The translations under genes were made by a program, and so were the position numbers. From assembly GCA_947345935.1 (NCBI GenBank), contig CAMZZN010000002.1, positions 1 through 64,000 of the forward strand: a stretch of 64,000 bases of DNA, read 5' to 3'. The notes below the pieces were generated by a model. The model was not told the origin of the DNA and ran no database searches. It saw nothing but the letters and a program-made list of their open reading frames with translations. This DNA is from an uncultured Ruminococcus sp. (GTDB lineage Bacteria > Bacillota > Clostridia > Oscillospirales > Ruminococcaceae). This document shows positions 1 through 64,000 of this stretch, in pieces (position 1 is the first letter of the stretch; every line of letters begins with the position of its first letter).

Positions 1-209
1 ACCGTGACCTCCGCCGTTCCGACGTACATTTCCCCGAAATTAAATACATCCGGATTCTCTACGCATTGCTTGTCGTAGCGGGGAGAGCTGAGAAGATTAC
101 TGTCGTTAAGCTCGGTCATTGTTCCTGATATATCAGTAACGCTCCCTCTGATGTGCTGAATTCTTCCGGATTCTATGGCGTTTTGAAATAATTCTGTGAC
201 TGGATATAT
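1..209 (-). CDS. Phage tail-associated protein, partial, with no standard start codon
   Basis: This is the N-terminal part of a protein that runs off the left edge of the window. The frame reads KIYPVTELFQ onwards without stops. It lies directly behind the tail gene at 222-578, whose TAG stop is in the same frame. An AGGAGG sits 8 nt before an ATA codon at 207-209, and no ATG, GTG or TTG occurs near it, so either ATA is used or an original ATG has mutated. Siphophage tail or tail-lysin proteins usually follow a tape measure and distal tail gene, and the order here fits that. The exact role cannot be read from this fragment. Confidence 0.45.
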   Translation of the reverse strand, partial: MYPVTELFQNAIESGRIQHIRGSVTDISGTMTELNDSNLLSSPRYDKQCVENPDVFNFGEMYVGTAEVT

Positions 210-221
210 TTTGATCGCCTC

Positions 222-578
222 CTATAATTCTATCAGATTGAACGTAAGTCTGTGGCGTCCGACCCCGTTTACAATTTTTTCTGTAATGTTTTCACGGTCG
301 GAAGGATACATTTGTTTTGTAACATATGCTCCGTTATCCAGAAAAACAACTGTCAGGGAACTTCCCGCAATAAGGTTTTCAAGCGCAGAAATTTCAATGT
401 CATTTCCAAGATATTCAAGCGCAATGGAATAAACTCCGAAACGTATCGGATATTGCAGCAGCGTTCCGGTTTCAGAACTTCTTCCCGTTGAATCAGAATA
501 AAGATCAGACTTTGTAATGCTGAAGTTCAGCGGCTCTATCGGCGGAGCTGTACCGTTTATTGATTTTATAACGATCAC
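222..578 (-). CDS. Putative siphophage tail protein (118 aa)
   Basis: This small soluble protein begins MIVIKSINGT and has no signal peptide or membrane segment. It starts 3 bp after the tape-measure stop, in the slot where siphophages of Gram-positive bacteria usually encode a distal tail or baseplate-hub component. The beta-rich look and the length fit a minor tail protein. It is intact, but the next gene lacks a normal start codon and the preceding one is truncated, so it is probably part of a defective prophage. The family was not recognised with certainty; the call rests mainly on gene order. Confidence 0.5.
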   Translation of the reverse strand: MIVIKSINGTAPPIEPLNFSITKSDLYSDSTGRSSETGTLLQYPIRFGVYSIALEYLGNDIEISALENLIAGSSLTVVFLDNGAYVTKQMYPSDRENITEKIVNGVGRHRLTFNLIEL

Positions 579-581
579 GGT

Positions 582-2885
582 TTATCCTCCTTTCCGCACC
601 TTGTCATTGTTTACGATTTTAATAACCTCTCTGTGAAAAGCCGAGCTGTTGGGATAAAGATAAGTATATAAAATTATTTCTTTTGGCGTATTGCCTCCGT
701 TTTCTGACATAGCTTCTCCAACAGCTTTTTTAATAGTACTGAGCGGAGATACGACCTCCGTTTCACGCTTGTTATCGCCGAGAACTGCAAGGAAATTTCC
801 GTAATTTGCCGGGACAACAGTTCCCTTGGCAAGATGCGGTATTTCGGGAATGTCAATATTCGGAACGTCAAAACCGAACGTTTCTCCGCCGACAAATGGA
901 ACCCAGTCCGGAATTTCCCAGCTGAGCGTGTTGATTCCGTCAATTATCCAGTTAAGAGCGCTTTCAACCGCTCCGGTCAGACCGTTGACAAGGTCTATTA
1001 TAATGTTTATAGGAACTTTTACTATATCCGAAAGGGTATTCCAGATTCCCGAAAAAATCTCCTTGACGCCCTTCCACGCTCTTTTCCAATTACCGGTGAA
1101 AACTCCGGTTATAAAATTAATAACGCCTTTAAGAGCGTCGATAATATGACTTACAGTATCGATCACGCCATTGACTGCATTTCCAGCAGTTTCCATAATA
1201 AAGCCGAAAACCTTTGCTATAGGCGGTCCGAAATAGTTTACAAACCAGTCCACTATCGGCAGAATGAAATTATTGTAAATATCAAGAGCGCCGTCCAGCA
1301 GAACTCCCACAAAATCAAGAAAATTATCAACGAGAGGTTTTAAATGTTCCGTCCAGATATTGTCAACTACTTCCATAAAGGTATCAAAAACAGGTTTAAG
1401 AAAGCTGTTCCAGACATTTTTTAGTGTGTCTCCTGTGAGCTTTATGGCGTCGCAGAATTTATCGAAAATAGGCTTTCCCCATTCATTCCAGAAAGTTTGC
1501 AGCGATTCCATAAGATCATGCCATAAATCAGAAACAAATCCAAGAACAGGACGTGCTGCGTCCTTCCACAGCATATCGAACAGGTTCTTTACTTCATTGA
1601 AAAGTACTCCGAAAGCGTTCAGCGATTCCGTACAGAACTGCGTTATCACCGGCAGACCTATATTTATGAAATCTGAAAGAGCTGGATATACGGCGATTCC
1701 CCATATATCGGAAAATATCATATTAAAGCTGTCATACAGACCGATAAGGATTTCTCCGATAACCGCAAGCGCAGTCTGGAGCATAACGGTAAAATCACCC
1801 TGAAAGTATTCTGCAAGAGGCTGTCCGAGAGCCTGAATATCGCTGAAAATCTGCTGCACAGTTGAATAAAGCTTCTGCGTTTCGATAATCAGACCGCTCC
1901 ATATATTGCCGAAAATCGGAGCAAAGTTTGAGCCGAGCCATCCACGGAGCTGAGAAAAAACGCCTTTAACTTTGCTGATAAATTTAAGAATCGTTTTTGA
2001 CGCTCCGGAAGTATCGGCATTTAATGTGAGAGGCAATTCTCCGATCGGTGTGGATATCTGGTCAATGCCGCCTTTTTTGGTTTCCGACTCTGTTTCTGAT
2101 GCAAGCGTATTGATCTTGTCAAAACCGGCTGCACTGCGTTCCTGAGCTTTTGCAGTTTCCTCAACAGCTTCAGTCAGATCGTTTTGTGATGATACGCTTT
2201 GCGAAATATTATCCGTAACAGAAGCCGTATTTCCGAGTTCCCAGCCGAAAAGCTCCGAGAGCGTATTAACGGCAGTCTGTGCCTTTTCAAGCAGGAACGA
2301 CAGCGCCGAAGTAAGCTCCTGAACCGCTGATACAGCGGCTTTCAGAAGCGGCTGTCCGATAACAGCAAGCAGCTGATTCCATGTTTCTTTCAGGTTACCG
2401 ATAACATTTTCCCAACCGTCAGCTTCACGGGATGCCTGTCCGGTGGCTCCTGCCAGATCGTTGGCATCCTTGACCATTTGCAGCAGAGTAAGCTGCTTCT
2501 GTGCTTCTGAAAGCTCCTGAAAGGATTTTCCGTAAAGTTTGTTTGCCGCAGCGTTTCTGGTTGTTTCGGTACATGAAATTCCAAGCGCTGCGTCGTTTGC
2601 ATAATTGCCTTTAAGAAAAGATTTCAGCGTTTCGCTCGTATCTTCAAGAGAGCGGTCATAATACGCTGCGCTGTCAGCAGCAACCTGCAAAGCCTCCTCC
2701 ATCATTCCCAGCGCCTGAGCGGAATCCATTCCGGACGTTTTTGCAAATGCGTAGATCGAAGTGCCAACGCCTTTCAGACGGGCTGCAACGATACCGCTTG
2801 AATCCGCTACACGCTGCATAGCTTCTTCCGCTGCGAACTGCATACTTCCGAATGTCTGCTCAAGCTGAGAATTGGCGGCATTCAC
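582..2885 (-). CDS. Phage tail tape measure protein, N-terminally truncated (767 aa)
   Basis: The protein has the layout of a tail tape measure protein. The N-terminal third is alpha-helical and Ala/Gln/Glu-rich. The long middle is made of amphipathic and hydrophobic repeats with recurrent Trp, Phe and Leu spaced like helical turns, with many Lys-Pro-hydrophobic units such as KPVFDTFMEVVDNIW. The C-terminus is rich in Gly and Pro. Tape measures set tail length and may help DNA pass the membrane. The reading frame stays open upstream of the ATG at 2885 to about 3010, with plausible coiled-coil sequence (NDALDKLKSQ), and then meets an unrelated ribbon-helix-helix gene. The true N-terminus has therefore probably been removed by recombination. 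Confidence 0.75.
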   Translation of the reverse strand: MNAANSQLEQTFGSMQFAAEEAMQRVADSSGIVAARLKGVGTSIYAFAKTSGMDSAQALGMMEEALQVAADSAAYYDRSLEDTSETLKSFLKGNYANDAALGISCTETTRNAAANKLYGKSFQELSEAQKQLTLLQMVKDANDLAGATGQASREADGWENVIGNLKETWNQLLAVIGQPLLKAAVSAVQELTSALSFLLEKAQTAVNTLSELFGWELGNTASVTDNISQSVSSQNDLTEAVEETAKAQERSAAGFDKINTLASETESETKKGGIDQISTPIGELPLTLNADTSGASKTILKFISKVKGVFSQLRGWLGSNFAPIFGNIWSGLIIETQKLYSTVQQIFSDIQALGQPLAEYFQGDFTVMLQTALAVIGEILIGLYDSFNMIFSDIWGIAVYPALSDFINIGLPVITQFCTESLNAFGVLFNEVKNLFDMLWKDAARPVLGFVSDLWHDLMESLQTFWNEWGKPIFDKFCDAIKLTGDTLKNVWNSFLKPVFDTFMEVVDNIWTEHLKPLVDNFLDFVGVLLDGALDIYNNFILPIVDWFVNYFGPPIAKVFGFIMETAGNAVNGVIDTVSHIIDALKGVINFITGVFTGNWKRAWKGVKEIFSGIWNTLSDIVKVPINIIIDLVNGLTGAVESALNWIIDGINTLSWEIPDWVPFVGGETFGFDVPNIDIPEIPHLAKGTVVPANYGNFLAVLGDNKRETEVVSPLSTIKKAVGEAMSENGGNTPKEIILYTYLYPNSSAFHREVIKIVNNDKVRKGG

Positions 2886-3004
2886 CTCTGCTGCGCTTTC
2901 AATCGCTTTTTTGCTGAATGAAATTATTTCTTTAACTCCAAATGCGATTCCAACTGCCGCAGCTACGCTTTTGAGCTGAGATTTCAGTTTGTCAAGAGCG
3001 TCAT

Positions 3005-3214
3005 TTATACCGCTTCGCAGGCTGCATTCACAAGATCCTGTATCTTTACCATAATATCGGGAGTTACTGATTTTTGGCTGTGCATCGCCTAATTTACAAT
3101 GTAACTGCCCATTGACATATCTTTTTCATCCGCCATTTCCTGTATCGCCAGATACTGTTCCTCCGTTATGCGTAATGATGTGACTTTTGTTTTCTTTTCA
3201 GATTCTTTTCTCAT
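3005..3214 (-). pseudogene. Ribbon-helix-helix protein with internal amber stop
   Basis: Starting from an ATG at 3212-3214 behind a GAAAGGAAG ribosome site, the frame gives a 41-aa product with the pattern TSLRITEEQYLAIQEMA, typical of small ribbon-helix-helix (Arc/MetJ or MobC-like) DNA-binding proteins. A TAG at 3089-3091 interrupts it after SYIVN. The same frame then continues for 26 more codons (AMHSQKSVTPDIM and onwards) to a TAA at 3005-3007. The two halves together make a protein of ordinary length, so this looks like one gene broken by a nonsense mutation. Its end coincides with the truncated front of the tape measure. Confidence 0.6.
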
Positions 3215-3347
3215 AAAATCTTCCTTTCGTATTAATATATTTTATATTACAGGTCCTCGCTTCGCTCGTCCTCATTATAATGTATTACAATTTCCTATTA
3301 TTTTTATATTTAATATATATATGATTAATATGAAAGGAGGAATCAGA

Positions 3348-3629
3348 GTGTTTAAAAACGCAAAATATCTGACACGTAGAGTTCAGTTGGAGATACCGGT
3401 TGAACTCCAGATTTTTATGTGGAGCTGTATCAAATCAGTTCCGGAACCGGATTATCTGCAAATTTTCAAACTCGAATCCATGAAAACAATGCAGAAGATA
3501 ACTCACGAACAGGAACAGTCGCCGTTCAAACGTGAGTATCTTATCCCAACAAAACGTTTCATTACAGCCAAAGTCTATGTAATTGACGATGGCGAACACA
3601 GTACAATGTTGCTTGCGGAAGAATATTAA
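3348..3629 (+). CDS. DUF960 family protein (93 aa)
   Basis: The protein starts at GTG 3348, behind AAAGGAGG at 3334-3340, and reads MFKNAKYLTRRVQ; a longer open frame upstream has no ribosome site. The opening (KYLTR), the central PVELQIFMW, and the closing VIDDGEHSTMLLAEEY match the DUF960 family, a small soluble family of unknown function common on Firmicutes plasmids and integrative elements. It is followed at once by an amidoligase fragment and other remnants of the same kind of element. It looks intact, though its neighbours are decaying. Confidence 0.75.
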   Translation: MFKNAKYLTRRVQLEIPVELQIFMWSCIKSVPEPDYLQIFKLESMKTMQKITHEQEQSPFKREYLIPTKRFITAKVYVIDDGEHSTMLLAEEY

Positions 3630-3676
3630 TGCCAGTCCATATGGAGTGGCAATTTTCATTTACGGAGGAAAAAATC

Positions 3677-3970
3677 ATGGAAAAGACTAAAAAACGCAGC
3701 TGCGGAAGATATACAGCGGTCAATCTTATGAATTATTCAACAATTGAATTTCGCCTGTTCAGAGGCACTTTGAAGCATAATACGCTGATCGCCGCACTTG
3801 AACTTGCGGATAAAATCTGCGATCTGGCACTGCTCTGCACCGACAACGAAATGCAGAAAATGTCATGGTCTGAATTCGTTTCAGACATCACTGACCCGGA
3901 ACTTATACAATACCTGAAAGAACGGAATATATACATAAACGAGGAAATTAACGCTGAGGAGGAACTTTAA
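3677..3970 (+). pseudogene. Amidoligase-family C-terminal fragment
   Basis: An ATG at 3677 lies 7 nt behind GGAGG and opens a 97-residue product. It begins close to RYTAVNLMNYSTIEFRLFRG, the conserved C-terminal block of putative amidoligase enzymes; the complete relative at 13521-14471 has the equivalent RYHFLNLHSFFNGNHTVELR. The N-terminal two thirds that carry the ATP- and substrate-binding residues are missing. It is probably a deletion product whose ribosome site was brought next to the surviving end. The stop overlaps the next start (TAATG). Confidence 0.7.
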
Positions 3971-4111
3971 TGAACAAGTTTGACATTACAAAAATCCGAT
4001 GAAATATAGGATATGCTTGCCGACCATGCTCTGTTCTATGAAACCTTGCAAGCAATCAAGTTTGAGGACGGCGAGAGCCTGTATGAAAGCTGCTATGGTG
4101 AGGCGTTATAA
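3970..4111 (+). pseudogene. Small frameshifted element gene
   Basis: An ATG overlapping the previous stop opens MNKFDITKIR and meets TGA after ten codons. A second frame then reads DMLADHALFYETLQAI and on to a TAA at 4109-4111. The two pieces look like one short acidic protein of about 45 aa disrupted by a frameshift. I do not know the family. Its place between an amidoligase and a resolvase is typical of cargo on Firmicutes integrative elements. Confidence 0.4.
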
Positions 4112-4176
4112 TGAGCAGGATCGGGTATATTCGTGTATCGACTGAACGTCAGGAGGCATCCTGCAGGAAGTCGTAA
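4111..4176 (+). pseudogene. Serine resolvase N-terminal fragment
   Basis: The first 15 residues (MSRIGYIRVSTERQE) are the canonical N-terminus of small serine resolvases/invertases, including the RVST motif with the catalytic serine. The frame ends at TAA after 21 residues, and no continuation of a resolvase is seen in the next 100 nt. It is a truncated leftover. The start overlaps the previous stop codon (TAATG), so it once belonged to the same operon. Confidence 0.75.
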
Positions 4177-4268
4177 TAAAATAGTATAAAGCGGAGTATA
4201 TGAAACTTCGTATTAACACTTTCTGATGTAGGCTCAGAGAATATAAGAGCAGATTAAAATAACAGCAA

Positions 4269-4313
4269 GGAGCTGATACAGTAATTTTCTGTACCGGCTC
4301 CGTCTTTCTTTTT
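4269..4313 (+). terminator. Possible intrinsic terminator
   Basis: GGAGC at 4269-4273 pairs with GCTCC at 4297-4301, with an inner TACAG/CTGTA pairing, followed by a T-rich run. It lies between the rightward remnants and the leftward ATPase remnant and could serve the former. Confidence 0.4.
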
Positions 4314-4324
4314 CTATTCGTCGT

Positions 4325-4683
4325 TCATTCAGTATCATTACCAAGTAGAAACCGTTCGATTCCAATATAATATATTCCCTTATCATCATACCATGGAACG
4401 ATATTGTCTTTTACAACAACAATTTTTTTGAAGGAATCATTTACACGCTGCAATGAGTTTATCTCCTGCTGACGTTTATCTTCGTCAGATACTGTCAGGG
4501 CGGATTATATTATTGCGGTTCATAATATCATCAAGATAGATCTTGCTGAAAAGGTCAGTGAGATATTTGTGTTTTAAACAATAAATATGACTTTCCACAA
4601 CGCCTTATACCTGTTATGACTTTTACAAGTCCATTCTCTTTTTTGCGTATGAGTTTGTCAAGATATTTTTTTCTCTCGATCAT
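4325..4683 (-). pseudogene. AAA_14/DUF4143-type ATPase remnant
   Basis: From ATG 4683 the frame reads MIERKKYLDKLIRKK, then VITGIRRCGKSYLL, the Walker A region of the AAA_14 ATPases that carry a C-terminal DUF4143. The frame breaks soon after (FKTQISH, stop), and near 4500 a different frame resumes with DEDKRQQEINSLQR, SFKKIVVVKDN and a closing GIYYIGIERFLLG, the usual end of this family. Intact members are about 400 aa, so most of the middle is deleted and frameshifts remain. It is a clear dead gene. Confidence 0.75.
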
Positions 4684-4984
4684 ATCGCTGTCCTCCGTTC
4701 GATAATTTTGCGGATATCTTCAATTTGTTCTATCCAAATTATAACACACTTATTCGTCGAAGCCAATATCTCTATTATATTTTTTTGCGGATAGGAGATA
4801 AAATTTCTATTTAGAGATGCAAATATAATAAGAAAATCAGCTCCGCAATGGAGCTGGAGAGCTATTATAACGTTATATCGCCTTTTTGCCGTGTGAATTT
4901 CGTGTGATTCCGTGTGATTTTTAACTGTTTTTGCTGCATTTCAAACTGCAAATTTGCAGTTGAAACGGATTTTACAAGCAAGAA

Positions 4985-5026
4985 AAAAGCCTGTATTTCG
5001 GCGTTTTCCGCTTAATACAGGCTTTT
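4985..5026. terminator. Strong hairpin at the left flank of the island
   Basis: AAAAGCCTGTATT at 4985-4997 pairs perfectly with AATACAGGCTTTT at 5014-5026, giving a 13-bp stem with A- and T-tracts on both sides. It could terminate transcription in either direction and insulates the island (hamB ends at 5133) from the remnant region. Confidence 0.65.
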
Positions 5027-5043
5027 GTGTTTTGTAAGAGTTC

Positions 5044-5059
5044 CTCACAAATGAGACAA
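5044..5059 (+). repeat. Left terminal inverted repeat (candidate att half-site)
   Basis: The 16 bp CTCACAAATGAGACAA are exactly repeated in inverted orientation at 38475-38490. The repeat lies between a strong hairpin and the end of hamB. Confidence 0.6.
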
Positions 5060-5070
5060 TTAAGTCATTC

Positions 5071-5104
5071 TACTCATTGGTACTCAATATACTCATTATA
5101 CTCA
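5071..5104 (+). repeat. Four phased TACTCA repeats
   Basis: TACTCA occurs at 5071, 5081, 5090 and 5099, spaced 10, 9 and 9 bp, just inside the left terminal repeat. One inverted copy (TGAGTA at 38487-38492) straddles the right terminal repeat. Near-helical phasing suggests cooperative protein binding, for example by a recombinase or directionality factor. Confidence 0.45.
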
Positions 5105-5132
5105 TATAACGGTTCTTTAGGTAATGCTATGG

Positions 5133-7727
5133 TCAGTCACTGAAGATTTCAGGATAATTAATCTTTATTGTCGCAATTTTATCTTGTAAATCCTGTGATG
5201 CTATATCCATAATTGAATTCTTAATGATTACTCTTTGTTTCTCGAATTTAATATGATCAAGTAGAGGAGGTTTTAGCAGCCCTAATGCTTCTTCTCGCAG
5301 AAAGCCATATTTTTGTAGAATTATCACGGAGTTATTGTTTGTCCCGTACTCAACATATTCATACCAGTCATTTACCAAAGCCTTTTCTCCATGGATTTCA
5401 ATAATTGCCTCCGATAATCTAAGAAAGTACATTGAGAATTTATAATTGATTATTTGCTCAATATCTTTCATTACTTCGTTAATAACCTGGTTTTTGTGTT
5501 GGGTAGAATCATTATATTTTTCAAGATGATAATTAGGCTCATATGAAACAAGACTTCCGCCGTTTGTTTGATAGTGTTTGATAGCACCTCTTATTATTTC
5601 ATGAAGTCCTTTCCCTTCCATCCATTGATTTAAAATTACAGCATAATATCTGATTTTTTCTCCTTTTCCTAATGAATCCTTCTCATATATTTTCCAATCA
5701 AGGATTCTGGATAATTCTTTTAAAAAGTCTACACAGGTATCATATGCAATAGATGAGGGATAATTAAGATGCTGTTCACGTACCGCTTTATATAACGATT
5801 CTTTTTGTCTGGCTGAAATATTAATATCATCATCTTTTTCGGTAATAACTCCGAAGATTTCTCTGATATCTATGATGTTTTGCGGAGTTAAGGCTTGATC
5901 ATTTTTAAAATCTCTTACAATGTAGCTATCATTATTGCTGCAAATATCATGCAGTAGAATATTTAAGCACTTTGCAGAGTATTCATATGTTGTTTCAGTA
6001 AAACCTTTATCCTTATATTTGTCACCAATTTCAAGTAAATTAGTCTTTCCAGATAAAAGGGTTTGCACTATATACTTTTTATTTTTCTTTGAAATTGCCT
6101 TTGACGGTAAAAGCTCTTGCTTTGGAAGAGGCTTCAAAAGGATATCATCATAATACTTCTTAACATCTTTATCTTCGACAATGAGATATACGTTCCCGTA
6201 TTCATTAAGTGTAACTCGTCCAGCTCGCCCCATAAGGTTAAAAGCATCGGTAATAGACATTTTTGAACGTGCTTTTTTATTATCAAAGATAAAAAGGTTA
6301 TCTACAGGTACATTGACGCCTTCGAGAAGCGTACTGGTACAAAAACAGTACTTAATAATGCCTTTACGAATTAAACCTTCAATTTGAGCTCTTATTTCTG
6401 CCGGTAAAGCCCCTATATGATAAGCAACTCGTTTTCTTACTAACTGTGCAAGGTAATAATCTTTATGTATCTTCTTTTCAATCTGCTTCGCTGCAGTTTC
6501 AAGAGTAACTTTATCTTCGTTTGATATTGAGTCGTTAGCTAAGACTTGACATAATTGCATAGCAAATTCTATTGCTTTTTTAGCCGAAGAAACATATATT
6601 AAATTACATTTATCTTTACCTAGCTGTAGCAATGCGCTTATTTTATCAGTAATAGTTTTCGGAAGAGTATCACATGGTATTAACATTTTAGAAAAGCTAT
6701 TATAAATTGCAAAAGCACTATTACTCAAGTCTATATACAACTTGTTTTGAATAACCGGCGAAAAAACAAATGCTCGTCCATTTGCAGAACTGTCTGGTTG
6801 AGAATAGTAGTTTGTTAATTCTAGGTAAATATCTGGATTAGGAATTACTGGCGACGAAAAGTATATACTTATATCTTCTTGCATTTTTAGCATATCAAGA
6901 ATCTTATAGTAGATAATACTCCGTTTGTCCGTATCAGAAATCTTATGTGCCTCGTCTATAAATATACAGTTGAATTTATAGTCAGGTAACTTAAGCAGGC
7001 TATAATATAATCTCTCTGGTGTCAGTATGGCTATACAGTTTTCATCTTTCTGCACCGAAGCCATTGTCGTAACAACCTTATGTCGCCCCTCGCCAAGCAA
7101 ATCGGCAAATTCTTTAATAATTCCATTAGCTATTTCTGAAAGTAACGCTCTTGTCGGAACGACGATTGCGAAATTATCATGACTTCCAGCTTTTAGCTTT
7201 TTTCGGATAAAGTTAGTAATTATAAAAGTTTTTCCCATAGAGGTAGGTGCAGAAAAACTATAGAACTGATTTTTTTCGAGGCTATTTAAAGCAATTTTTT
7301 GTGTATCAAAAAATTGTTTATCGGTTCCTGGGATATTATTGCTTATTTTGTGCGATTCAATTTCGAGTTGTCTTAATACTTCAAGTTGTTCATTGGGGAC
7401 TTTGTCTTTCTCAAGAATATTGGCCGAGGCAAAATTTGACACATTTTTATAAATATTGCGCTTAAAAAATTCTACCTCACTCTCATTTGGAAATAAATGA
7501 GATAGTAAGATAACAATTTGCTGTGAAATATTCTGATGTTTTTCGTCGATAGATAACGAAAGAACATCGGCATATCTTAACAAAGACTTATACTCATTTG
7601 TATATTCAGTTCTTTTGCCGATGACAATCGATTTTGCATAATCAATCAATAATTCTTGAAATTGGCTATTTAGGAATTGATCATTTTCAATGTCAGGGAA
7701 CAAATATTCAGCTAAAGTTTTATCCAT
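5133..7727 (-). CDS. hamB: Hachiman defence helicase HamB (864 aa)
   Basis: This superfamily 2 helicase has Walker A APTSMGKT (about residues 160-167), motif Ia/Ib (VVPTRALLSEIA), DEAH (258-261) and a C-terminal RecA domain with MGRAGR. The N-terminal 130 residues and the long C-terminal third are not standard helicase sequence, as expected for HamB. It overlaps the upstream HamA gene by 8 bp, so the two are translationally coupled. In Hachiman, HamB senses aberrant DNA and controls the HamA nuclease, giving anti-phage abortive protection. Pairing with a DUF1837 partner makes the assignment firm. Nothing essential appears to be missing. Confidence 0.88.
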   Translation of the reverse strand: MDKTLAEYLFPDIENDQFLNSQFQELLIDYAKSIVIGKRTEYTNEYKSLLRYADVLSLSIDEKHQNISQQIVILLSHLFPNESEVEFFKRNIYKNVSNFASANILEKDKVPNEQLEVLRQLEIESHKISNNIPGTDKQFFDTQKIALNSLEKNQFYSFSAPTSMGKTFIITNFIRKKLKAGSHDNFAIVVPTRALLSEIANGIIKEFADLLGEGRHKVVTTMASVQKDENCIAILTPERLYYSLLKLPDYKFNCIFIDEAHKISDTDKRSIIYYKILDMLKMQEDISIYFSSPVIPNPDIYLELTNYYSQPDSSANGRAFVFSPVIQNKLYIDLSNSAFAIYNSFSKMLIPCDTLPKTITDKISALLQLGKDKCNLIYVSSAKKAIEFAMQLCQVLANDSISNEDKVTLETAAKQIEKKIHKDYYLAQLVRKRVAYHIGALPAEIRAQIEGLIRKGIIKYCFCTSTLLEGVNVPVDNLFIFDNKKARSKMSITDAFNLMGRAGRVTLNEYGNVYLIVEDKDVKKYYDDILLKPLPKQELLPSKAISKKNKKYIVQTLLSGKTNLLEIGDKYKDKGFTETTYEYSAKCLNILLHDICSNNDSYIVRDFKNDQALTPQNIIDIREIFGVITEKDDDINISARQKESLYKAVREQHLNYPSSIAYDTCVDFLKELSRILDWKIYEKDSLGKGEKIRYYAVILNQWMEGKGLHEIIRGAIKHYQTNGGSLVSYEPNYHLEKYNDSTQHKNQVINEVMKDIEQIINYKFSMYFLRLSEAIIEIHGEKALVNDWYEYVEYGTNNNSVIILQKYGFLREEALGLLKPPLLDHIKFEKQRVIIKNSIMDIASQDLQDKIATIKINYPEIFSD

Positions 7728-8667
7728 TTCTGATATCCTCCCAAGAAAAATGCGGCATACCTCTAGTTAATTGCTTCATTATGGTTTTTCTATCTCTCAT
7801 AGCATCATGAAAAGGTAGAAAATAGAAGTTAAACTCATAATTGCTTACTGAGTATTTTGAGATTTGGTTAATGATTTCCTGACGTAAATTGAGAACTTGC
7901 TTTATATTTTCTTCAATAATTTTCTGGTCGTACTCGTCGTTGCTATCTGAAGTGCCGCTATATTCAATGCTATATCCTATAAATATTCCAAAAACGGTTT
8001 CTTTTGGCTTTCGCGGTATAGCGGTTATATATTCCTTAATTATTCTGGCTTCTTCTTCGTCAACAAATTGATCCATAAGGTGAGTATCAAGAAGATTCCT
8101 ATCTTGTATATTTGAGGTTAGATAAGTATTGATTGACTTGAAAGCTTCTTTTATACCTTCTTTTAAATCATTTTTTATTTTAGCTTCACCGATTATAAGC
8201 TGCATAATTGGCTCGCCTTGTGCATTTTTTCTGAACTTAAAATGAATACCATCGCTTCCCTTTATATAATCTTGAGCATTAGTTTTTAACTCGACTTTGC
8301 TAAAAAGCTTTGGTGCTTTAAGATCCTGTTCTAAGAAAAGGTATAGTAGGATTTCACCTAATTCTCCACCTGCACCTTTATCTTTTTCATTTTCAATGGG
8401 ACGCAAATGACTTAAGGCTTCCAGAATGATAGTCATCTGTTTCTGTGGATCATCTTCGATGCCTGCTAGTCTTTTGCGCGAAAACACATATTTCACAACA
8501 TTTGGAAGAATATATTCATAAAGCTCATCATAATTAAATAGCTTATTTTCGGTATTAAGCATGAAAAGCCTTAGAGTGTTGTTTTGGCCGTTAACAATTT
8601 TCTCTTCAGAAACCTTGTTAAATATACCGAAACCATCTGAATATGAAGTATTATTTATATTCATCAT
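7720..8667 (-). CDS. hamA: Hachiman effector nuclease HamA (DUF1837, 315 aa)
   Basis: The middle of the protein carries the DUF1837 pattern: GELGE (101-105), then GSDGIH (137-142), then GEAK (160-163). This is a PD-(D/E)xK-type nuclease core with the acidic residues and lysine in place. The remainder is a variable helical N-terminus and a C-terminal region. HamA is the effector of Hachiman and degrades DNA when released by HamB. It is the first gene of a two-gene operon, 107 nt downstream of a promoter, with a 23-bp palindrome in the leader. GGAGG precedes two consecutive ATG codons (8667 and 8664); either could be used. Confidence 0.88.
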   Translation of the reverse strand: MMNINNTSYSDGFGIFNKVSEEKIVNGQNNTLRLFMLNTENKLFNYDELYEYILPNVVKYVFSRKRLAGIEDDPQKQMTIILEALSHLRPIENEKDKGAGGELGEILLYLFLEQDLKAPKLFSKVELKTNAQDYIKGSDGIHFKFRKNAQGEPIMQLIIGEAKIKNDLKEGIKEAFKSINTYLTSNIQDRNLLDTHLMDQFVDEEEARIIKEYITAIPRKPKETVFGIFIGYSIEYSGTSDSNDEYDQKIIEENIKQVLNLRQEIINQISKYSVSNYEFNFYFLPFHDAMRDRKTIMKQLTRGMPHFSWEDIRNG

Positions 8668-8731
8668 ATATCCTCCGTTACATTACATGAAACTATCTTT
8701 TAGGCTATCGGTGAAACATTTCTATCTTTGT

Positions 8732-8754
8732 TTATTCTTATGACATAAGAATAA
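8732..8754. promoter_or_regulatory. 23-bp palindrome in the hamAB leader
   Basis: TTATTCTTATG and CATAAGAATAA form a perfect 11-bp inverted repeat around a single A. It lies just downstream of the expected hamAB transcription start (about 8766). Perfect symmetry without a T-tract fits an operator better than a terminator. Confidence 0.5.
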
Positions 8755-8773
8755 CTCGATACTTATTATGCTT

Positions 8774-8802
8774 ATTATATCATATTATTGTGTAGTTAGC
8801 AA
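8774..8802 (-). promoter_or_regulatory. hamAB promoter
   Basis: On the minus strand TTGCTA (-35) and TATAAT (-10) are separated by 17 nt, about 107 nt upstream of the hamA start. Confidence 0.65.
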
Positions 8803-8826
8803 GTAATATAGAGATACCTACAATAC

Positions 8827-8907
8827 TTATTTATATTTCTTGAGCTTCCTCATAAGCTTTATTCTTCCCCAAATAGCATCAATCCAGTAAAACAGATTTT
8901 CATTCAT
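8827..8907 (-). CDS. Possible 26-aa peptide
   Basis: An ATG at 8907 behind AGGAG opens a 26-aa product, MNENLFYWID followed by a basic tail (LMRKLKKYK). The ribosome site is good, and the amphipathic, basic composition would suit a membrane-active or leader peptide. It lies upstream of hamA on the same strand. No family is recognised and the frame is short enough to be chance. Confidence 0.3.
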   Translation of the reverse strand: MNENLFYWIDAIWGRIKLMRKLKKYK

Positions 8908-9011
8908 AGTATTTCTCCTGTTTAGTTATTGAGCAAGGATAACGGACTTCTTCATATATTAAAAGCGTAAGTATGATATATTTGCAAATTCTTGAAATAA
9001 GTATGTAATAA

Positions 9012-9041
9012 AAATAGCTCCGCAAAGTAGCGGAGCCTTAT
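9012..9041 (-). terminator. Terminator behind the serine recombinases
   Basis: GCTCCGC at 9017-9023 pairs with GCGGAGC at 9030-9036, followed on the minus strand by a T-rich run. It lies 20 nt beyond the stop of the last recombinase gene. Confidence 0.65.
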
Positions 9042-9059
9042 TGTAATATCAATAGTCGG

Positions 9060-10652
9060 TTATTTTTCAGCCTTTTCATCAATAGAAATACTCATATCTG
9101 AGCCATCCTTGAATTGAAGGTTTAGTTGATTATCAGCGTAAAGAGTTACTTTATCTACAAAAGCATACCAAAGGTCTTCGTTGAATTCTTCAATGATTTT
9201 ATTGTCTGCTTTTAATGCGTTGATATAAATAGCTATCTTTTCTCGTTGTGCTTTTATTGCGGCTATTTTGGTATTGAGTTCTGAGATTTCCTTTTCGAGA
9301 AATTGAAAGCGTGACTCGGCTTCATTGAACTTCTTAGTATATTCATCTTGGTTCTGTAGTCTGTTAGAATTTGAGTCAACCAAATCTTTGAGAGCTTTAT
9401 ACGCTTCGTCATATTCAGCTTCTTTAGATTCGAGTTTTTTCTCTAAAACCGATGTGTCGATTAAGCTATTAATACGCTTTTGTGCCTTACTTACGTATAA
9501 GTCTTTGTTTTGTAGTAGTTGATTGAATGCTTCTACAAAAACCTTTTTTAGCTGTTCATCGCGGATATTCGGAGTTTTGCATATATGTTGACCTTTATAC
9601 TTCGAATTGCAAAACCATATGCTACTTTTATATTTTGTTTTAGAGTGCCAAACCTTACGACCATAATATGCGCCGCAGTCTCCGCAGATAATTTTGTTCG
9701 AGAACGGCCCGGTATTCCTTTTGTGCTGATCTTTGCGCTTAGCGATTTCGTTCTGTACCAAATCAAATACCGCAGGACTTATAATTGCCGGGTGTGAGCC
9801 TTCGATATAATATTGCGGTAATTGTCCGGTATTCTTTCCGCGTTTCTTATTGAGCCAGTCGACGGCATATGTTTTCTGCAATAGTGCGTCACCCTTGTAT
9901 TTTTCATTGGATAGGATGCTGATAATTGTTCTGACGCGCCAGCACTTACCGTTCATAGGCGTAGGGATGCCTTCTCTGTCAAGAGCGTTGGCTATTTCGC
10001 GATATCCCATTCCCTTAAGGAACATGGAATATATTCTTCGTACAATTTTAGCCTCTTCTTCATTGATTTTAGGTTTACCGTCTTCACCGCGTTCGTATCC
10101 CAGAAATCCTCTATAAGCCATATATACTTTACCATCGGCCATACTTTTCCTTTTGCCCCAGGTAACATTTTCGCTGATAGAACGGCTTTCCTCCTGTGCT
10201 ATTGATGACATTATTGTAAGCATGAGTTCGCCTTTAGAGTCCATAGAGTATATATTTTCTTTTTCAAAATATACCTCTACTCCGTTTTCCTTTAGCTTTC
10301 GGATTGTAACTAGCGAGTCAACGGTATTTCTAGCAAAACGCGATATAGACTTCGTGAGTATGAGATCAATTTTGCCTGACAAGGCATCATCAATCATGCG
10401 CTTGAAGCCTTCACGGTGCTTTGTGTTAGTGCCGGATATGCCTTCGTCGGAATATATTCCTGCAAACTCCCATTCCGGGTTACTCCGAATATAGTTGGTA
10501 TAGAAATTAACCTGTGTTTCGTAGCTTGATTGCTGCTCGTCTTGTTCCGTAGAAACACGTGCATAGGCAGCGACACGTTTTTTACGGATAGCGCCATCGC
10601 TTTGAGTAAGAAGAATTGATGGTTTAGCTTCAATTTTTCTAATCGTTGGCAT
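9060..10652 (-). CDS. Large serine recombinase (530 aa)
   Basis: The N-terminal resolvase domain (residues 26-170) carries AAYARVSTEQ with the nucleophilic Ser34, followed by DEGISGTNTKHREGF and TKSISRFARNT. A recombinase domain follows, then a zinc ribbon (CGDC with a later paired Cys, near residue 320) and a coiled coil (about 390-460). This is the architecture of large serine integrases/transposases of Gram-positive integrative elements. The gene starts 14 bp inside the end of another serine recombinase, so the two are coupled. The likely role is excision and integration of the island. A terminator follows directly. Confidence 0.92.
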   Translation of the reverse strand: MPTIRKIEAKPSILLTQSDGAIRKKRVAAYARVSTEQDEQQSSYETQVNFYTNYIRSNPEWEFAGIYSDEGISGTNTKHREGFKRMIDDALSGKIDLILTKSISRFARNTVDSLVTIRKLKENGVEVYFEKENIYSMDSKGELMLTIMSSIAQEESRSISENVTWGKRKSMADGKVYMAYRGFLGYERGEDGKPKINEEEAKIVRRIYSMFLKGMGYREIANALDREGIPTPMNGKCWRVRTIISILSNEKYKGDALLQKTYAVDWLNKKRGKNTGQLPQYYIEGSHPAIISPAVFDLVQNEIAKRKDQHKRNTGPFSNKIICGDCGAYYGRKVWHSKTKYKSSIWFCNSKYKGQHICKTPNIRDEQLKKVFVEAFNQLLQNKDLYVSKAQKRINSLIDTSVLEKKLESKEAEYDEAYKALKDLVDSNSNRLQNQDEYTKKFNEAESRFQFLEKEISELNTKIAAIKAQREKIAIYINALKADNKIIEEFNEDLWYAFVDKVTLYADNQLNLQFKDGSDMSISIDEKAEK

Positions 10653-11964
10653 ATTTCCCCTCCTTTCGCTTTCGTCGGTTCTCTTTTGCTTTTAGGCTTG
10701 CCTTTTCTCGCATTTCCTTAGTCCATGAGCAGCTTCTGGATTTTTGTTTCCATTTGATTGATTTCTCAGTTCCGTCAGTATAATGTAATTCTACTGTTTG
10801 ATCATTGTTAATGACGATTTTTGTAAAGTAGTCAGAAATATCTACGTCATCTAAATTATCAAGCCCGAGTTCTTTCTGAATCAGCTCAGATAATATATCC
10901 TCGCGTATTTGCTTTGAATTACAGAACTTCTTGCCGATTTCGTTGAATGTTGGACATATCCATACGGAAATATTGTTCTTATTTTTTCGTCGTAGTTTTT
11001 TGCCGCATACACCGCAAATAAGCTTGCCTGAGAATGTGTAACTTCCTGTTGGAGAAAGATGTTCCTTGGTCTTTTGAGTCTTACGGCGTTTCATTTCTTC
11101 TTGAGCCTTATAAAATGTCGTTTCATCTATAATCGCTTCATGAGCATCTGTTACTTCGTACATCGGCTTTTCGCCGCGATTAATTACCGTTTTCTTAGTT
11201 ATAAAATCGCTATGATATGTTTTTTGTAGCAATAGCTTGCCAATGTATGCTTCATTTTTCAGCATTTTATAGACTTCTCCTGCCCTCCATTCACCGCCAA
11301 ATCTTGTAGGTGCATTTTCATTTACAAGAATTTTGGTTATGACCACAAGACCTAGGCCAGAATTGTATAAGTCAAAAATCTTCCTTACGACTTCGGCTTC
11401 TGGCGGATAGATTTTAAATTTTCCGTCGATAAGTCTATAACCATAATGATGACAGGTTGTCGGTATTCCTTGTTCAAAAGCTTTTCTAACGCGCCATAAT
11501 TGGTTTTCGCTTACTTGACGTGCTTCTTCCTGCGCATATGATGCTAGTAGTGTTATCATAAACTCGCCATCTGCGCTGAGGGTATGTATATTTTCTTTCT
11601 CAAAAAATACATCAACGTTAAGATTCTTGAGTTCGCGGATTGTTTTGAGCAATGTTACGGTGTTTCTTGCAAAGCGAGTGATAGACTTAGTAAGTATCAT
11701 ATCTATCTTGCTGTCACGGCAGTCTTGAATCATTCTTTGAAAATTTGGCCTGTCATCTCGTGTGCCAGAAATACCTTCATCTGCGTATATTTCTACTAAA
11801 ATCCAATCGTTATGTGCTGATATATATTCGTTGTAGTAGCTAACCTGGGCGGATAATGAATGTATCATTGAATTCTTGCCGGTAGAAACACGAGTATATG
11901 CAGCAACTTTTTTCTTAGTTATGCTTGGTATAATCCGCGCTTCTATTATTTTCATTTTTGACAT
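10639..11964 (-). CDS. Large serine recombinase (441 aa)
   Basis: Ser27 sits in AAYTRVSTGK; DEGISGTRDDRPNF and TKSITRFARNT follow, then a recombinase domain and a zinc ribbon (CGVCGKKLRRK). It is shorter than its partner, lacks most of the coiled coil and ends in a basic tail (ENRRKRKEGK). The start was placed at ATG 11964, behind AAGGAGG; an in-frame ATG 45 nt upstream has no ribosome site. Pairs or triplets of such recombinases that must act together are known from SCCmec (CcrA/CcrB) and Tn4451-like elements. The two here are clearly different proteins, not a recent duplication. Confidence 0.9.
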   Translation of the reverse strand: MSKMKIIEARIIPSITKKKVAAYTRVSTGKNSMIHSLSAQVSYYNEYISAHNDWILVEIYADEGISGTRDDRPNFQRMIQDCRDSKIDMILTKSITRFARNTVTLLKTIRELKNLNVDVFFEKENIHTLSADGEFMITLLASYAQEEARQVSENQLWRVRKAFEQGIPTTCHHYGYRLIDGKFKIYPPEAEVVRKIFDLYNSGLGLVVITKILVNENAPTRFGGEWRAGEVYKMLKNEAYIGKLLLQKTYHSDFITKKTVINRGEKPMYEVTDAHEAIIDETTFYKAQEEMKRRKTQKTKEHLSPTGSYTFSGKLICGVCGKKLRRKNKNNISVWICPTFNEIGKKFCNSKQIREDILSELIQKELGLDNLDDVDISDYFTKIVINNDQTVELHYTDGTEKSIKWKQKSRSCSWTKEMREKASLKAKENRRKRKEGKYAND

Positions 11965-12017
11965 TCCGTATCCTCCTTGTAGTGTGGCGGTCTCCAAAGA
12001 AACCGCCACTAATGTAC

Positions 12018-12251
12018 TTATTTGCCTATAATGCGAATACTATCTACGCCATAAGCAACGCCGAGACCTGAGCCATTGTCTCAGGCAACAAATATTGTTC
12101 CCATATCGTCAATGACCTTTACTGTACCTTTGAGGCCAGGTTTTAACTTAGTGTAAGGATCGTCCATATGCACAAGCTCAACTCTGGTTCCTGCAGGATA
12201 CACCTTTTTTAAGTGCTCAAGCTCGCGTTCACTTATTTCTCTGTCTCTCAT
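12018..12251 (-). pseudogene. DUF4314 protein with in-frame TGA
   Basis: From ATG 12251 (behind AGGAGGTGAG) the frame reads MRDREISERELEHL, then YPAGTRVELVHMDDPYTKL and KGTVKVIDDMGTIFVA, a clear DUF4314 match. TGA at 12081-12083 stops it exactly where the family has Trp (the usual continuation is W-DNGS). Beyond the TGA the same frame continues DNGSGLGVAYGVDSI to a TAA at 12018-12020. One G-to-A change (TGG to TGA) therefore explains the break. The rest is well preserved, so the mutation is recent, or the stop is read through. Function of the family is unknown; it is common on conjugative elements next to amidoligases. Confidence 0.75.
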
Positions 12252-12325
12252 AGATCTCACCTCCTTTATCGTCGTCATCACATCTATCACTCTCTTCAGA
12301 GAAAAAAGCAAGACTTTTTATGAAA

Positions 12326-12772
12326 TTACTTGCAGTTTTTAGATATAGCTTCGTAAAGCATCTGCGGATCAAGTCCACAAGTTTTATAGCCTTCCGCTAT
12401 TGTTCGTACATAGTACGGCGATGGGTGGTTATATGAAAATGTGGGATTTTCATTCATGATATAAACCATGCCGCTATACTGCTTGTCATTTACCTCCACA
12501 TCGATAGTCTCTTTGCGATACAGATGAGGATAGCCCTCATAAATATCCAGAGATTTCTCGTCGTTTGGGCATATCTTCCATACAAGTACCGGAACGCTGC
12601 CACCTTTTTCTTTTTCAATTGTCGCAACCGCAGAATCATATCTGCCGTAAAAACGCAGACGATAATCCTTTATTTCGCCAACCGCAACAGCAACAGCCGT
12701 TCTGCAGCGTCTTTTCATCTGAGCTACGTTCATATTGGAACCGTAGGCAATATAGAGCTTTTCGCGTTTCAT
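12326..12772 (-). CDS. Gamma-glutamylcyclotransferase-like (AIG2/GGCT fold) protein
   Basis: The protein opens with LYIAYGSNMNVAQMKRRC, the signature nucleotide-free loop of the GGCT fold, and contains LDIYEGYPHLYRKE with the likely catalytic glutamate in YEGYP. At 148 aa it is a complete single domain. Enzymes of this fold release gamma-glutamyl amines as 5-oxoproline. Its operon partner is an amidoligase, a pairing noted in comparative studies of ATP-dependent amide-forming enzymes, where the two are thought to attach and remove peptide or gamma-glutamyl groups. The substrate here is unknown. GGAGGTGATGCT precedes the ATG. Confidence 0.82.
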   Translation of the reverse strand: MKREKLYIAYGSNMNVAQMKRRCRTAVAVAVGEIKDYRLRFYGRYDSAVATIEKEKGGSVPVLVWKICPNDEKSLDIYEGYPHLYRKETIDVEVNDKQYSGMVYIMNENPTFSYNHPSPYYVRTIAEGYKTCGLDPQMLYEAISKNCK

Positions 12773-12786
12773 AGCATCACCTCCGA

Positions 12787-13014
12787 TTAATCGTCATCTA
12801 CATCATCGACGGATACAATATTTACATATTCGCCAATAATGCATAGTGCTTCATCGTAACTACCAGATGAGAAGACGCGGCTCTGCATTTCTTTTGCCTG
12901 TTCATTTTGGCCATTTCTTCTGAGCGTTCTGGACGCTATGCCTACAAGATTAAAGATGTTGCCGTCTGCGCCGATAAGTGGACAGTTTGGCTTTTTACGA
13001 GCATTATTATCCAT
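12787..13014 (-). CDS. Conserved element protein of unknown function (75 aa)
   Basis: The start is ATG 13014 behind AAGGAGG, which overlaps the end of the YubB-like gene by 8 bp; a longer frame upstream has no ribosome site. The product begins MDNNARKKPNCPLIGADGN, has a small helical core (FNLVGIASRTLRRNG, EQAKEMQSRV) and ends in an acidic tail (VDDVDDD). Small proteins of this kind recur in amidoligase operons on Firmicutes elements, but I cannot name a function. It could bind a partner through the acidic tail. Confidence 0.6.
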   Translation of the reverse strand: MDNNARKKPNCPLIGADGNIFNLVGIASRTLRRNGQNEQAKEMQSRVFSSGSYDEALCIIGEYVNIVSVDDVDDD

Positions 13015-13528
13015 TACGCAGTTCCTCCTTATCGATGTTGAAAATATCACTAACAAAATCCAATATATCTTCGGTATATTCGGGATAGTATTCATCATAC
13101 TGCTCGCCGCCGCGATATATTATTCTGCCACAGTCCGCACCGTAGTCCTCATTTGTCCACTCGTGGGTAATTTCTAAATCCGGATACATAGCAGACAGTT
13201 TGCGTATAACTATGTGTGGAGCTGCCCAAGCAGAGAGAAATCTAATAGTGCCAAATGTATATGAGCCGTAATCGGTTCCGTCATATCCATAGGCATTCCA
13301 TTTTGTTCCCCAGTTGTTAACGCTCCAGTCATACCAATTGTTCTTACCGTATTTACGGCGTTCAATAATGCCGAGATCTCCGCGATAGATATTATCCGGC
13401 ATAGGAACTACCTTATTAAAATCGATAGTACCTAAACCATATTTATCGTTTTTGACGGCCTCATGCATTTTTGCAACAATGTCCTTGTCGCCAACAATGG
13501 TAAGAACGTTCGTTACATGATTAGGCAT
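13007..13528 (-). CDS. YubB ferredoxin-like domain protein (DUF1281-type, 173 aa)
   Basis: The start is ATG 13528 behind GAAGGAGG. The protein begins MPNHVTNVLTIVG and contains IDFNKVVPMPDNI, the NNWGTKWNAYGYDG block and a C-terminal TFGTIRFLSAWAAPH segment, which together match the YubB/DUF1281 ferredoxin-like family found on plasmids and integrative elements. No iron-binding cysteines are present; the name refers only to the fold. It overlaps the genes on either side (7-8 bp) and so belongs to the amidoligase operon. Function is unknown. Confidence 0.75.
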   Translation of the reverse strand: MPNHVTNVLTIVGDKDIVAKMHEAVKNDKYGLGTIDFNKVVPMPDNIYRGDLGIIERRKYGKNNWYDWSVNNWGTKWNAYGYDGTDYGSYTFGTIRFLSAWAAPHIVIRKLSAMYPDLEITHEWTNEDYGADCGRIIYRGGEQYDEYYPEYTEDILDFVSDIFNIDKEELRNG

Positions 13529-14471
13529 CTTCTGTTCCTCCTTCGTTTTTAGGTCTGTGACTTCTGCAGTTTTCCTTTGATCCATAACGCCATGCTGCGT
13601 TACCGCTAAGATGCTCGTAGAGATGAGCGCGACAGCTCTTGAATTCTTCGCCTATAAAGCCGATTCTGTTGAGATAAACTCGCATAGCGAATTTTTCATT
13701 CTCCTCCTGAACCTTCTTGTATCTTGCACATTTCTGAGACAGTGCCTGATGATCAAGAGCTAAGGCAAATACTATATAAGCACGTACTTTACCGGCATGA
13801 AGGTCGCTGTTAAAGCCTCTAAGCTCAACAGTATGGTTACCATTGAAGAAGCTATGGAGATTGAGAAAATGGTATCTGCTATCGTGATAGTGATGCCATC
13901 TGCTTTCCGAGTAACCGGAATACCAGATATCCTCTATCTCTGCCATAGTTTTGGGCTTCTTCTGATTAATCTGCTCGACCAAGTATTCGTCCATTTTCTT
14001 GCAGTATCTCGCTCTACCCGGCTTTATTTGCAATGCCTTATAGAACAAATCATTTCGGCTTGCAACTAAATTGATAAAGTTTACGATACTGCGAGGAGTG
14101 TGCGGCGCACCATCCAGGTGAATATGTATGCCGCAAGTGCTGTTAGTAAAACCGCCAGCCTTTCTGAGAAGTCTTACCATATTTTGAAGAGTGTCAATAT
14201 CTTCGCGATATGTAAGAATAGGCGTTACGAGTTCAACTGCGTGCAGAGAAGAAGCAGAACTTCTTCGACCGTTCGACAAGTGCATACATTCAATACTCGA
14301 ATCGCTCATGACTTTCCATTTACGTCCGTCGGCAGCTTTGATCTGATAAGTATCATAGCCGTCGCTCAGATGCTCGGTTGTGCCATTTACGACTTTTGCA
14401 ACTATTGTCGAGGCCCTGTTGCGCGTTATGCCCGTAAATTCAATTTCTACGCCAAATTTGTTTGACAACAT
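13521..14471 (-). CDS. Putative amidoligase (316 aa)
   Basis: The start was placed at ATG 14471, 8 nt after GGAGG. The N-terminus has FGVEIEFTGITR, the conserved EIE block at the active site of the amidoligase (glutamine-synthetase-like COOH-NH2 ligase) family. TCGIHIHLDGAPHTPRS and the C-terminal RYHFLNLHSF, VELRGFNSDLHAGK blocks follow in the expected order. Such enzymes use ATP to join a carboxyl group to an amine and are predicted to modify peptides or small molecules. The pairing with a GGCT-like protein four genes on supports a reversible modification. Length is normal and all blocks are present, unlike the fragment at 3677-3970. Confidence 0.82.
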   Translation of the reverse strand: MLSNKFGVEIEFTGITRNRASTIVAKVVNGTTEHLSDGYDTYQIKAADGRKWKVMSDSSIECMHLSNGRRSSASSLHAVELVTPILTYREDIDTLQNMVRLLRKAGGFTNSTCGIHIHLDGAPHTPRSIVNFINLVASRNDLFYKALQIKPGRARYCKKMDEYLVEQINQKKPKTMAEIEDIWYSGYSESRWHHYHDSRYHFLNLHSFFNGNHTVELRGFNSDLHAGKVRAYIVFALALDHQALSQKCARYKKVQEENEKFAMRVYLNRIGFIGEEFKSCRAHLYEHLSGNAAWRYGSKENCRSHRPKNEGGTEDA

Positions 14472-14599
14472 TTCTCTCGCCTCCATTCGAGATGTGTGAA
14501 CGTGCGTCTTTTCTACTCGAAAAAGAGACCTGCGACGCACGCAGATATCTCACTGCGCACGTCGTCTGACCTATGTTCGACTATTGATTTTAATGTGCA

Positions 14600-14614
14600 T
14601 CGGATTTAATCCGA
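14600..14614. promoter_or_regulatory. 15-bp palindrome upstream of the amidoligase operon
   Basis: TCGGATT and AATCCGA flank a central T. It lies in the 160-nt gap between the amidoligase and the next gene upstream. An operator is possible; no clear promoter was seen next to it. Confidence 0.3.
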
Positions 14615-14631
14615 CATAGTTTTGAAAGCCA

Positions 14632-14847
14632 CTAATCCTCCTTTCGCTGGCTTTCTGTAGGTTTATTGCGCGATACTGTTTCTTCAGCTTCGCACAAGGA
14701 GCCGATTAACGGCCTATATTCCTCAATCAGCATTTTGCAGACCTCGGTATATTGTTCCTGTGTAATCAGCTCCATAATGAGAAGCTGTTTCGCGAGTGCT
14801 TTTTCAATCGCGTACCCAAGTTCATGATCATATTCGTTATTCTTCAT
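14632..14847 (-). CDS. Small element protein (71 aa)
   Basis: The product begins MKNNEYDHELGYAIEKAL and is mostly helical and acidic, with the segment AKQLLIMELITQEQYTEV resembling the short helical proteins encoded beside recombinases on Firmicutes elements (SHOCT-like or excisionase-adjacent). It overlaps the upstream zinc-finger gene by 11 bp, with AAGGAAAA before the ATG. No catalytic residues are visible. Its function is not known. Confidence 0.5.
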   Translation of the reverse strand: MKNNEYDHELGYAIEKALAKQLLIMELITQEQYTEVCKMLIEEYRPLIGSLCEAEETVSRNKPTESQRKED

Positions 14848-15196
14848 TTTTCCTTACCGTTTCGCAGTAGCACTTTCTACTGCAATATCTTTTATTAGGG
14901 TTACCTTTGCTTACGAAGGATTGTCCGCAGTTTTCGCATACGAGTTCGTATTCCTGTTCCTTTTTTCTTCTGTTCCAGTAGGAGATGCGGCAATGATAAG
15001 AGCAAAAACCTCTTTTCATACCGCGATTATTCTTTTTAAATTCCTTTCCACAGTAGAGGCAATAGTTTTTACCATTTGCCTTGCTGCGATTGCGTCTGCG
15101 TCTTGATTTAATAGTGTTTATGGATATACCAAGCGAATCTGATATTTCTCTGTCTGTTGCTCCTTTTAAAATAAGGAGATCTACTTCGTTTCTCAT
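14837..15196 (-). CDS. HTH and zinc-finger DNA-binding protein (119 aa)
   Basis: Residues 1-40 hold a helix-turn-helix (GATDREISDSLGISINTIKS), followed by a basic patch (RRRRNRSK). Two C4 zinc-binding modules follow: CLYCGKEF with CSYHC, and CENCGQSF with CSRKC. This looks like a small regulator or a DNA-modification accessory protein. It begins behind GAAAGGAAAA and overlaps the next gene, so it is in the same transcript as the small genes around it. It may be the regulator of this part of the island. Confidence 0.65.
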   Translation of the reverse strand: MRNEVDLLILKGATDREISDSLGISINTIKSRRRRNRSKANGKNYCLYCGKEFKKNNRGMKRGFCSYHCRISYWNRRKKEQEYELVCENCGQSFVSKGNPNKRYCSRKCYCETVRKNEE

Positions 15197-15252
15197 AAAT
15201 TTTCCTTTCTACCCGAAGGCCTGGGGCATACAAGCCTATAACAAACGCATTG

Positions 15253-15495
15253 CTATTTAGGCTGTTCGCCGCTTTGTTCCTGCCTTTTCTCCTCAAAACT
15301 TCTTGCGTTATTGCAGAATTTGACTAGTTGTTCAGCTTCTACTGCGACAGGTGCTAGCAGTTCGCTTATGTTTTCACCGATATCATCGAGAGCGGATAAT
15401 ACTTGTTTCATGTTCGCGCAGTCTTCTCTGAGCAAATCGAGAGTTTCGTTATATTCGTCGTATAGCTCGAGCATGAAGATTTCTTCGCTAGTCAT
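15253..15495 (-). CDS. Small coiled-coil protein (80 aa)
   Basis: ATG 15495 or the GTG four codons upstream (15507) could be the start; both overlap the upstream gene. The product (MTSEEIFMLELYDEYNETL and on) is acidic and almost entirely helical, with a heptad-like pattern around SALDDIGENISELLAPVAVE. No family is recognised. It may be an accessory or adaptor in the replication/transfer gene cluster that follows. Confidence 0.45.
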   Translation of the reverse strand: MTSEEIFMLELYDEYNETLDLLREDCANMKQVLSALDDIGENISELLAPVAVEAEQLVKFCNNARSFEEKRQEQSGEQPK

Positions 15496-15706
15496 CTGAT
15501 TCGTCACCGTTTAGGATGAAGTTGATATAAGCAAGCCTTTTCTCTTCAATAAGCAATACGAGTTCATAAAATTCTTCACGATTGGCGATTTCCTGAACTT
15601 TGCGAGTGTCAAACATATTAGTCTCTCCGGAATCGCGTATAGCGATAATTTGTTTCTTTATCTTGTCTGTGATAAGCTTTTTATTATTCGTATTCTTCTT
15701 TTCCAT
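15488..15706 (-). CDS. Small element protein (72 aa)
   Basis: The product begins MEKKNTNNKKLITDKIKK and contains IRDSGETNMFDTRKVQEIAN, a pattern seen in the small DUF5049-like proteins of Firmicutes phages and elements. An acidic tail ends it. AAAGGATCTT precedes the ATG, and the end overlaps the next gene. The family match is from memory and is only tentative; the function is unknown. Confidence 0.5.
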   Translation of the reverse strand: MEKKNTNNKKLITDKIKKQIIAIRDSGETNMFDTRKVQEIANREEFYELVLLIEEKRLAYINFILNGDESDD

Positions 15707-15805
15707 AAGATCCTTTCGGATTAAAGTTTGTATGAAGCGTCAAAAAGCCTATACCGCACTTGCGGCCTGCTATGGCTTGTATGCGCCAAGCCTTCGGGAT
15801 TTTGT

Positions 15806-16765
15806 TTAGTAAAGCGTACCTGGATCGCAGCCATTTACGATAATATCGTCAAGCTCGTCCATTGTTATTACGCGAAATAGTTTTGTTTGGTTTCTAAACT
15901 CGTTTTTAATCTTAGCCTCAAGCTTTTCCTTTCGCTTGATGTCGGGAACTATCCAGAGAGTTATTGGAAATATATTATTTGCCTTTTGCTCTCTGGAAGT
16001 CCTGTAATAGTAGTGATATCTTTGGCATTTATATATGACCGTTGCAGGAGATTCTGTGCTTAAATCCACTTCTATAAACCATCTGTCCTCGTACTCGCCG
16101 GACTGCGTAGCAATAAACAAATCAGGGTTTAGTGATATTCTTTTGCCTGAGTATATGTACTGCCGCCAGCACTCAGGTTCGAATTGGACTTCGGTTATAG
16201 ATAGGTCTTTAGTATTACGGCAAAGCTCCACGATGCGAACATAGCATTCTGCGACAGATAATGTGTGTCTCATAAATGCGTATGACGGTTCGATGAATCT
16301 CCTGCGCGGTTCGTCGAAGGCATCTTTAAGATTTATAAACCTCATTCCACCTTCAGTTAAATGCCATACATAGGAAGCAGATCCTGCTCTTACGCCTCCT
16401 ATTTTTCTTTCAAAGGAGCTTACGAGACCTGTGGCTCTGAGCCGCCTCATTGTTCTGGTCGTAGCAGCCCTAGCTGCCTTGATGGATTTTGAGTCGTAGA
16501 AGTGAAGTCTCTGAATTTGCCCCGTCATGAGATAACGACACCTGGAAAGCGAATCCAGAATCTCTTTGTCCTTAAGGCTAAGCGAGTCGTGCAATTGTTC
16601 CAGTCTTGACTGGCTGAGTCGTATTGCCATATACCTCGCCTCACTTGGTTTAAGTACCGTTGAAATACGGTAGTAGTCGTTTCCCTTATTGAATAGTTTT
16701 GCCAGTTTTCCGGCACTTGCGATAGTTTTGTATCGGTCGCGACGGTTCGGTCGATAAATCCTCAT
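15806..16765 (-). CDS. Replication-relaxation family protein (319 aa)
   Basis: A winged-helix region (SLKDKEILDSLSRCRYLMTGQIQRLHF) is followed by the conserved AARAATTRTMRRLRATGLV and VWHLTEGGMRFINL blocks and a C-terminal domain with WFIEVDLSTES. This matches the replication-relaxation family, thought to take part in rolling-circle replication or transfer initiation of integrative elements in Gram-positive bacteria. Its start overlaps the TraG-type ATPase stop by 4 bp (ATGA), so the two are coupled. It is the best candidate in the island for a mobilization or replication initiator. Confidence 0.75.
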   Translation of the reverse strand: MRIYRPNRRDRYKTIASAGKLAKLFNKGNDYYRISTVLKPSEARYMAIRLSQSRLEQLHDSLSLKDKEILDSLSRCRYLMTGQIQRLHFYDSKSIKAARAATTRTMRRLRATGLVSSFERKIGGVRAGSASYVWHLTEGGMRFINLKDAFDEPRRRFIEPSYAFMRHTLSVAECYVRIVELCRNTKDLSITEVQFEPECWRQYIYSGKRISLNPDLFIATQSGEYEDRWFIEVDLSTESPATVIYKCQRYHYYYRTSREQKANNIFPITLWIVPDIKRKEKLEAKIKNEFRNQTKLFRVITMDELDDIIVNGCDPGTLY

Positions 16766-18918
16766 TTTTTACGTCGCCCGATAGGTGTTGGAGCTGGTTC
16801 CGCTTCTGCTTGAGTCTCATCTTTCTCGAGGAGCTTGAGGAATTCCTCCTCGACTTCCTCAATCGGTCTGCCATATGTAGTTTGACTGAGCGCTCTGAGC
16901 TCGGCGGGATTTCTCAAGCTTGCCGGCGGCGGTAAAGTTTTACCATGTATCCATCCGGTACTCTTCCCATCAGACATGATATTTGTATAAATCTCATACC
17001 TCGGCAAAGTCATAAAGTCTAACGCTTCAAGCTCAGGAGCCATAGCAGCAACTTCTTTTGCGTCGGAGGAGTTAAGGCCGAATATAATCTTGTTCCTGGC
17101 ATTCGCATCAATTCCAGCTTTAAGCTCCGGTGGCAGCTGCGCTCTATACTGGTGCGCCATTGTAATACTTACGCCGAGACCTCGCGCCTGAGCTAATGCA
17201 TCTGCTAAATCTGTCGGCAGACTCAGGTAATCCTGAAGCTCGTCAATATAAAGCGAAACGATATGGCGCTTCTCAGGCGGTATATTCGCGCGAGAAAGCG
17301 TTAGTGTCCAGGTTAGGCCAACTATAAGGGAGCCAAGTAGCTTGGCGCTTTCTGCGCCGACTGTGCCCTTGTTAAGCGGCACCAGAACTATTTTCCGTTT
17401 GTAGAATAAATCCGTAAGCTGAAACTTTGGCTCAGCTTGCCCGAGAATAGCTCTTAGTCCAGGTCTATACAGGAATTGGCGTATCTTGTTAAGAACCGGC
17501 GCGATTTCTTGCTTCCGCTCACTATCGCGCATATTGTCGTAACCGTCCCAGAAAGGTTTCAGAGCAATTCTGTCGCGGATTCTATCTGTGAGACTATGCC
17601 TAAAGGCTTCGTCTGTCAGTAACTGCGGCAGCCACAGCAGCGAGGATCCTTTTACCTCCGCCAGCGTTAGTAAAGCTGCACTTAATACATCCTGACTTCG
17701 AATACCCCAATTCTCGGCAAATATCTCTTTAAATACCGCAAGTATTGCGTCTGCTATAAGCACGGGATTTCCGGGAAGTGATAATGGATTAAAGCCTACC
17801 GGACACGGATCCGATGGATCGATAACGACTACATCGTCATATCTGCTTTCCGGCAAGCGTTCTAAAATACTGTTAACAGGATCCGCTTTCGGATCAATTA
17901 CCAGTACACTTCTTCCGGCATATATATCCGAAAGAATAAGGTTTTGCATTGCAGTAGATTTGCCTGAACCTGTCGGGCCGAGAAGTATAGTATGTTCAAG
18001 CCCGTCTTTCGGGGAAATACTGAGCTTTTTACTATTAACGCCGTCTTGGCTCAATGCAAATGTTCTGTCGTTCATGCGATTAATCGGATCTCTGTACCAT
18101 AACGGCGGCGAAACAGACTTTGGGTGTAAACCTAATGTTCCCGGAAGCTCATCTTCGCCAATGGGCAGCATTAAGAATGATGCTGCTTCCTTTACGGATA
18201 GCCGCATAGGAAAATGCCACGGAACATGAGCGATATTGATATTCTGAGCCTTTTCGCTGTCGGTATATATTCTTACGCCCGCCGATTCTAATGTTCTGAG
18301 TGCGCTAAGAACTCCATTGATGCTCGCTCTTGCATATTCGCCACTTGCTCCTATACGAATAAGTGCCTGAAAGCAATGCTGTTCTGATTTTTCTCGCACA
18401 GATTTGCGCGCCTCGTTAGTAATCTGCTCCGTACTGCCAAATATGGCTTGAAGCCAGGATGCGTGCGGATCGGGAAATGATTTTGGAACCATTGTCGGCG
18501 CATAAGAGCCACCGAGAACGATTTGCAATACCGCACAATCATCTCCGCGAACATTTGCGAGTGCCGCAAGTCCTGCACGTATTGTGGACAACATCACTCC
18601 CGTATTTAAGGCAAGTGATGGTTTGCTTATAACTAGCTTTCTTGCAGTTCTAACCAACTGGCGCGTTTGCGCAGGGAGGGGATATATTGCTATATCCCCA
18701 TGAATTTTAATTGCTTCAGCAATCTTATTCATATTCCTACTTTCTGCGCCGATAATATGCTTAACATATCCTTTGCTGCTGCGTGATTCCCAAACAATCG
18801 CTCCTCGATTTTCGAGCGTAGCAAGATGTGTTAGCATTTCGATTACGTTATCTTCGCTGAATGGTCGCTGCCATACGACTTCGCGCCATTCAATACGCTC
18901 AATACGGTGCTTCGTCAT
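16762..18918 (-). CDS. TraG/HerA-type conjugative ATPase (718 aa)
   Basis: The C-terminal two thirds form a VirD4/HerA-like ATPase: Walker A GPTGSGKS near residue 315, LVIDPKADP, a Walker B region (LYIDELQDYL) and sensor sequences (MAHQYRAQLP). The N-terminal 280 residues form an unrecognised domain without obvious membrane spans, unlike classical VirD4. Coupling proteins of this kind bring element DNA to the transfer machinery. AGGAGG precedes the ATG. It is coupled to the replication-relaxation gene, and a small membrane protein upstream could anchor it. A HerA-like DNA-pumping role in defence is an alternative. Confidence 0.8.
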   Translation of the reverse strand: MTKHRIERIEWREVVWQRPFSEDNVIEMLTHLATLENRGAIVWESRSSKGYVKHIIGAESRNMNKIAEAIKIHGDIAIYPLPAQTRQLVRTARKLVISKPSLALNTGVMLSTIRAGLAALANVRGDDCAVLQIVLGGSYAPTMVPKSFPDPHASWLQAIFGSTEQITNEARKSVREKSEQHCFQALIRIGASGEYARASINGVLSALRTLESAGVRIYTDSEKAQNINIAHVPWHFPMRLSVKEAASFLMLPIGEDELPGTLGLHPKSVSPPLWYRDPINRMNDRTFALSQDGVNSKKLSISPKDGLEHTILLGPTGSGKSTAMQNLILSDIYAGRSVLVIDPKADPVNSILERLPESRYDDVVVIDPSDPCPVGFNPLSLPGNPVLIADAILAVFKEIFAENWGIRSQDVLSAALLTLAEVKGSSLLWLPQLLTDEAFRHSLTDRIRDRIALKPFWDGYDNMRDSERKQEIAPVLNKIRQFLYRPGLRAILGQAEPKFQLTDLFYKRKIVLVPLNKGTVGAESAKLLGSLIVGLTWTLTLSRANIPPEKRHIVSLYIDELQDYLSLPTDLADALAQARGLGVSITMAHQYRAQLPPELKAGIDANARNKIIFGLNSSDAKEVAAMAPELEALDFMTLPRYEIYTNIMSDGKSTGWIHGKTLPPPASLRNPAELRALSQTTYGRPIEEVEEEFLKLLEKDETQAEAEPAPTPIGRRKK

Positions 18919-18930
18919 TGTTTTTGCCTC

Positions 18931-19128
18931 CTACCACTTGGTATCGTTTTTCTTTTTCCATAGCCGATAAGCTACAATACCGGTCAGTATAAGCGTAACA
19001 ATTATGACGATAGCGGGCCAAACCTGGGAGAGAAAGCATACACCTAATCTTATAAGGTATGCGGCAATTGCAAACATGATTGCAATCTCTAAAAACTTCG
19101 TTATCCAGCTCTTCGGTTCTCGATCCAT
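18931..19128 (-). CDS. Small membrane protein (65 aa)
   Basis: The product starts MDREPKSWITKFLE and holds two hydrophobic stretches (about residues 14-30 and 36-57), followed by a basic tail (RLWKKKNDTKW), giving two membrane spans with the ends inside. ATG 19128 was preferred, 10 nt behind AGGAGG; a TTG 9 nt further upstream sits too close to it. It lies between MT-A70 and the TraG-type ATPase and may anchor the latter, as the ATPase has no membrane span of its own. Confidence 0.6.
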   Translation of the reverse strand: MDREPKSWITKFLEIAIMFAIAAYLIRLGVCFLSQVWPAIVIIVTLILTGIVAYRLWKKKNDTKW

Positions 19129-19133
19129 GCATA

Positions 19134-19709
19134 TCAAGCCTCCTCATTATCGTCACCGACCTTTTTGCTGTACTTAGGCACAGGATAACCAGGAATCACA
19201 ATATCGGATTCAATCTGATTGCCCCATGCATCCCATCCTGGCTGACTGCGCCTAGCAAACAGTTCGAGATATGGCCCCGGCGAACAGCGCTCAATAATTG
19301 CGTACTGTTCTTCGGGTTTGTGCGAGTGATCCTGCAGCGGAGCAAACAACCAATTTGGCTGTGCCTTAAACTGTATAGGTGCTTTACCTCGTGTGCCGAA
19401 TAGGACTGTTTCACTTGCATTGCGAAGATAGTTTCCAAGTCCGAGTCGAGGCTTAATCCAGGTAAAAATGGATCTATACTCAAATCCCCACGCCTTCATG
19501 ACTTCGATTCCTTGTGGGATTAAGCCATTTGTTACCCAAAGCCATAAATGCGCATTATCTTCACATAAGTCAGCAACTGGCATATTTTTAATATCTTCAA
19601 GTGTCATTAGGTCATAATGACTGGCCGCGCCGCGCTTGCCTTGCTGATTTATATTCCAAGGCGGATCAGCCATAATGGTTGAGTATTTTTTCTTGTTGTC
19701 TTCAATCAA
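19134..19709 (-). CDS. MT-A70 family adenine methyltransferase (191 aa)
   Basis: DPPW (residues 15-18, in MADPPWNI) is the catalytic motif of MT-A70-type N6-adenine methyltransferases. LWLWVTNGLIPQGIEVMKAWGF and the C-terminal PGPYLELFARR complete the fold, and the length is normal for the prokaryotic single-domain form. Such enzymes methylate adenine in DNA, probably to protect the island or mark it for its own replication. The start is a TTG at 19709 behind AAAGGATG. It opens a new block after a 176-nt gap and precedes the membrane protein and the ATPase. Confidence 0.85.
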   Translation of the reverse strand: MIEDNKKKYSTIMADPPWNINQQGKRGAASHYDLMTLEDIKNMPVADLCEDNAHLWLWVTNGLIPQGIEVMKAWGFEYRSIFTWIKPRLGLGNYLRNASETVLFGTRGKAPIQFKAQPNWLFAPLQDHSHKPEEQYAIIERCSPGPYLELFARRSQPGWDAWGNQIESDIVIPGYPVPKYSKKVGDDNEEA

Positions 19710-19885
19710 TACCTATCATCCTTTCGTTTAAGTTTGCTTTGCGACAGTAAAACACAGTTTTTGCTTGACATAAAGGACTTTTTATTGCGGAATTATTAGC
19801 GATACAACAGGGGTAAACAGATATATATTGATGAATAATGGCTATCGAAAAACGCTGTTGTTTTCCTGCCGCAAAGGTATTGTTT

Positions 19886-21337
19886 TTAGTTGATTTTCTC
19901 GAGAACAGGTTCGTCGATAGTGCCGTTAATACGATAAATATCCCCGTCATTTGGTTCGATTTCCGTAAACGTCTCGACTAACTGTCCCTCAATTACTGCT
20001 TTGAAAGATCTTACGGTTAAGCTATCAGCTTCGGTTACGCGGTCTATGATTCCTTGCATAACCTCCTTAGATATGAATCCGATGCGAATGCCATATTCGA
20101 AGCCTGTCTCAATTATCTGCTTGGCGAGTATTCTAGCCTTAGCTTCAGAGCTTAAAGGCTTATACTCCACGAAGCAATGAAAACGGCTTGCGATTTCTGC
20201 GAGCGTACCATACTTTATAAACTCACGGCGCGCTTTTTCGGTGTTCTTATAAATCTTTTGTGTCAGATTGTCCTCGGGTTTTTCCTGAATTGTACTTTCC
20301 TTATAACCTATTTCGACTGCACCATCTTTAAAGTCGATATTCTCAACGGTATCTGATATGGAAAAGCCGATAGGACGCTTCTTATCATCTACGCCTTCTC
20401 CGGAAAGCACATAATTGCTCGTGAAGAAGAATATGCAGTGCTTAAAATCGTACTCCCGGCTTCCGTCGGGGAGTCTTGAGCGTGATGCACATCTTCCTTC
20501 GTCCAGTATTGCCATGAAAGTCTTGAGGACTTGCGGATGTGCTTTGTCAAGCTCGTCGAAAATAAAAATCGTATATGGATTGTCTGCTACGGCATCAAAA
20601 ACAGGCTTATCCTCGTAGCCGACATATCCGGGCGGTGAGCCTAAGAGTCGATAAACGGTATGTCCTTCAGTAAAGGTGTTTAGATCTGTCCATACCGTCG
20701 CATAATTATGGCCTGATAATCTCGAAAGAATATCTGCCAAGCCTTTTGCTGTTTCGGATTTTCCTACGCCAGGTGTACCGAAAGCCAAAATAGATAACGG
20801 TTTTTTCGGATTCTTTTTTCTAAGAAATCTGTCAACCTGAAAGCTTACCGTTTCAACAGCTTCGTCCTGACCTATAATGACTTTTTTAAGTTCATTATTG
20901 ATTATTTCGAAGTTTAAGGTCGGCTGCGACTCTGAAGGTGGTGTTTGGATATTATTCCAATCGGAAATATCCCCATTTTCCTCATCGGTTTCCTCTGAAT
21001 CCCCAGAGCCTTGAGGCTCCGGAGATTCTTCGGTGAATTTTTCGCACTGACTAACCATTTCTGCCCAATCACGTCCAACAATGTTCTTATACTTAAACAG
21101 CTTATACATAGTTGGATTATGTCCGCGATAACGAATATCGTCATAACAATACAAGGTGTATCCGTTATCACTTTTTCCGATGCTTATAGTTGCTTCTTTA
21201 GGCTCGCAAGTATTCGGGAGTTCGCAGCCTGGGAATTCATATACTCCTGGACTAGCTTCATCAACAAAAATCTTAAGCTCCAAATAATCTGCTGCAGAAG
21301 CACACGAAAAGTCAGTTAGCTTCATTTTTGTGTTCAT
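19886..21337 (-). CDS. Clp/Hsp100-type AAA+ ATPase with a new N-terminal domain (483 aa)
   Basis: Residues 150-470 match the second AAA+ module of ClpA/ClpB/ClpC: Walker A GTPGVGKS (187-194), pore loop GYVG in GSPPGYVGYE (237-240), Walker B FDELDKAHP (261-264) and sensor TSN (306-308). At 323-325 the tripeptide IGF lies where ClpA (IGL) and ClpC (VGF) carry the ClpP-docking loop. The first 140 residues, with an acidic low-complexity linker (102-135), are not Clp-like and might bind the substrate or tag. The start overlaps the E1 stop (ATGA). An unfoldase acting on tagged proteins, perhaps with host ClpP, is the inference. Confidence 0.85.
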   Translation of the reverse strand: MNTKMKLTDFSCASAADYLELKIFVDEASPGVYEFPGCELPNTCEPKEATISIGKSDNGYTLYCYDDIRYRGHNPTMYKLFKYKNIVGRDWAEMVSQCEKFTEESPEPQGSGDSEETDEENGDISDWNNIQTPPSESQPTLNFEIINNELKKVIIGQDEAVETVSFQVDRFLRKKNPKKPLSILAFGTPGVGKSETAKGLADILSRLSGHNYATVWTDLNTFTEGHTVYRLLGSPPGYVGYEDKPVFDAVADNPYTIFIFDELDKAHPQVLKTFMAILDEGRCASRSRLPDGSREYDFKHCIFFFTSNYVLSGEGVDDKKRPIGFSISDTVENIDFKDGAVEIGYKESTIQEKPEDNLTQKIYKNTEKARREFIKYGTLAEIASRFHCFVEYKPLSSEAKARILAKQIIETGFEYGIRIGFISKEVMQGIIDRVTEADSLTVRSFKAVIEGQLVETFTEIEPNDGDIYRINGTIDEPVLEKIN

Positions 21338-22764
21338 ATGAGAGCCCTCCTGGTATCCTTAATCTTGTCCTTGCTCTTAAGAAGATTGCCTTCTCCGCCG
21401 CAAAGAGGACAGCTTTCATTGGGCTCTTGAGGTATCCAGACTGCACCGTCGCAGAAGGAGTATTCCTTATCGAAGGCTTCGTCAAAGATATCGTTCTTGA
21501 TTACGTTATTAAATGGCGCAATCTTGATTTGGATAAAGTTTCTGTCAGCGACACGATCGAGCAATCTGCCGTATCGGCTGGTCTTGCTTCCGTACTGAAG
21601 CAACATAAGTGCAACTAATCCACATAATGCATTAACTCTCTGAGTAGAGAATATCGTTGAGCATGAGCTAGTAACATTGTTCTTGAAGCCGCGCTTATAT
21701 GCCTGGTATCTTGACTCCATCATGCATCTTGGGCAACTCGGAGTTACGCCGGGGTAAGCGAAACATACTTCGGCAGCATCGCCATTCATATACATCTGTG
21801 CCGCCAAAAATGCAGTGCCAAGATTAACGGAAAGAGCCGCAGCCCTAGCCTGAGCATAAAAATCGTCAGTAAAAGCAGCTATAAGATAGTTTTCCGGATG
21901 CTTAATAATACCTTTTCCAACTAAAGAAATAAACTCCTCATCGGAAATGTTGTTGTCAAACCGGCGCTGAACAGCCTTAACTTTGGCCGACGGATTGATA
22001 TCAAGAATCTTTTCTTTCGCGACTTCAACTTTACCTCTTCCAAGGTTCGATATCTCAGCAAACTGATTGGAGATATTTTCATCCTTGTACCAGTCGTGAT
22101 CAAAAAGAGTAAAATTCGACGCGCCACATCTAGCCATATCAATACTGAACATTTGCGATCCGCCGCAACCTAAGACAACAATATGCTTGTTTTTCATCAT
22201 TTCCAAGTCTATGGCCTGATTTATTCTGTCATATTTTCGGTACGTAATGCGTTCGTGCGTTGCTTTGAGCGAAGACGGAAGTTCCGTATCATAATCTTCG
22301 ATTACTTCGAAGGGGATCAGCTCCACCTTCTTATGAGAATTTCTCGGATATACTCTGTAGAACCTCAAATCCAAGCTATTATTAGTCCTTCTTTGACCGA
22401 TGACTACGTCAAAAAACGCAGAATCGTATGCATCGATTATGTCTTGAGCATATTCAATATCTGCGCCCGAACATACCGGGTAACCATCCGGATGAGTATG
22501 TGCGCCGCCCGTGATGTACTTATCGCTAGCTATTGCTTTGCCAATTTTAGGGCTCATTACAGCAGTATCGGGTGAATATGCCGCTGCGGAAGTGTTTGCG
22601 CTAAAATCATAGATAAAATCTATAACTTTAACATTTTGGCCATTAACCTCAGAAATAAGATAACCGCCTTGTTCAGGTTTCTGCGAACCGAGCGTTGCTA
22701 CAATCTTTTCGTAAGCTTCGCGCTTTAGTCTGATTACGGCCTTCATTTTTCTTAATGTAAACAT
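21334..22764 (-). CDS. JAB protease-E1 fusion (476 aa)
   Basis: Residues 1-130 are a JAB/JAMM metalloprotease: E31, H89 and H91 (HTHPDG), then S99 and D102, spaced exactly as in H-x-H-x7-S-x2-D. Residues 190-390 are a ThiF/E1 adenylation domain: GCGGSQ (199-204), FDHDWYKDENISNQF, zinc ligands CPRC (344-347) and CPLC (452-455), and Cys368 in the position of the E1 catalytic cysteine. Such fusions process and activate ubiquitin-like proteins in known bacterial systems. Here no beta-grasp ubiquitin gene is adjacent; a tandem-repeat peptide is. The gene overlaps its upstream neighbour (TGATG) and the AAA+ gene (ATGA). All active-site residues are present. Confidence 0.87.
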   Translation of the reverse strand: MFTLRKMKAVIRLKREAYEKIVATLGSQKPEQGGYLISEVNGQNVKVIDFIYDFSANTSAAAYSPDTAVMSPKIGKAIASDKYITGGAHTHPDGYPVCSGADIEYAQDIIDAYDSAFFDVVIGQRRTNNSLDLRFYRVYPRNSHKKVELIPFEVIEDYDTELPSSLKATHERITYRKYDRINQAIDLEMMKNKHIVVLGCGGSQMFSIDMARCGASNFTLFDHDWYKDENISNQFAEISNLGRGKVEVAKEKILDINPSAKVKAVQRRFDNNISDEEFISLVGKGIIKHPENYLIAAFTDDFYAQARAAALSVNLGTAFLAAQMYMNGDAAEVCFAYPGVTPSCPRCMMESRYQAYKRGFKNNVTSSCSTIFSTQRVNALCGLVALMLLQYGSKTSRYGRLLDRVADRNFIQIKIAPFNNVIKNDIFDEAFDKEYSFCDGAVWIPQEPNESCPLCGGEGNLLKSKDKIKDTRRALI

Positions 22765-23099
22765 CAGTATCCCTCCTTATCTTGCAGCTCTCTGCAGATT
22801 TCGTCGAAGGGACGACCAGTATTTAACATTATTGATGTAGAATCAGCCCACAACGAAGCTACAGCTTGAGCTTGCTCGAACGTACTTATTGTGCCGCCCC
22901 AGCAGATATAGTCATAATCCTCTCCGGCATCATGAAGCCTGTGAGTTGCATGAAAATCTCTTCTGAGACGAAGACCATAGCGAATATGATTAATGATATA
23001 TATTCGCCATGTACCTAGATCCGGGTAGTAACAGAAGAGAAAATCAAATCGCATTCTTCCGTCACAGCTCAGATACCACATACGAATGAACTGTTCCAT
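22764..23099 (-). CDS. 111-aa protein, possible minimal E2-like partner
   Basis: The family is not recognised. The first half looks like a beta meander (RFDFLFCYYPDLGTWRIYII); then comes HATHRLHDAGEDYDYICWGG and a helix (TFEQAQAVASLWADST). The order His, then IC-W, then a helix resembles the HPN to catalytic Cys to helix layout of ubiquitin-conjugating enzymes, but the similarity is weak and the protein is shorter than a UBC fold. GAAAGGAGGG precedes the ATG. It lies between the repeat peptide and the JAB-E1 gene and overlaps the latter, so it works with them. Alternatively it is a non-catalytic adaptor. Confidence 0.5.
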   Translation of the reverse strand: MEQFIRMWYLSCDGRMRFDFLFCYYPDLGTWRIYIINHIRYGLRLRRDFHATHRLHDAGEDYDYICWGGTISTFEQAQAVASLWADSTSIMLNTGRPFDEICRELQDKEGY

Positions 23100-23115
23100 G
23101 CGGAACCCTCCTTTC

Positions 23116-23144
23116 GGAGGACGCCAAGAAGACGTCCTCCTTGG
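23116..23144 (-). promoter_or_regulatory. Two overlapping alternative hairpins between peptide and enzyme genes
   Basis: GGAGGACG (23116-23123) pairs with CGTCCTCC (23133-23140), an 8-bp stem. CCAAG (124-128) can instead pair with CTTGG (140-144), which would break the first stem. There is no T-tract. The element lies in the 66-nt gap between the repeat-peptide gene and the 111-aa gene, and could set how many transcripts or ribosomes pass on. Confidence 0.45.
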
Positions 23145-23165
23145 CTAAGTTATTTGAGCTTCCGA

Positions 23166-23327
23166 TTATCTGAAAGTTCCAGGAGGAAGCTCACCCTGTC
23201 TGCCGCCCTTAAATACGCCAGGTGGCAGCTCGCCTTGTCTACCGCCTCTGAACGTACCGGGCGGCAGTTCTCCTTGACGTCCACCGAAAAAAGTGCCGTC
23301 TGGGAGCCAAAAAGTAAGTCTTTTCAT
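23166..23327 (-). CDS. 53-aa tandem-repeat peptide with Gly-Gly spacers
   Basis: ATG 23327 lies 8-9 nt behind GAAAGGAG. The product is four units: MKRLTFWLPDGTFFGG, then RQGELPPGTFRGG, RQGELPPGVFKGG and RQGELPPGTFR. Each of the first three ends in Gly-Gly preceded by an aromatic and, in two, a basic residue, as in ubiquitin tails (R-G-G). The codons of the three full units differ mostly at synonymous sites, which shows selection on the protein. It is too short for a beta-grasp fold. A JAB protease could release the units and the E1 activate the glycines; equally it could be a peptide modified in another way. I know no named family. Confidence 0.8.
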   Translation of the reverse strand: MKRLTFWLPDGTFFGGRQGELPPGTFRGGRQGELPPGVFKGGRQGELPPGTFR

Positions 23328-23386
23328 GGCTTTTACTCCTTTCGTAAGATTTTGCCAAAAATACCAGAGCAAAAGAAAAAGATTGC

Positions 23387-23415
23387 TTGAATAATTATTG
23401 TGTTTATGGTATAAT
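23387..23415 (+). promoter_or_regulatory. Promoter of the STAND-like gene
   Basis: TTGAAT at 23387-23392, a 17-nt spacer and TATAAT at 23410-23415 form a good sigma-A promoter. It lies in the divergent region shared with the repeat-peptide gene. Transcription should start near 23422, which excludes the TTG codon at 23398 as the start of the coding region. Confidence 0.7.
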
Positions 23416-23574
23416 ATAAGAATTACAGATGAAAATCTTTTTTGCTTTCTGTCTGATTTTTTTGACAAGGAAAGCATATCATACCAAAGTGAAACTGCAT
23501 ATGACTTTTTAGTGCCTAAAAAAGTTTTTTTGGCACAACGAAAAGATTTTAAAAATTCAGGCGGTGATAAGATA

Positions 23575-26175
23575 ATGCGGCATTTTCCCTCGAAATATGG
23601 ACTTTTTGAAGAGTTATTTAGAAATATATTTTATCCTTCAGAAGATTTGAATACTGTAGCATTAGAATATCTTCTTCCGTCAGGACTAAAAAGAGCAAAG
23701 AAAGACGTAACTGAAAGAGATTCTGCTGGAAAGAAACATACACTCAAAGAGGAGCTACTTTTCCAATATGAAAGTGATAAAAACCGGCTTTCAAAGATCC
23801 GTAATGAATATCACCAGCAAAGTGGCGAAAGGATACGGCTTACTAATGATATATTGAAGCATTACAGAGACGTCAATGCGCCGAAACGTTGCGTAAAATC
23901 CTTCAAAAGATTATGCTCTTTATCGCTTCCAGATTTACTTGATTTCGTTAAAGAATTACATATACTAATGAATAGCTTTATGCTGTCACCTACGGCGCAG
24001 GAATACCTAGACTATCTTTACAAACAAAAGAAGAACGAAAAGCAGCAGCCAGGCGAAGAAAAACTATTATTCATATCCGAGTGTTTTATCTATTGCATTC
24101 TAGAAGAAGAGCCAGCGCGATGGGCTAAACTACTAGACTACGCAAAAAAGCAGGAAGTAGCGACTACAAATTGTTTAAAGAAATACGGATATATCAATTT
24201 TCCTTATAAAAGAAATAAGTATTTCGTAGAGAGACAAAGTAATAGTATAACCGACATCAAAAGCCTTATTTCTAATGAAGGTATAATTGCGCTTTACGGT
24301 GTAACTGGTAGCGGCAAAACACAGATAGCACTCGAGTTAGGGTATGATTTGAGCGAAATCGGCACTGTAATCTGGATAGATTCAAGTGATAAAAGCAAAT
24401 TATCATCATCAATAAAAGCCTCCTTACAAGCAATGGGAGCAATCATAAAAAGCGAATCATCTTCCGGCTTACTCTACGAGTTTAAGTCATTTATCGAGAA
24501 TTTGGATAACTGTTTTTTGATTTTTGACGATTTGACTGAAAGCTATGCTGATTTTGAAGCTGTGCTAGCGGCCACTAAATCCGCTAAATGCATCATTACT
24601 TCGCAAAATTTTATCGAGATAAACGATATTCATAATATAAATATAAAAGAATTTGAGCTCTGCGACTCGATTTCATATTTATCAAAGAGAATAGGAAGCC
24701 AGCCGGTAAACGATATAGAAAAGCTAGCAAAGCGTTTATATAATCAACCACTAGCATTAGCTCAAGCGAGTTCGTTCTTAATGCGAAATAGACATATCTC
24801 AATTGACGACTATATAGCAATGCTTGACGAGACGGAGCTAAAAATACTTAAAGGAAACAGCACTATTTCCGAACACAAGATTGCCATATATGACTCCATA
24901 TTAATTTCGATGAATTATATTAAAGCAAAAAGCGAACCGTCATATACATTTGCAAATATAATTTCATTTTTTAAAGATTACGGAATTAACTCAACACTGT
25001 TAAATAGAGTCCTGTTCTGGCCCTATGTTTTCAATAAGGGGAACTATAAGTATGACAAGAATAAACAAGTAGCAATCCCTTCTCTCTACTCAAACTGCGG
25101 AAAAGGAGCAACAGATGAATTAGCAAAGAGCTATTTCAAAAGCATTAATCTGCCGCTTTACGATATGCAGTCATTCATGAGCATAGTTAAAATCCTTGAA
25201 GACTTCGATATTTGCAGAGTCAAATACTACAAAACTCCCACAAAACGATATGGTCTTATGGGAGAAATAAGCTCATATAATCTCTACAAACAAATTACAG
25301 GCATAGTAATGCACGGGCTAGTACAAGAAGTCTTACTTTCATCAATTCTGGATGAAGAATGCTCGGAAACTATAAAATGTATAGATATTATCAGTCATCT
25401 ATTGCTCTTTAGCGGAAAAAGAAAGCCTTTTATGATGGCCTCGGAAGCAATAGCCTCATGCTCGACTCATCTTATATTGACGAGATACATTCTTGATTAC
25501 AAGGAATCGTTCATGAGTCCAAAATACAGAGATGTTTGCGAGTCATTAGTTTCGGCAAGTACAGTAATGTATTATGGCGAAATTTATCATGCTCGAAACA
25601 TTGGATGCGAGCCAATTAGGGTTTATCAAGAGGAGATTTGGGACTTTATTATTGAATATTACGAAAAATACGGCAGCCCTAAAGCATACTACATAAGATT
25701 ACTTGAATACTGCCTCATCTTTCCTTTGTTTGAATTTGAAAAAGCTAAAGGATATTTTGATAAAGGTCTAAGAATTGTTGAGTACTTAGATGAACGTTTC
25801 GCGAGCTACATTCTCAATTTTGCCAATAAAATAAAGAAAGCTAATGAGATATTTATGTATGAAAATCTCATTTATAAACTCTTAACTGATATTTATTCCA
25901 TGGTTGGCATTGATTTTAAGGAACATATGGCTTTCGTTCTTACGTTATTAGGAGACAACACGAGAGACGAGATAGTGAAAATCTTTCTGAATGAACACAT
26001 ACATACTAAATACGTAACATATAACGAAGAATACTTGTCCACTAATGATGTCATAGCCTTTAATCCTTCAAATGATGTCGATGCATCCGACTATATGTTT
26101 ATAGACGGTGAAAAAATCAACGAAGCTCTATTTAGGGACATGAAAGAAAACCCGAGCGATTATGTAGTAATTTGA
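23575..26175 (+). CDS. STAND/NB-ARC-like NTPase (about 866 aa)
   Basis: The open frame reaches back to TTG 23398, but the promoter's -10 box overlaps that codon, so ATG 23575 is the likely start; its ribosome site is weak (GGCGGTGA). Walker A GVTGSGKT lies near residue 242, followed by TVIWIDSS, FLIFDDL (Walker B), CIITSQNF and QPLALAQASSFLM, the last like the GLPL motif of NB-ARC ATPases. The N-terminal 230 residues are helical and unassigned, perhaps an effector; the C-terminal half is helical and repeat-like, perhaps a sensor. Bacterial STAND proteins detect phage proteins and trigger abortive responses. It diverges from the repeat-peptide module and may work with it or guard it. Confidence 0.7.
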   Translation: MRHFPSKYGLFEELFRNIFYPSEDLNTVALEYLLPSGLKRAKKDVTERDSAGKKHTLKEELLFQYESDKNRLSKIRNEYHQQSGERIRLTNDILKHYRDVNAPKRCVKSFKRLCSLSLPDLLDFVKELHILMNSFMLSPTAQEYLDYLYKQKKNEKQQPGEEKLLFISECFIYCILEEEPARWAKLLDYAKKQEVATTNCLKKYGYINFPYKRNKYFVERQSNSITDIKSLISNEGIIALYGVTGSGKTQIALELGYDLSEIGTVIWIDSSDKSKLSSSIKASLQAMGAIIKSESSSGLLYEFKSFIENLDNCFLIFDDLTESYADFEAVLAATKSAKCIITSQNFIEINDIHNINIKEFELCDSISYLSKRIGSQPVNDIEKLAKRLYNQPLALAQASSFLMRNRHISIDDYIAMLDETELKILKGNSTISEHKIAIYDSILISMNYIKAKSEPSYTFANIISFFKDYGINSTLLNRVLFWPYVFNKGNYKYDKNKQVAIPSLYSNCGKGATDELAKSYFKSINLPLYDMQSFMSIVKILEDFDICRVKYYKTPTKRYGLMGEISSYNLYKQITGIVMHGLVQEVLLSSILDEECSETIKCIDIISHLLLFSGKRKPFMMASEAIASCSTHLILTRYILDYKESFMSPKYRDVCESLVSASTVMYYGEIYHARNIGCEPIRVYQEEIWDFIIEYYEKYGSPKAYYIRLLEYCLIFPLFEFEKAKGYFDKGLRIVEYLDERFASYILNFANKIKKANEIFMYENLIYKLLTDIYSMVGIDFKEHMAFVLTLLGDNTRDEIVKIFLNEHIHTKYVTYNEEYLSTNDVIAFNPSNDVDASDYMFIDGEKINEALFRDMKENPSDYVVI

Positions 26176-26186
26176 TGTTAGTCAAA

Positions 26187-26226
26187 AAAAATACCTCTAG
26201 CATATTAAGCTAGAGGTATTTTTTAA
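26187..26226. terminator. Bidirectional terminator between convergent genes
   Basis: AATACCTCTAGC pairs with GCTAGAGGTATT, with A- and T-runs on the two sides. It lies between the STAND-like gene and the type III Res gene, which converge. Confidence 0.85.
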
Positions 26227-26229
26227 GTT

Positions 26230-29200
26230 TTATTTCATTACCTTGTCTAGAAGTGTTTTGTAACTGTCTATCACATCGTACACTACATTTTCCGAGCTTA
26301 TTGTTTTGAAGTGCTCTCTTGCGCAGTGAATTTTAGCATCTTCGATCATACGCAACTGCATTGATCTCATTGCTCCTTTTGTTTCTGCTATGAAATAAAT
26401 GTGTTTTACGCTTCCTTCATAGAAGGCGATAGCCCAGTCAGGATTATACTTGCCTACTGGAGTTGAAATATAGAACCCATCTGGAAGTTTAACATAAACC
26501 GCAACATTAGTATCTGTGTCAAGCTGTTCGGCAAATTTTTGCTCATTCGAGGAATCGTACACTATATGGTCATATAGATGCTTCTTGGCCTTCATTGCGT
26601 TTGTGCCAAGTTTGCCCTTAATTGTAGGCTCAGTGAATATATCTGTTTCATAGTGCTCATCAAGCGCATTATATGTAATGTGTTGAATAATTGCGGTTGC
26701 TTTTTCGTCATTGATAAGTTCGCTGGCTTTAATAATAAAGTCTTCTGGATTATCTTTGAATTGATCAAACACTGTAGGTTGAATGCCTTGTAGTATTCGG
26801 ACAATCGCTTTTCGTGTAAGACCGGTTTCGTCTACGAGTTTCCCCACGAGGTCATATTTAACGTTACTGCTTGCAGAGATTGTTGCTTTATAATGTTCGG
26901 ATTTGTCACGCGTAAATGCTTCGCCAGATTCAAGTTCTTCTTTTGATGCTATTTGAGACATCGAGCCACTTTCAACTCTGAAATATATTTTAGGAACGCG
27001 AAGTTTAGCGTCTAGCGCAATAATAGAGTTATTTATAAGCTCCTCAGTATCAAAATCAACAACATAGACTGTTTTAGCGTTTATTCGAGACCAGAGCTCC
27101 TTAAATTCTGGCATCGCAAGCTTATCCTCATCAACTTGGAGTTCGACATTATTGCTGCGAGCGTTTTCGGGCTGCATAATTCTAGGATCATAGATAGAAT
27201 CAATAATAGCAATAACGTCTTCTGCGGAATCAGAGACCTCTTCGGCTATTTCAATTTCGCCATTGGCTTTATCCTCATGATACTTATCCGTTAACTGTCC
27301 CTTCTTTACATAGCCGTTTTCAATAAGGCTTTCATAAATTGAAGTTGCAATATCTTCGTCAATGACTTGTTCATTTCCGTCGGCATCTTTGATTACTTTA
27401 TCGATAAACAGCTCGGCAGTAACTTTCTTAGGTCTATCCGCAACGGCTTCAGCAATTTCTGATTGCAATCCTTTCGCAAAGCTATCATAGCTTTCGCTAG
27501 CAATAACGGTAAGTATATTGATGTTATGAACATCAGCGCCAAGAACAGTACTATCCATACGATCGCCATCTTGGTTTACGCATAGACGTAGGCCACGTCC
27601 AACTTCCTGGCGTTTCCTTACATCGCTTGAGCTTTGCTTTAAGGTGCAGATTTGGAATACATTAGGATTGTCCCAACCTTCACGAAGTGCTGAGTGAGAG
27701 AAAATGAAACGCACTGGAGAACGTTTTGGATCGCAATCTAGCAGCAGTTCCTTATTCTTCATAATCAAATCATATGCGTCAATATCATCAGATGTCTTTT
27801 CTTTCTTGTCGCCAAGTTTACCATCAATCATATGACCGCTCTTTTTATCAATAGAGAAGTAGCCCGCATGCGTATCTGCTGCGCTTATGGATTTAAGGTA
27901 TTTAATATAATCCGCCTCGTCAAGTCCTTCCTGTAAGTTTGAGACTATATCTTCATACTCTTCTTCGAACATCTGCGCAAAAATACCATTTGCTTGTTGT
28001 CCATTTTCGTATAGCCTATAATGATCAACTTCATCAATGAAGAATAGTGATAGGACTTTAATTCCTTTATAGAATAGCTGTCGCTCGCGCTCAATATGAG
28101 AGAGAATGGTTTCCCTAATCTGTATTCTTCTGAGCTGTTCTTCGCTAACCTTTCCAATAACATCTCCGGCGTATATCTTGATACCATTAAGAAATTCAAC
28201 GGAATCATCACGTCCATCAATATGCTTTACTATGAAGTTATTCTCATATTCAGGTATTTCGCCCGAATTTGGATAAAGATTATATCCTTCATTTACGGTC
28301 TTAGTAACCTTGCGAATTCCAGTTGCGCCTTTGAAATCAAATTGTATAGTTGCAGTAGGATTAGCTTTAGAAAGGTTTATGCTCTCAAGATAAACATAGC
28401 CTTCTGTTGCTGTAGTTCCTGATTCGGTAATGCCTTTTACGGCAATCTTCTTAACCAAGCGCTTATTGTAGGCTTCCATTGCGTCGAGGCGATAAATCAT
28501 ATTGTAGATACTATCGCTCTTATGAGTAGCAGAATAACGCAAAGTCATAAGAGGGTTAAATTGTTTGAGATTCTCTTTCGTCTGCTTTCCTTCAACGGAC
28601 TGTGGCTCATCGATAATAACAATAGGATTAGTTTTTGCTATGATATCAATCGGTCGACGCGAACGGAATTCGTCAAGCTCCATGTAGATACGTCGAGCAT
28701 CCTTTCCTTTTGCATTGAATGCCTGGGAATTAATAATCATGACGTTAATGGAGCTATCCGATGCAAAGCGGTCAATTTCAGTAAGTTGTGCTGAGTTATA
28801 TATAAAGAAACGGATCTTTTTACCATATTCCTCAGCGAAATGCTCCTGAGTTACTTCAAAAGATTTATATACGCCTTCACGAATAGCGATGCTCGGTACA
28901 ACTACGATAAATTTGCTCCAGCCGTAATGCTTATTGAGCTCGAACATGGTTTTAATGTAGGTATATGTCTTACCGACGCCGGTTTCCATTTCGATGGTAA
29001 GGTTATACTTGCCCTCAAGCTTTGGAGAAGGTGCTAACTGATTTGCACGCTGAATCTTTTGAATATGCTCCAAAATGACACCATCGCTGAGCTCAGGAAC
29101 TATTTTATGATTGCTCCATCCGGTATAATCCAATTCTTCTGTTAAGGTCTGCTGATAGCCGGTACCGCGATCCATCATGTATGTGGGTGTTAGGTATGGC

Positions 29201-29274
29201 TGCCCAGCAAATACATCGCAGACCGCCTTAGCTGCATCTGCCTGAAATTTCTGATGTTTAAACTGTAGTTTCAT
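26230..29274 (-). CDS. res: Type III restriction enzyme, Res subunit (1014 aa)
   Basis: The N-terminal half is a superfamily 2 helicase: Walker A METGVGKT (96-103), DEPQ (222-225), SATHKSDSIYNM, and a later EVGRGLRLCVN motif VI. The C-terminus has a PD-(D/E)xK nuclease region (YNPDWAIAFYE, then IAETKG). This is the full architecture of type III Res proteins, which translocate on DNA from an unmodified site and cut near a second one. It is the last gene of the operon and follows Mod by 10 bp. All motifs are intact, so restriction should be active in complex with Mod. Confidence 0.93.
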   Translation of the reverse strand: MKLQFKHQKFQADAAKAVCDVFAGQPYLTPTYMMDRGTGYQQTLTEELDYTGWSNHKIVPELSDGVILEHIQKIQRANQLAPSPKLEGKYNLTIEMETGVGKTYTYIKTMFELNKHYGWSKFIVVVPSIAIREGVYKSFEVTQEHFAEEYGKKIRFFIYNSAQLTEIDRFASDSSINVMIINSQAFNAKGKDARRIYMELDEFRSRRPIDIIAKTNPIVIIDEPQSVEGKQTKENLKQFNPLMTLRYSATHKSDSIYNMIYRLDAMEAYNKRLVKKIAVKGITESGTTATEGYVYLESINLSKANPTATIQFDFKGATGIRKVTKTVNEGYNLYPNSGEIPEYENNFIVKHIDGRDDSVEFLNGIKIYAGDVIGKVSEEQLRRIQIRETILSHIERERQLFYKGIKVLSLFFIDEVDHYRLYENGQQANGIFAQMFEEEYEDIVSNLQEGLDEADYIKYLKSISAADTHAGYFSIDKKSGHMIDGKLGDKKEKTSDDIDAYDLIMKNKELLLDCDPKRSPVRFIFSHSALREGWDNPNVFQICTLKQSSSDVRKRQEVGRGLRLCVNQDGDRMDSTVLGADVHNINILTVIASESYDSFAKGLQSEIAEAVADRPKKVTAELFIDKVIKDADGNEQVIDEDIATSIYESLIENGYVKKGQLTDKYHEDKANGEIEIAEEVSDSAEDVIAIIDSIYDPRIMQPENARSNNVELQVDEDKLAMPEFKELWSRINAKTVYVVDFDTEELINNSIIALDAKLRVPKIYFRVESGSMSQIASKEELESGEAFTRDKSEHYKATISASSNVKYDLVGKLVDETGLTRKAIVRILQGIQPTVFDQFKDNPEDFIIKASELINDEKATAIIQHITYNALDEHYETDIFTEPTIKGKLGTNAMKAKKHLYDHIVYDSSNEQKFAEQLDTDTNVAVYVKLPDGFYISTPVGKYNPDWAIAFYEGSVKHIYFIAETKGAMRSMQLRMIEDAKIHCAREHFKTISSENVVYDVIDSYKTLLDKVMK

Positions 29275-29284
29275 ACCCCACTCC

Positions 29285-31201
29285 TTAAATGACTTTAACT
29301 CTTGTATCGGGTGCTAACATCTTGAATATTTCGCCTACGTTAATCTTAGATGGGCTATCTTCAAAGCTTGAATCCCTAAATACTGCACGAATCGGCTGCT
29401 TTTTGGCGATGAATTTAATTACGCTTTCAGGAACATTCTCGTCAAAGCAAGCAATAAGATCGCCGTCATTATAGTTATGAACGGAGCATCCATCGATAGT
29501 TTCGGATGAATATGGAAGAGAGAGCGGAAGACCCCAGTCGAGAAGGCAACCAAAGAGCAGATCCATATCTGTACGATCTTCCTTAATGTTTGACTCCATT
29601 AAAGAAAGGAGGCTCTGATTGTACTGATCGACGCCATAATATACATCATTCATATTGCTTTCGTCAAGCTTAAAAACGCGGAAGCCTACATCGAGCTTTT
29701 GAGCGATCATCGGTTTTTCGTTTTTTATTATATTTCCAGCACGACGTATGCGTTCTCTACCGATATCAGATATGGTCTTTAGATTCTCTTTTACAACGTC
29801 ACATTTTTCTGGCAGTTGAACCATTATATAGTGAATATTGTTTTCGTTTTGCATATTATCAAGCATTACGGAATGGGCTGTTGTGGCCGAACCTGAGAAA
29901 AAATCCATAACGATTTCGTTGTTTAGATTCAATCTAGATATTAGATAGTTGATAAGAGCAGTTGGCTTGGAATAGCTAAATAAACCACCTAATCCCATGC
30001 TTTCAAGCATTTTTGCTGCTTGGGTACTAGAGAATTCTTCAATTATACCCATTGGACGCTGTGTTCTTTCAATTGGATTGCCATCATTGTCGCAATTCAT
30101 ATACTGCTTCGTATAAACTGTCCAAATACCTTTTGAATCTTTTTTTATTTCAATAAATCCTCTGTTTTTATTTCTTTCATATTTCTCTTTCGACCAGCGC
30201 CAGCAAGCCTTACGTCCATTATTATTGTCTGCTGGCATTACAGTAGTACCATCTGGAGCAATGATTGGATAGTCCAAAGATGCTGAATACTGTATTGATC
30301 CCATGCCTAGTTTCTGAAGATAAAACTTTCCGCGCTCGCTTTCGTATTGGTCAGTACCTTTGTATCTTTCGGCGTTACTGATTGGAACTCCTTTAATTTC
30401 CAGTTCATCTATGTTTTTGGCGTAGCAAATTATATGTTCGTGCTTGATTCTAAACAACTTAGTGTCTGAGCTACCGCCGCCCTCTTTGTTAGCCCAAATT
30501 AAATCTGCGACAAAATTAGCAGATCCAAAAACATCATCGCAAATCTTCTTTAAATTAGCTGCTTCAATATCACTAATACTAATAAAAATACAGCCATCAT
30601 CCTTGAGTATGTTTCTAGCCAAAAGCAGTCTAGAATAAATCATGGAACACCAATCCGAATGATATCTTCCAGCAGTAACTGAATTTTCTCTTTTAAAATT
30701 TACATTTCCTTCGTCATCAAAATAACCCACACCGTCATCGTAATCCTCGCTTTCCATAATGAAAGAGTCAGGATACACAAAATCGTGTCCGGTATTATAT
30801 GGTGGATCAATATAAATCATCTTTACTTTGCCGAGGTAACTTTCCTGCAAAAGTTTAAGAACTTCAAGGTTATCGCCCTCGATATAGAGATTTTCCGTAT
30901 TATCCCAATCAACACTTTCTTCCTTGCACGGGCGAAGTGTTTTGCGAATTGGCTTGTTTGCCTCGACAATTGCAGCCTTCTTGCCAACCCATGTAAATTC
31001 ATAGGCTTCGTCACCATCTAGTGCTTGTTCGGAAAGCATCTGACGGAGCATATCAAAGTTGACGACCTTTTTGTAAACTTTCTTTTCATCTGTACTCTTT
31101 TCCTCGTCCAACGCTTCTGTTACGCAGTTAGGAAATAAAGCTTCGATTTTCTCAACATTCTGGGCGGCAATATTAGCCGTTTCCATTTTCATCTTTTCCA
31201 T
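29285..31201 (-). CDS. mod: Type III DNA methyltransferase, Mod subunit (638 aa)
   Basis: DPPYNTG (132-138) is the catalytic motif IV, and FSGSATTAHSVM is the S-adenosylmethionine-binding motif I, in the order of beta-class N6-adenine methyltransferases. The region between (about 200-430) is the target-recognition domain, including SRLLLARNIL and WANKEGGGSSDTK. Mod recognises the asymmetric site and methylates one strand; with Res it forms the restriction complex. It overlaps the upstream DUF4365 gene by one base and is followed by Res after 10 bp. The recognition sequence cannot be read from the protein. Confidence 0.93.
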   Translation of the reverse strand: MEKMKMETANIAAQNVEKIEALFPNCVTEALDEEKSTDEKKVYKKVVNFDMLRQMLSEQALDGDEAYEFTWVGKKAAIVEANKPIRKTLRPCKEESVDWDNTENLYIEGDNLEVLKLLQESYLGKVKMIYIDPPYNTGHDFVYPDSFIMESEDYDDGVGYFDDEGNVNFKRENSVTAGRYHSDWCSMIYSRLLLARNILKDDGCIFISISDIEAANLKKICDDVFGSANFVADLIWANKEGGGSSDTKLFRIKHEHIICYAKNIDELEIKGVPISNAERYKGTDQYESERGKFYLQKLGMGSIQYSASLDYPIIAPDGTTVMPADNNNGRKACWRWSKEKYERNKNRGFIEIKKDSKGIWTVYTKQYMNCDNDGNPIERTQRPMGIIEEFSSTQAAKMLESMGLGGLFSYSKPTALINYLISRLNLNNEIVMDFFSGSATTAHSVMLDNMQNENNIHYIMVQLPEKCDVVKENLKTISDIGRERIRRAGNIIKNEKPMIAQKLDVGFRVFKLDESNMNDVYYGVDQYNQSLLSLMESNIKEDRTDMDLLFGCLLDWGLPLSLPYSSETIDGCSVHNYNDGDLIACFDENVPESVIKFIAKKQPIRAVFRDSSFEDSPSKINVGEIFKMLAPDTRVKVI

Positions 31202-33018
31202 TACTTATCTTCCTCCGTACTTTTATCCCAAAACCTATAAATCGGGTACTGTTTTAATACTTCCCGATTCGTCTTATTTAACATTTTATAATAAAACTCT
31301 GCGGCTTGCTTATTATCCAACAAAAGATATGCACCTACTTTAACTGAATACTCTTGCATCTTATCTTCTAGACTTGTTCTTTCAGCTATCGCGATAAGTT
31401 CTTCCTGCTCTTCTTTCGTGAGGTCGCGGTTCCTTTTTTGTATCTGATAATAGTTTATTTTGGCAATATTTGTATCATTGTTTAATGGCGGCGAATCTAG
31501 TATCCACTTCGCGAATTTCTCGGCGCCGGCCAATATGTCTTTCCTTTTATCATTGCTTTGATCGTAAGCTAAAATCATCTGAAGCAGCAGGAAAGTAGCT
31601 TCTTCCGAACAATTGGGCTCATCCTTGTATGAAGAAAATGACTCAATAATATCATCATAATCCGTGTTTCCAAACATCAAAAAATGTTCAGCTTTAAAAT
31701 TAACATATTTTGAAGATGGAAAGCGGTTTTTATTCTCATCAAGTCTATATACGGCATAACTCCTATCGCTAAAGAAATCCGATATTTCATAAACTCCTGG
31801 TTCTTCTGTTTTCTTGAAGAGTAAGGCAAGCTTTGTATCGGCGTAGTCCATAGCGACAAAATATGGGATGTCTTTTTTTAGTCCAGAAACTTTTTTGCCT
31901 TCGATCAGCGCCTCGTAGAGACGACGCGTATTTTTGTAGTCTTCATCGGTAAATCTTGATAAATCAAAGTTTTCGTTCAACCTTAGACGTTTAAACAACT
32001 TGCTTACATATTGACAGAATTCATACCTTGATTTGAGAATTTCAAGTCGTTCTTTAGTGACTTTATCCCCGATTTCTCCTAGACTAATGACGCCGCCATC
32101 TATTTCAAAATGCCCATGATTAGCCATATCCAATAAAAATGGGATATCAACAAGCGCATCTCTTAATATAGACGTTGGCTTAATATCGATTTTTAAGGCG
32201 AAGCTGTCATTTCTAATAGTAAGAGTCGTGCTTTTTCCCACAGTAACTATGGTTTTGTCTTTTGATTTTACGCGACTAATCGTACTATAGTATCGCTTTC
32301 CATTAACAGTTATAGCTTTATTGTCTTGCTCGTATATATGCAGATCTATTGGCATTTCAATTAATGGTTGAAGAATATCTGTTCCTTTAATTGTTGCATA
32401 CATATATACTTCATCCATTTGTAGTAATATGTCTCTGGCATCAAGATCGTTTTGCCTATATCCAATAAATGGGATAGTAATTGCTTCAATTAGTCCTTGT
32501 TTTCTTAGCTCTTCTTCGGACAATAACTGAGCATTACTAAAGCTAGTTTGCTTTTTCATATGCTCATAGAAATTTAACAAAATGCTTGTCTTTTTATTAT
32601 TGTCCTCTGGAAATGGAAGTAAATCAAATGATTTAGTAGTCTGATTCTTTTTTAGGTTAGAAAGCAAAATTCTCAACTTAATAGGCGTAAGTGCAGAATA
32701 GTATATTTGCCTATCAAGCCCATTGTCGCCTATATGCACTACAAAAAAGAAAACTCCACCATCTTGCAGATAGCTACGCAAATATGACACGCCTAGCGAA
32801 TAAGAGATTTTCTTTGCTTTCAGATTATTAGACTTTTTGCCTTTAACTTGAACAGGAACTTTTTTAATACCATCTTTCTTTTTTGAGCTGTCTTGAAATA
32901 TGTATATATTTCCATCCCAAACAGGTTCCTTATCGCCTTCATTTATGAAAGGGGACATAGTTTCAGTTACTGATATGCTATCTTTGACTGCGGAAGTTGC
33001 AAGTTTTTCTAGGTCCAT
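31201..33018 (-). CDS. DUF4365-type protein, predicted nuclease-like (605 aa)
   Basis: Near the N-terminus, VWDGNIYIFQD followed by VPVQVKGKK is the DUF4365 pattern, a PD-(D/E)xK-like core with the conserved Gln and Lys of QVK. The remaining 450 residues are mostly alpha/beta sequence of no clear family, with a TPR-like end (QAAEFYYKMLNKTNREVL). DUF4365 proteins are recurrent members of defence operons. One-base overlaps with both neighbours show that it belongs to the type III operon. It may add a second nuclease or a DNA-sensing function; a non-catalytic role cannot be excluded. Confidence 0.7.
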   Translation of the reverse strand: MDLEKLATSAVKDSISVTETMSPFINEGDKEPVWDGNIYIFQDSSKKKDGIKKVPVQVKGKKSNNLKAKKISYSLGVSYLRSYLQDGGVFFFVVHIGDNGLDRQIYYSALTPIKLRILLSNLKKNQTTKSFDLLPFPEDNNKKTSILLNFYEHMKKQTSFSNAQLLSEEELRKQGLIEAITIPFIGYRQNDLDARDILLQMDEVYMYATIKGTDILQPLIEMPIDLHIYEQDNKAITVNGKRYYSTISRVKSKDKTIVTVGKSTTLTIRNDSFALKIDIKPTSILRDALVDIPFLLDMANHGHFEIDGGVISLGEIGDKVTKERLEILKSRYEFCQYVSKLFKRLRLNENFDLSRFTDEDYKNTRRLYEALIEGKKVSGLKKDIPYFVAMDYADTKLALLFKKTEEPGVYEISDFFSDRSYAVYRLDENKNRFPSSKYVNFKAEHFLMFGNTDYDDIIESFSSYKDEPNCSEEATFLLLQMILAYDQSNDKRKDILAGAEKFAKWILDSPPLNNDTNIAKINYYQIQKRNRDLTKEEQEELIAIAERTSLEDKMQEYSVKVGAYLLLDNKQAAEFYYKMLNKTNREVLKQYPIYRFWDKSTEEDK

Positions 33019-33902
33019 TATTTACCTCCCATTTGCTTATACTCACAAATTTGAAATATAGCGGCTTTTAGTACCTGAAGACAGATTAATGCAGTGTGTT
33101 TATCGGGGTAAAAATTTGTAACCATCTGTGAATATGGATGAATATAGTTTCTAAAATCGCGCAATACATGGCTAAATTTCTTTACATCTTGCTTTAATAT
33201 TCCAATTTCAGATGCTACATCAATAAAGTTATTTAAGGTCCATTCAGGAAATTTTCTAACCTTACTGCTATTAGCGTCTTTTGGGGCACAGCTTGCTTTA
33301 TTAAATAATGCTGGATATGACGATGCAACTCCCAAAAGAACGCCTTCTAAAATGCTGCCGATAAGAAAAATAGAGGCTAATGGAGCATCATTTTTTACGC
33401 ATGATTCTGCTTCATCTAAACGCGATCTGATAATCTCCTTAATGTTTGTGTCTAATCCAAGGAGATCAAGATTAACATCGAATGCAGTCTTCAAGAATTG
33501 CATTTCGTCTATTTCGGTAGAATCTTTTTCGTCCGAATCAATTATTACTTTGTCCAATTTGGCAAATGAAATCTCATCATTATTCCTAATGACTTTCCAT
33601 TTGTCAAAAGCCAGATATTGATTAAAGCGGAGGATAAGGGCATCAAGTTCTGAAATTCTACCTATATAATTTACTACAGCAAAAGTTTGGCGTATGCACT
33701 TGTCGAGCTCGGGTGTGCCGTTTATCCGCTGAAGCCTATCATCTGTATATATCCATCTTGATGGGAAACCTTGTCCATATGTATCGTTAAAACCTAACGC
33801 GTTGAAAAATGACACAAGTTTCGGGCCACTTCTATATTCCGGAGTTCCATCTCCGTTTATTATTACACGCAATTCTTCAAGGGTACGACTGCTTAATTGC
33901 AC
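33018..33902 (-). CDS. HEPN-like protein of the R-M operon (294 aa)
   Basis: The C-terminal half is helical and contains LRDFRNYIHPYSQ, where R-x6-H fits the R-x4-6-H signature of HEPN ribonuclease domains. The helix ASIFLIGSILEGVLLGVASS precedes it. The N-terminal half (SSRTLEELRVIIN, SFFNALGFNDTYG) resembles sequences seen in abortive-infection proteins with this C-terminus. One-base and 10-base overlaps tie it to the genes on both sides. An RNA-cutting effector that acts if restriction fails would fit, but the call rests on a short motif. Confidence 0.55.
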   Translation of the reverse strand: MQLSSRTLEELRVIINGDGTPEYRSGPKLVSFFNALGFNDTYGQGFPSRWIYTDDRLQRINGTPELDKCIRQTFAVVNYIGRISELDALILRFNQYLAFDKWKVIRNNDEISFAKLDKVIIDSDEKDSTEIDEMQFLKTAFDVNLDLLGLDTNIKEIIRSRLDEAESCVKNDAPLASIFLIGSILEGVLLGVASSYPALFNKASCAPKDANSSKVRKFPEWTLNNFIDVASEIGILKQDVKKFSHVLRDFRNYIHPYSQMVTNFYPDKHTALICLQVLKAAIFQICEYKQMGGK

Positions 33903-34567
33903 GATGTTAGCACCTCCAACTCCTTTTTTATTTTTTTCAATTCTGCATTTAACTCTATTTGTCGGTTGAATTGTTTCTCTCTCCGTATTTTTGTCTGCAA
34001 GTTTTCAATCTGCTTATTTAGCATCTGGATTTGCTTATCACGCTCTACGGACTCCTTAAGTGTTTCTGATACATTAGCAGAAGCATTTATTAATGTATCG
34101 CCAGCAATCTGACGTACATAACTTTCATATACTGAATCCATATTTAGGCCGTCTAGTTTTAAAACAAGTTCATCTTCTGGTAACCATTCCGTATGGTAAT
34201 ATTTCTCAACCTTAAAAGCCTTGTTACCGCCGCTAGTCTTTTCTTTATATGCCGTCCAGGCCTGGCAAAGACCATTATACTCGAGAACAAAAATGATATG
34301 GTACGGTATATCCATGTCTATTTGCCTTAAAACCGCCGTATCAAGCGGAAGGCTATTCAGTTTTACTTCAAATACTTCAATTTCAGAAACATTATTTCCG
34401 GCTTCAAGATTGAGCGTCGTTGGCGCAATTTTATTTTTCCAGTATATTGTATTGATTTGATCTACAAAAATGCGGCGCATCGCAGGAGTTACGCTTATAT
34501 TTTCATAAAATTTCTGCTTAGGAATGCGTTTATTAAACTCTGTTGCTTTGGGTAATCCTAGCATCAT
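33893..34567 (-). CDS. DUF4391 protein (224 aa)
   Basis: The protein begins MMLGLPKATEFNKRIPKQKF and contains AMRRIFVDQINTIYWKNKIAPTTLNL and EIEVFEVKLN, the conserved core of DUF4391. The C-terminal 60 residues form a coiled coil (DKQIQMLNKQIENLQTKI). DUF4391 genes are usually found next to SNF2-type helicases and Mod/Res genes, as here, but their biochemical role is not established. The coiled coil suggests that it scaffolds the helicase or another subunit. The start lies 9 bp after the helicase stop. Confidence 0.8.
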   Translation of the reverse strand: MMLGLPKATEFNKRIPKQKFYENISVTPAMRRIFVDQINTIYWKNKIAPTTLNLEAGNNVSEIEVFEVKLNSLPLDTAVLRQIDMDIPYHIIFVLEYNGLCQAWTAYKEKTSGGNKAFKVEKYYHTEWLPEDELVLKLDGLNMDSVYESYVRQIAGDTLINASANVSETLKESVERDKQIQMLNKQIENLQTKIRREKQFNRQIELNAELKKIKKELEVLTSCN

Positions 34568-34576
34568 AACACCGCC

Positions 34577-37500
34577 TTACTTAACAACGAGGAAACAAAT
34601 TAACTCAAAATCATCAAGGCCGGACACATTCGACATAAGGGCAGATGTACCGCCAGCCGAGAACAAGCTGTCAATATCGCTTTCTTCTTTTGTGTCGATG
34701 ATAGACTCTATTGCTTCATTTAAGAGACTCGATATCTTAGACATATCGCGGCCATCGTCAGTCTCGGAATTAAACTTCGCACATAGCTTCGCTATCGGTT
34801 CAGACTTGCCGCGACATAATAGCCTGAAAGTATCAAGCATCTTCTTGGGATTTAAGTAATCGCAAATAATCTCACCATCTGCGCCTATATATACCATATA
34901 GAATGGATGAATGCGGTTTCTATTGTCTGAATTTACGCTATCATTAATATTCTTCAGTACAAAAACTACGCCTTGAGGGTTTTCTTCCGACTTTTCGACT
35001 ACGGCATGAAGGCCGGTAGGCTTCTTCTCGATATCCTCATGGTTTTTTACGTATTCAAGCAAATCTAGGCGGAATTCATTCAGGCCGAGATCCATAATCG
35101 AAATTCCGTTCGACATATCTTCCAGGTCGACAATCTCTTCTTGCAGGCGTTTAAGCTGCTGTTTACGATATTCGAGATCGCCCTTCTCTTCAGGATTAAT
35201 TAGGTCGTCATCGCCGGTAGATGTCATAACAGAAATCTTCATGCGCGTTTCGACGCGAGACTTAAGATTAATATAATCATCAAGTGTCATATCTGGCCAG
35301 AAGTTTACAAGCTGAATATATTGGTTTTTACTGCCTATACGATCAATACGTCCAAATCTCTGAATGATGCGAACTGGATTCCAATGAATATCGTAATTAA
35401 TAAGATAATCGCAATCCTGCAAGTTCTGGCCTTCAGAAATACAGTCAGTAGCAATAAGAATATCTATCTCATCTGTCGAATTAGGCATCAATAGATCTTT
35501 GCCTTTAGAGATAGGGGAGAAACAGGTTAGCACATTATTAAATGTAGCTTTGAACCCTTTTATTGTCGTCTTTCCATCAATTGTACCTGTAATAACTGCC
35601 GTATTAAGCCCATACTTCAGTTTCATATACTTACTGACGTGCTGGTATAGATATTCTGCCGTATCTGAGAATGCTGAGAAGATAAGAACTTTTTTATTGC
35701 CTGGATTTATAGGATTCGCCATCTTCTCGTCAAGAAGTTTAAAGAGCGACTGTAGCTTAGAGTCGCGCTCTGGCGTGATATCTTCCATCATTAACAGCAA
35801 TAGCTCTAAGGCTTCGGCGTCTTGCTTTAGCTCTTCGCGCCATGTCGGATAGTCCATATCTTCGAGATCAATTTTGACTTTTTTGCCTACAGTGAAGAGA
35901 TCTGAGTTTTCGTCGTCAATATCAAATTCAGACTCATTGATATTATAGGCATCAATAATCGATTTACCATTTCGTTCATATTCGTCAATAGTCTTTATCG
36001 TCTCGGTTATGAGGTGATATATTCGCTTGAGAGTTAAATTAAACGAATATACGGAGCTTTCAAGGCGCTTGAGTAGATTTATGCTCATTAGGCGCTTGAT
36101 ACCTTGTTCTCGTCCGCTTTGCGTTAGATTTGCCTTTTTGCCTGATGCGACATCAGTATATTTAGCTATCTTACTTGGAAAGATGTAATTTGACGGCGTA
36201 TAAATACACAATGATAGAAGCATTAATTGTTCATAAATCTGATTGTAGTTAATAGCCGAATTGAGATCCGTCAGATTTGGACGTTTGGGAATTGGCTTCA
36301 GCCTTTCCGGGAATTTGCCAATATCTTCTGTGTTATAGTATTTTTCTATATGCTTTCTGGAACGGGCAATAGTAACACTATCTAGCACCTCAAAGAAATC
36401 AAAATCCAGGGTGCGCAAAAGCGCATCTGTAGTTCTATCTTTTGGATCAAGTTTGCTCCATGCATTAAAAGCAGTTTGAGCCTGACGGAATATCTCATCA
36501 ATCGATTTTTGCGTATTAAGCTTGTCGTTTATAAGATTAGTATCGCCCTCATAGGCTAATGCTAGCTGATTCTTAAGATCAATAAACCTATTATTGACCG
36601 GTGTAGCCGATAACATTAAAACCTTTGTCTTAACGCCAGCTCTAACAATCTTATTTAAGAGACGCAAATACCTGTTTTCCTTAGCGTCATCGCCAGTAAT
36701 TTCGCCGCCATTACGGAAGTTGTGCGACTCGTCAATAACAACAAGGTCATAGTTGCCCCAGTTCAAGCGATCAAGATCTATGCCATTAGATTTTCCGCCA
36801 TCACGTGATAAATCGGTATGAAATAGAACAGTATAATTGAGTCTGTCCTCTGCGATAGGGTTATTAATATAATTATCTTTGTAAGTATTCCAGTTCTCTG
36901 CGAGCTTCTTAGGACACAGTACAAGGACGGATTTATTGCGGTTTTCATAATACTTAATTACCGCAAGGGCGGTAAACGTTTTTCCTAAACCGACGCTATC
37001 TGCAAGAATACAGCCATTGAACTTTTCTAGCTTATTAATTATGGCAAGTACGGCATCCTTCTGGAAGTCATAAAGCTTATTCCAGATTTTGCTCTGCTTA
37101 AAGCCGGTTGCTTCATTTGGTAGTGTATCTTCTGAGATGTCCTCCAGAAATTCACTAAACACATGGTAAAGCGTCATGAAATAGATGAATTCTGGAGAGT
37201 TCTCATTGTAAGCATTGCTGATGTTTTCGATAACAATATCGGTAACATCCTGCATTTTGTTCTGGTCGTTCCAGAGATTATCAAAAAGCTGCATATACTG
37301 CATGGCGAAAGGCGCTTCTAGCCCGTGAACCATGTTGTAGCTGTTGTTACCTCGCTCGCGACCAATATCTACAGTAGTAAAGCCATTAATAGGCGCGTAA
37401 GCTGTTTGATTGTCATCAGAAGCAACCGTCATAAATCCGCCCATATGCTCGCCAGTCTTGTTTGACTTGAATTTTGCTTTTTTCTTTATCCATTCGGCGC

Positions 37501-37855
37501 ATTCCTTGGCAATAGCACGCTGAGTAAGCTCATTTCGTAGTTTGATTTCAAACTCCGTGCCATATAGGCTGTTTTCTCTATGTAGCCTTGGAATGTAAAA
37601 TTCGCGTTTTTGCTTCTCGGCCTTTTCCTTAATAAATGTAGGGGAGGTAAAGATAAACCTAAATTCATCGACTTGGTCAAGTTGCTTTTTTAGTTCCTGA
37701 TACGCATACATGGAAAAACAAGCCGCCGCAACAGAGACCTTACTAGCTTTAGTAATAGTCTTTTGAAGATCGTCACGGACAATTTCTGTAATATTATCAA
37801 AAATCTTCATACTAGTTACCTGACTTTCTGGATTTTGATTATTGATTTCTGGCAT
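34577..37855 (-). CDS. PLD-SNF2 helicase (1092 aa)
   Basis: The first 190 residues resemble a phospholipase D-like domain (SKVSVAAACFSMYAYQEL, FRFIFTSPTFIKEK), without a clear HKD motif. A SNF2-family helicase follows: Walker A ADSVGLGKT near residue 290, DESHNFRNGG, LMLSATPVNNR, then the C-terminal RecA domain with ATDCISEGQNLQ and RIIQRFGRIDRIGS. Proteins of this layout occur in DISARM-related and extended restriction systems, where they probe or remodel DNA. It is the first large gene of the operon behind the XRE regulator. Lack of HKD suggests that the PLD-like part binds DNA rather than cuts it. Confidence 0.85.
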   Translation of the reverse strand: MPEINNQNPESQVTSMKIFDNITEIVRDDLQKTITKASKVSVAAACFSMYAYQELKKQLDQVDEFRFIFTSPTFIKEKAEKQKREFYIPRLHRENSLYGTEFEIKLRNELTQRAIAKECAEWIKKKAKFKSNKTGEHMGGFMTVASDDNQTAYAPINGFTTVDIGRERGNNSYNMVHGLEAPFAMQYMQLFDNLWNDQNKMQDVTDIVIENISNAYNENSPEFIYFMTLYHVFSEFLEDISEDTLPNEATGFKQSKIWNKLYDFQKDAVLAIINKLEKFNGCILADSVGLGKTFTALAVIKYYENRNKSVLVLCPKKLAENWNTYKDNYINNPIAEDRLNYTVLFHTDLSRDGGKSNGIDLDRLNWGNYDLVVIDESHNFRNGGEITGDDAKENRYLRLLNKIVRAGVKTKVLMLSATPVNNRFIDLKNQLALAYEGDTNLINDKLNTQKSIDEIFRQAQTAFNAWSKLDPKDRTTDALLRTLDFDFFEVLDSVTIARSRKHIEKYYNTEDIGKFPERLKPIPKRPNLTDLNSAINYNQIYEQLMLLSLCIYTPSNYIFPSKIAKYTDVASGKKANLTQSGREQGIKRLMSINLLKRLESSVYSFNLTLKRIYHLITETIKTIDEYERNGKSIIDAYNINESEFDIDDENSDLFTVGKKVKIDLEDMDYPTWREELKQDAEALELLLLMMEDITPERDSKLQSLFKLLDEKMANPINPGNKKVLIFSAFSDTAEYLYQHVSKYMKLKYGLNTAVITGTIDGKTTIKGFKATFNNVLTCFSPISKGKDLLMPNSTDEIDILIATDCISEGQNLQDCDYLINYDIHWNPVRIIQRFGRIDRIGSKNQYIQLVNFWPDMTLDDYINLKSRVETRMKISVMTSTGDDDLINPEEKGDLEYRKQQLKRLQEEIVDLEDMSNGISIMDLGLNEFRLDLLEYVKNHEDIEKKPTGLHAVVEKSEENPQGVVFVLKNINDSVNSDNRNRIHPFYMVYIGADGEIICDYLNPKKMLDTFRLLCRGKSEPIAKLCAKFNSETDDGRDMSKISSLLNEAIESIIDTKEESDIDSLFSAGGTSALMSNVSGLDDFELICFLVVK

Positions 37856-37857
37856 AT

Positions 37858-38073
37858 TTACTCCGCAACATTATCTGGCACGAATTCCACAATGTCCTCT
37901 ATGCCGCAGTTTAATGTTTCGCATACCTTTAGAAGGATATCCATACTGACATTTTCATTTTTTGACATTTTAGTAACCGAAGCCCAGCTAATCTGCGCCT
38001 GAGCTTGCAAGTCTTTCTTCATCATGTCTCTGTCGATTAGAAGCTTCCAAAGCTTTTTATAGCTAACTTTCAT
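37858..38073 (-). CDS. XRE-family regulator (71 aa)
   Basis: A single helix-turn-helix domain (MKKDLQAQAQISWASVTKMS, then VSMDILLKVCETLNCG) is followed by a short acidic end, typical of small Cro/C.5-type XRE proteins. It is the first gene of the type III operon and ends 2 bp before the helicase. A controller (C) protein delaying restriction until DNA is methylated is the natural reading, as in many R-M systems. The promoter lies 78 nt upstream, with a further inverted repeat (38207-38224) as a candidate operator. Confidence 0.85.
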   Translation of the reverse strand: MKVSYKKLWKLLIDRDMMKKDLQAQAQISWASVTKMSKNENVSMDILLKVCETLNCGIEDIVEFVPDNVAE

Positions 38074-38150
38074 TGTAATTACCTCTATATTTCGGGGAAA
38101 TTATGATTTCCAAGGTTATATCCTCGGCTGACGTAGATATTATTACATAT

Positions 38151-38179
38151 ATTATATCAGAAATTTAGTAATAATGCAA
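38151..38179 (-). promoter_or_regulatory. Promoter of the type III operon
   Basis: On the minus strand TTGCAT and TATAAT are separated by 17 nt, upstream of the XRE gene. Confidence 0.7.
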
Positions 38180-38206
38180 GTATAATCTTCACGAATAAAA
38201 GAATAG

Positions 38207-38224
38207 CTCTTGATATTTCAAGAG
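38207..38224. promoter_or_regulatory. Inverted repeat upstream of the type III operon promoter
   Basis: CTCTTGA and TCAAGAG are separated by 4 nt, with GAAT/ATTC continuing the symmetry. It lies 27 nt beyond the -35 box. A binding site for the XRE protein or a weak terminator are both possible. Confidence 0.4.
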
Positions 38225-38423
38225 TAATTCGCATTTTTTGCTAAATTATTTTTATATTAAAAGGCGTCGCTCAATAGTTAGTAAAGATTTGTTTTATTTG
38301 GATTTGGGTGCATCTGAGGTGCGTTTTGGTGCGACCGGGTGCATTTGCTTTTTAGGCAATAAAAAATCGGATCAGTATATCCGTACCGTCCGATTAATAT
38401 TTTATATTAATTTTAAGGCAATA

Positions 38424-38457
38424 AGAAAAGCACCCCTATAAATAGCGGTGCTTTTCT
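38424..38457. terminator. Hairpin at the right end of the island
   Basis: AGAAAAGCACC pairs with GGTGCTTTTCT (11 bp). It stands inside the right terminal repeat, as the left hairpin stands outside the left one, and insulates the island from tRNA-Trp. Confidence 0.6.
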
Positions 38458-38474
38458 ACGGGTACTACAAAGTT

Positions 38475-38490
38475 TTGTCTCATTTGTGAG
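38475..38490 (-). repeat. Right terminal inverted repeat (candidate att half-site)
   Basis: TTGTCTCATTTGTGAG is the exact reverse complement of 5044-5059. It ends 10 bp before the tRNA-Trp gene. Confidence 0.6.
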
Positions 38491-38499
38491 TACCAAATA

Positions 38500-38575
38500 T
38501 GGCAGGGGCAGAAGGACTTGAACCCTCGGCACGCGGTTTTGGAGACCGCTGCTCTACCAACTGAGCTATACCCCT
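38500..38575 (-). tRNA. trnW: tRNA-Trp (CCA)
   Basis: The minus strand folds as a normal tRNA: acceptor AGGGGTA/TGCCCCT, D arm GCTCAGTTGGTAGAGC, anticodon arm with loop CTCCAAA (anticodon CCA), T arm with GGTTCAAGTCC, and an encoded CCA. The length is 76 nt. Transcription runs toward the island, whose right end lies just past the 3' end, a common site for mobile DNA. Confidence 0.95.
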
Positions 38576-38598
38576 ATATTATCCCTTTAACGATAATA

Positions 38599-38627
38599 AT
38601 TATATCATAACCACATCATATTGTCAA
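38599..38627 (-). promoter_or_regulatory. tRNA-Trp promoter
   Basis: Perfect TTGACA and TATAAT boxes on the minus strand, 17 nt apart, end about 24 nt upstream of the tRNA. Confidence 0.8.
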
Positions 38628-38670
38628 TAGGAAAAATAAATATTTATGTTTTAACTTAAATCTGTTTAAC

Positions 38671-38699
38671 TTGACAATTCCCATATTCCGTGCAATAAT
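38671..38699 (+). promoter_or_regulatory. Possible promoter of the thioesterase gene
   Basis: TTGACA and AATAAT, 17 nt apart, precede the thioesterase by about 140 nt. Confidence 0.5.
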
Positions 38700-38835
38700 T
38701 ATAATGCATAATCTTGCATTCAAAGGCTGTTTACCGACACTAAAATCACATATGCTTGCCGTTGTTGCATAATTGCTTTATTCTTCTATAAACAGTCAGA
38801 ATAAAATATGCATAAATAATGAAAGGAAAATAAAA

Positions 38836-39270
38836 ATGAATATCATAAAACCATATCAACGCAGGGTCTACTATTATGAAACCGATAAAATGGGTATCAT
38901 GCATCATTCAAATTATATTCGCATTTTTGAAGAAAGCCGTGTTTCTTTCCTAATGCAGGCAGGAATGCCTATGGAAAAAATCGAGGCTCTTGGAATTCTT
39001 ATACCGGTTTTGTCCGCCGAGTGCCGATACAGATCGCCGTTGAGATTCGATGAGGAATTCTCAGTATACCCAAGAATAACTAAATTCAACGGCGTGATCC
39101 TTGAAATGGATTACCGCATTATCAGCCGTGAAAGCGGTTTGCTATGCGCAGAAGGACATTCTTCCCACTGCTTTACGGACGCAGACCTTAAACCTATGCG
39201 GACTAAAAATAAATATCCGGATGTCTATCGTGTTTTTTCTGATTACAACGGATATGTGATTACGGACTGA
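38836..39270 (+). CDS. YbgC-type acyl-CoA thioesterase (144 aa)
   Basis: ATG 38836 follows GAAAGGAAAATAAAA. The sequence YYETDKMGIMHHSNYIRIFEESR is the hotdog-fold signature of the 4-hydroxybenzoyl-CoA/YbgC thioesterase group; the length is that of one hotdog domain. The members hydrolyse short- or medium-chain acyl-CoA esters, usually as tetramers. The substrate cannot be told from the sequence. The gene converges on the ComEA-like gene with an 11-bp overlap of the coding ends. An upstream in-frame ATG at 38773 has no ribosome site. Confidence 0.85.
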   Translation: MNIIKPYQRRVYYYETDKMGIMHHSNYIRIFEESRVSFLMQAGMPMEKIEALGILIPVLSAECRYRSPLRFDEEFSVYPRITKFNGVILEMDYRIISRESGLLCAEGHSSHCFTDADLKPMRTKNKYPDVYRVFSDYNGYVITD

Positions 39271-40048
39271 CTGTCACGTATTGAATTATTTCATTCACCT
39301 GTTGCTGTTCAAGAACCTCGATATAATAAATTTCATAGGGATGACTAAAACCGCCGATCAACTCACGCAATTCAACGATTTTCACTGCATATTCTTCAGT
39401 AATATACGGCAGAAGCATAAGAGTTTCAACATCAGCCGTATTCAGATCAATGGGAATGACATCTTCGAGAGTCGGTCCGGGAGCGTCCGTAACTTCTTCT
39501 GTCTGTTCTTCCGGAAACTCGCTCGGAGTCTCTTCGTTCTGCTCCGGTTCGGAAACAATTTCCGTATCATAAACAGGATCATCCACATAGATATTTTCAC
39601 AGATCCTTGAAAAAATACCATCCCCGATTCCGTTTACAAGCATGATTTCTTCAATATTTCTAAAATAGCCGACCGATTCACGATATTCAATTATTCTTTC
39701 TGCAAGAACTTCTCCAATCCCCGGCAGTTTCATAAGCTCTTCAGATCCGGCTGTATTGATATTTATATACAGCGTCTCCGGAACGTCTGTGACATTTCCG
39801 GTAACCGGTTCTGTGGACGCTGTTGTACTGTTATCAGCTTTTGGGGTTGTTCCGGTTTTCGTAATTGCTTTTGTTGTATCAGACTTAGATGTTGTTGCAG
39901 CGGCATTTTCCGTAGAGTGTACAACAGTTACACACTGGGTCTGGTTTTTGACCGTGCTCTCACTGATAGAAACAGCAGCAATAAATGCGATAAGAACGAG
40001 GACGAAAATGAAAACAGCCAGCTTGTTCTTATCCATAACTGCTATCAC
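39260..40048 (-). CDS. ComEA-like protein with two helix-hairpin-helix units (262 aa)
   Basis: An N-terminal membrane helix (about residues 8-30, FIFVLVLIAFIAAVSI) anchors the protein. A Thr/Pro-rich linker leads to a first HhH unit with ININTAGSEELMKLPGIGEVLA, then a second with IDLNTADVETLMLLPYITEEYA. The first is canonical; the second lacks the GIG of the hairpin (PYITEE) and may not bind DNA. ComEA binds transforming DNA on the outside of the membrane during uptake; the double unit and length differ from the usual single-unit protein. Start: ATG 40036 is possible as an alternative to GTG 40048. No other competence gene is nearby. Confidence 0.8.
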   Translation of the reverse strand: MIAVMDKNKLAVFIFVLVLIAFIAAVSISESTVKNQTQCVTVVHSTENAAATTSKSDTTKAITKTGTTPKADNSTTASTEPVTGNVTDVPETLYININTAGSEELMKLPGIGEVLAERIIEYRESVGYFRNIEEIMLVNGIGDGIFSRICENIYVDDPVYDTEIVSEPEQNEETPSEFPEEQTEEVTDAPGPTLEDVIPIDLNTADVETLMLLPYITEEYAVKIVELRELIGGFSHPYEIYYIEVLEQQQVNEIIQYVTVSP

Positions 40049-40094
40049 TCTTTCTAAATATGGAAAAAATTGTAAAATTTTGTCTCTTTAACGA

Positions 40095-40123
40095 ATTATA
40101 GCACATTTATCGACATATGTCAA
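40095..40123 (-). promoter_or_regulatory. Promoter of the ComEA-like gene
   Basis: TTGACA and TATAAT on the minus strand with a 17-nt spacer, about 50 nt upstream of the start. Confidence 0.75.
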
Positions 40124-40168
40124 GTATCAGCTTTCGTTCTGTAAAATGATGTATTTACATCTCAGCCA

Positions 40169-40197
40169 TTGACATTTCAGAATATATGGTCTATAAT
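40169..40197 (+). promoter_or_regulatory. Promoter of the Y-family polymerase gene
   Basis: TTGACA and TATAAT are 17 nt apart. The leader of about 170 nt holds three CGTATG/CATACG motifs near 40230-40260, including an inverted pair, which may be an operator. No match to the usual Firmicutes LexA box was seen. Confidence 0.65.
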
Positions 40198-40378
40198 TTT
40201 ATTAAACCTTCTCGGAAACGAAGATGCAGCCGTATGATTGTCATACGTAAAAGCATACGACGAAAGCAGGATAACGTCCTTTGAGGAGAATAACGCCGCC
40301 ATATGGAAAAAGATTTGACAACAATGTGCGTTGGTTTCCGAGGAGATAAAAGTTCTGATAAATAACGGAGGAGCGCAA

Positions 40379-41902
40379 ATGAAAGAGCGTACATATATCG
40401 CAATAGATCTTAAATCTTTCTACGCTTCTGTAGAATGCGTCGAGCGTGGACTAAATCCCTTGACAACAAATCTTGTTGTCGCCGATCCTAACCGTACAGA
40501 AAAAACTATATGCCTTGCGGTATCACCGTCTCTGAAAGCGTTCGGGATTCCCGGCAGAGCAAGACTTTTTGAAGTGATACAGAAAATTGAAGCGGTGAAC
40601 TCTCAGCGCCTGAAGAAATATCGGAACAATTCCGGAAACCGGCGTGCAGAATTTTCCGAAAAAACCAATAATTCTGACATTCTGAACAAATTCCCCGATA
40701 TGGCGGCAGACTATATCGTCGCTTCTCCTCAGATGGCGCACTATATGGAGGTAAGCACACAGATTTACAAGATTTACCTGAAGTATGCTGCTCCCGAAGA
40801 TATACATGTATACTCCATTGATGAAGTGTTTATTGATGCTACGTCTTATCTTCCCACGTACGGTATGACTGCCCATGAATTTACAATGACAATAATCCGT
40901 GACATTCTCGCATCTACCGGAATAACCGCCACTGCCGGGATTGGAACAAATATGTATCTCTGTAAGATCGCCATGGATATCGTAGCCAAACATATGCCTG
41001 CGGATAAGGACGGCGTGCGAATTGCCGAACTGGACGAAAAGTCTTACCGACGTATTCTGTGGAATCATCGTCCCCTTACCGACTTCTGGCGTGTAGGCAG
41101 AGGCTATTCCGAAAAGCTTGAAGCTGCCGGTCTTTTCACAATGGGGGATATTGCCAGATTTTCCCTCGAATCCGAAGACTACCTCTACAAACTCTTCGGT
41201 GTAAACGCCGAACTCCTTATAGACCACGCATGGGGCTGGGAACCATGCACTATTACCGACGTGAAAAATTATTCTCCGGAAAATAACAGCATCAGCTCCG
41301 GACAGGTTATGCAGCAGCCATGCGATTACGACCATACTGAGCTTATCGTCCGTGAAATGGCTGATCTCCTTGTCCTTGACCTCGTTGACAAAGGTCTGGT
41401 GACAAATCAGATAGTGCTTACTGTAGGATACGATACATCCAACCTGAAAAACAAGGATATACTTAGAAATTTCAACGGAAAAACCGCTGCCGACCGCTAT
41501 GGCAGAAAAATCCCCAAGCACGCTCACGGTACTATAAATCTGGAATCCTACACTTCGTCCATACGGCTTATTACCGAAGCTGCATTGCGGCTGTACAGGT
41601 GTATAATGGATAAAAATCTTTTGTCACGGCGAATTTACATTGTCGCAAACCATGTTATAAGCGAACAACGTATCCCTGAAAACGAACAGTACGAGCAGCT
41701 TGATTTTTTTACGGATCACGAAGCGGCGGAACTTCGGCGTAAAAAGGAAAAAGAAGCCCTGGAGCGTGAAAAGCGCAGACAGCAGACGATCCTGAATATA
41801 AAGAAAAAATATGGCAAAAACGCTATCGTCAAAGGTATGAATCTTCAGGAGGGAGCGACAGCCATTGAACGCAACAAGCAAATAGGAGGACATAAAGCAT
41901 GA
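40379..41902 (+). CDS. Y-family DNA polymerase, UvrX/UmuC-like (507 aa)
   Basis: ATG 40379 follows GGAGGAGCGCAA. IAIDLKSFYASVECVERG carries the first catalytic Asp, YSIDEVFIDAT the second acidic pair, and GIGTNMYLCKIAMD the helix-hairpin-helix. The protein is longer than DinB and matches the UvrX/UmuC-like group of Gram-positive bacteria, often on mobile DNA. It performs error-prone synthesis past DNA lesions. The C-terminal segment (EALEREKRRQQTI) is a coiled coil. It overlaps a YolD-like gene by 4 bp, the usual partner of this polymerase. Confidence 0.9.
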   Translation: MKERTYIAIDLKSFYASVECVERGLNPLTTNLVVADPNRTEKTICLAVSPSLKAFGIPGRARLFEVIQKIEAVNSQRLKKYRNNSGNRRAEFSEKTNNSDILNKFPDMAADYIVASPQMAHYMEVSTQIYKIYLKYAAPEDIHVYSIDEVFIDATSYLPTYGMTAHEFTMTIIRDILASTGITATAGIGTNMYLCKIAMDIVAKHMPADKDGVRIAELDEKSYRRILWNHRPLTDFWRVGRGYSEKLEAAGLFTMGDIARFSLESEDYLYKLFGVNAELLIDHAWGWEPCTITDVKNYSPENNSISSGQVMQQPCDYDHTELIVREMADLLVLDLVDKGLVTNQIVLTVGYDTSNLKNKDILRNFNGKTAADRYGRKIPKHAHGTINLESYTSSIRLITEAALRLYRCIMDKNLLSRRIYIVANHVISEQRIPENEQYEQLDFFTDHEAAELRRKKEKEALEREKRRQQTILNIKKKYGKNAIVKGMNLQEGATAIERNKQIGGHKA

Positions 41903-42321
41903 CTGATACGTATGATGATATCATTGATATGCCGCATCACGTCTCAAAAACGCATCCGCAGATGTCACGGCGTGACAGAGCTGCTCAGTTTTCGCCTTTT
42001 GCAGCGCTTACAGGTTATGAGGATGCGGTAGAAGAAGCCGGACGTCTTACAAACCGCCGCCATGTTCCGGATGAGGATAAAACAGCCCGGCTTGACCGCA
42101 TCATGGGGGAAATTCTGGAAAATTTAAGCGTTCATCCGTTTATTTATGTAACATATTTTATTCCGGATATACGAAAAAGCGGCGGAAGATATGCGGAATA
42201 CAGCGGACGCATAAGAACGTTTGATGAATATAATAAAATCCTTATCTTTGAGGACGGAACGAAAATTGCCGTATGTGATATATATGATCTGGATTTTCCG
42301 CAAAAAAATTGCAAAAATTAA
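41899..42321 (+). CDS. YolD-like protein (140 aa)
   Basis: The segment MPHHVSKTHPQMSRRDRAAQFSPFAALTGYEDAV, read in blocks, has the SRRDRAAQFSPFAAL core of the YolD family, and an N-terminal acidic lead. The C-terminal half is a small beta domain. In Bacillus and relatives YolD is encoded beside UvrX and affects the SOS response, though its action is not clear. The 4-bp overlap with the polymerase gene suggests coupled translation. The sequence is complete. Confidence 0.85.
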   Translation: MTDTYDDIIDMPHHVSKTHPQMSRRDRAAQFSPFAALTGYEDAVEEAGRLTNRRHVPDEDKTARLDRIMGEILENLSVHPFIYVTYFIPDIRKSGGRYAEYSGRIRTFDEYNKILIFEDGTKIAVCDIYDLDFPQKNCKN

Positions 42322-42330
42322 AAAAAACAG

Positions 42331-42359
42331 TTGCAGTAAACAATTTTTTTTGATATAAT
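42331..42359 (+). promoter_or_regulatory. Promoter of the cell-surface operon
   Basis: TTGCAG, a 17-nt spacer and TATAAT. The leader is about 235 nt long. Confidence 0.65.
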
Positions 42360-42548
42360 AATTTTGTATATGATACAGAATATATGTCACAGGAACAGTT
42401 TGGTTTATGTTATATTAATACGACAGATCAATAATATTATAATGTATCTTTACATCCTGAGACAATACATTGCGTTTTGTCTTGAGAACTTGTGCTCATG
42501 GTGAAAACATACAGCTTATCCCATTAATACAAGTTGAAAATACGGATC

Positions 42549-42583
42549 CCGCTGCCGTTAAGTGCGGAAGCCGGAAACGGCTT
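42549..42583 (+). promoter_or_regulatory. Two stem-loops in the surface-operon leader
   Basis: CCGC (42549-42552) pairs with GCGG (42564-42567), directly followed by AAGCCG-GAAA-CGGCTT (42568-42583), a 6-bp stem with a GNRA tetraloop. The pair ends 3 nt before the GGAG ribosome site and could control translation. It does not fit a riboswitch class known to me. Confidence 0.4.
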
Positions 42584-42596
42584 ATGGAGATAGAAT

Positions 42597-44576
42597 ATGA
42601 AAAAACAAAGTAAATTAATTCTCTGCCCGGTGTTGGCAGCTGCCGGATTATGTGCAGCTCTTCCTTTATCGGCATCAGCAGCAGACAATGAAAACACTGT
42701 TGTATCCGAATGGTTCACCGACATCGATGGAAAAATCTACTACTTCGGAGCCGACGGAAAATATGTAACCGGAGAGGAAATCATTGACGGTCAGTATTAT
42801 CTTTTCTCTTCCAACGGAGTTCTGAAAACAGGCTGGCGCACAGTCAACGGTCAGAGATGCTATTTCGATCCGCAGACCGGAAAGTCCGTTACAGGTTGGA
42901 TAGACTACTGCGGTCAGAAATACTATGTAGCTCCCGGTACCGGAAAAGCGTCCGGAAAATTTTCGGACAGCGATAATAATACATATATTGCGGACGAATA
43001 CGGTTCGGTGATAACAGAAACTGGCTTTACCGTATACGGCGGCGATTGTTTTTACATAAATCAGGACGGAAAGGTACAGACCGAAAACGCCGTTATCGGC
43101 GGAGTTCCGTACAATATCGAATCCGACGGAACAGTTGGCATCGGCTGGCAGAGCGTTTCCGGTCAGCTTTACTATATAAACAGCGACGGTTCGGTCATTA
43201 CAGGCGTTGCCGATATAGACGGAATGAAATACGGATTTGACAATGGTCAGCTTCTCTATGGCTGGCTGGAATCAGACGGAAAAAAATACTACGCCGGCGA
43301 AGACGGAATACTTATGACCGGTCTTTTTATGGTAGACAACGAGCTTTACTGCTTTGACGATAATTGTGAAATGCTCTCCGGCATACAGAGTATCGGCGGT
43401 AAAACATATTATTTCAACAAGCAGGACGGTACGGCGGAAACCGGCTGGAAGTCTGTGGGAAACGATATGTATTATTTTGGCGAAGATCATGCCGCCGCAA
43501 CGGAGCTTACATCTATTGACGGAAAGTTATACTATTTCAGCGGCGAAGGCGTTATGCTGACGGGGCAGTATACTGTCGGCGGAAACAAATACTGCTTCGG
43601 CGACGATGGTGCGGCTCTTACAGGTCTCCAGACCATTGAGGGCAAGACATACTATTTCAGCGATGAGGGCGTTATGCTCACAGGAAGATACATAGTCGGC
43701 GGAAATAAATACTGCTTCGGCGACGACGGTGCGGCTCTTACAGGTCTTCAGACTATTGAAAACAAAACCTATTTATTCGGCAGCGACGGCATAATGCAGC
43801 TTGGCTGGCAGACCGTCGGAAACAATAAATACTTCTTTACATCTGACGGCTCTGCTGCAAAGGGCTGGGCATCCATAAGCGGAAAAACATACTTCTTCAA
43901 CAATGAGTGCATCATGCTCACCGGACGTCAGATCATTGAGGGAAACAAATATTATCTCGCCGCTGACGGTTCGGTTCAGACAGGATTCCAGACTCTTGAC
44001 GACGGCACTTACTACTTCGGCTCCGATGGAAAAATGCTGACCGGCTGGCAGACTATTAACAACAAAAAATACTACTTCTACAGTGACGGAAAAATGGCGA
44101 AGAGCACCCGCATAGACGGCTACAATCTCGGCGGAGACGGCGTTGCAACGCCAATGTCCGATGTTCAGAAAAAAGCGGCAGCCATTGTCGCTTCTATCGG
44201 TAAAACTCCTGACGCCGTTTATAATTACGTAAGAAGCCACAACCGGTATAACTACATTGAAGCCACAAGATCGCTTGCACAGATCCAGGCTATGGGCTGG
44301 AGCTATTTTGCCAACTATGCAATGAATAACAGAAACGTTGTCTGCTACTATTTTGCAGCTATTACCGACGTTCTCTTCCAGGAGGCGGGTCTCCGCTCAA
44401 GAATCGTTTACGGTACAGGTACGGGTACAGGCGAGCACTACTGGAATCAGGTATATATCAATGGCGGATGGACAAATTACGATACCTGCAACGGATTCGC
44501 CAACGTTACCGACGCATATCTCAAATCGCTTACATACGAATTTAAGCAGTATATTAACGCCGACTTCAGAAAATAA
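42597..44576 (+). CDS. Secreted wall-binding repeat protein with transglutaminase-like domain (659 aa)
   Basis: A signal peptide (residues 1-28, ending SASA) is followed by about 20 choline-binding-like repeats of 20 residues (for example GWQTVGNNKYFFTSDG), which bind teichoic acid or glucan. The C-terminal 150 residues are a transglutaminase-like domain with the triad Cys (NVVCYYFAA), His (GEHYWNQV) and Asp (NYDTC), so it is probably a peptidase or a cross-linking enzyme. It is the first gene of a six-gene surface operon. GGAG precedes the ATG. Confidence 0.85.
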   Translation: MKKQSKLILCPVLAAAGLCAALPLSASAADNENTVVSEWFTDIDGKIYYFGADGKYVTGEEIIDGQYYLFSSNGVLKTGWRTVNGQRCYFDPQTGKSVTGWIDYCGQKYYVAPGTGKASGKFSDSDNNTYIADEYGSVITETGFTVYGGDCFYINQDGKVQTENAVIGGVPYNIESDGTVGIGWQSVSGQLYYINSDGSVITGVADIDGMKYGFDNGQLLYGWLESDGKKYYAGEDGILMTGLFMVDNELYCFDDNCEMLSGIQSIGGKTYYFNKQDGTAETGWKSVGNDMYYFGEDHAAATELTSIDGKLYYFSGEGVMLTGQYTVGGNKYCFGDDGAALTGLQTIEGKTYYFSDEGVMLTGRYIVGGNKYCFGDDGAALTGLQTIENKTYLFGSDGIMQLGWQTVGNNKYFFTSDGSAAKGWASISGKTYFFNNECIMLTGRQIIEGNKYYLAADGSVQTGFQTLDDGTYYFGSDGKMLTGWQTINNKKYYFYSDGKMAKSTRIDGYNLGGDGVATPMSDVQKKAAAIVASIGKTPDAVYNYVRSHNRYNYIEATRSLAQIQAMGWSYFANYAMNNRNVVCYYFAAITDVLFQEAGLRSRIVYGTGTGTGEHYWNQVYINGGWTNYDTCNGFANVTDAYLKSLTYEFKQYINADFRK

Positions 44577-44590
44577 CCGGAGGTTTTAAA

Positions 44591-45367
44591 ATGAATTCTA
44601 AAAAAACAATGTTTATCGCAGCCGCTGCATTTCTTGTAATTTCAGCCGCTGCCTGCGGAAAAGTAGATAAGGAAAGCTCTGACGTTGCTCTCGATATCAA
44701 TACGGCGACCAGCACAGTTACTGAAACATCGGAGGACGGAAGCAATGCTGTTACCACTACAGCTGTTACGACATCTGCCGTTACGACCAAGGATGGGGAA
44801 ACTACCACGAAAAAGGGGCATTCTGCAAAGCCCAACGGTTCGACGCACACAACGGCAGCTCCGAATGCGGCAGATCCTACCCAGGCTGCTCCGGAACCGG
44901 ATAATCAAGAGCCGCAGACGCCTCCGGAACCCGAACCGGAACCAACCGAGCCACCGACTGAACCTCCCACAAGCGCTCCTGCTCAGGATGTGAAATTCAG
45001 CTTCACAAGTCTTCAGGACAACGCTGCAAACTATATCGCAGGAATTCCTGTACAGTTCACAAGAGGCGGCGGTGATGCCTGCACAAACGGCGGATATGAT
45101 GTTGTTTCCTACAGAAGCCCCGAAATCGTTATCGACTGTTACGTTGACGGAGACGTTGAATATATCTTCAGCGTTACAATAAACGAAAATGTCTGCTCAA
45201 CGGCGGAGGGAATCACCATCGGCAGTTCGAGAGCGGATGTTGTGGCAGCTTACGGAGCAGGCACGGGCGAACCGGATTCTGTTCTCTATAACGACGGAAG
45301 CAAGGAACTCTGGATTGATTACAGCGGCGATACTGTTTCCTGCATTCAGTACTATATTGCCGTATAA
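44591..45367 (+). CDS. Lipoprotein with Pro/Thr-rich stalk (258 aa)
   Basis: The N-terminus ends in a lipobox (ISAAAC, Cys22), so the protein is anchored in the outer face of the membrane. Residues 35-125 are a low-complexity stalk rich in Thr, then Pro and Glu (PEPEPTEPPTEPP). The C-terminal 125 residues form a small beta domain ending in a repeat-like YGAGTGEPDSVLYNDGSKE; I do not recognise its family. It starts 14 bp after the preceding stop and 12 bp before the MBOAT gene, so it is likely part of the same surface-modification system. It could present the acetyl acceptor or bind a partner. Confidence 0.75.
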   Translation: MNSKKTMFIAAAAFLVISAAACGKVDKESSDVALDINTATSTVTETSEDGSNAVTTTAVTTSAVTTKDGETTTKKGHSAKPNGSTHTTAAPNAADPTQAAPEPDNQEPQTPPEPEPEPTEPPTEPPTSAPAQDVKFSFTSLQDNAANYIAGIPVQFTRGGGDACTNGGYDVVSYRSPEIVIDCYVDGDVEYIFSVTINENVCSTAEGITIGSSRADVVAAYGAGTGEPDSVLYNDGSKELWIDYSGDTVSCIQYYIAV

Positions 45368-45379
45368 GGAGGAACTGTT

Positions 45380-46792
45380 TTGGTTTTCAGCAGTCCCGTA
45401 TTCCTTTTTATATTTCTGACGTCGGTATATATCCTTTACAGAATAATCCCGACGATCACCGCAAAAAATATCCTGCTGCTTGTTTTCAGCATAGCTTTCT
45501 ATACCTACGGCGAACCGAAAGCTGTCGTTCTCATGATAATATCGATCTTTATGAACTATTTCTTCGGTCTTGCCATGAAAAAGCGAAACAAATACCGCAA
45601 GCCCGCTTTAGGACTTGCGGTTACAGCCAATCTCCTTATGCTGGGAATATTCAAGTATGCAGGTTTCGGCGCACAAATGCTGAACAAGCTTCCGTTCGTC
45701 AGCGTTTCAATACCTCATATCGCCCTGCCTATAGGCATATCGTTCTATACGTTCCAGGCTATGTCGTACGTCATTGACGCTTACAAAGAACCGAGATATA
45801 TCCAGAACAATCTGTACAAGCTGGCTCTTTACATAACTTTTTTTCCGCAGCTTGTTGCCGGTCCTATCGTAAAATACTATGACTTTGCACATCAGATCGA
45901 CAAAAGAAAATGCACCCCGGAACGCACGGCTCAGGGTATACGCCGTTTTATAACCGGACTTTCAAAAAAGCTCCTTATCGCCAATACAATGGCTTTTGCT
46001 GCAGACTATGTATACGGTCTGGACACGGCGGAGCTGACGCTTCCCCTCGCATGGCTGGGCGCAGTATCGTATCTTTTCCAAATATATTTCGATTTCAGCG
46101 GATACAGCGATATGGCTATCGGTCTTGGAGCAATGTTCGGATTTGATTTTCGTGAGAACTTCAATTACCCGTATATTTCCCAGAGTATTCAAGAATTCTG
46201 GCGGCGGTGGCACATTTCCGTCTCCACTTGGTTCAAGGAATATCTCTATATTCCTCTGGGCGGCAACAGAAAAGGAAAATTCCGGACTGCTGTCAACAGG
46301 ATAATAGTATTTTTCTGTACAGGTCTCTGGCACGGCGCAAGTCTGAATTTTATCGTCTGGGGACTCCTCAACGGAGCTTTCCTGCTGCTGGAATCGGCAA
46401 AGATCATCAACGTACAGAAACTGCCCCGATTTTTCAGGCACTTCTACACAATATTTGTTACGATCATCGCATTCGTATTCTTCCGTGCCGATACGTTAAG
46501 CGAAGCCTGCCGGTTTATCGGCAGAATGTTCACCCCGGACTTCGGAAAAACAGGCTATGCCATGTTCATGAGTCAGCTTACGCCGATGTATCTCATAATG
46601 CTGGCGGCGGCGGTTCTTTTTTCCCTGCCGGTCATCAGAGCGATTCCGGAAAAGCTGAAAGCCTCCGGTTCCTCCAGAGCGCTTGACGTAACTGAAACCG
46701 TATCATACGTTGTTTCTCTTGGTCTGCTGGCGCTTTGCATCGTCACACTTTCATCGTCGTCATACAACCCGTTCATTTATTTCAGGTTTTAG
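45380..46792 (+). CDS. MBOAT acyltransferase, DltB/AlgI-like (470 aa)
   Basis: The start is a TTG at 45380, 7 nt after AGGAGG. At least nine hydrophobic segments are visible. WRRWHISVSTWFKEYLYIPLGG and TGLWHGASLNFIVWGLLNG hold the conserved active-site histidines of MBOAT enzymes. AlgI and PatA move acetyl groups across the membrane for O-acetylation of an exopolysaccharide or peptidoglycan. The next gene is an AlgX/AlgJ-like protein, its usual partner, so polysaccharide O-acetylation is the likely process. DltB has a different neighbourhood (dltACD), which is absent here. Confidence 0.88.
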   Translation: MVFSSPVFLFIFLTSVYILYRIIPTITAKNILLLVFSIAFYTYGEPKAVVLMIISIFMNYFFGLAMKKRNKYRKPALGLAVTANLLMLGIFKYAGFGAQMLNKLPFVSVSIPHIALPIGISFYTFQAMSYVIDAYKEPRYIQNNLYKLALYITFFPQLVAGPIVKYYDFAHQIDKRKCTPERTAQGIRRFITGLSKKLLIANTMAFAADYVYGLDTAELTLPLAWLGAVSYLFQIYFDFSGYSDMAIGLGAMFGFDFRENFNYPYISQSIQEFWRRWHISVSTWFKEYLYIPLGGNRKGKFRTAVNRIIVFFCTGLWHGASLNFIVWGLLNGAFLLLESAKIINVQKLPRFFRHFYTIFVTIIAFVFFRADTLSEACRFIGRMFTPDFGKTGYAMFMSQLTPMYLIMLAAAVLFSLPVIRAIPEKLKASGSSRALDVTETVSYVVSLGLLALCIVTLSSSSYNPFIYFRF

Positions 46793-46803
46793 GAGGCGGC
46801 ATA

Positions 46804-48207
46804 ATGAAGAAAAACTTACTTTATACAATTTATTCGGCTGCCTTTATAGGAATGTGCCTTGTTCCCTCGGCGCTTATGCCGTTTGTAAAAAGCGACACGG
46901 ATAAGGAAAAAAGAAGATCTGCCGAAGCTCCCAGTCTGACCGATGAGAACGGAAAACTTAATTTCGGATTTTTTGACGACTTTGAAAATTACTTTTCCGA
47001 TCATTTCGCTTTTCGGCAGCAGTTGGTGACAGCAGACGGCAGGATCAAGACCGCTGTTTTCGGAACATCACCAAACAAGGATGTCATTGCCGGAAAGGAC
47101 GGCTGGCTCTACTATGGCGAGACGCTTGACGACTACCTGCATATCAATACCCTAAGCGATCGTTCCATTTCTAATATAAGCCATAACCTCGATATGATAA
47201 ACGATTACTGTACGGAAAACGGCGCACAGTTCGTATTTACCTCAGCTCCCAACAAGAATTCCGTTTATCCCCAGTATATGCCGTCACACTACGTTGAAAG
47301 CGGTCAGCCCGGCAACTACGACAGACTTGCGGAAGCTCTGAAGAGCAAGTCTTACTGGGCCGATATGAAAGAAACGCTGAAAAATACAAAATCCGGCATT
47401 CCGCTGTATCACAAAACCGATACGCACTGGAACAATATGGGCGCTTATGCCTGTCATGCACGGATTATGGCAGCACTCGGCAAAGAAGTCTGTCCTGCCG
47501 GAACTTCGTGGTACACCAAAAACAACGCCCGTCTGGGCGATCTTGCGGCTATGATCTATCCTGCGGAGGACGCAAAAGATACGCAGGTATACAACGACTA
47601 TCAGTTTACCTACACCTATGGCCGAACTTTCCGCCGCCTTGACGATATGACTATAACAACAAAGTGCAGCGGCAAGGAGGGCAGCCTGAAAATGTTCCGT
47701 GATTCCTACGGAGAAGCCATTCTTCCTTACATGGCAGAGTGCTTCGGCAGCGCTGAATTTTCACGTTTTGTTCCCTATGAGCTGTACACTGTCAGCGGCG
47801 GCTCGGTAATCATCGAGATCGTTGAACGCAACCTGGGCGATCTCCAGAAGTATGCGCCGATCATGCCCGCTCCGGAAGCTGAACTGAACAATATTTCAAC
47901 CGTATCGTACACCGGTGACCATATTATTGCCGAAACCGAAACAAACGGCGGTATGATACATATCTTCGGTGAACTGCCTCCTGAGTTTTTCAGCGGAGAA
48001 TTTACCGAAATCTACATCAGCTGCGGTGGACAGACCTTCAAAGCCTTCAACTGCTTTGAAGATAAGCTTCTTGACCGTGAGGACGAAATAAGCGACCGTG
48101 GATTCTCCCTTTATTTGCCGCCGGAACAGCAGTTTCCGGAAAACGGCAGAATAACAATAACGGCTGTAAGCAGCGGAAAATCTGTTTCGGCTGATGTACA
48201 GTTATAA
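46804..48207 (+). CDS. AlgX/AlgJ-like SGNH O-acetyltransferase (467 aa)
   Basis: ATG 46804 follows AGGAGGCGGC; an in-frame start 69 nt upstream lies inside the previous gene without a ribosome site. An uncleaved signal or membrane segment (residues 8-30) puts the catalytic domain outside. KTDTHWNNMGAY gives the Asp-His pair and FRDSYGEAI the nucleophilic Ser, as in the SGNH-like AlgX/AlgJ domain. Such enzymes take acetyl groups delivered by the MBOAT partner and put them on the polymer. Tight packing with the MBOAT gene supports a common function. The receiving polymer is unknown. Confidence 0.85.
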   Translation: MKKNLLYTIYSAAFIGMCLVPSALMPFVKSDTDKEKRRSAEAPSLTDENGKLNFGFFDDFENYFSDHFAFRQQLVTADGRIKTAVFGTSPNKDVIAGKDGWLYYGETLDDYLHINTLSDRSISNISHNLDMINDYCTENGAQFVFTSAPNKNSVYPQYMPSHYVESGQPGNYDRLAEALKSKSYWADMKETLKNTKSGIPLYHKTDTHWNNMGAYACHARIMAALGKEVCPAGTSWYTKNNARLGDLAAMIYPAEDAKDTQVYNDYQFTYTYGRTFRRLDDMTITTKCSGKEGSLKMFRDSYGEAILPYMAECFGSAEFSRFVPYELYTVSGGSVIIEIVERNLGDLQKYAPIMPAPEAELNNISTVSYTGDHIIAETETNGGMIHIFGELPPEFFSGEFTEIYISCGGQTFKAFNCFEDKLLDREDEISDRGFSLYLPPEQQFPENGRITITAVSSGKSVSADVQL

Positions 48208-48231
48208 TAAAAGAAAAGAGTAGTGATATAT

Positions 48232-49017
48232 ATGAAATCAATCAGAGCAGCGGCATTCTTTACCGCAGCGATCATGGCGGCTCTGCCGGCAGAAACTATA
48301 TCCTTCGCAGAAAGTTCTGCCGTTCAGTCTCCTATTTATACCGATTTTAATGCAAACGATGTGAACGGCAGAGTAATTATCGAACTTCCGGACGATGTGA
48401 CAGCTCACGTAGAGATCACTTTTGACTCTCCGGAAGGAAAAGGTCTGACATATTACAGCAGTGATATATCGGGGTCTGCCGAATCGGGAATTTTCGATAT
48501 TGAAGGCAGAGACAAAACAGACGACGATTACCGTACATATAATTTGTCTCTTTCTTTCGAGGGCGGTCAGTATGGCAGAACCGGAGAAATTACTGATACA
48601 TTCACGGTTTATGACCCGAACGATAATCCCGACAGCTTTACCAATTTTGAATACGTATTTACCGCCGATGACGCTTTTGCCACAGAACCGGCTGAACTTA
48701 CAGAAGATACTTATTTCGGCGGAGATGCCGGAAATTATGTCAGTCACAAGGAATATACGCTTCATCTGGGATTTATGCTGGGCGACGTTACCTGCGACGG
48801 GGTAATCACAGGCTCGGACGCTACAATGACACTGGTCGAATATACTTTACTTTCGTCATCTGATAATCCCGAATTGACGTTCAGTACATATCAGAATCAT
48901 GTAGCCGACGTAACTCATGACGGCATCATTACCGGTTCGGACGCTACAAAAATTCTTCAGTACTACACCTTGCTTTCTTCAAATGAAGGTGTTGTTCCCG
49001 ACTGGGACAAAATTTAA
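48232..49017 (+). CDS. Secreted dockerin protein (about 262 aa)
   Basis: A signal peptide (1-25, ending SFAESS) leads to a beta-rich domain (about 30-170, DVTAHVEITFDSPEGKG) that resembles carbohydrate-binding or cohesin-like beta sandwiches without a clear family. The C-terminal 75 residues are a type I dockerin with two calcium loops (GDVTCDGVITGSDAT and ADVTHDGIITGSDAT). It would attach to a cohesin on the cell surface or scaffold. ATG 48232 is preferred over GTG 48223. It is the fifth gene of the operon, which is an unusual place for a dockerin. Confidence 0.8.
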   Translation: MKSIRAAAFFTAAIMAALPAETISFAESSAVQSPIYTDFNANDVNGRVIIELPDDVTAHVEITFDSPEGKGLTYYSSDISGSAESGIFDIEGRDKTDDDYRTYNLSLSFEGGQYGRTGEITDTFTVYDPNDNPDSFTNFEYVFTADDAFATEPAELTEDTYFGGDAGNYVSHKEYTLHLGFMLGDVTCDGVITGSDATMTLVEYTLLSSSDNPELTFSTYQNHVADVTHDGIITGSDATKILQYYTLLSSNEGVVPDWDKI

Positions 49018-49032
49018 TCCGGAGGTAAAAAA

Positions 49033-49287
49033 ATGAAGTATACATACAAGCCCTCGATGGTTTGCGCTCAGCAGATCAACTTCGATATTGACGGAAATGT
49101 AATTACAAACGTTTCCTTTGTAGGCGGCTGCAACGGCAATCTCAAAGCAGTTTCAAAGCTGATCGACGGCATGACTGTAGAAGAAATTGAAAATAAGCTC
49201 AAAGGCAATCTATGCGGCAGAAAGCCGACATCATGCGCCGATCAGCTGGCAATAGCCGTTCGCAAGGCATATGAAGAAAATATGTGA
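49033..49287 (+). CDS. TSCPD domain protein (84 aa)
   Basis: The protein consists of one TSCPD domain: YKPSMVCAQQINFDID near the start, FVGGCNGNLKAVSKLIDG in the middle and GRKPTSCADQLAIAV at the end, with the GGC and SCAD cysteines kept. This matches the small family found in many anaerobes, related to the C-terminal part of class II ribonucleotide reductases (NrdJ); its function is unknown. GGAGGTAAAAAA precedes the ATG. It is the last gene of the operon; no terminator is obvious behind it. Confidence 0.8.
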   Translation: MKYTYKPSMVCAQQINFDIDGNVITNVSFVGGCNGNLKAVSKLIDGMTVEEIENKLKGNLCGRKPTSCADQLAIAVRKAYEENM

Positions 49288-49347
49288 CTTAAGGTGATCC
49301 GGAAAGTTCTGTTCTTCAGATTATTTTTGAAAAATAGTCATATCTCC

Positions 49348-49376
49348 TTGACGAAAAATATATAATGTTGTATAAT
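49348..49376 (+). promoter_or_regulatory. Promoter of the penicillin-binding lipoprotein
   Basis: TTGACG and TATAAT with a 17-nt spacer, about 55 nt upstream of the gene. Confidence 0.75.
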
Positions 49377-49432
49377 TAAAATGTATTCACATCCTTTTTG
49401 TGGAACGATATAAAGATAATATGGAGAAAACA

Positions 49433-50980
49433 ATGAAACATAGAATAAAAAAAACAATTGCGGCTGCGTTTTCTGTACTTATGCTGTCTGCGGCAGCGTC
49501 CTGTACATCAAGTGTCAACCGTGCAGACAACGGAAGCATTGAAAACAATGATGTTTTCAATTCCGTATCAAGATACGACGGAAATATTCCTACTACCGGA
49601 AATGCAGAGCCGGGCGGCGAACCTGTCTCCACAACCGTGACTACCACAGTCACTACGAAAACCACTACGACAACTACTACCGCTCCGCCGGTGGCAAAAG
49701 GAAATCTCTACGATTCAGACGGCGATCTGCTGATGTTCAGCCGGCGTGACGAAACCGGTAAAGAAGTACGCTCTTCATCAGAAAATCAGGGATATAAAAT
49801 GGCTTTCGGAAATATTCTCAGCGAAACTTCCGGCGGATTTGATTGCACCTTTGAAGATATCCTGAGAAAAGACAATCCTTCAGCTGTGAACGGCGATCCG
49901 GATGTCGGACAATCCGTGCAGCTTACCCTGGATGCGGACGTCCAGAGCGCAATTTATCAGTATATGCAGAATAACAATATTGTAGGCTCTGCAGTTGTTA
50001 TGCGGAATGACGGCTCAATACTTGCCGAAGTATCATACCCGTCCTACGACCCTGATCTGCTTATTTCCGACCCGAATTACATCAACACCCTTCCCGGAGG
50101 CGCCTGCGTGAATAAGGCTTTCCAGAACGCCACCCCCGGTTCATGTTTCAAGATAATGTCCGAGGTTCTTTGCGACAAACACGGAATAACCTCTCTATAC
50201 GATGACGGTACATGGACGGACGACGGCTCGACTATTGTAAACTGGGATCACGATACCGGATATTATCCGATCCCGGAACGCACCCTTAATGCGGCTTTTG
50301 TCAATTCCAGCAACATATTTTTTGCAAAGGCGTTTCAGCAGATAGGATCACAGGCTGTTCTTGACGATCTGGGAAATATATTCAATTTTGGCCCTGGCTA
50401 CGAAATCTGGTGCGATTTTGGCTCGCTGGAAAATAACATTGAGATCTATTGCAACGACGATCTGAGACGAAGCGCTTTCGGTCAGTCATATGTCCGCACC
50501 TGCCCGGTATACCTTGCAGCCCTGGGCAGAGAAGCAGTTTTCGGCGATATGGTAAGGCCGTTTGTTATAAGAAATATCGTTGATACAAACGACTTCTATT
50601 CCGTACTTGAACCGGGAAGCGCTCCGTTTGAAATTATCGGCTCTATTCCACAGGAATACAGGCAGAATCTTCTTAATGGCATGAACGGCGTTGCTTCAAA
50701 TCTGGGAATTTACGTTCCTGACGGCTACCAGCTTTACGCAAAGACCGGAACTGCCGAAACAGGCGCCGGAGATTACCTTTACATAACAGGCTGCGTAAAG
50801 AATGTCAATGACAACGGAAGCTGCATCGGCTCAATGAGCGACTACAGCGACTACAGAGCTGCCGGAGGTTCGTACACTATAGTTATGCAGGTACAGAACC
50901 CCAAGGATCACAATTTCACGTTTGCCAGTGAATCAGCTTATTTCTATAAAGGAATAATTGATATTATTTTTAGTTACTGA
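49433..50980 (+). CDS. Divergent penicillin-binding transpeptidase, lipoprotein (515 aa)
   Basis: ATG 49433 has GGAG upstream. The signal ends in a lipobox (LSAAASC), so the protein is membrane-anchored by lipid. A Thr-rich stalk (about 60-85) leads to a transpeptidase domain with SCFK (near residue 236, S-x-x-K), SSN (near 291, S-x-N) and KTG (near 436). All three active-site motifs are present. The domain is like that of PbpA/FtsI class B enzymes, but without the usual N-terminal domain and transmembrane helix. It could cross-link peptidoglycan in spore or division wall, or act as a beta-lactam sensor. It lies alone between a promoter and a terminator. Confidence 0.8.
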   Translation: MKHRIKKTIAAAFSVLMLSAAASCTSSVNRADNGSIENNDVFNSVSRYDGNIPTTGNAEPGGEPVSTTVTTTVTTKTTTTTTTAPPVAKGNLYDSDGDLLMFSRRDETGKEVRSSSENQGYKMAFGNILSETSGGFDCTFEDILRKDNPSAVNGDPDVGQSVQLTLDADVQSAIYQYMQNNNIVGSAVVMRNDGSILAEVSYPSYDPDLLISDPNYINTLPGGACVNKAFQNATPGSCFKIMSEVLCDKHGITSLYDDGTWTDDGSTIVNWDHDTGYYPIPERTLNAAFVNSSNIFFAKAFQQIGSQAVLDDLGNIFNFGPGYEIWCDFGSLENNIEIYCNDDLRRSAFGQSYVRTCPVYLAALGREAVFGDMVRPFVIRNIVDTNDFYSVLEPGSAPFEIIGSIPQEYRQNLLNGMNGVASNLGIYVPDGYQLYAKTGTAETGAGDYLYITGCVKNVNDNGSCIGSMSDYSDYRAAGGSYTIVMQVQNPKDHNFTFASESAYFYKGIIDIIFSY

Positions 50981-50984
50981 AACT

Positions 50985-51011
50985 TTCCCCGCAGATGCGG
51001 GGAATTTTTTC
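50985..51011 (+). terminator. Terminator of the penicillin-binding gene
   Basis: TTCCCC and GGGGAA, with GC of the loop also pairing, then six T. It begins 5 nt after the stop codon. Confidence 0.8.
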
Positions 51012-51026
51012 TTTACTCATCAAGTA

Positions 51027-51055
51027 TTGACGCAATACGTCATTTGTGGTACAAT
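51027..51055 (+). promoter_or_regulatory. Promoter of the frameshifted secreted gene
   Basis: TTGACG and TACAAT with a 17-nt spacer, 80 nt before the ATG at 51137. Confidence 0.65.
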
Positions 51056-51136
51056 ATGATTGATGCAACGCCGAATAAAGTTTTTTGGTTCTGCATTTAA
51101 ACAGTGACTAAAGGCAATCTCTAAAAGGAGTTCAGT

Positions 51137-52035
51137 ATGAAAATAAGAAAATTTCTGGCAATTATGTCAGCAATAACGATGGTAACGACGGCGACCTCAG
51201 CAACAAAAACATATTTGGCTTCGTAGGACATGAAGATTCTTCAAGTAAAGAAATTAAAAAAAGCAGAGTAAAAGTCGCTCCCTCAGAAAAGAAAGCGGAG
51301 AATTTTCCGGAAGAAACGGATGAAATGAAAATGTATAACACCGCCATGCAGCTTTATGACACTTGGATGACGGGCAGACTGGAGGGAAATCAGAAAAAAG
51401 CGGAATCTGTTTTGTGTCCAAATAAGGAGATTCGTGAATGGTGTGACGAGTACAGCCCATTAAATGAATATTATAACGATTACCAGATTGTTCAATTCCT
51501 TGTTACGGATATAAGCGAAGATATAGAAAAACATAGGAGAGATAATGAGGACGATTATGAAGGCTTTCCAGAAATAGCAAGAGGCTGGCAGTTAGATTCT
51601 CAGTTGATGCTTTTTAGTCCGGACGGCTCTTATGAAGACGACACTTGTTCTGATGCAATTCTCGAAATTGACGGTAAATTATATTTTTGTCCGGATGTTG
51701 GTTACTTCAAAAAGATTGAACCGGAACGGATTGGTTTTTCCTGTCCTACCTTAGATCTGGATGTAGAATCTTATGGAAGCAATTTTTCGTACGACGAAAA
51801 CGGCAATATAATAGATAAATCCTGGGTCACTTTTACGGACGGCACTAAAATGTCAGAGGAAGAATATGATTCGCTGTATGAGGATTCTTTAGTTACAGTA
51901 TACGGCTATAGCGTTGAAAAAAAGCCGGACGGCACTTTCAGCTTTCATCCTGTAAGCGTAAACGGTAAGGTTATTTTCGATGATGGATCGACAGCCGTTG
52001 TAAATGGCGCACGCTGGGCAGAAGAAGAGGAATAA
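51137..52035 (+). pseudogene. Secreted protein gene with a frameshift in an A5 run
   Basis: ATG 51137 follows AAGGAG and opens a signal peptide (MKIRKFLAIMSAITMVTTA) that stops after 29 residues. A second frame, open from before this point to 52035, gives NIFGFVGHEDSSSKEIKK and a 236-residue acidic domain (from about 51325: MKMYNTAMQLYDTWMTG). One extra A in AAAAA (51205-51209) would join the two into a secreted protein of about 298 aa. The domain has no known family; it is rich in Asp and Tyr, with repeats such as SYDENGNII. Either it is a recent mutation, an assembly error, or a phase-variable run. Confidence 0.65.
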
Positions 52036-52039
52036 ATAT

Positions 52040-52070
52040 AACCGCTCTAATCAGAGCGGTTTTGTTTTAT
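52040..52070 (+). terminator. Terminator of the frameshifted gene
   Basis: AACCGCTCT and AGAGCGGTT (9-bp stem, 4-nt loop), then TTGTTTTATT. Confidence 0.8.
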
Positions 52071-52165
52071 TACGAAATAATGCGAAAAATTAAGAAAACA
52101 AAAGAAATAAAAGAATAAATCGATAAAAACTGCAATTTTTTATCCAAATCATCCTTAGACGTTAT

Positions 52166-52194
52166 TTGAAGTTCATATGAACTTGTGATATAAT
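52166..52194 (+). promoter_or_regulatory. Promoter of the DUF1836 gene
   Basis: TTGAAG and TATAAT with a 17-nt spacer. A perfect palindrome fills most of the spacer. Confidence 0.75.
52169..52184. promoter_or_regulatory. 16-bp palindromic operator
   Basis: AAGTTCATATGAACTT is perfectly self-complementary and overlaps the -35 box and spacer of the DUF1836 promoter. A repressor bound here would block RNA polymerase; the DUF1836 protein itself is the obvious candidate. Confidence 0.6.
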
Positions 52195-52224
52195 CATATT
52201 ATCGTCAGAAAGGAGGTAGTGACC

Positions 52225-52797
52225 ATGCATCAGATAATTCCGGGCACAACGCTTAAATATTCGGATGCCGCAAGAAACGAAGCGTTTTCTCTTGTTTCGC
52301 CCGTTCTTGAGGCAACAGGCGGACTTACACTTTCCCAGCTTTCCAAACTTACCGGTCTGGAGGGCACTACTATCCAGAATTGGATCAAACGAGGGTGGGT
52401 AGCGGCAGCAAAGAGCAAAAAATATTCCGAAAAACAAGTTGTGAGGATCCTGCTTATCAATATGCTCCGAGGTGCAATGAAACTGGACGATATAGCAAAA
52501 CTCATGTGCTTTGTGAACGGCGATGTAGAAGATACATCCGACGATATTATTTCCGACATTCATCTATACAATATGCTGTGCAGGATCATCTTCACCGCTG
52601 AGGAACAAGGCGCCTTTGATCCGGTACAAATAGGGAAAATAATCGAACAGGAGCATTCAGCCAACAGAGAATGCATAACCGATCCTGTAAAGCTCAGTCA
52701 GGCGGTCTATGTCATGGTACTGGCATACAGAAGCGGTTATTTAAAAACAGAAATGGAAAAAAAGCTTTCCGAAATGAAAATACTTAAAGGAGAATAA
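52225..52797 (+). CDS. DUF1836 family regulator (190 aa)
   Basis: ATG 52225 lies 8 nt after AAAGGAGG. The N-terminus has a helix-turn-helix (LTLSQLSKLTGLEGTTIQNW, then VKGWVAAAKSKKYSEKQVVR-like), as in MerR-like regulators, and the rest is the helical DUF1836 core (ILLINMLRGAMKLDDIAKLM). DUF1836 proteins are frequent in Firmicutes and are thought to be transcription factors. The palindrome in its promoter suggests autoregulation. The SPFH gene starts 2 bp after the stop, so the two are one transcription unit. Confidence 0.8.
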   Translation: MHQIIPGTTLKYSDAARNEAFSLVSPVLEATGGLTLSQLSKLTGLEGTTIQNWIKRGWVAAAKSKKYSEKQVVRILLINMLRGAMKLDDIAKLMCFVNGDVEDTSDDIISDIHLYNMLCRIIFTAEEQGAFDPVQIGKIIEQEHSANRECITDPVKLSQAVYVMVLAYRSGYLKTEMEKKLSEMKILKGE

Positions 52798-52799
52798 AA

Positions 52800-53714
52800 A
52801 TGGCAATTAACGTCAGGGAGCTGCATCAGAACAGCTCCGGAAAAAAAGAATTCAAAGGAGTAAAATGGATTGTGATAGGAGCAGCAGCAATTTTTATCGC
52901 AGCCAATTCCTTCACTATCGTACCTGCCGGAAATACGGGCGTTGTGCTCACCCTCGGAGAAGTATCCGACAAAGGGCTTGACGCAGGCTTTCATCTGAAA
53001 GTACCGTTTATCCAGAAAGTACAGGATATGTCAAATAAGATTCAAGTGTATGAAACACCGGCATCCGCTGTTTCAAAGGATCTCCAGACCGTAAGCAGCA
53101 AAATTGCAGTAAACTACAAGCTGGTTTCCGACAACAGCCCGAAGATGTACGAACAGGTTGGAGCAGAATATCAGACTATACTCATAGCGCCTGTTGTTCA
53201 GGAATGCATGAAATCTGCAACGGCAAAGTATACCGCCGAGGAGCTTATTACAGAACGTGCCGCTGTAGGCGAGGAGGTAAAGGCAAGCCTTGACAGCAAA
53301 TTGAACGCATACGGCATCTATATAGAGAAGTTCAACATTGTAAACTTCGACTTTTCCACTGAATTCAACAGTGCGATTGAAGCTAAACAGGTTGCCGAGC
53401 AGAATCTTCTCAAAACAAAGACTGAACAGCAACAGGCTATAGAAATAGCCAATGCCGAAGCAAAAAAGAAAACTATTGCCGCCGACGCCCAGGCTCAGGC
53501 AACGCTTACCGAAGCACAGGCACAGGCAGAAGCCAATAAACTTCTTGAAGAATCGCTGACAGAAAAGGTAATCGCATACGAACAGATACAGAAATGGAAC
53601 GGAGTAATGCCGAAAGTTACCGGAAGCGACAGCGGGCTCCTTATCAATACGAATATTGACGACAGCTCTGCCGTACCTACTCCGACCCAGCCATCAAGTG
53701 AAAATGAAGGTTGA
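52800..53714 (+). CDS. SPFH/prohibitin-family membrane protein (304 aa)
   Basis: A transmembrane helix (about 22-40, WIVIGAAAIFIAANSFTIV) is followed by VPAGNTGVVLTLGEVSDKGL, the opening of the band-7 domain, which runs to about 195. A long coiled coil (200-265, rich in Ala, Gln and Glu) and a Ser/Pro tail follow. SPFH proteins form large membrane rings that organise lipid microdomains and control proteases such as FtsH. The length and tail are like prohibitin. It is cotranscribed with a DUF1836 regulator; the reason is unclear. Confidence 0.88.
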   Translation: MAINVRELHQNSSGKKEFKGVKWIVIGAAAIFIAANSFTIVPAGNTGVVLTLGEVSDKGLDAGFHLKVPFIQKVQDMSNKIQVYETPASAVSKDLQTVSSKIAVNYKLVSDNSPKMYEQVGAEYQTILIAPVVQECMKSATAKYTAEELITERAAVGEEVKASLDSKLNAYGIYIEKFNIVNFDFSTEFNSAIEAKQVAEQNLLKTKTEQQQAIEIANAEAKKKTIAADAQAQATLTEAQAQAEANKLLEESLTEKVIAYEQIQKWNGVMPKVTGSDSGLLINTNIDDSSAVPTPTQPSSENEG

Positions 53715-53760
53715 TAAGCTTATCTGCTCATGATATAGTGAAAATCATACGTATAAACAA

Positions 53761-53794
53761 TATAACGGAGTTTTTGGGGAAAAACTCCGTTATA
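53761..53794. terminator. Perfect 15-bp hairpin terminator
   Basis: TATAACGGAGTTTTT and AAAAACTCCGTTATA are separated only by GGGG. It ends the DUF1836-SPFH unit. Confidence 0.75.
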
Positions 53795-53811
53795 CACTTT
53801 TTAAAATCAAT

Positions 53812-54045
53812 ATGAAAATATTATCGACAATAATAAAACTGACTGCCTGTTTACTTTTTCCGGAGGCAGCAGATGTCGTGGAAACAACCGTTAAAGAGAG
53901 CAGCACTGATTGTAACGCTCTCGGTCATATAGAAGTTCTTCGTCAGGAAATTGACTACAAAAAATCAATTGAGAAAAAAGTTGAAGCTCAGCGCCGTGAA
54001 CGTTGGGAGGCCGGAAAAAACAATGGAAAAATGGACGAAATTTAA
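53812..54045 (+). CDS. Small protein of unknown function (77 aa)
   Basis: A hydrophobic start (MKILSTIIKLTACLLFP) precedes a charged coiled-coil half (EVLRQEIDYKKSIEKKVEAQRRERWEA). No ribosome site is visible ahead of the ATG, and the gene lies between two terminators, so it would need its own promoter, which is not seen. It may be a real small protein with an unusual start or a chance frame. The C-terminal half is more protein-like than random. Confidence 0.35.
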   Translation: MKILSTIIKLTACLLFPEAADVVETTVKESSTDCNALGHIEVLRQEIDYKKSIEKKVEAQRRERWEAGKNNGKMDEI

Positions 54046-54060
54046 TCCTTAATAGATAAT

Positions 54061-54100
54061 AAAGCAGACCTGCCGGAATATCCAACAGGTCTGCTTTTTG
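54061..54100. terminator. Bidirectional terminator
   Basis: AAAGCAGACCTG and CAGGTCTGCTTT (12-bp stem), followed by T in one direction and A in the other. It separates the small gene from the leftward PIG-L gene. Confidence 0.85.
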
Positions 54101-54116
54101 CGTTAAATCTGATTAA

Positions 54117-54842
54117 TTATTCCTCACTGACTCCATATCTGGAAAATTCCTCATAGGGAGCCATATGCCACAATTTCTTAACTACCTTACTCTGCGATTC
54201 ATACAGCTCCGCAAGCTCCGTTTTATATTTCAGCCGTTCGTCACTGATACGTTCCATATCCTTTTCGTGCGCTCCTATATCGACTGCCTTGTAATACTTC
54301 CCAAAAAACATAAGCTCTGCATCGCTTTTAACTGATAAATATGATTCCGTTACCAGCTCATGAGTCATGATGTGATGCTGATGTCCGTATTCTCCTCTTT
54401 CGTTGTGTGTAACAATAGTTTCCCAATCCTTGTATCCGATTATCAGATCAAGATCGGCAGAAATCTTATCGTTCACCCTTTTCCAGTCGTCACGCTTACC
54501 GTTTACCTTATCGGGATATGATAAAATAATTCCCTGATTACCGGATTTTTCCACAACTTTTTTAAACTCGCTGCTGCGTTCTGTGTTTTTGCCGTTAGTT
54601 ATGCACACTATAAGATAGTCTCCATCCATAAGATGTCCTCCTCCGAAAATCACCTCGTCGTCAGGATGCGCTACAATCATCAGCTTATTCGCCTTGTCGA
54701 AGTCGATATTTTCAAGAGACTTCTCCGTAAGCGGCGCAACGTCATATGCCCTTATAAAATTAATGCCGAAAATTATTCCTACTGTTCCCAGAACTGTAAG
54801 AAAAGTCAGCAGCAATATCTGCCATTTTTTTAGTTTTTTCAT
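54117..54842 (-). CDS. PIG-L family deacetylase, membrane-anchored (241 aa)
   Basis: An N-terminal membrane helix (about 8-28, ILLLTFLTVLGTVGIIFGI) is followed by MIVAHPDDEVIFGGG, the zinc-binding AHPDDE motif, and the later His motif GHQHHIMTH. PIG-L enzymes remove N-acetyl groups from glucosamine-type sugars. With the anchor, the active site should be outside, so wall or exopolysaccharide sugars may be the substrate. The gene stands alone with its own promoter. All metal ligands are kept. Confidence 0.85.
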   Translation of the reverse strand: MKKLKKWQILLLTFLTVLGTVGIIFGINFIRAYDVAPLTEKSLENIDFDKANKLMIVAHPDDEVIFGGGHLMDGDYLIVCITNGKNTERSSEFKKVVEKSGNQGIILSYPDKVNGKRDDWKRVNDKISADLDLIIGYKDWETIVTHNERGEYGHQHHIMTHELVTESYLSVKSDAELMFFGKYYKAVDIGAHEKDMERISDERLKYKTELAELYESQSKVVKKLWHMAPYEEFSRYGVSEE

Positions 54843-54875
54843 ATTTTACCCCTTTTAATATGTATAAACATATTT

Positions 54876-54904
54876 ATTATAGCATCTATCGGAGAAAAAG
54901 TCAA
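54876..54904 (-). promoter_or_regulatory. Promoter of the PIG-L gene
   Basis: TTGACT and TATAAT on the minus strand with a 17-nt spacer. Confidence 0.7.
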
Positions 54905-55098
54905 ATTAAAGTTTATAAAATATAACAATTATTATTTATTAACAAAATAGAAATGTTTGAAATTGTATCTATATTAATGAAATATGAACAGATTTTAACG
55001 GCTTGAACGTTCTAAGAGAGATTATACTATTAGTATATTTATTTTTGTGAAAAATGACATTTAATATTGTGCAATATGTCAAATAATAACGTGTTTTC

Positions 55099-55127
55099 TT
55101 GCTGAAACCATTGAATTCTGATATTAT
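55099..55127 (+). promoter_or_regulatory. Promoter of the CAP-dockerin gene
   Basis: TTGCTG and TATTAT with a 17-nt spacer, about 80 nt upstream of the ATG. Confidence 0.6.
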
Positions 55128-55208
55128 GTAATCAGAAAAGAAATACAAACAGTAATCAATGAAAACAAAAATCTATATGATTACTTAAATAAAAAAGGAG
55201 TTGTCTTT

Positions 55209-56003
55209 ATGAAAAATATGTTTAAAAAAATGGTTTCAATGATTTCAGCAATGGTGATAACAGTCGGCTGCTCGATCAGCGTTATTAAAAACACAAATAA
55301 TACTTCTGTAACAGCAATGGCTTCCAGCGAATCTGAATATACTGAACTTATAGAAGATATGGCTGTTAAGTTTAATGAAGCAAGAGAAGAACTCGGACTG
55401 GAACCTCTATACATTGTTCCATATCTCAACGATATCGCTCAGGTTCGTGCAGAAGAACAGCCTACAGCATATTCCCACTATCGTCCTGACGGTTCTTTTT
55501 TCGATACAGTTATCGACGTTAATAAAGTAGATTATAAAACATCCGGTGAGATACTTGCAAGAGGCAGCTCCGATGTAGACGCTATATTCACTGCATGGAA
55601 AAATTCTCCCAAGCACTGGGCAAACATCACAAAGGAAGCTGCAACTCACGTTGGCATCGGTCTTGTGTACGATCCCGACAGCGACGGCGGCTGGTACTGG
55701 GCAGCTATTTTCGTAGGAATGTGGGAAGACAGCGCTCCCCTCGACGGACAGAGAATGCCGGGCGCAGATGATGAAATAATACTCGGCGATGTTACCGGAG
55801 ACGGAATCATCACTGCAAGCGACGCAACTTATGTACTCATTGCCTATACCAACATAAGCTCCGGTATAGACTCAGGACTCACAGAATCTCAGGCAGCAGC
55901 AGCAGACGTTAACGGAGACGGATTAATTACAGGAAGCGACGCAACATTAATCCTCAACTATGTTACAACCCTGTCAGCAGGAAAGACAGCTAAATGGAAC
56001 TAA
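55209..56003 (+). CDS. Secreted CAP-domain protein with dockerin (264 aa)
   Basis: A signal peptide or lipobox-like start (TVGCSISV, around residue 21) opens the protein. The CAP/SCP domain (about 40-185) has AYSHYRPDGS, SGEILARG and FTAWKNSPKHWANI, the usual His and Glu sites. The C-terminus is a type I dockerin with two calcium loops (GDVTGDGIITASDAT and ADVNGDGLITGSDAT). It would be held on a cohesin-bearing scaffold. CAP domains bind or cut varied substrates; no function for CAP-dockerin pairs is established. GGAG precedes the ATG. Confidence 0.85.
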   Translation: MKNMFKKMVSMISAMVITVGCSISVIKNTNNTSVTAMASSESEYTELIEDMAVKFNEAREELGLEPLYIVPYLNDIAQVRAEEQPTAYSHYRPDGSFFDTVIDVNKVDYKTSGEILARGSSDVDAIFTAWKNSPKHWANITKEAATHVGIGLVYDPDSDGGWYWAAIFVGMWEDSAPLDGQRMPGADDEIILGDVTGDGIITASDATYVLIAYTNISSGIDSGLTESQAAAADVNGDGLITGSDATLILNYVTTLSAGKTAKWN

Positions 56004-56032
56004 TGCTTATTCCAATTTCTCCATAAAAACTT

Positions 56033-56069
56033 GAACTGCACCCCTTCTCAGAGGTGCAGTTCGTTTTTT
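56033..56069. terminator. Terminator between convergent genes
   Basis: GAACTGCACC and GGTGCAGTTC (10-bp stem), then GTTTTTTA. It overlaps the end of the deacetylase gene by 2 bp. Confidence 0.85.
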
Positions 56070-56805
56070 ATACCGTATAACCCTGTGCTCTGAATTCATC
56101 GATCGCCTGACCGAGAATTTCGGCATTCGTTGAAGATACGGAATGAAGAAGAAGAATTTCTCCGCCGTGCGCAGATTCTGTCAGCTTTTTCAATCCCTCT
56201 GACGGGGCGGGCTGACTGTCTGTTTTCCAGTCAACGTATGCAAAACTCCAGAAAAGAGTTTTATATCCGCATTTCTGAACCGTCTCAAGAGACTGCTCGG
56301 AATATTCTCCGCATGGACATCGAAAATACTGCATCTGATAGCCATAATTATTCATTACAAAATCGTGCAGCGACATTATTTCTTTTTCAGCCTCAGCCTC
56401 GGAAAGCGTCGGCAAACTTGCGTGCGTCATTCCGTGGTTTCCCAAAACGTGACCCTCATCTATCATTCTTTTAACGAGAGCAGTTTCCTTTTTGGCATAA
56501 TCACCGGTTAGAAAGAATATAGCCTTAACGTTCTTTTCCTTCAGTGTATCGAGAATTTTTTCGGTATATCCGTTTTCATAGCCCTGATCAAAGGTAATGA
56601 TAATTCTCTTATCATCTTCCGACAGGGCGAAGGCATCAAGGTCGCCATATCGGCTGTTGAATGCGGCTGCATCGACAGGACGATTCTGGGCGTCCACCGC
56701 CGTTCCCTGACCGTAGCCGATCTTTGTTGTATCTGCGGAATATACCGCCGTACAAGGTATCGCAGCTGCAATCATAAGGGATGCCGCAGGAGCTATTATT
56801 TTCAT
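56068..56805 (-). CDS. PdaA-like polysaccharide deacetylase (245 aa)
   Basis: A signal peptide (residues 1-25) precedes a CE4 domain: TFDQGYENGYTEKIL, NHGMTHASL with the metal-binding H-x3-H, and WSFAYVDWKTDSQP. The order and the segment after TFD match PdaA, which makes muramic-delta-lactam in the spore cortex; PdaA has N where this has Q in TFD-x-GYENG. Its likely role is cortex peptidoglycan, in line with the SpoIIID gene nearby. No promoter could be assigned. Confidence 0.85.
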   Translation of the reverse strand: MKIIAPAASLMIAAAIPCTAVYSADTTKIGYGQGTAVDAQNRPVDAAAFNSRYGDLDAFALSEDDKRIIITFDQGYENGYTEKILDTLKEKNVKAIFFLTGDYAKKETALVKRMIDEGHVLGNHGMTHASLPTLSEAEAEKEIMSLHDFVMNNYGYQMQYFRCPCGEYSEQSLETVQKCGYKTLFWSFAYVDWKTDSQPAPSEGLKKLTESAHGGEILLLHSVSSTNAEILGQAIDEFRAQGYTV

Positions 56806-56897
56806 AGATTTTATAATTCCTTCCGAAATTAACTGCGGATCATCTCCGCAATAGTATTATGGCATTAAGTCAGTAAATTATTTATGGAAAATTTATC

Positions 56898-56935
56898 AAA
56901 AAACACCGGTGCATTGTCCTGCTCCGGTGTTTTTG
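56898..56935. terminator. Terminator behind ireB
   Basis: AAAAACACCGG and CCGGTGTTTTT (11-bp stem). It lies in the gap between ireB and the deacetylase. Confidence 0.85.
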
Positions 56936-56988
56936 CATAAGTTTCTTCCATGTGCGGAAGTTCTGAAACCTTTCCGGACGGTAACCGG

Positions 56989-57234
56989 TCAGGTATTTAG
57001 ATACGCTCTCACAAGAACCTGCAAAAGTTCGTCACGGTCAATATGACGTATTAGGTTTCTTGCATTGTTATATGTGGTTATGTAGGTCGGATCCTCGGAA
57101 AGGATGTAGCCTACTATCTGATTAATGGGGTTGTATCCCTTCTGCGTAAGAGCATCATAAACGATGGTAAGGTTTTTTTTCAGTTCTGCTTCCTTATCCT
57201 CATTAACTGCGAAGGTCATTGTTTTATCAAACAT
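56989..57234 (-). CDS. ireB: IreB-family regulatory phosphoprotein (81 aa)
   Basis: The sequence begins [13 protein letters not shown] and has [20 protein letters not shown] and the closing [17 protein letters not shown], matching the IreB/DUF965 family of Firmicutes; the length is right. In Enterococcus IreB is phosphorylated on Thr by the IreK kinase and affects cephalosporin resistance. A Thr near the N-terminus (TMTF) is in the right place. It is a lone gene here; the kinase is not in this window. Confidence 0.88.
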
Positions 57235-57399
57235 TTTTTATCAGCCTCCTGATTGTAGAATACGAGTGACAATAAATATTTTCTCAATACTAATTATACT
57301 ATAAAAAGAGTAATTTTGCAAGAGAAAATGCTAAATTTTTTCATATAACTATATCCCATGAAAAAAATCGGGATCAGTGCCATATAATTAAAAATATGT

Positions 57400-57426
57400 A
57401 CTGCCCTGTTGAAAGCACAGGGCAGT
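57400..57426. terminator. Possible terminator behind the DUF1540 gene
   Basis: ACTGCCCTGT and ACAGGGCAGT (10-bp stem, 7-nt loop). There is only a poor T-run. Confidence 0.5.
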
Positions 57427-57441
57427 TCTGCATCAGACCGC

Positions 57442-57624
57442 TTATGAACAGCAGCCTGTTCTCTTTACGAAAGAATTGCAGTCTGTACACTCGGGAACAG
57501 TAGGATTTGATTCGTGAGTGCCTACGGAAATGCAGTCAAGGGAACAATAATTCTCTGTCACACAATTGTGCTGACACTGAGTTACCGTACACTTGATGTT
57601 GTCATTTTTCTTCTTGTTTTCCAT
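57442..57624 (-). CDS. DUF1540 protein (60 aa)
   Basis: The protein has eleven cysteines in 60 residues, in the DUF1540 pattern CTVTQCQHNC, YCSLDC and CTDCNSF, ending GCCS. DUF1540 is common in spore formers and anaerobes; its function is unknown, but a metal-binding role is suggested by the cysteines. A ribosome site (GGAGATC) precedes the ATG. It is a monocistronic gene. Confidence 0.85.
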   Translation of the reverse strand: MENKKKNDNIKCTVTQCQHNCVTENYCSLDCISVGTHESNPTVPECTDCNSFVKRTGCCS

Positions 57625-57741
57625 AAGATGATCTCCTTATAAGCCGACCTGCTCCGAAAATTGCGGATAGGTCTGATAAATTCTGTACATTTCTGCACAA
57701 GGATATTATGGACATCTGTATTGATAATATTCACAAAGCTA

Positions 57742-57770
57742 TTGATTTTTTTCTTCAAAAGAAGTATACT
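57742..57770 (+). promoter_or_regulatory. Promoter of the two-component pair
   Basis: TTGATT and TATACT with a 17-nt spacer, 45 nt ahead of the response regulator. Confidence 0.65.
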
Positions 57771-57815
57771 TAATATTAGAAGTTTATCAATATAAATTAT
57801 TTTAAGGTGAAAATT

Positions 57816-58493
57816 ATGATATATATGCTTGAAGATGACAGCGGAATAAGAGGCTTCGTAACTTACGCCTTACAGAATTCCGGCTTTGAGACTATGGATT
57901 TTGAATCTCCTTCCGATTTCTGGAACGCAATAAAGCATAAGCTTCCGGAACTTGTGCTTCTGGACATAATGCTGCCAGAGGAGGATGGCATGAGCATACT
58001 GAAAAAACTGCGGTCGGCAGCAGAAACCAGACATCTTCCTGTTATCATGCTCAGCGCTAAAGGAACGGAATACGACAAAGTAACCGGTCTTGACTGCGGC
58101 GCTGACGACTACATTGCAAAACCGTTCGGAACTCTTGAACTGATCTCACGCATCAGGGCGCTGCTCCGGAGATCAAATCTTGAACAGCAGAAAAATTCAT
58201 CAGGTATATGCATAGGGCATTTGAAGGTATATCCGGAAAATCATGAAGTATACGCCGATGACGTACGTATTGTCCTTACACTAAAGGAATATGAACTCCT
58301 TATGACTCTTATCACCAACAAAAACCGTGTTCTATCCCGAGACGCTCTTCTTCGGAAGGTCTGGGGATATGACTTTACCGGAGAAAGCCGCACAGTAGAT
58401 GTTCATATCCGGACGCTGCGCTCAAAGCTTGGCAGCTGCGGCGATATTATCCGCACCGTCAGGGGAGTTGGATACAAGGCGGGTGAAGATTAA
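57816..58493 (+). CDS. OmpR/PhoB-type response regulator (225 aa)
   Basis: ATG 57816 lies 8 nt after AAGGTG; the GTG at 57807 is inside that site. The receiver has EDD (acidic pocket), LLDIMLPEEDG with the phosphorylated Asp, and YIAKPFG with the Lys. The C-terminal winged-helix DNA-binding domain ends with RTVDVHIRTLRSKLG and VRGVGYKAGED, as in PhoB. It is followed at once by its sensor kinase. Its targets cannot be told from the sequence. Confidence 0.92.
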   Translation: MIYMLEDDSGIRGFVTYALQNSGFETMDFESPSDFWNAIKHKLPELVLLDIMLPEEDGMSILKKLRSAAETRHLPVIMLSAKGTEYDKVTGLDCGADDYIAKPFGTLELISRIRALLRRSNLEQQKNSSGICIGHLKVYPENHEVYADDVRIVLTLKEYELLMTLITNKNRVLSRDALLRKVWGYDFTGESRTVDVHIRTLRSKLGSCGDIIRTVRGVGYKAGED

Positions 58494-59819
58494 TTGTCAA
58501 GGAAAATATTTATCAGCATACTCATCTGGTCCGCCGCCGCCGCCGTTATTTCAGTCATAATAGTAACAGAAATAGGCAATATTCACGTCAGCGCCGAATT
58601 CATAAGAAATATCGCATTGTTTCTTGCAGTATTTACGGGACTGTCTGCACTTATTTCATCTATAATATCACGGCGCATTGTCAGACCGATATCAAGAATA
58701 GATCCGGACAAACCCACGCCAAGCAGAGACTGTCCGGAACTTGATTTCCTTGTGGATAAACTCCGCAGACAGAACAACCGAGTCAACCGTCAGGTCTACG
58801 AACTCAGCCGGAATCACGACCAGTTCAGCCTGATAACGGAAAATATGGACGAGGGAATTATAATTGCAGATAAAAAACTGAATATACTGACCTGCAATTC
58901 CGGTGCAATGAAGCTTTTAGGTATTAAAGAAATTTCTGCCGGTCAGAGCATATATGCCGTCAACAACAGTGAAGTTTTCCGCAGATGCATACAGAACGCC
59001 GCCGGGGGACTAAACTCTGAATGCACGGTGGAGACCTCCGCAGGCGAGAGTGTTGTCATAGCCAGTCCTGCCGGAAGAACAGATACGTTTAACGGTATTT
59101 TTATTCTAATTATGGATATCACCGAAAAACGCAAACTTGAAACAATGCGCCGTGAATTTACTTCCAATGTTTCACATGAGCTCAAAACGCCTCTTACAAC
59201 TATATACGGCATTTCAGATATGCTTGCCGGAGGTTTGGTAAAAAGCGGAGACGCAGCAGAATTCGGCGCACGTATACGAAACGAAGCCGACCGTCTTATC
59301 AAGCTGATAAACGATATCATGGCTCTTTCAAAGCTGGATGAAGCCGCCAGACTCAGCGATGCAGAAGAGATAAACCTGTACGTTCTGTCTGATGAAATAC
59401 TTGAACGCCTCAGTGAAAATGCACTGGAAAGAAATATAACCTTGAAGCTTTCGGGAGATCGTATATTATATACAGGAAACCGAACTGTTCTGGACGAAGT
59501 TATATATAATTTATGTGATAACGGCGTTAAATATAACAACGACGGAGGATTTCTGGAAGTAAAACTTTTAAAATTGCACAAAAACGTCGTCATTACCGTT
59601 TCAGATACCGGAATCGGTATTCCAAAGGAACATATTGACCGTATTTTTGAACGTTTTTATCGTGTTGACAAAAGCCGCTCCGGAAAAATCAAGGGCACAG
59701 GGCTGGGACTCTCGATCGTAAAGCACGGAGTAATGTATCACGGCGGAACAGTCAGGGCAGAAAGTACTCTGGGAAAAGGAACTGTTTTTACCGTAACTCT
59801 TCCGGATCAATCTAACTGA
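58494..59819 (+). CDS. PhoR-like sensor histidine kinase (441 aa)
   Basis: The start is a TTG right after the regulator's stop. Two membrane spans (about residues 5-22 and 36-54) bracket only a dozen residues, so it has almost no extracellular sensor domain. A PAS domain (about 105-210), HisKA with VSHELKTPLTT (phosphorylated His) and HATPase_c with DNGVKYNNDGG, DTGIGIPKEH and GTGLGLSIVKH follow. This is PhoR-like. The lack of an outer loop suggests that signals come from the membrane, a partner or the PAS ligand. The gene is coupled to the regulator. Confidence 0.9.
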   Translation: MSRKIFISILIWSAAAAVISVIIVTEIGNIHVSAEFIRNIALFLAVFTGLSALISSIISRRIVRPISRIDPDKPTPSRDCPELDFLVDKLRRQNNRVNRQVYELSRNHDQFSLITENMDEGIIIADKKLNILTCNSGAMKLLGIKEISAGQSIYAVNNSEVFRRCIQNAAGGLNSECTVETSAGESVVIASPAGRTDTFNGIFILIMDITEKRKLETMRREFTSNVSHELKTPLTTIYGISDMLAGGLVKSGDAAEFGARIRNEADRLIKLINDIMALSKLDEAARLSDAEEINLYVLSDEILERLSENALERNITLKLSGDRILYTGNRTVLDEVIYNLCDNGVKYNNDGGFLEVKLLKLHKNVVITVSDTGIGIPKEHIDRIFERFYRVDKSRSGKIKGTGLGLSIVKHGVMYHGGTVRAESTLGKGTVFTVTLPDQSN

Positions 59820-59830
59820 ATAATCTTTTC

Positions 59831-59865
59831 AGGCAGCGCTGCACAAAGCAGACGCTGCCTTTTTT
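59831..59865. terminator. Terminator between kinase and spoIIID
   Basis: AGGCAGCG and CGCTGCCT, then six T. It serves the kinase gene, perhaps also the leftward spoIIID. Confidence 0.85.
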
Positions 59866-59881
59866 CAGTATCCCAACAGAG

Positions 59882-60154
59882 TTACTGCTGCTTTTTCCTC
59901 TGCTCTGCTATTCCTTCATATTTCCGTTTGGTGGCAAGACCGCCTCTTATATGACGCTCCAGTTTGTTGATCTCAAGAATATTCTTGACCTTCGTATACA
60001 ATTCAGGATCTTCCTTTCTGAGACGCTCGCTCACATCCTTATGTACTGTACTTTTTGATATTCCGAATTTTTTAGCTGCGGCACGGACTGTTGTTTTGTT
60101 TTCCAAAATATAATTTCCGAGAATTACTGCTCTTTCATCCTGCCGGGATTTCAA
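59882..60154 (-). CDS. spoIIID: Sporulation regulator SpoIIID (90 aa)
   Basis: The protein has VILGNYILENKTTVRAAAKKFGISKSTVHKDVSERL, shown here in blocks, with the helix-turn-helix of SpoIIID and a basic C-terminus (LATKRKYEGIAEQRKKQQ). Length and order match SpoIIID of Bacillus and clostridia. It controls mother-cell gene expression during spore formation. This is good evidence that the organism sporulates or descends from a spore former. No promoter could be placed. Confidence 0.92.
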   Translation of the reverse strand: MKSRQDERAVILGNYILENKTTVRAAAKKFGISKSTVHKDVSERLRKEDPELYTKVKNILEINKLERHIRGGLATKRKYEGIAEQRKKQQ

Positions 60155-60435
60155 TTTACCGCCCCCTTCACAGTCTGCCTCGTTGCCGGGACAGGCTTTT
60201 TATTTGCAGCTTTCTATGTCCGCCGCTGTAACGAAGCCGACAACTATGCTTTGTACAACGCTGAATAAAGGCTGCAATAGATTATATGCCGCAAGTTTTA
60301 TTTTTAATGCAAATTTTTTAAGGGAACAGCGTTTACTTTTTATTTCCTTAAGGAAATTCAGGGCGGCGGTCATGGTGCAGGCTGCGTCGTTCCGATGATG
60401 TATAATTTCTCGAAGAATAGATCTTCAAAGCATAA
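60155..60435. other. Gap without a supported gene
   Basis: About 280 nt between spoIIID and a terminator. A 71-codon frame on the plus strand lacks a ribosome site and family likeness; a frame of about 56 codons on the minus strand is also unrecognised. Possibly the decayed end of a gene. Confidence 0.4.
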
Positions 60436-60436
60436 T

Positions 60437-60475
60437 AAAAAGGCCTCCTGCCGTCACATGGCAGAAAGCCTTTTT
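60437..60475. terminator. Terminator behind scfB
   Basis: AAAAAGGC and GCCTTTTT with an inner CTGCC/GGCAG stem. It follows the scfB stop by about 30 nt. Confidence 0.85.
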
Positions 60476-60506
60476 ATATTTTTTAAATGAGTTTATCTAA
60501 CACCGT

Positions 60507-61874
60507 TTACTCCTGCTCTCCGAAAAGTCTGATCGCTTTCATCATTATAGCACATTCAAGACGTTTCTTTTCAAGCTGGCAGGACAGCTTATGAGCTGTA
60601 CGGATATCCCCCATATACTGGTAATTATTTGCATTGCATCCACCGCTGCAATAGAATTTTGCCCAACATTTTTTACATTCAGGCTTGGAATAAACATGAG
60701 CCGCAGCAAAATCCGCTTTCATTTCCTGGTTGAAAGTTCCTTCGTCAATGTTGCCCATTTTATACTCGTCCATGCCTACAAACTGATGGCAAGGGAAAAT
60801 ATCTCCGTCAGGCGTGATAGCAACATAGTCGTTTCCGCAGCCGCAGCCTCTCAGTCTCTTGATAGCGCACGGTCCCTGATCCAGGTCAATCATAAAATGG
60901 AAAAAGTTGAATTTTCCGCCCTTTTTTTCATTTTCCAGAATCCTTCGGGCAAGAACCTCATATTCCTTGAAAACAGCAGGAAGCTCCTTTTCCGTCAGAG
61001 CAAATTCATCAGAATCACCTACTACAGGCTCAATTGATATCTGATCGAATCCCTCGTTATAAAGAGCAAAAACGTCCTCGGAAAAATCCAGATTCTTCTT
61101 TGTAAAGGTTCCCCTAACATAGTATTCCTTGTCTCCTCTTCCGGCAACAAGCTTTTTGTACATGGGAAGAATCTTATCGTAGCTTCCCGTACCGTCCACA
61201 CGTATACGAAAATAATCGTTGACTTCTTTTCTGCCGTCGATAGACAGTACCACGTTAGACATTTCCTTATTAATAAAGTCGATCTTATCGTCGTCCAGGA
61301 GAAGTCCGTTTGTAGTTATAGTAAAGCGGAATTTCTTGTTATACTCCGACTCACGGCTTCTGGCATACTTAACGATCTGCTTTACGACCTCAAAATTCAT
61401 AAGCGGTTCGCCGCCGAAGAAATCAAGTTCCAGGTTTGGTCTGTCTCCGGAATTTTCAAGAAGAAAATCAATAGCGTGTTTTCCGGTCTCAAAAGACATC
61501 AGCTTTCGTCCTTTTCCGAAATCTCCGGTGGAAGCAAAGCAGTATTTGCAGCGGAGATTACAGTCGTGAGCTATATTCAGACACATTGCCTTGACAGGCG
61601 AAGCAACGGAATACTTTGCGTATTTCTCATAATCGTCGTCGGAAAAAAGAATCTTGTCATTGTAAAGCTCCACGATTTCCTGATAACACGACTCTATATC
61701 CTCTTTCGCATAGTGCCTTGAAAGCTTTTCAATCACCTTTTCGCTGCAATGTTCTTCAAAGGGAGGCTCGATGTTATCAAGAAGATCATACGTAAGCTCG
61801 TCCACAATATGAACGCCGCCGCTGTTTACGTCAAGAACGATGTTGAATCCGTTAAGCTTATATTTATGTATCAT
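60507..61874 (-). CDS. scfB: SCIFF maturase, radical SAM/SPASM (455 aa)
   Basis: CNIAHDCNLRCKYCFAS holds the C-x3-C-x2-C iron-sulfur motif. The C-terminal SPASM region has CAIKRLRGCGCGNDYV, CHQFVGMDEY and CKKCWAKFYCSGGCNANNY for two auxiliary clusters. The N-terminal 90 residues form a peptide-binding RRE domain (HIVDELTYDLLDN). These features and the adjacent SCIFF gene identify the thioether-forming maturase ScfB. It cross-links Cys to Thr in SCIFF. The product's role is unknown, although the pair is nearly universal in Clostridia. Confidence 0.95.
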   Translation of the reverse strand: MIHKYKLNGFNIVLDVNSGGVHIVDELTYDLLDNIEPPFEEHCSEKVIEKLSRHYAKEDIESCYQEIVELYNDKILFSDDDYEKYAKYSVASPVKAMCLNIAHDCNLRCKYCFASTGDFGKGRKLMSFETGKHAIDFLLENSGDRPNLELDFFGGEPLMNFEVVKQIVKYARSRESEYNKKFRFTITTNGLLLDDDKIDFINKEMSNVVLSIDGRKEVNDYFRIRVDGTGSYDKILPMYKKLVAGRGDKEYYVRGTFTKKNLDFSEDVFALYNEGFDQISIEPVVGDSDEFALTEKELPAVFKEYEVLARRILENEKKGGKFNFFHFMIDLDQGPCAIKRLRGCGCGNDYVAITPDGDIFPCHQFVGMDEYKMGNIDEGTFNQEMKADFAAAHVYSKPECKKCWAKFYCSGGCNANNYQYMGDIRTAHKLSCQLEKKRLECAIMMKAIRLFGEQE

Positions 61875-61939
61875 AATTAACTACCTTTCAATAAAGATCT
61901 CAATAAAGGCAACCTCTAAAAACACCGTTTTTTAAAAAG

Positions 61940-61980
61940 CTGCCTAAAGAAAAACAGAGGCAGCGTAAACTGCCTCAAAA
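61940..61980 (-). terminator. Terminator between scfA and scfB
   Basis: On the minus strand GAGGCAG, a 6-nt loop and CTGCCTC are followed by TGTTTTTCTTT. It lies after scfA and before scfB, and would let only a part of the transcripts reach the maturase. Confidence 0.75.
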
Positions 61981-62054
61981 GCATTAGAACCTGTCTTCAC
62001 AAGATCAGTGTGCTGAATTTCAAAGCTTACAGTAAACTCAGACAGTTACTGTAA

Positions 62055-62192
62055 TTATCTCTCGCACTTCTGGTTAGCAACTGTGCATGAAGTTTTGCAG
62101 GCAGACTGACATGAAGCCTGGCACTTGCCGCAACCGCCCTTCTTAGCGGACTCCTTGAGATTAGCCTTATTGATAGTCTTGATGTGTTTCAT
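62055..62192 (-). CDS. scfA: SCIFF precursor peptide (45 aa)
   Basis: The product starts MKHIKTINKANLKESAKKGG, a leader typical of SCIFF (six cysteines in forty-five), and has Cys at 21, 24, 28, 32, 36 and 43. The Thr at 37 next to Cys36 and Thr34 are candidates for the thioether bond; the leader is bound by ScfB. AGGAGGTTTTT precedes the ATG. The length of 45 aa is exact for the family. A terminator separates it from scfB, which suggests more peptide than enzyme is made. Confidence 0.97.
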   Translation of the reverse strand: MKHIKTINKANLKESAKKGGCGKCQASCQSACKTSCTVANQKCER

Positions 62193-62257
62193 TTTAAAAA
62201 CCTCCTGTTTTCCAATTATCGACGCCGTATTCACAGAGCCGTCATATCTTTATGACC

Positions 62258-62286
62258 ATTATATCACAATACCGTAAACTTTTCAA
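62258..62286 (-). promoter_or_regulatory. scfA promoter
   Basis: TTGAAA and TATAAT on the minus strand with a 17-nt spacer, about 60 nt ahead of the gene. Confidence 0.75.
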
Positions 62287-62378
62287 TACCTTTTTGTTTT
62301 TTCGTTATTTTCGACAAAGCAGATATTATGTTATCGTTATTTTTGACTGAATACCCAAAAATCAAGAACTGTTCCCGA

Positions 62379-64000
62379 CTACTCATCCAATTCTATAAGA
62401 CGTTCAAAATTTTCGTCGATCTTTGCCTTTAGAGTCTCTATTTCGGAGCACTTGGAATTCATCAGTTCATAGTCGCTGTAGATCTCTTCACGGCTTATTT
62501 CTTCAGTGAGCGCATCGATCTTCTCCTGCAAGTCGTCTATTTCCTTTTCAAGAGCTTTCATTTCATTTTTTCTTGCCGCATCAGCGCTCCGCTGCTGTTT
62601 GCTTCGGTATACCTTTGCCGATTTTTCTCTTGAAGCTTCCGCAGCCTTTGCAAATTTTTCAGCGTCGGCAAGACGCTTCTGCTCCGCTTGCTCTTCACGC
62701 AGAACATCAAGGTATTTATCAAAATTATAATTGTGCAGCCGGCATTCGCCGTCTGTAAGCTCGATCAGTCTGTCGGCGATCTTACTGAGAAGATAACGGT
62801 CATGCGACACAAAAATAATGGTGCCGGTATACTCGGTAAGAGCCTCCTCGATAGCCTCCTTTGAAGAAAGGTCGAGATGATTGGTCGGCTCGTCAAGAAT
62901 AAGAACGTTGCCGTGCTCCTGCATCATAATGGCAAAGCAGAGTTTAGCACGTTCGCCGCCGCTTATCACTCCCGTTTCCTTGAAAACATTCTCCCCGACA
63001 AGGCGCACCTGAGCCAGAAGTCCACGCACCTCCAGTTCTGTCATTGAGGGATATCGGCTGTGAAGCTCCTCCATAACAGTAAGCTCCCGGTTAAGATTGG
63101 CGCTTTCCTGTTCAAAATAGGATATCTTGACATTGCTGTTCCAGCGCACAAGTCCCTTATGCGGAAGCTGCTCCTGGATTATTCTGAGGAGCGTGGATTT
63201 TCCGATGCCGTTGTCGCCGATAATGCCGATTTTTTCTCCTCTGCGGACATCGAAGCTGAGTTCTTCGACAAGAGTTTTCCGTGAATCTCCATCTCCGACA
63301 GAAATGTCCGCACCCTTGACTTTCAGCACGTCTATGGGAGGTTCTACAGCATATGTAAACCGTATTTTAGCCGATCTCGTATCATGAAACGGCTTTTCAA
63401 TCCGTTCGATCTTTTCCAGCTGCTTCCTGCGGCTCTGCGCCATTTTAGTGGTAGACGCACGCACAAGATTCCTTGCAACGTAATCTTCAAGCTGAGCTAT
63501 CTGCTTCTGCTGCATTTCATATTCTTTTTCACGGCGTGCGTCATTTTCACTTCTCTGGCGGACAAACGCCGAGTAATTGCCCCTGTATCTCGTCAGCACG
63601 CCACGTTCTATCTCACATATGGAACTGCACAGCCTGTCCAGAAAATACCGGTCATGAGAAACGATAAGCACAGCTCCCCTGTAAGAGCGCAGATAGTCCT
63701 CAAGCCACATTATGGTCTTGAAATCAAGGTGATTCGTTGGTTCGTCCAGTATAAGGAGATTAGGTTCTTCAAGAAGAAGCTTTGAGATACACAGACGAGT
63801 TTTTTCTCCGCCGCTGAATCCCGAACAGGTACGTTCCAGATCGTTCCCGGAAAAACCCATGCCGTTGAGGATCATGCGGATTTTAACGTCCGTATTGTAA
63901 CCGTCGTTTGCTTCTATCCAGGAAGAAAGACGCTGATATTCGTCATCAGACGAGTTATCGCCAAGTTCCATTTCAAGCTCGATCTCACGCAGCCTGTCTA
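62379..64000 (-). CDS. ABC-F family ATPase, partial (at least 540 aa)
   Basis: The first ATPase domain, which loses its Walker A off the right edge, has SGGEKTRLCISKLLLEEP and LILDEPTNHLDF. A linker with coiled coil follows (EKEYEMQQKQIAQLEDYV), then a second domain with GDNGIGKSTLLRI, SGGERAKLCF and LILDEPTNHLDLSS. The C-terminus is a coiled coil. No membrane segments exist, so it is an ABC-F factor acting on ribosomes, not a transporter. The frame is open at the window edge (DRLREIELE upstream of the first Met), so the true start lies outside. Confidence 0.9.
   Translation of the reverse strand, partial: DRLREIELEMELGDNSSDDEYQRLSSWIEANDGYNTDVKIRMILNGMGFSGNDLERTCSGFSGGEKTRLCISKLLLEEPNLLILDEPTNHLDFKTIMWLEDYLRSYRGAVLIVSHDRYFLDRLCSSICEIERGVLTRYRGNYSAFVRQRSENDARREKEYEMQQKQIAQLEDYVARNLVRASTTKMAQSRRKQLEKIERIEKPFHDTRSAKIRFTYAVEPPIDVLKVKGADISVGDGDSRKTLVEELSFDVRRGEKIGIIGDNGIGKSTLLRIIQEQLPHKGLVRWNSNVKISYFEQESANLNRELTVMEELHSRYPSMTELEVRGLLAQVRLVGENVFKETGVISGGERAKLCFAIMMQEHGNVLILDEPTNHLDLSSKEAIEEALTEYTGTIIFVSHDRYLLSKIADRLIELTDGECRLHNYNFDKYLDVLREEQAEQKRLADAEKFAKAAEASREKSAKVYRSKQQRSADAARKNEMKALEKEIDDLQEKIDALTEEISREEIYSDYELMNSKCSEIETLKAKIDENFERLIELDE

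Follow-up and report, generated by a model that had tools for sequence, protein, structure and literature searches.

Four open reading frames on the minus strand of the window (the whole stretch of 64,000 nucleotides analyzed here) encode, in order, a peptide of 53 aa with Gly-Gly repeats, a protein of 111 aa, a fusion of JAB and E1, and an AAA+ protein of the Clp type. The sequence-only reading of this DNA had described such an order, together with the overlaps (TGATG and ATGA) that join the last three genes, and all the frames are present as it described them; the peptide gene stands apart, 66 nt upstream of the 111-aa gene. The features of the module and its surroundings are as follows.

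15806..18918, minus strand: Replic_Relax and T4CP/HerA-like ATPase of the host mobile element (context)
19134..19709, minus strand: MT-A70 methyltransferase adjoining the module; part of the mobile-element core and not of the module (also in the module-less locus L101)
19886..21337, minus strand: single-ring Clp-type AAA+ protein, 483 aa, with family-specific N-terminal domain, GYVG pore loop and IGF loop (Pfam, alignment)
21334..22764, minus strand: fusion of JAB (N-terminal) and E1/ThiF (C-terminal), 476 aa (Pfam, alignment)
22764..23099, minus strand: 111-aa protein, possible E2-like carrier (sequence; homolog comparison)
23100..23165, minus strand: hairpin(s) between the peptide stop and the 111-aa gene (z -2.85 in the window)
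23166..23327, minus strand: 53-aa repeat peptide, MKRLTFWLPDGTFFGG-RQGELPPGTFRGG-RQGELPPGVFKGG-RQGELPPGTFR (counterparts in six other complete loci)
23336..23342, minus strand: Shine-Dalgarno-like AAAGGAG, 8 nt before the peptide ATG (sequence)
23575..26175, plus strand: divergent gene of the STAND (NB-ARC-like) type; its product has 866 aa if translation starts at the ATG at 23575, and the TTG at 23398, upstream, is another possible start

The module was found at seven complete loci and at two more that are cut by contig ends, with JAB-E1 identity among the complete loci falling as low as 32%. The sequence-only reading had proposed looking for Gly-Gly peptides beside E1-JAB homologs: a short peptide gene lies directly before the 111-aa gene in all seven complete loci and its product has an internal GG in every one of them, and the contrary case, a homologous locus without the peptide or without its Gly-Gly, does not occur among these seven. 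One of the complete loci, L048, sits in another gene context. The cut locus L050, which begins within the AAA+ gene and carries 13 N between that gene and the next, retains the end of the AAA+ gene and a 111-aa homolog; its 9 kb show neither a peptide-like ORF nor JAB-E1.

Wider searches matched many genomes. A search of 398 genomes of the phylum with query P0002 matched 316, the best match beyond its own full-length copy being partial (52 bits), as expected of ThiF/TcdA-like E1s, and a class-wide A5 search matched 171 of 391 genomes at 1e-15, its own genome included. The best of the 170 other A5-matching genomes, G1463, carries a T7SS-like E1/JAB locus (L085) that is not a member, and weak A2/A6 matches in G780, G1077 and G580 (L049, L087 and L088) were rejected, as their listed ORFs include no module genes. 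Genus-level searches gave nothing new (1/16, 1/4 and 1/11, each the one already known). In collections of plasmids and phages, JAB-E1 queries found nothing beyond partial matches, and in no record did one place cover 80% of the query; one such search matched 104 records, of which eight were listed and three regions examined. The same collections yielded no match for the 111-aa family or for the relative of the AAA+ N-terminal domain.

Within the fusion protein, Pfam recognizes ThiF over residues 187-388 (E=5e-15) and places Prok-JAB just under the cut-off (E=1e-4; 22.6 vs 25 bits). The JAB residues originally singled out (E31, H89, H91, S99 and D102) are all there, and the E/H/H/S/D set is invariant in 7/7 complete loci. 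The E1 residues singled out with them present a less uniform picture: GCGGSQ, Cys368 and two zinc CxxC pairs occur in the window, and both pairs in all seven loci, but Cys368, the proposed catalytic cysteine, is kept in only five, being replaced by Gly in L047 and by Asn in L048. The adenylation Lys (K245) and Asp (D300) are invariant, and G199 and G201 are kept, in all seven E1 domains. The nucleotide loop, GCGGSQ, is atypical, and the usual Arg of the E1 NRQ motif is missing from the seven loci alike, the window having N233 in its place. With Cys368 lost in two loci and the NRQ Arg in every one, the family as a whole gives no support to a classical E1 cascade of trans-thiolation. The sequence-only reading stands in part. 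In an E1 tree of 25 rows, from which two Cap2 rows are excluded, the eight module rows form one clade (support 98/95), and the single type 6e E1 falls outside it, on a long branch.

The peptide varies from 27 to 72 aa across the complete loci, always with an internal GG and never with a terminal one, and a similar Shine-Dalgarno sequence precedes it in all seven. The units of the window, of 11-16 aa, had been described as ending in R-G-G or K-G-G; two do, but the first ends in F-G-G and the last lacks GG. Six loci have two to four units, the N-terminal unit included. L047 has lost the repeat unit, and what is left there is a GG and a C-terminal LPPGTFR-NS; the GG-ended product of this locus would carry no repeat motif, an observation that runs against the reading we favor below. 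A C-terminal LxxGx[FW] motif is also present in the truncated L084. Conservation of this tail motif exceeds that of any tag sequence, which means that the tail, rather than a GG product, could be the functional part.

The repeat is not a product of chance, since the window has three matches to a degenerate G-E-L-P-P-G-x-F pattern, whereas 100 shuffles have none. Moreover, the repeat units, GG included, evolve under purifying selection: the ratio of non-synonymous to synonymous rates is 0.09 for all eight non-N-terminal units of the window, L032, L033 and L034, and 0.28 for the N-terminal unit. The 28 pairs behind the first value, which are not independent of one another, show 140 synonymous differences and 36 non-synonymous ones. 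A peptide-first pattern search of 377 genomes, in a form blind to peptides of the L046 and L047 types, gave 14 matches in 10 genomes. Six of these, in two genomes that both carry the module, lie within peptide genes; the other eight are chance matches in frames without repeat units, and tblastn with JAB-E1 and 111-aa rows detected no module protein near them. A hairpin follows the peptide gene in six of the seven loci (z between -4.32 and -2.98 in the five besides the window), and in the window a CCTCC there can pair with the Shine-Dalgarno sequence of the 111-aa gene; in L048 there is none between the two genes (z +0.76).

His53 and Cys66 of the 111-aa protein are invariant in its eight homologs, which end in ...DKEGY/F, ...HSYQ, ...LRR, ...VIEL or ...VIDF and never in GG. 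The protein has no relevant match in Pfam, PADLOC, NCBIfam or PDB sequences, a match to a Ski-oncogene PDB entry (E 0.45) being taken as chance. Comparison of the family by hhalign with the E2-like ORF of L095 gave a probability of 1.1%, which is not significant, with a score above those of ten out of ten shuffles; against the Prok-E2_E part of L096 the probability was 0.06%, and Pfam finds no Prok-E2_E match in the family. The 111-aa protein might still hide a beta-grasp or E2 fold. The earlier statement that no beta-grasp gene is visible holds for Pfam searches of the four module genes, ten larger neighbors and nine small mobile-element ORFs.

The 483-aa protein matches AAA_2 in Pfam (E=4e-26), and the Clp motifs previously attributed to it were found; it has Walker A and B, an aromatic pore loop and an IGF loop. 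All eight AAA+ sequences that cover the pore loop have Y[VI]G there, seven as YVG and L046 as GYIGY. The [IL]GF loop, of putative ClpP-docking type and aligned with the VGF of ClpC, is present in eight of nine loci, the partial AAA+ of L050 showing no IGF; this loop is a feature beyond those in the sequence-only reading. The host ClpP family scores above the cut-off at two places, and the N-terminal domain of the AAA+ protein occurs as a stand-alone protein in L086.

L034 and L047 encode different proteins that share the N-terminal domain of the divergent STAND protein (probability 80.5 and pairwise E 1.3e-5; none of the 20 remaining comparisons exceeds 1.23), while the divergent protein of L046 does not share it; the STAND gene is likely to be a functional partner of the module. 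Hachiman, type III RM and Snf2 genes also lie alongside. A related mobile element in L101 (T4CP 62% identical) has no module within 17.3 kb, and a core function of the module in the element was therefore rejected; L102 was left out of this comparison because the locus begins at a contig end. Within a defense island, then, an integrative element carries the module as optional cargo, a context that goes beyond what the sequence-only reading had noted.

Our preferred reading, tentative and given slightly less than an even chance, is that of a mobile-element-borne protein-modification module with ubiquitin-like logic, in which a short peptide would replace the beta-grasp protein. The peptide would be made in excess over the enzymes, as suggested by the hairpin before the next gene. 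We infer that JAB would cut after Gly-Gly, so that between one and three peptides with a GG end, of 13-18 residues in six loci and of up to 33 in L048, would be freed from the tail, which itself has no terminal GG in any locus, that the E1 domain would activate them by adenylating the GG end, and that tagged proteins would be unfolded. Because the E1 Cys is not universal, the 111-aa protein is considered a possible carrier, which may take the activated peptide in E2-like fashion via His53 and Cys66. Once the peptide had been attached to target proteins, the N-terminal domain of the AAA+ protein might recognize the conjugate and the AAA+ unfold it into host ClpP, and JAB could remove tags as well. 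The divergent STAND or adaptor protein may sense infection or be a regulated target, and the role of the whole is probably defense against phages or mobile elements. The fully specified version, a self-contained "peptide-ubiquitin"-Clp pathway in which E1 conjugates short, unfolded, tandem-encoded GG peptides in place of a folded beta-grasp protein, the fused JAB both matures and removes them and a dedicated Clp-type unfoldase feeds host ClpP, all in conflict between mobile elements and phages, is possible but more doubtful.

Other explanations deserve consideration. Tandem-core precursors and a hairpin before the enzyme genes belong to the layout of RiPP operons, which the module would suit, and a short precursor-type peptide lies beside a ThiF-like enzyme here, as in ThiF-like RiPP pathways. 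The peptide might then be a precursor whose C-terminus is activated by the E1, giving a cyclic, amidated or nucleotide-linked product that JAB trims and that acts as a small molecule rather than as a tag. E1-like enzymes acting on short peptides are indeed known, MccB among them (PMC12250964, in part), and MccB is one of the PDB-sequence matches of the E1 domain. We nonetheless consider such a pathway unlikely: the four module genes and ten larger neighbors include no transporter, exporter or immunity gene, it offers no evident job for a Clp-type unfoldase whose loop is of the ClpP type, the STAND-type neighbors suggest an intracellular role, and the main text of that review contains no words beginning with JAB, JAMM or AAA. 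It is quite unlikely, too, that the 111-aa protein or a host ubiquitin-like protein is a conventional beta-grasp modifier and the peptide an accessory (substrate mimic, inhibitor or JAB control peptide), for the eight homologs never end in GG and Pfam gives no ubiquitin-like match; in its favor are the 111-aa protein, to which sequence comparison assigns no fold, the cut and gapped L050, where this protein has no visible peptide beside it, and the beta-grasp proteins of E1/JAB operon types 6d and 6e, as far as the relevant part of PMC1779556 describes them.

The hairpin, present in all loci but L048, could also point to a leader-peptide attenuator, that is, a small ORF translated only to control the genes that follow. 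Pro-Pro-Gly stalls ribosomes, and PPG is found within units in the window, L032, L033 and L034, and in L047 at the tail; control would act through such stalling and the hairpin that pairs with the next Shine-Dalgarno sequence. Yet L046 and L048 have no PPG, the main hairpin of the window begins about 20 nt past the stop, and unit number varies while the unit residues, GG included, remain under selection, all of which makes attenuation improbable. Least probable is peptide signaling between element-carrying cells, as in arbitrium and Phr, with the neighboring STAND protein as receptor: a mobile element that encodes a short peptide in tandem, next to a large protein of regulator-like kind, would fit, but the 14 proteins scanned include no exporter (signal sequences being judged by eye), and E1 and AAA+ would be left unexplained.

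If the tagging reading is true, the R-G-G and K-G-G ends of the window units imply that trypsin should leave a Lys-epsilon-Gly-Gly remnant, which is what standard ubiquitin proteomics detects. To our knowledge, every known ubiquitin-like conjugation system uses a beta-grasp protein. The portions of PMC1779556 and PMC11354881 that bear on this are in line with it. If the reading holds, the module would represent E1-dependent protein tagging with no need for a beta-grasp protein, link E1 chemistry directly to Clp proteases, bring a new logic into bacterial immunity, and offer a minimal, engineerable tag.

The closest known kind, within what is drawn here from Iyer 2006 (PMC1779556), is the JAB-E1/poly-ubiquitin operons of type 6e, which likewise have JAB fused to the E1 N-terminus, a tandem-repeat modifier and a small partner protein, and which also occur on mobile DNA (L096, for example, on a plasmid). 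Their repeat units are beta-grasp domains of 70-75 aa, whereas those of the window are peptides of 11-16 aa, and they have an inactive E2/RWD-like domain; Prok-E2_E and Multi_ubiq were detected in the control L096, and by Pfam the module has no Multi_ubiq beta-grasp repeats. Instead of a metal-binding gene, the four-gene module has an AAA+ gene. CBASS type II (Cap2 E1-E2 and Cap3 JAB; L121 and L122) and Bil (BilABCD; PMC11354881, in part) resemble it in placing E1 and JAB in bacterial immunity loci, but no CD-NTase occurs among the module genes and ten neighbors, no two-domain beta-grasp BilA was seen in the module, and JAB and E1 form here one protein, accompanied by a short peptide and an AAA+. 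Microcin C and ThiF-like RiPP enzymes share E1-like adenylation of a short ribosomal peptide (PMC12250964, in part). Unlike them, the module has JAB, a Clp-type AAA+ and the 111-aa protein, and no exporter was seen. ClpC, ClpA and ClpB share the AAA+ core, the GYVG pore loop and the VGF/IGF loop, whereas the AAA+ of the module is a single ring with an N-terminal domain of its own. Finally, the pairing of a short unfolded tag with an AAA+ unfoldase recalls the Pup-proteasome and SsrA-ClpXP systems, but where Pup depends on a glutamine-synthetase-like ligase and SsrA on tmRNA, the module has E1 and JAB.

The gene set analyzed here is best read as a candidate ubiquitin-like pathway with a short peptide as its modifier. 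The four open reading frames claimed by the sequence-only reading are present on the minus strand of the window, where the overlaps it described among the 111-aa, JAB-E1 and AAA+ genes were confirmed and a gap of 66 nt separates the peptide gene from the 111-aa gene.

Genes of the module in the window
23166-23327, minus strand: 53-aa peptide; no Pfam match
22764-23099, minus strand: 111-aa protein; no relevant Pfam match
21334-22764, minus strand: JAB-E1 fusion; Pfam ThiF (E 5e-15) and Prok-JAB (E 1e-4, slightly below the Pfam cut-off)
19886-21337, minus strand: AAA+ protein; Pfam AAA_2 (E 4e-26)

Seven complete loci were compared: the window, L032 and L033 (from a scan of genome contigs), L034 (from viral-contig scans, which also gave L084, cut at one end), L046, L047 and L048. 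Three of the relatives share 72-73% JAB-E1 identity with the window, and the remaining three 32-39%. A 111-aa profile matched five of 396 family genomes, namely the window's own, G624 (L046 and L047), G758 (L048), G688 (L050, a cut locus) and G780, the last rejected after reading the locus. The module is rare: an order-wide search of 394 genomes matched four, with the module found only as the window's own copy; two matches were rejected on reading, and another is related to the 111-aa domain but stands alone. The cut locus L050 holds, at 1-1060, an AAA+ end, a 13-N gap and a 111-aa homologue in reversed gene order, with neither JAB-E1 nor peptide found across 9 kb; it could represent a variant system, or its assembly could be broken. 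All eight module members form one clade (support 98/95) in a 25-row E1 tree, separate from ThiF/TcdA-like, T7SS-type and type 6e E1s, the last of these being a single row on a long branch. The separate E1s of two ESX/T7SS-like loci (L085 7283-10074 and L093 584-1732) group together in another E1 tree; in L085 a JAB gene is also present, as is a small E2-like ORF (all labels by eye).

The search for peptide genes beside JAB-E1 homologues that the sequence-only reading had proposed located one immediately upstream of the 111-aa gene in 7/7 complete loci, each preceded by a Shine-Dalgarno site. The peptides span 27-72 aa and carry GG at one to three unit boundaries, and in none of the complete loci is GG the C-terminal end; a precursor cleaved after GG would be laid out in this way.

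Repeat peptides of the related loci
L032/L033: MKR-F/L-TYWLPN-G/D-TFCGG-RQGELPPGTFRGG-RQGELPPGTFR
L034: MKRHTYWLPDGTFRGG-RQGELPPGTFR
L046: MRKLSFLPVGIFNGG-REGQELPSGVFC
L047: MKKRDDIISRVNAGSKGG-SSESQDTDFTRSLPPGTFRNS
L048: 72 aa; units RQGDLDGGTWCGG

Differences among the eight repeat units of four close loci are mostly synonymous (non-synonymous/synonymous ratio 0.09), and selection appears less clearly in the N-terminal 16 codons (23 synonymous and 25 non-synonymous differences, ratio 0.28), both ratios deriving from pairwise comparisons in which the pairs are not independent. Besides chance matches, a motif-only search of 377 family genomes, with a pattern blind to L046- and L047-type peptides, placed the peptide solely in G000 and G758, and each of these genomes has the module. 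A hairpin lies between the peptide gene and the next gene in six of the seven loci (z -2.85 to -4.32), L048 having none, and suggests unequal expression of the peptide and the downstream genes.

The JAB residues named in the sequence-only reading (E31, H89, H91, S99, D102) are kept in all seven complete loci, as are K245 and D300 of the E1. Its E1 assignments held in part: both CxxC pairs are universal, Cys368 is kept in just 5/7 and the glycine loop is variable; the NRQ arginine of textbook E1s is replaced by Asn or Thr in 7/7. The AAA+ protein retains its Walker motifs and Y[VI]G pore loop in 8/8 loci covering that region, and in 8/9 an [IL]GF tripeptide, which we take to be the ClpP-docking loop and which HMMER aligns opposite VGF of ClpC/MecB. 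CLP_protease is matched above cut-off at two places in the host genome, at one of them strongly (280 bits). In the pathway proposed, JAB would mature the peptide at GG, the E1 would activate it, the 111-aa protein would possibly transfer it, and the AAA+ protein would unfold tagged proteins with ClpP.

The main rival explanation is that the peptide is modified by a ThiF-type pathway of the microcin or RiPP kind; the main text of PMC12250964, which reviews ThiF-like RiPP enzymes, has no word starting JAB, JAMM or AAA. The second rival is a beta-grasp fold hidden in the 111-aa protein. All eight members of this family keep His53 and Cys66, a pattern that recalls an E2 active site, but an E2-like protein gave no significant match to the family in a profile comparison (probability 1.1%). 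A small E2-like ORF, so labelled by eye, with H-A-M-H-x-L...I-C-H-W occurs in a Bradyrhizobium plasmid operon (L095 4038-10408) together with JAB, E1, dsDNA nuclease and TIR genes. In another locus (L086), adjacent stand-alone genes encode a relative of the 111-aa domain (probability 94.7) and one of the AAA+ N-terminal domain (95.8), suggesting that the two domains work together. At this site (6071-8539, at a contig end) the 111-aa relative has a hydrophobic N-terminus, and tubulin-like/TIR-like and RyR-like genes, named by eye, lie nearby.

The gene content, conservation, selection, motifs and context of the module are observed directly; each chemical step of the proposed pathway and the role in defence are inferred. 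The module is located within an integrative element with tandem serine recombinase, Replic_Relax, T4CP/HerA ATPase, MT-A70, amidoligase and cyclotransferase genes. When viral contigs were searched with the T4CP, four loci emerged: two on the contigs that carry L034 and L084, one with a related element that lacks the module (L101, T4CP 62% identical), and the cut locus L102, which counts neither way. The module is therefore cargo of the element, as the related element without it indicates. Hachiman, type III restriction-modification and Snf2-HKD genes adjoin the module region.

Element and defence genes in the window
5133-8667: Hachiman pair HamA/HamB, next to the serine recombinases (PADLOC E 4e-111 and 4e-292)
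12326-14540: Amidoligase_2 and gamma-glutamyl cyclotransferase-like genes, element core
26230-37855: type III restriction-modification pair and Snf2-HKD helicase, separated by three uncharacterised genes, past the STAND gene

The Amidoligase_2/cyclotransferase genes, which may give the element a second peptide-bond-forming activity, have counterparts by eye in L101, which has no JAB-E1 module. In the window, L032 and L033 the gene diverging from the module encodes a STAND protein; in L034 and L047 the divergent genes encode smaller, different proteins, which share the N-terminal domain of that STAND protein (probability 80.5 by hhalign, pairwise E 1.3e-5, the remaining 20 comparisons reaching at most 1.23). 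L046 has a different STAND protein lacking this domain, and L048 another gene context.

Among the matches listed from one literature collection, covering titles and abstract openings, none describes a system in which E1 and JAB occur together with a short repeat peptide and a Clp-type AAA+. Bil (PMC11354881) and CBASS differ from the module in gene content. The E2/RWD partner of type 6e operons was not found in the module by sequence searches. The nearest known kind is this type 6e operon (Iyer et al. 2006, PMC1779556), in which tandem beta-grasp repeats accompany a JAB-E1 fusion; the module falls outside it, since no such repeats were found in the module.
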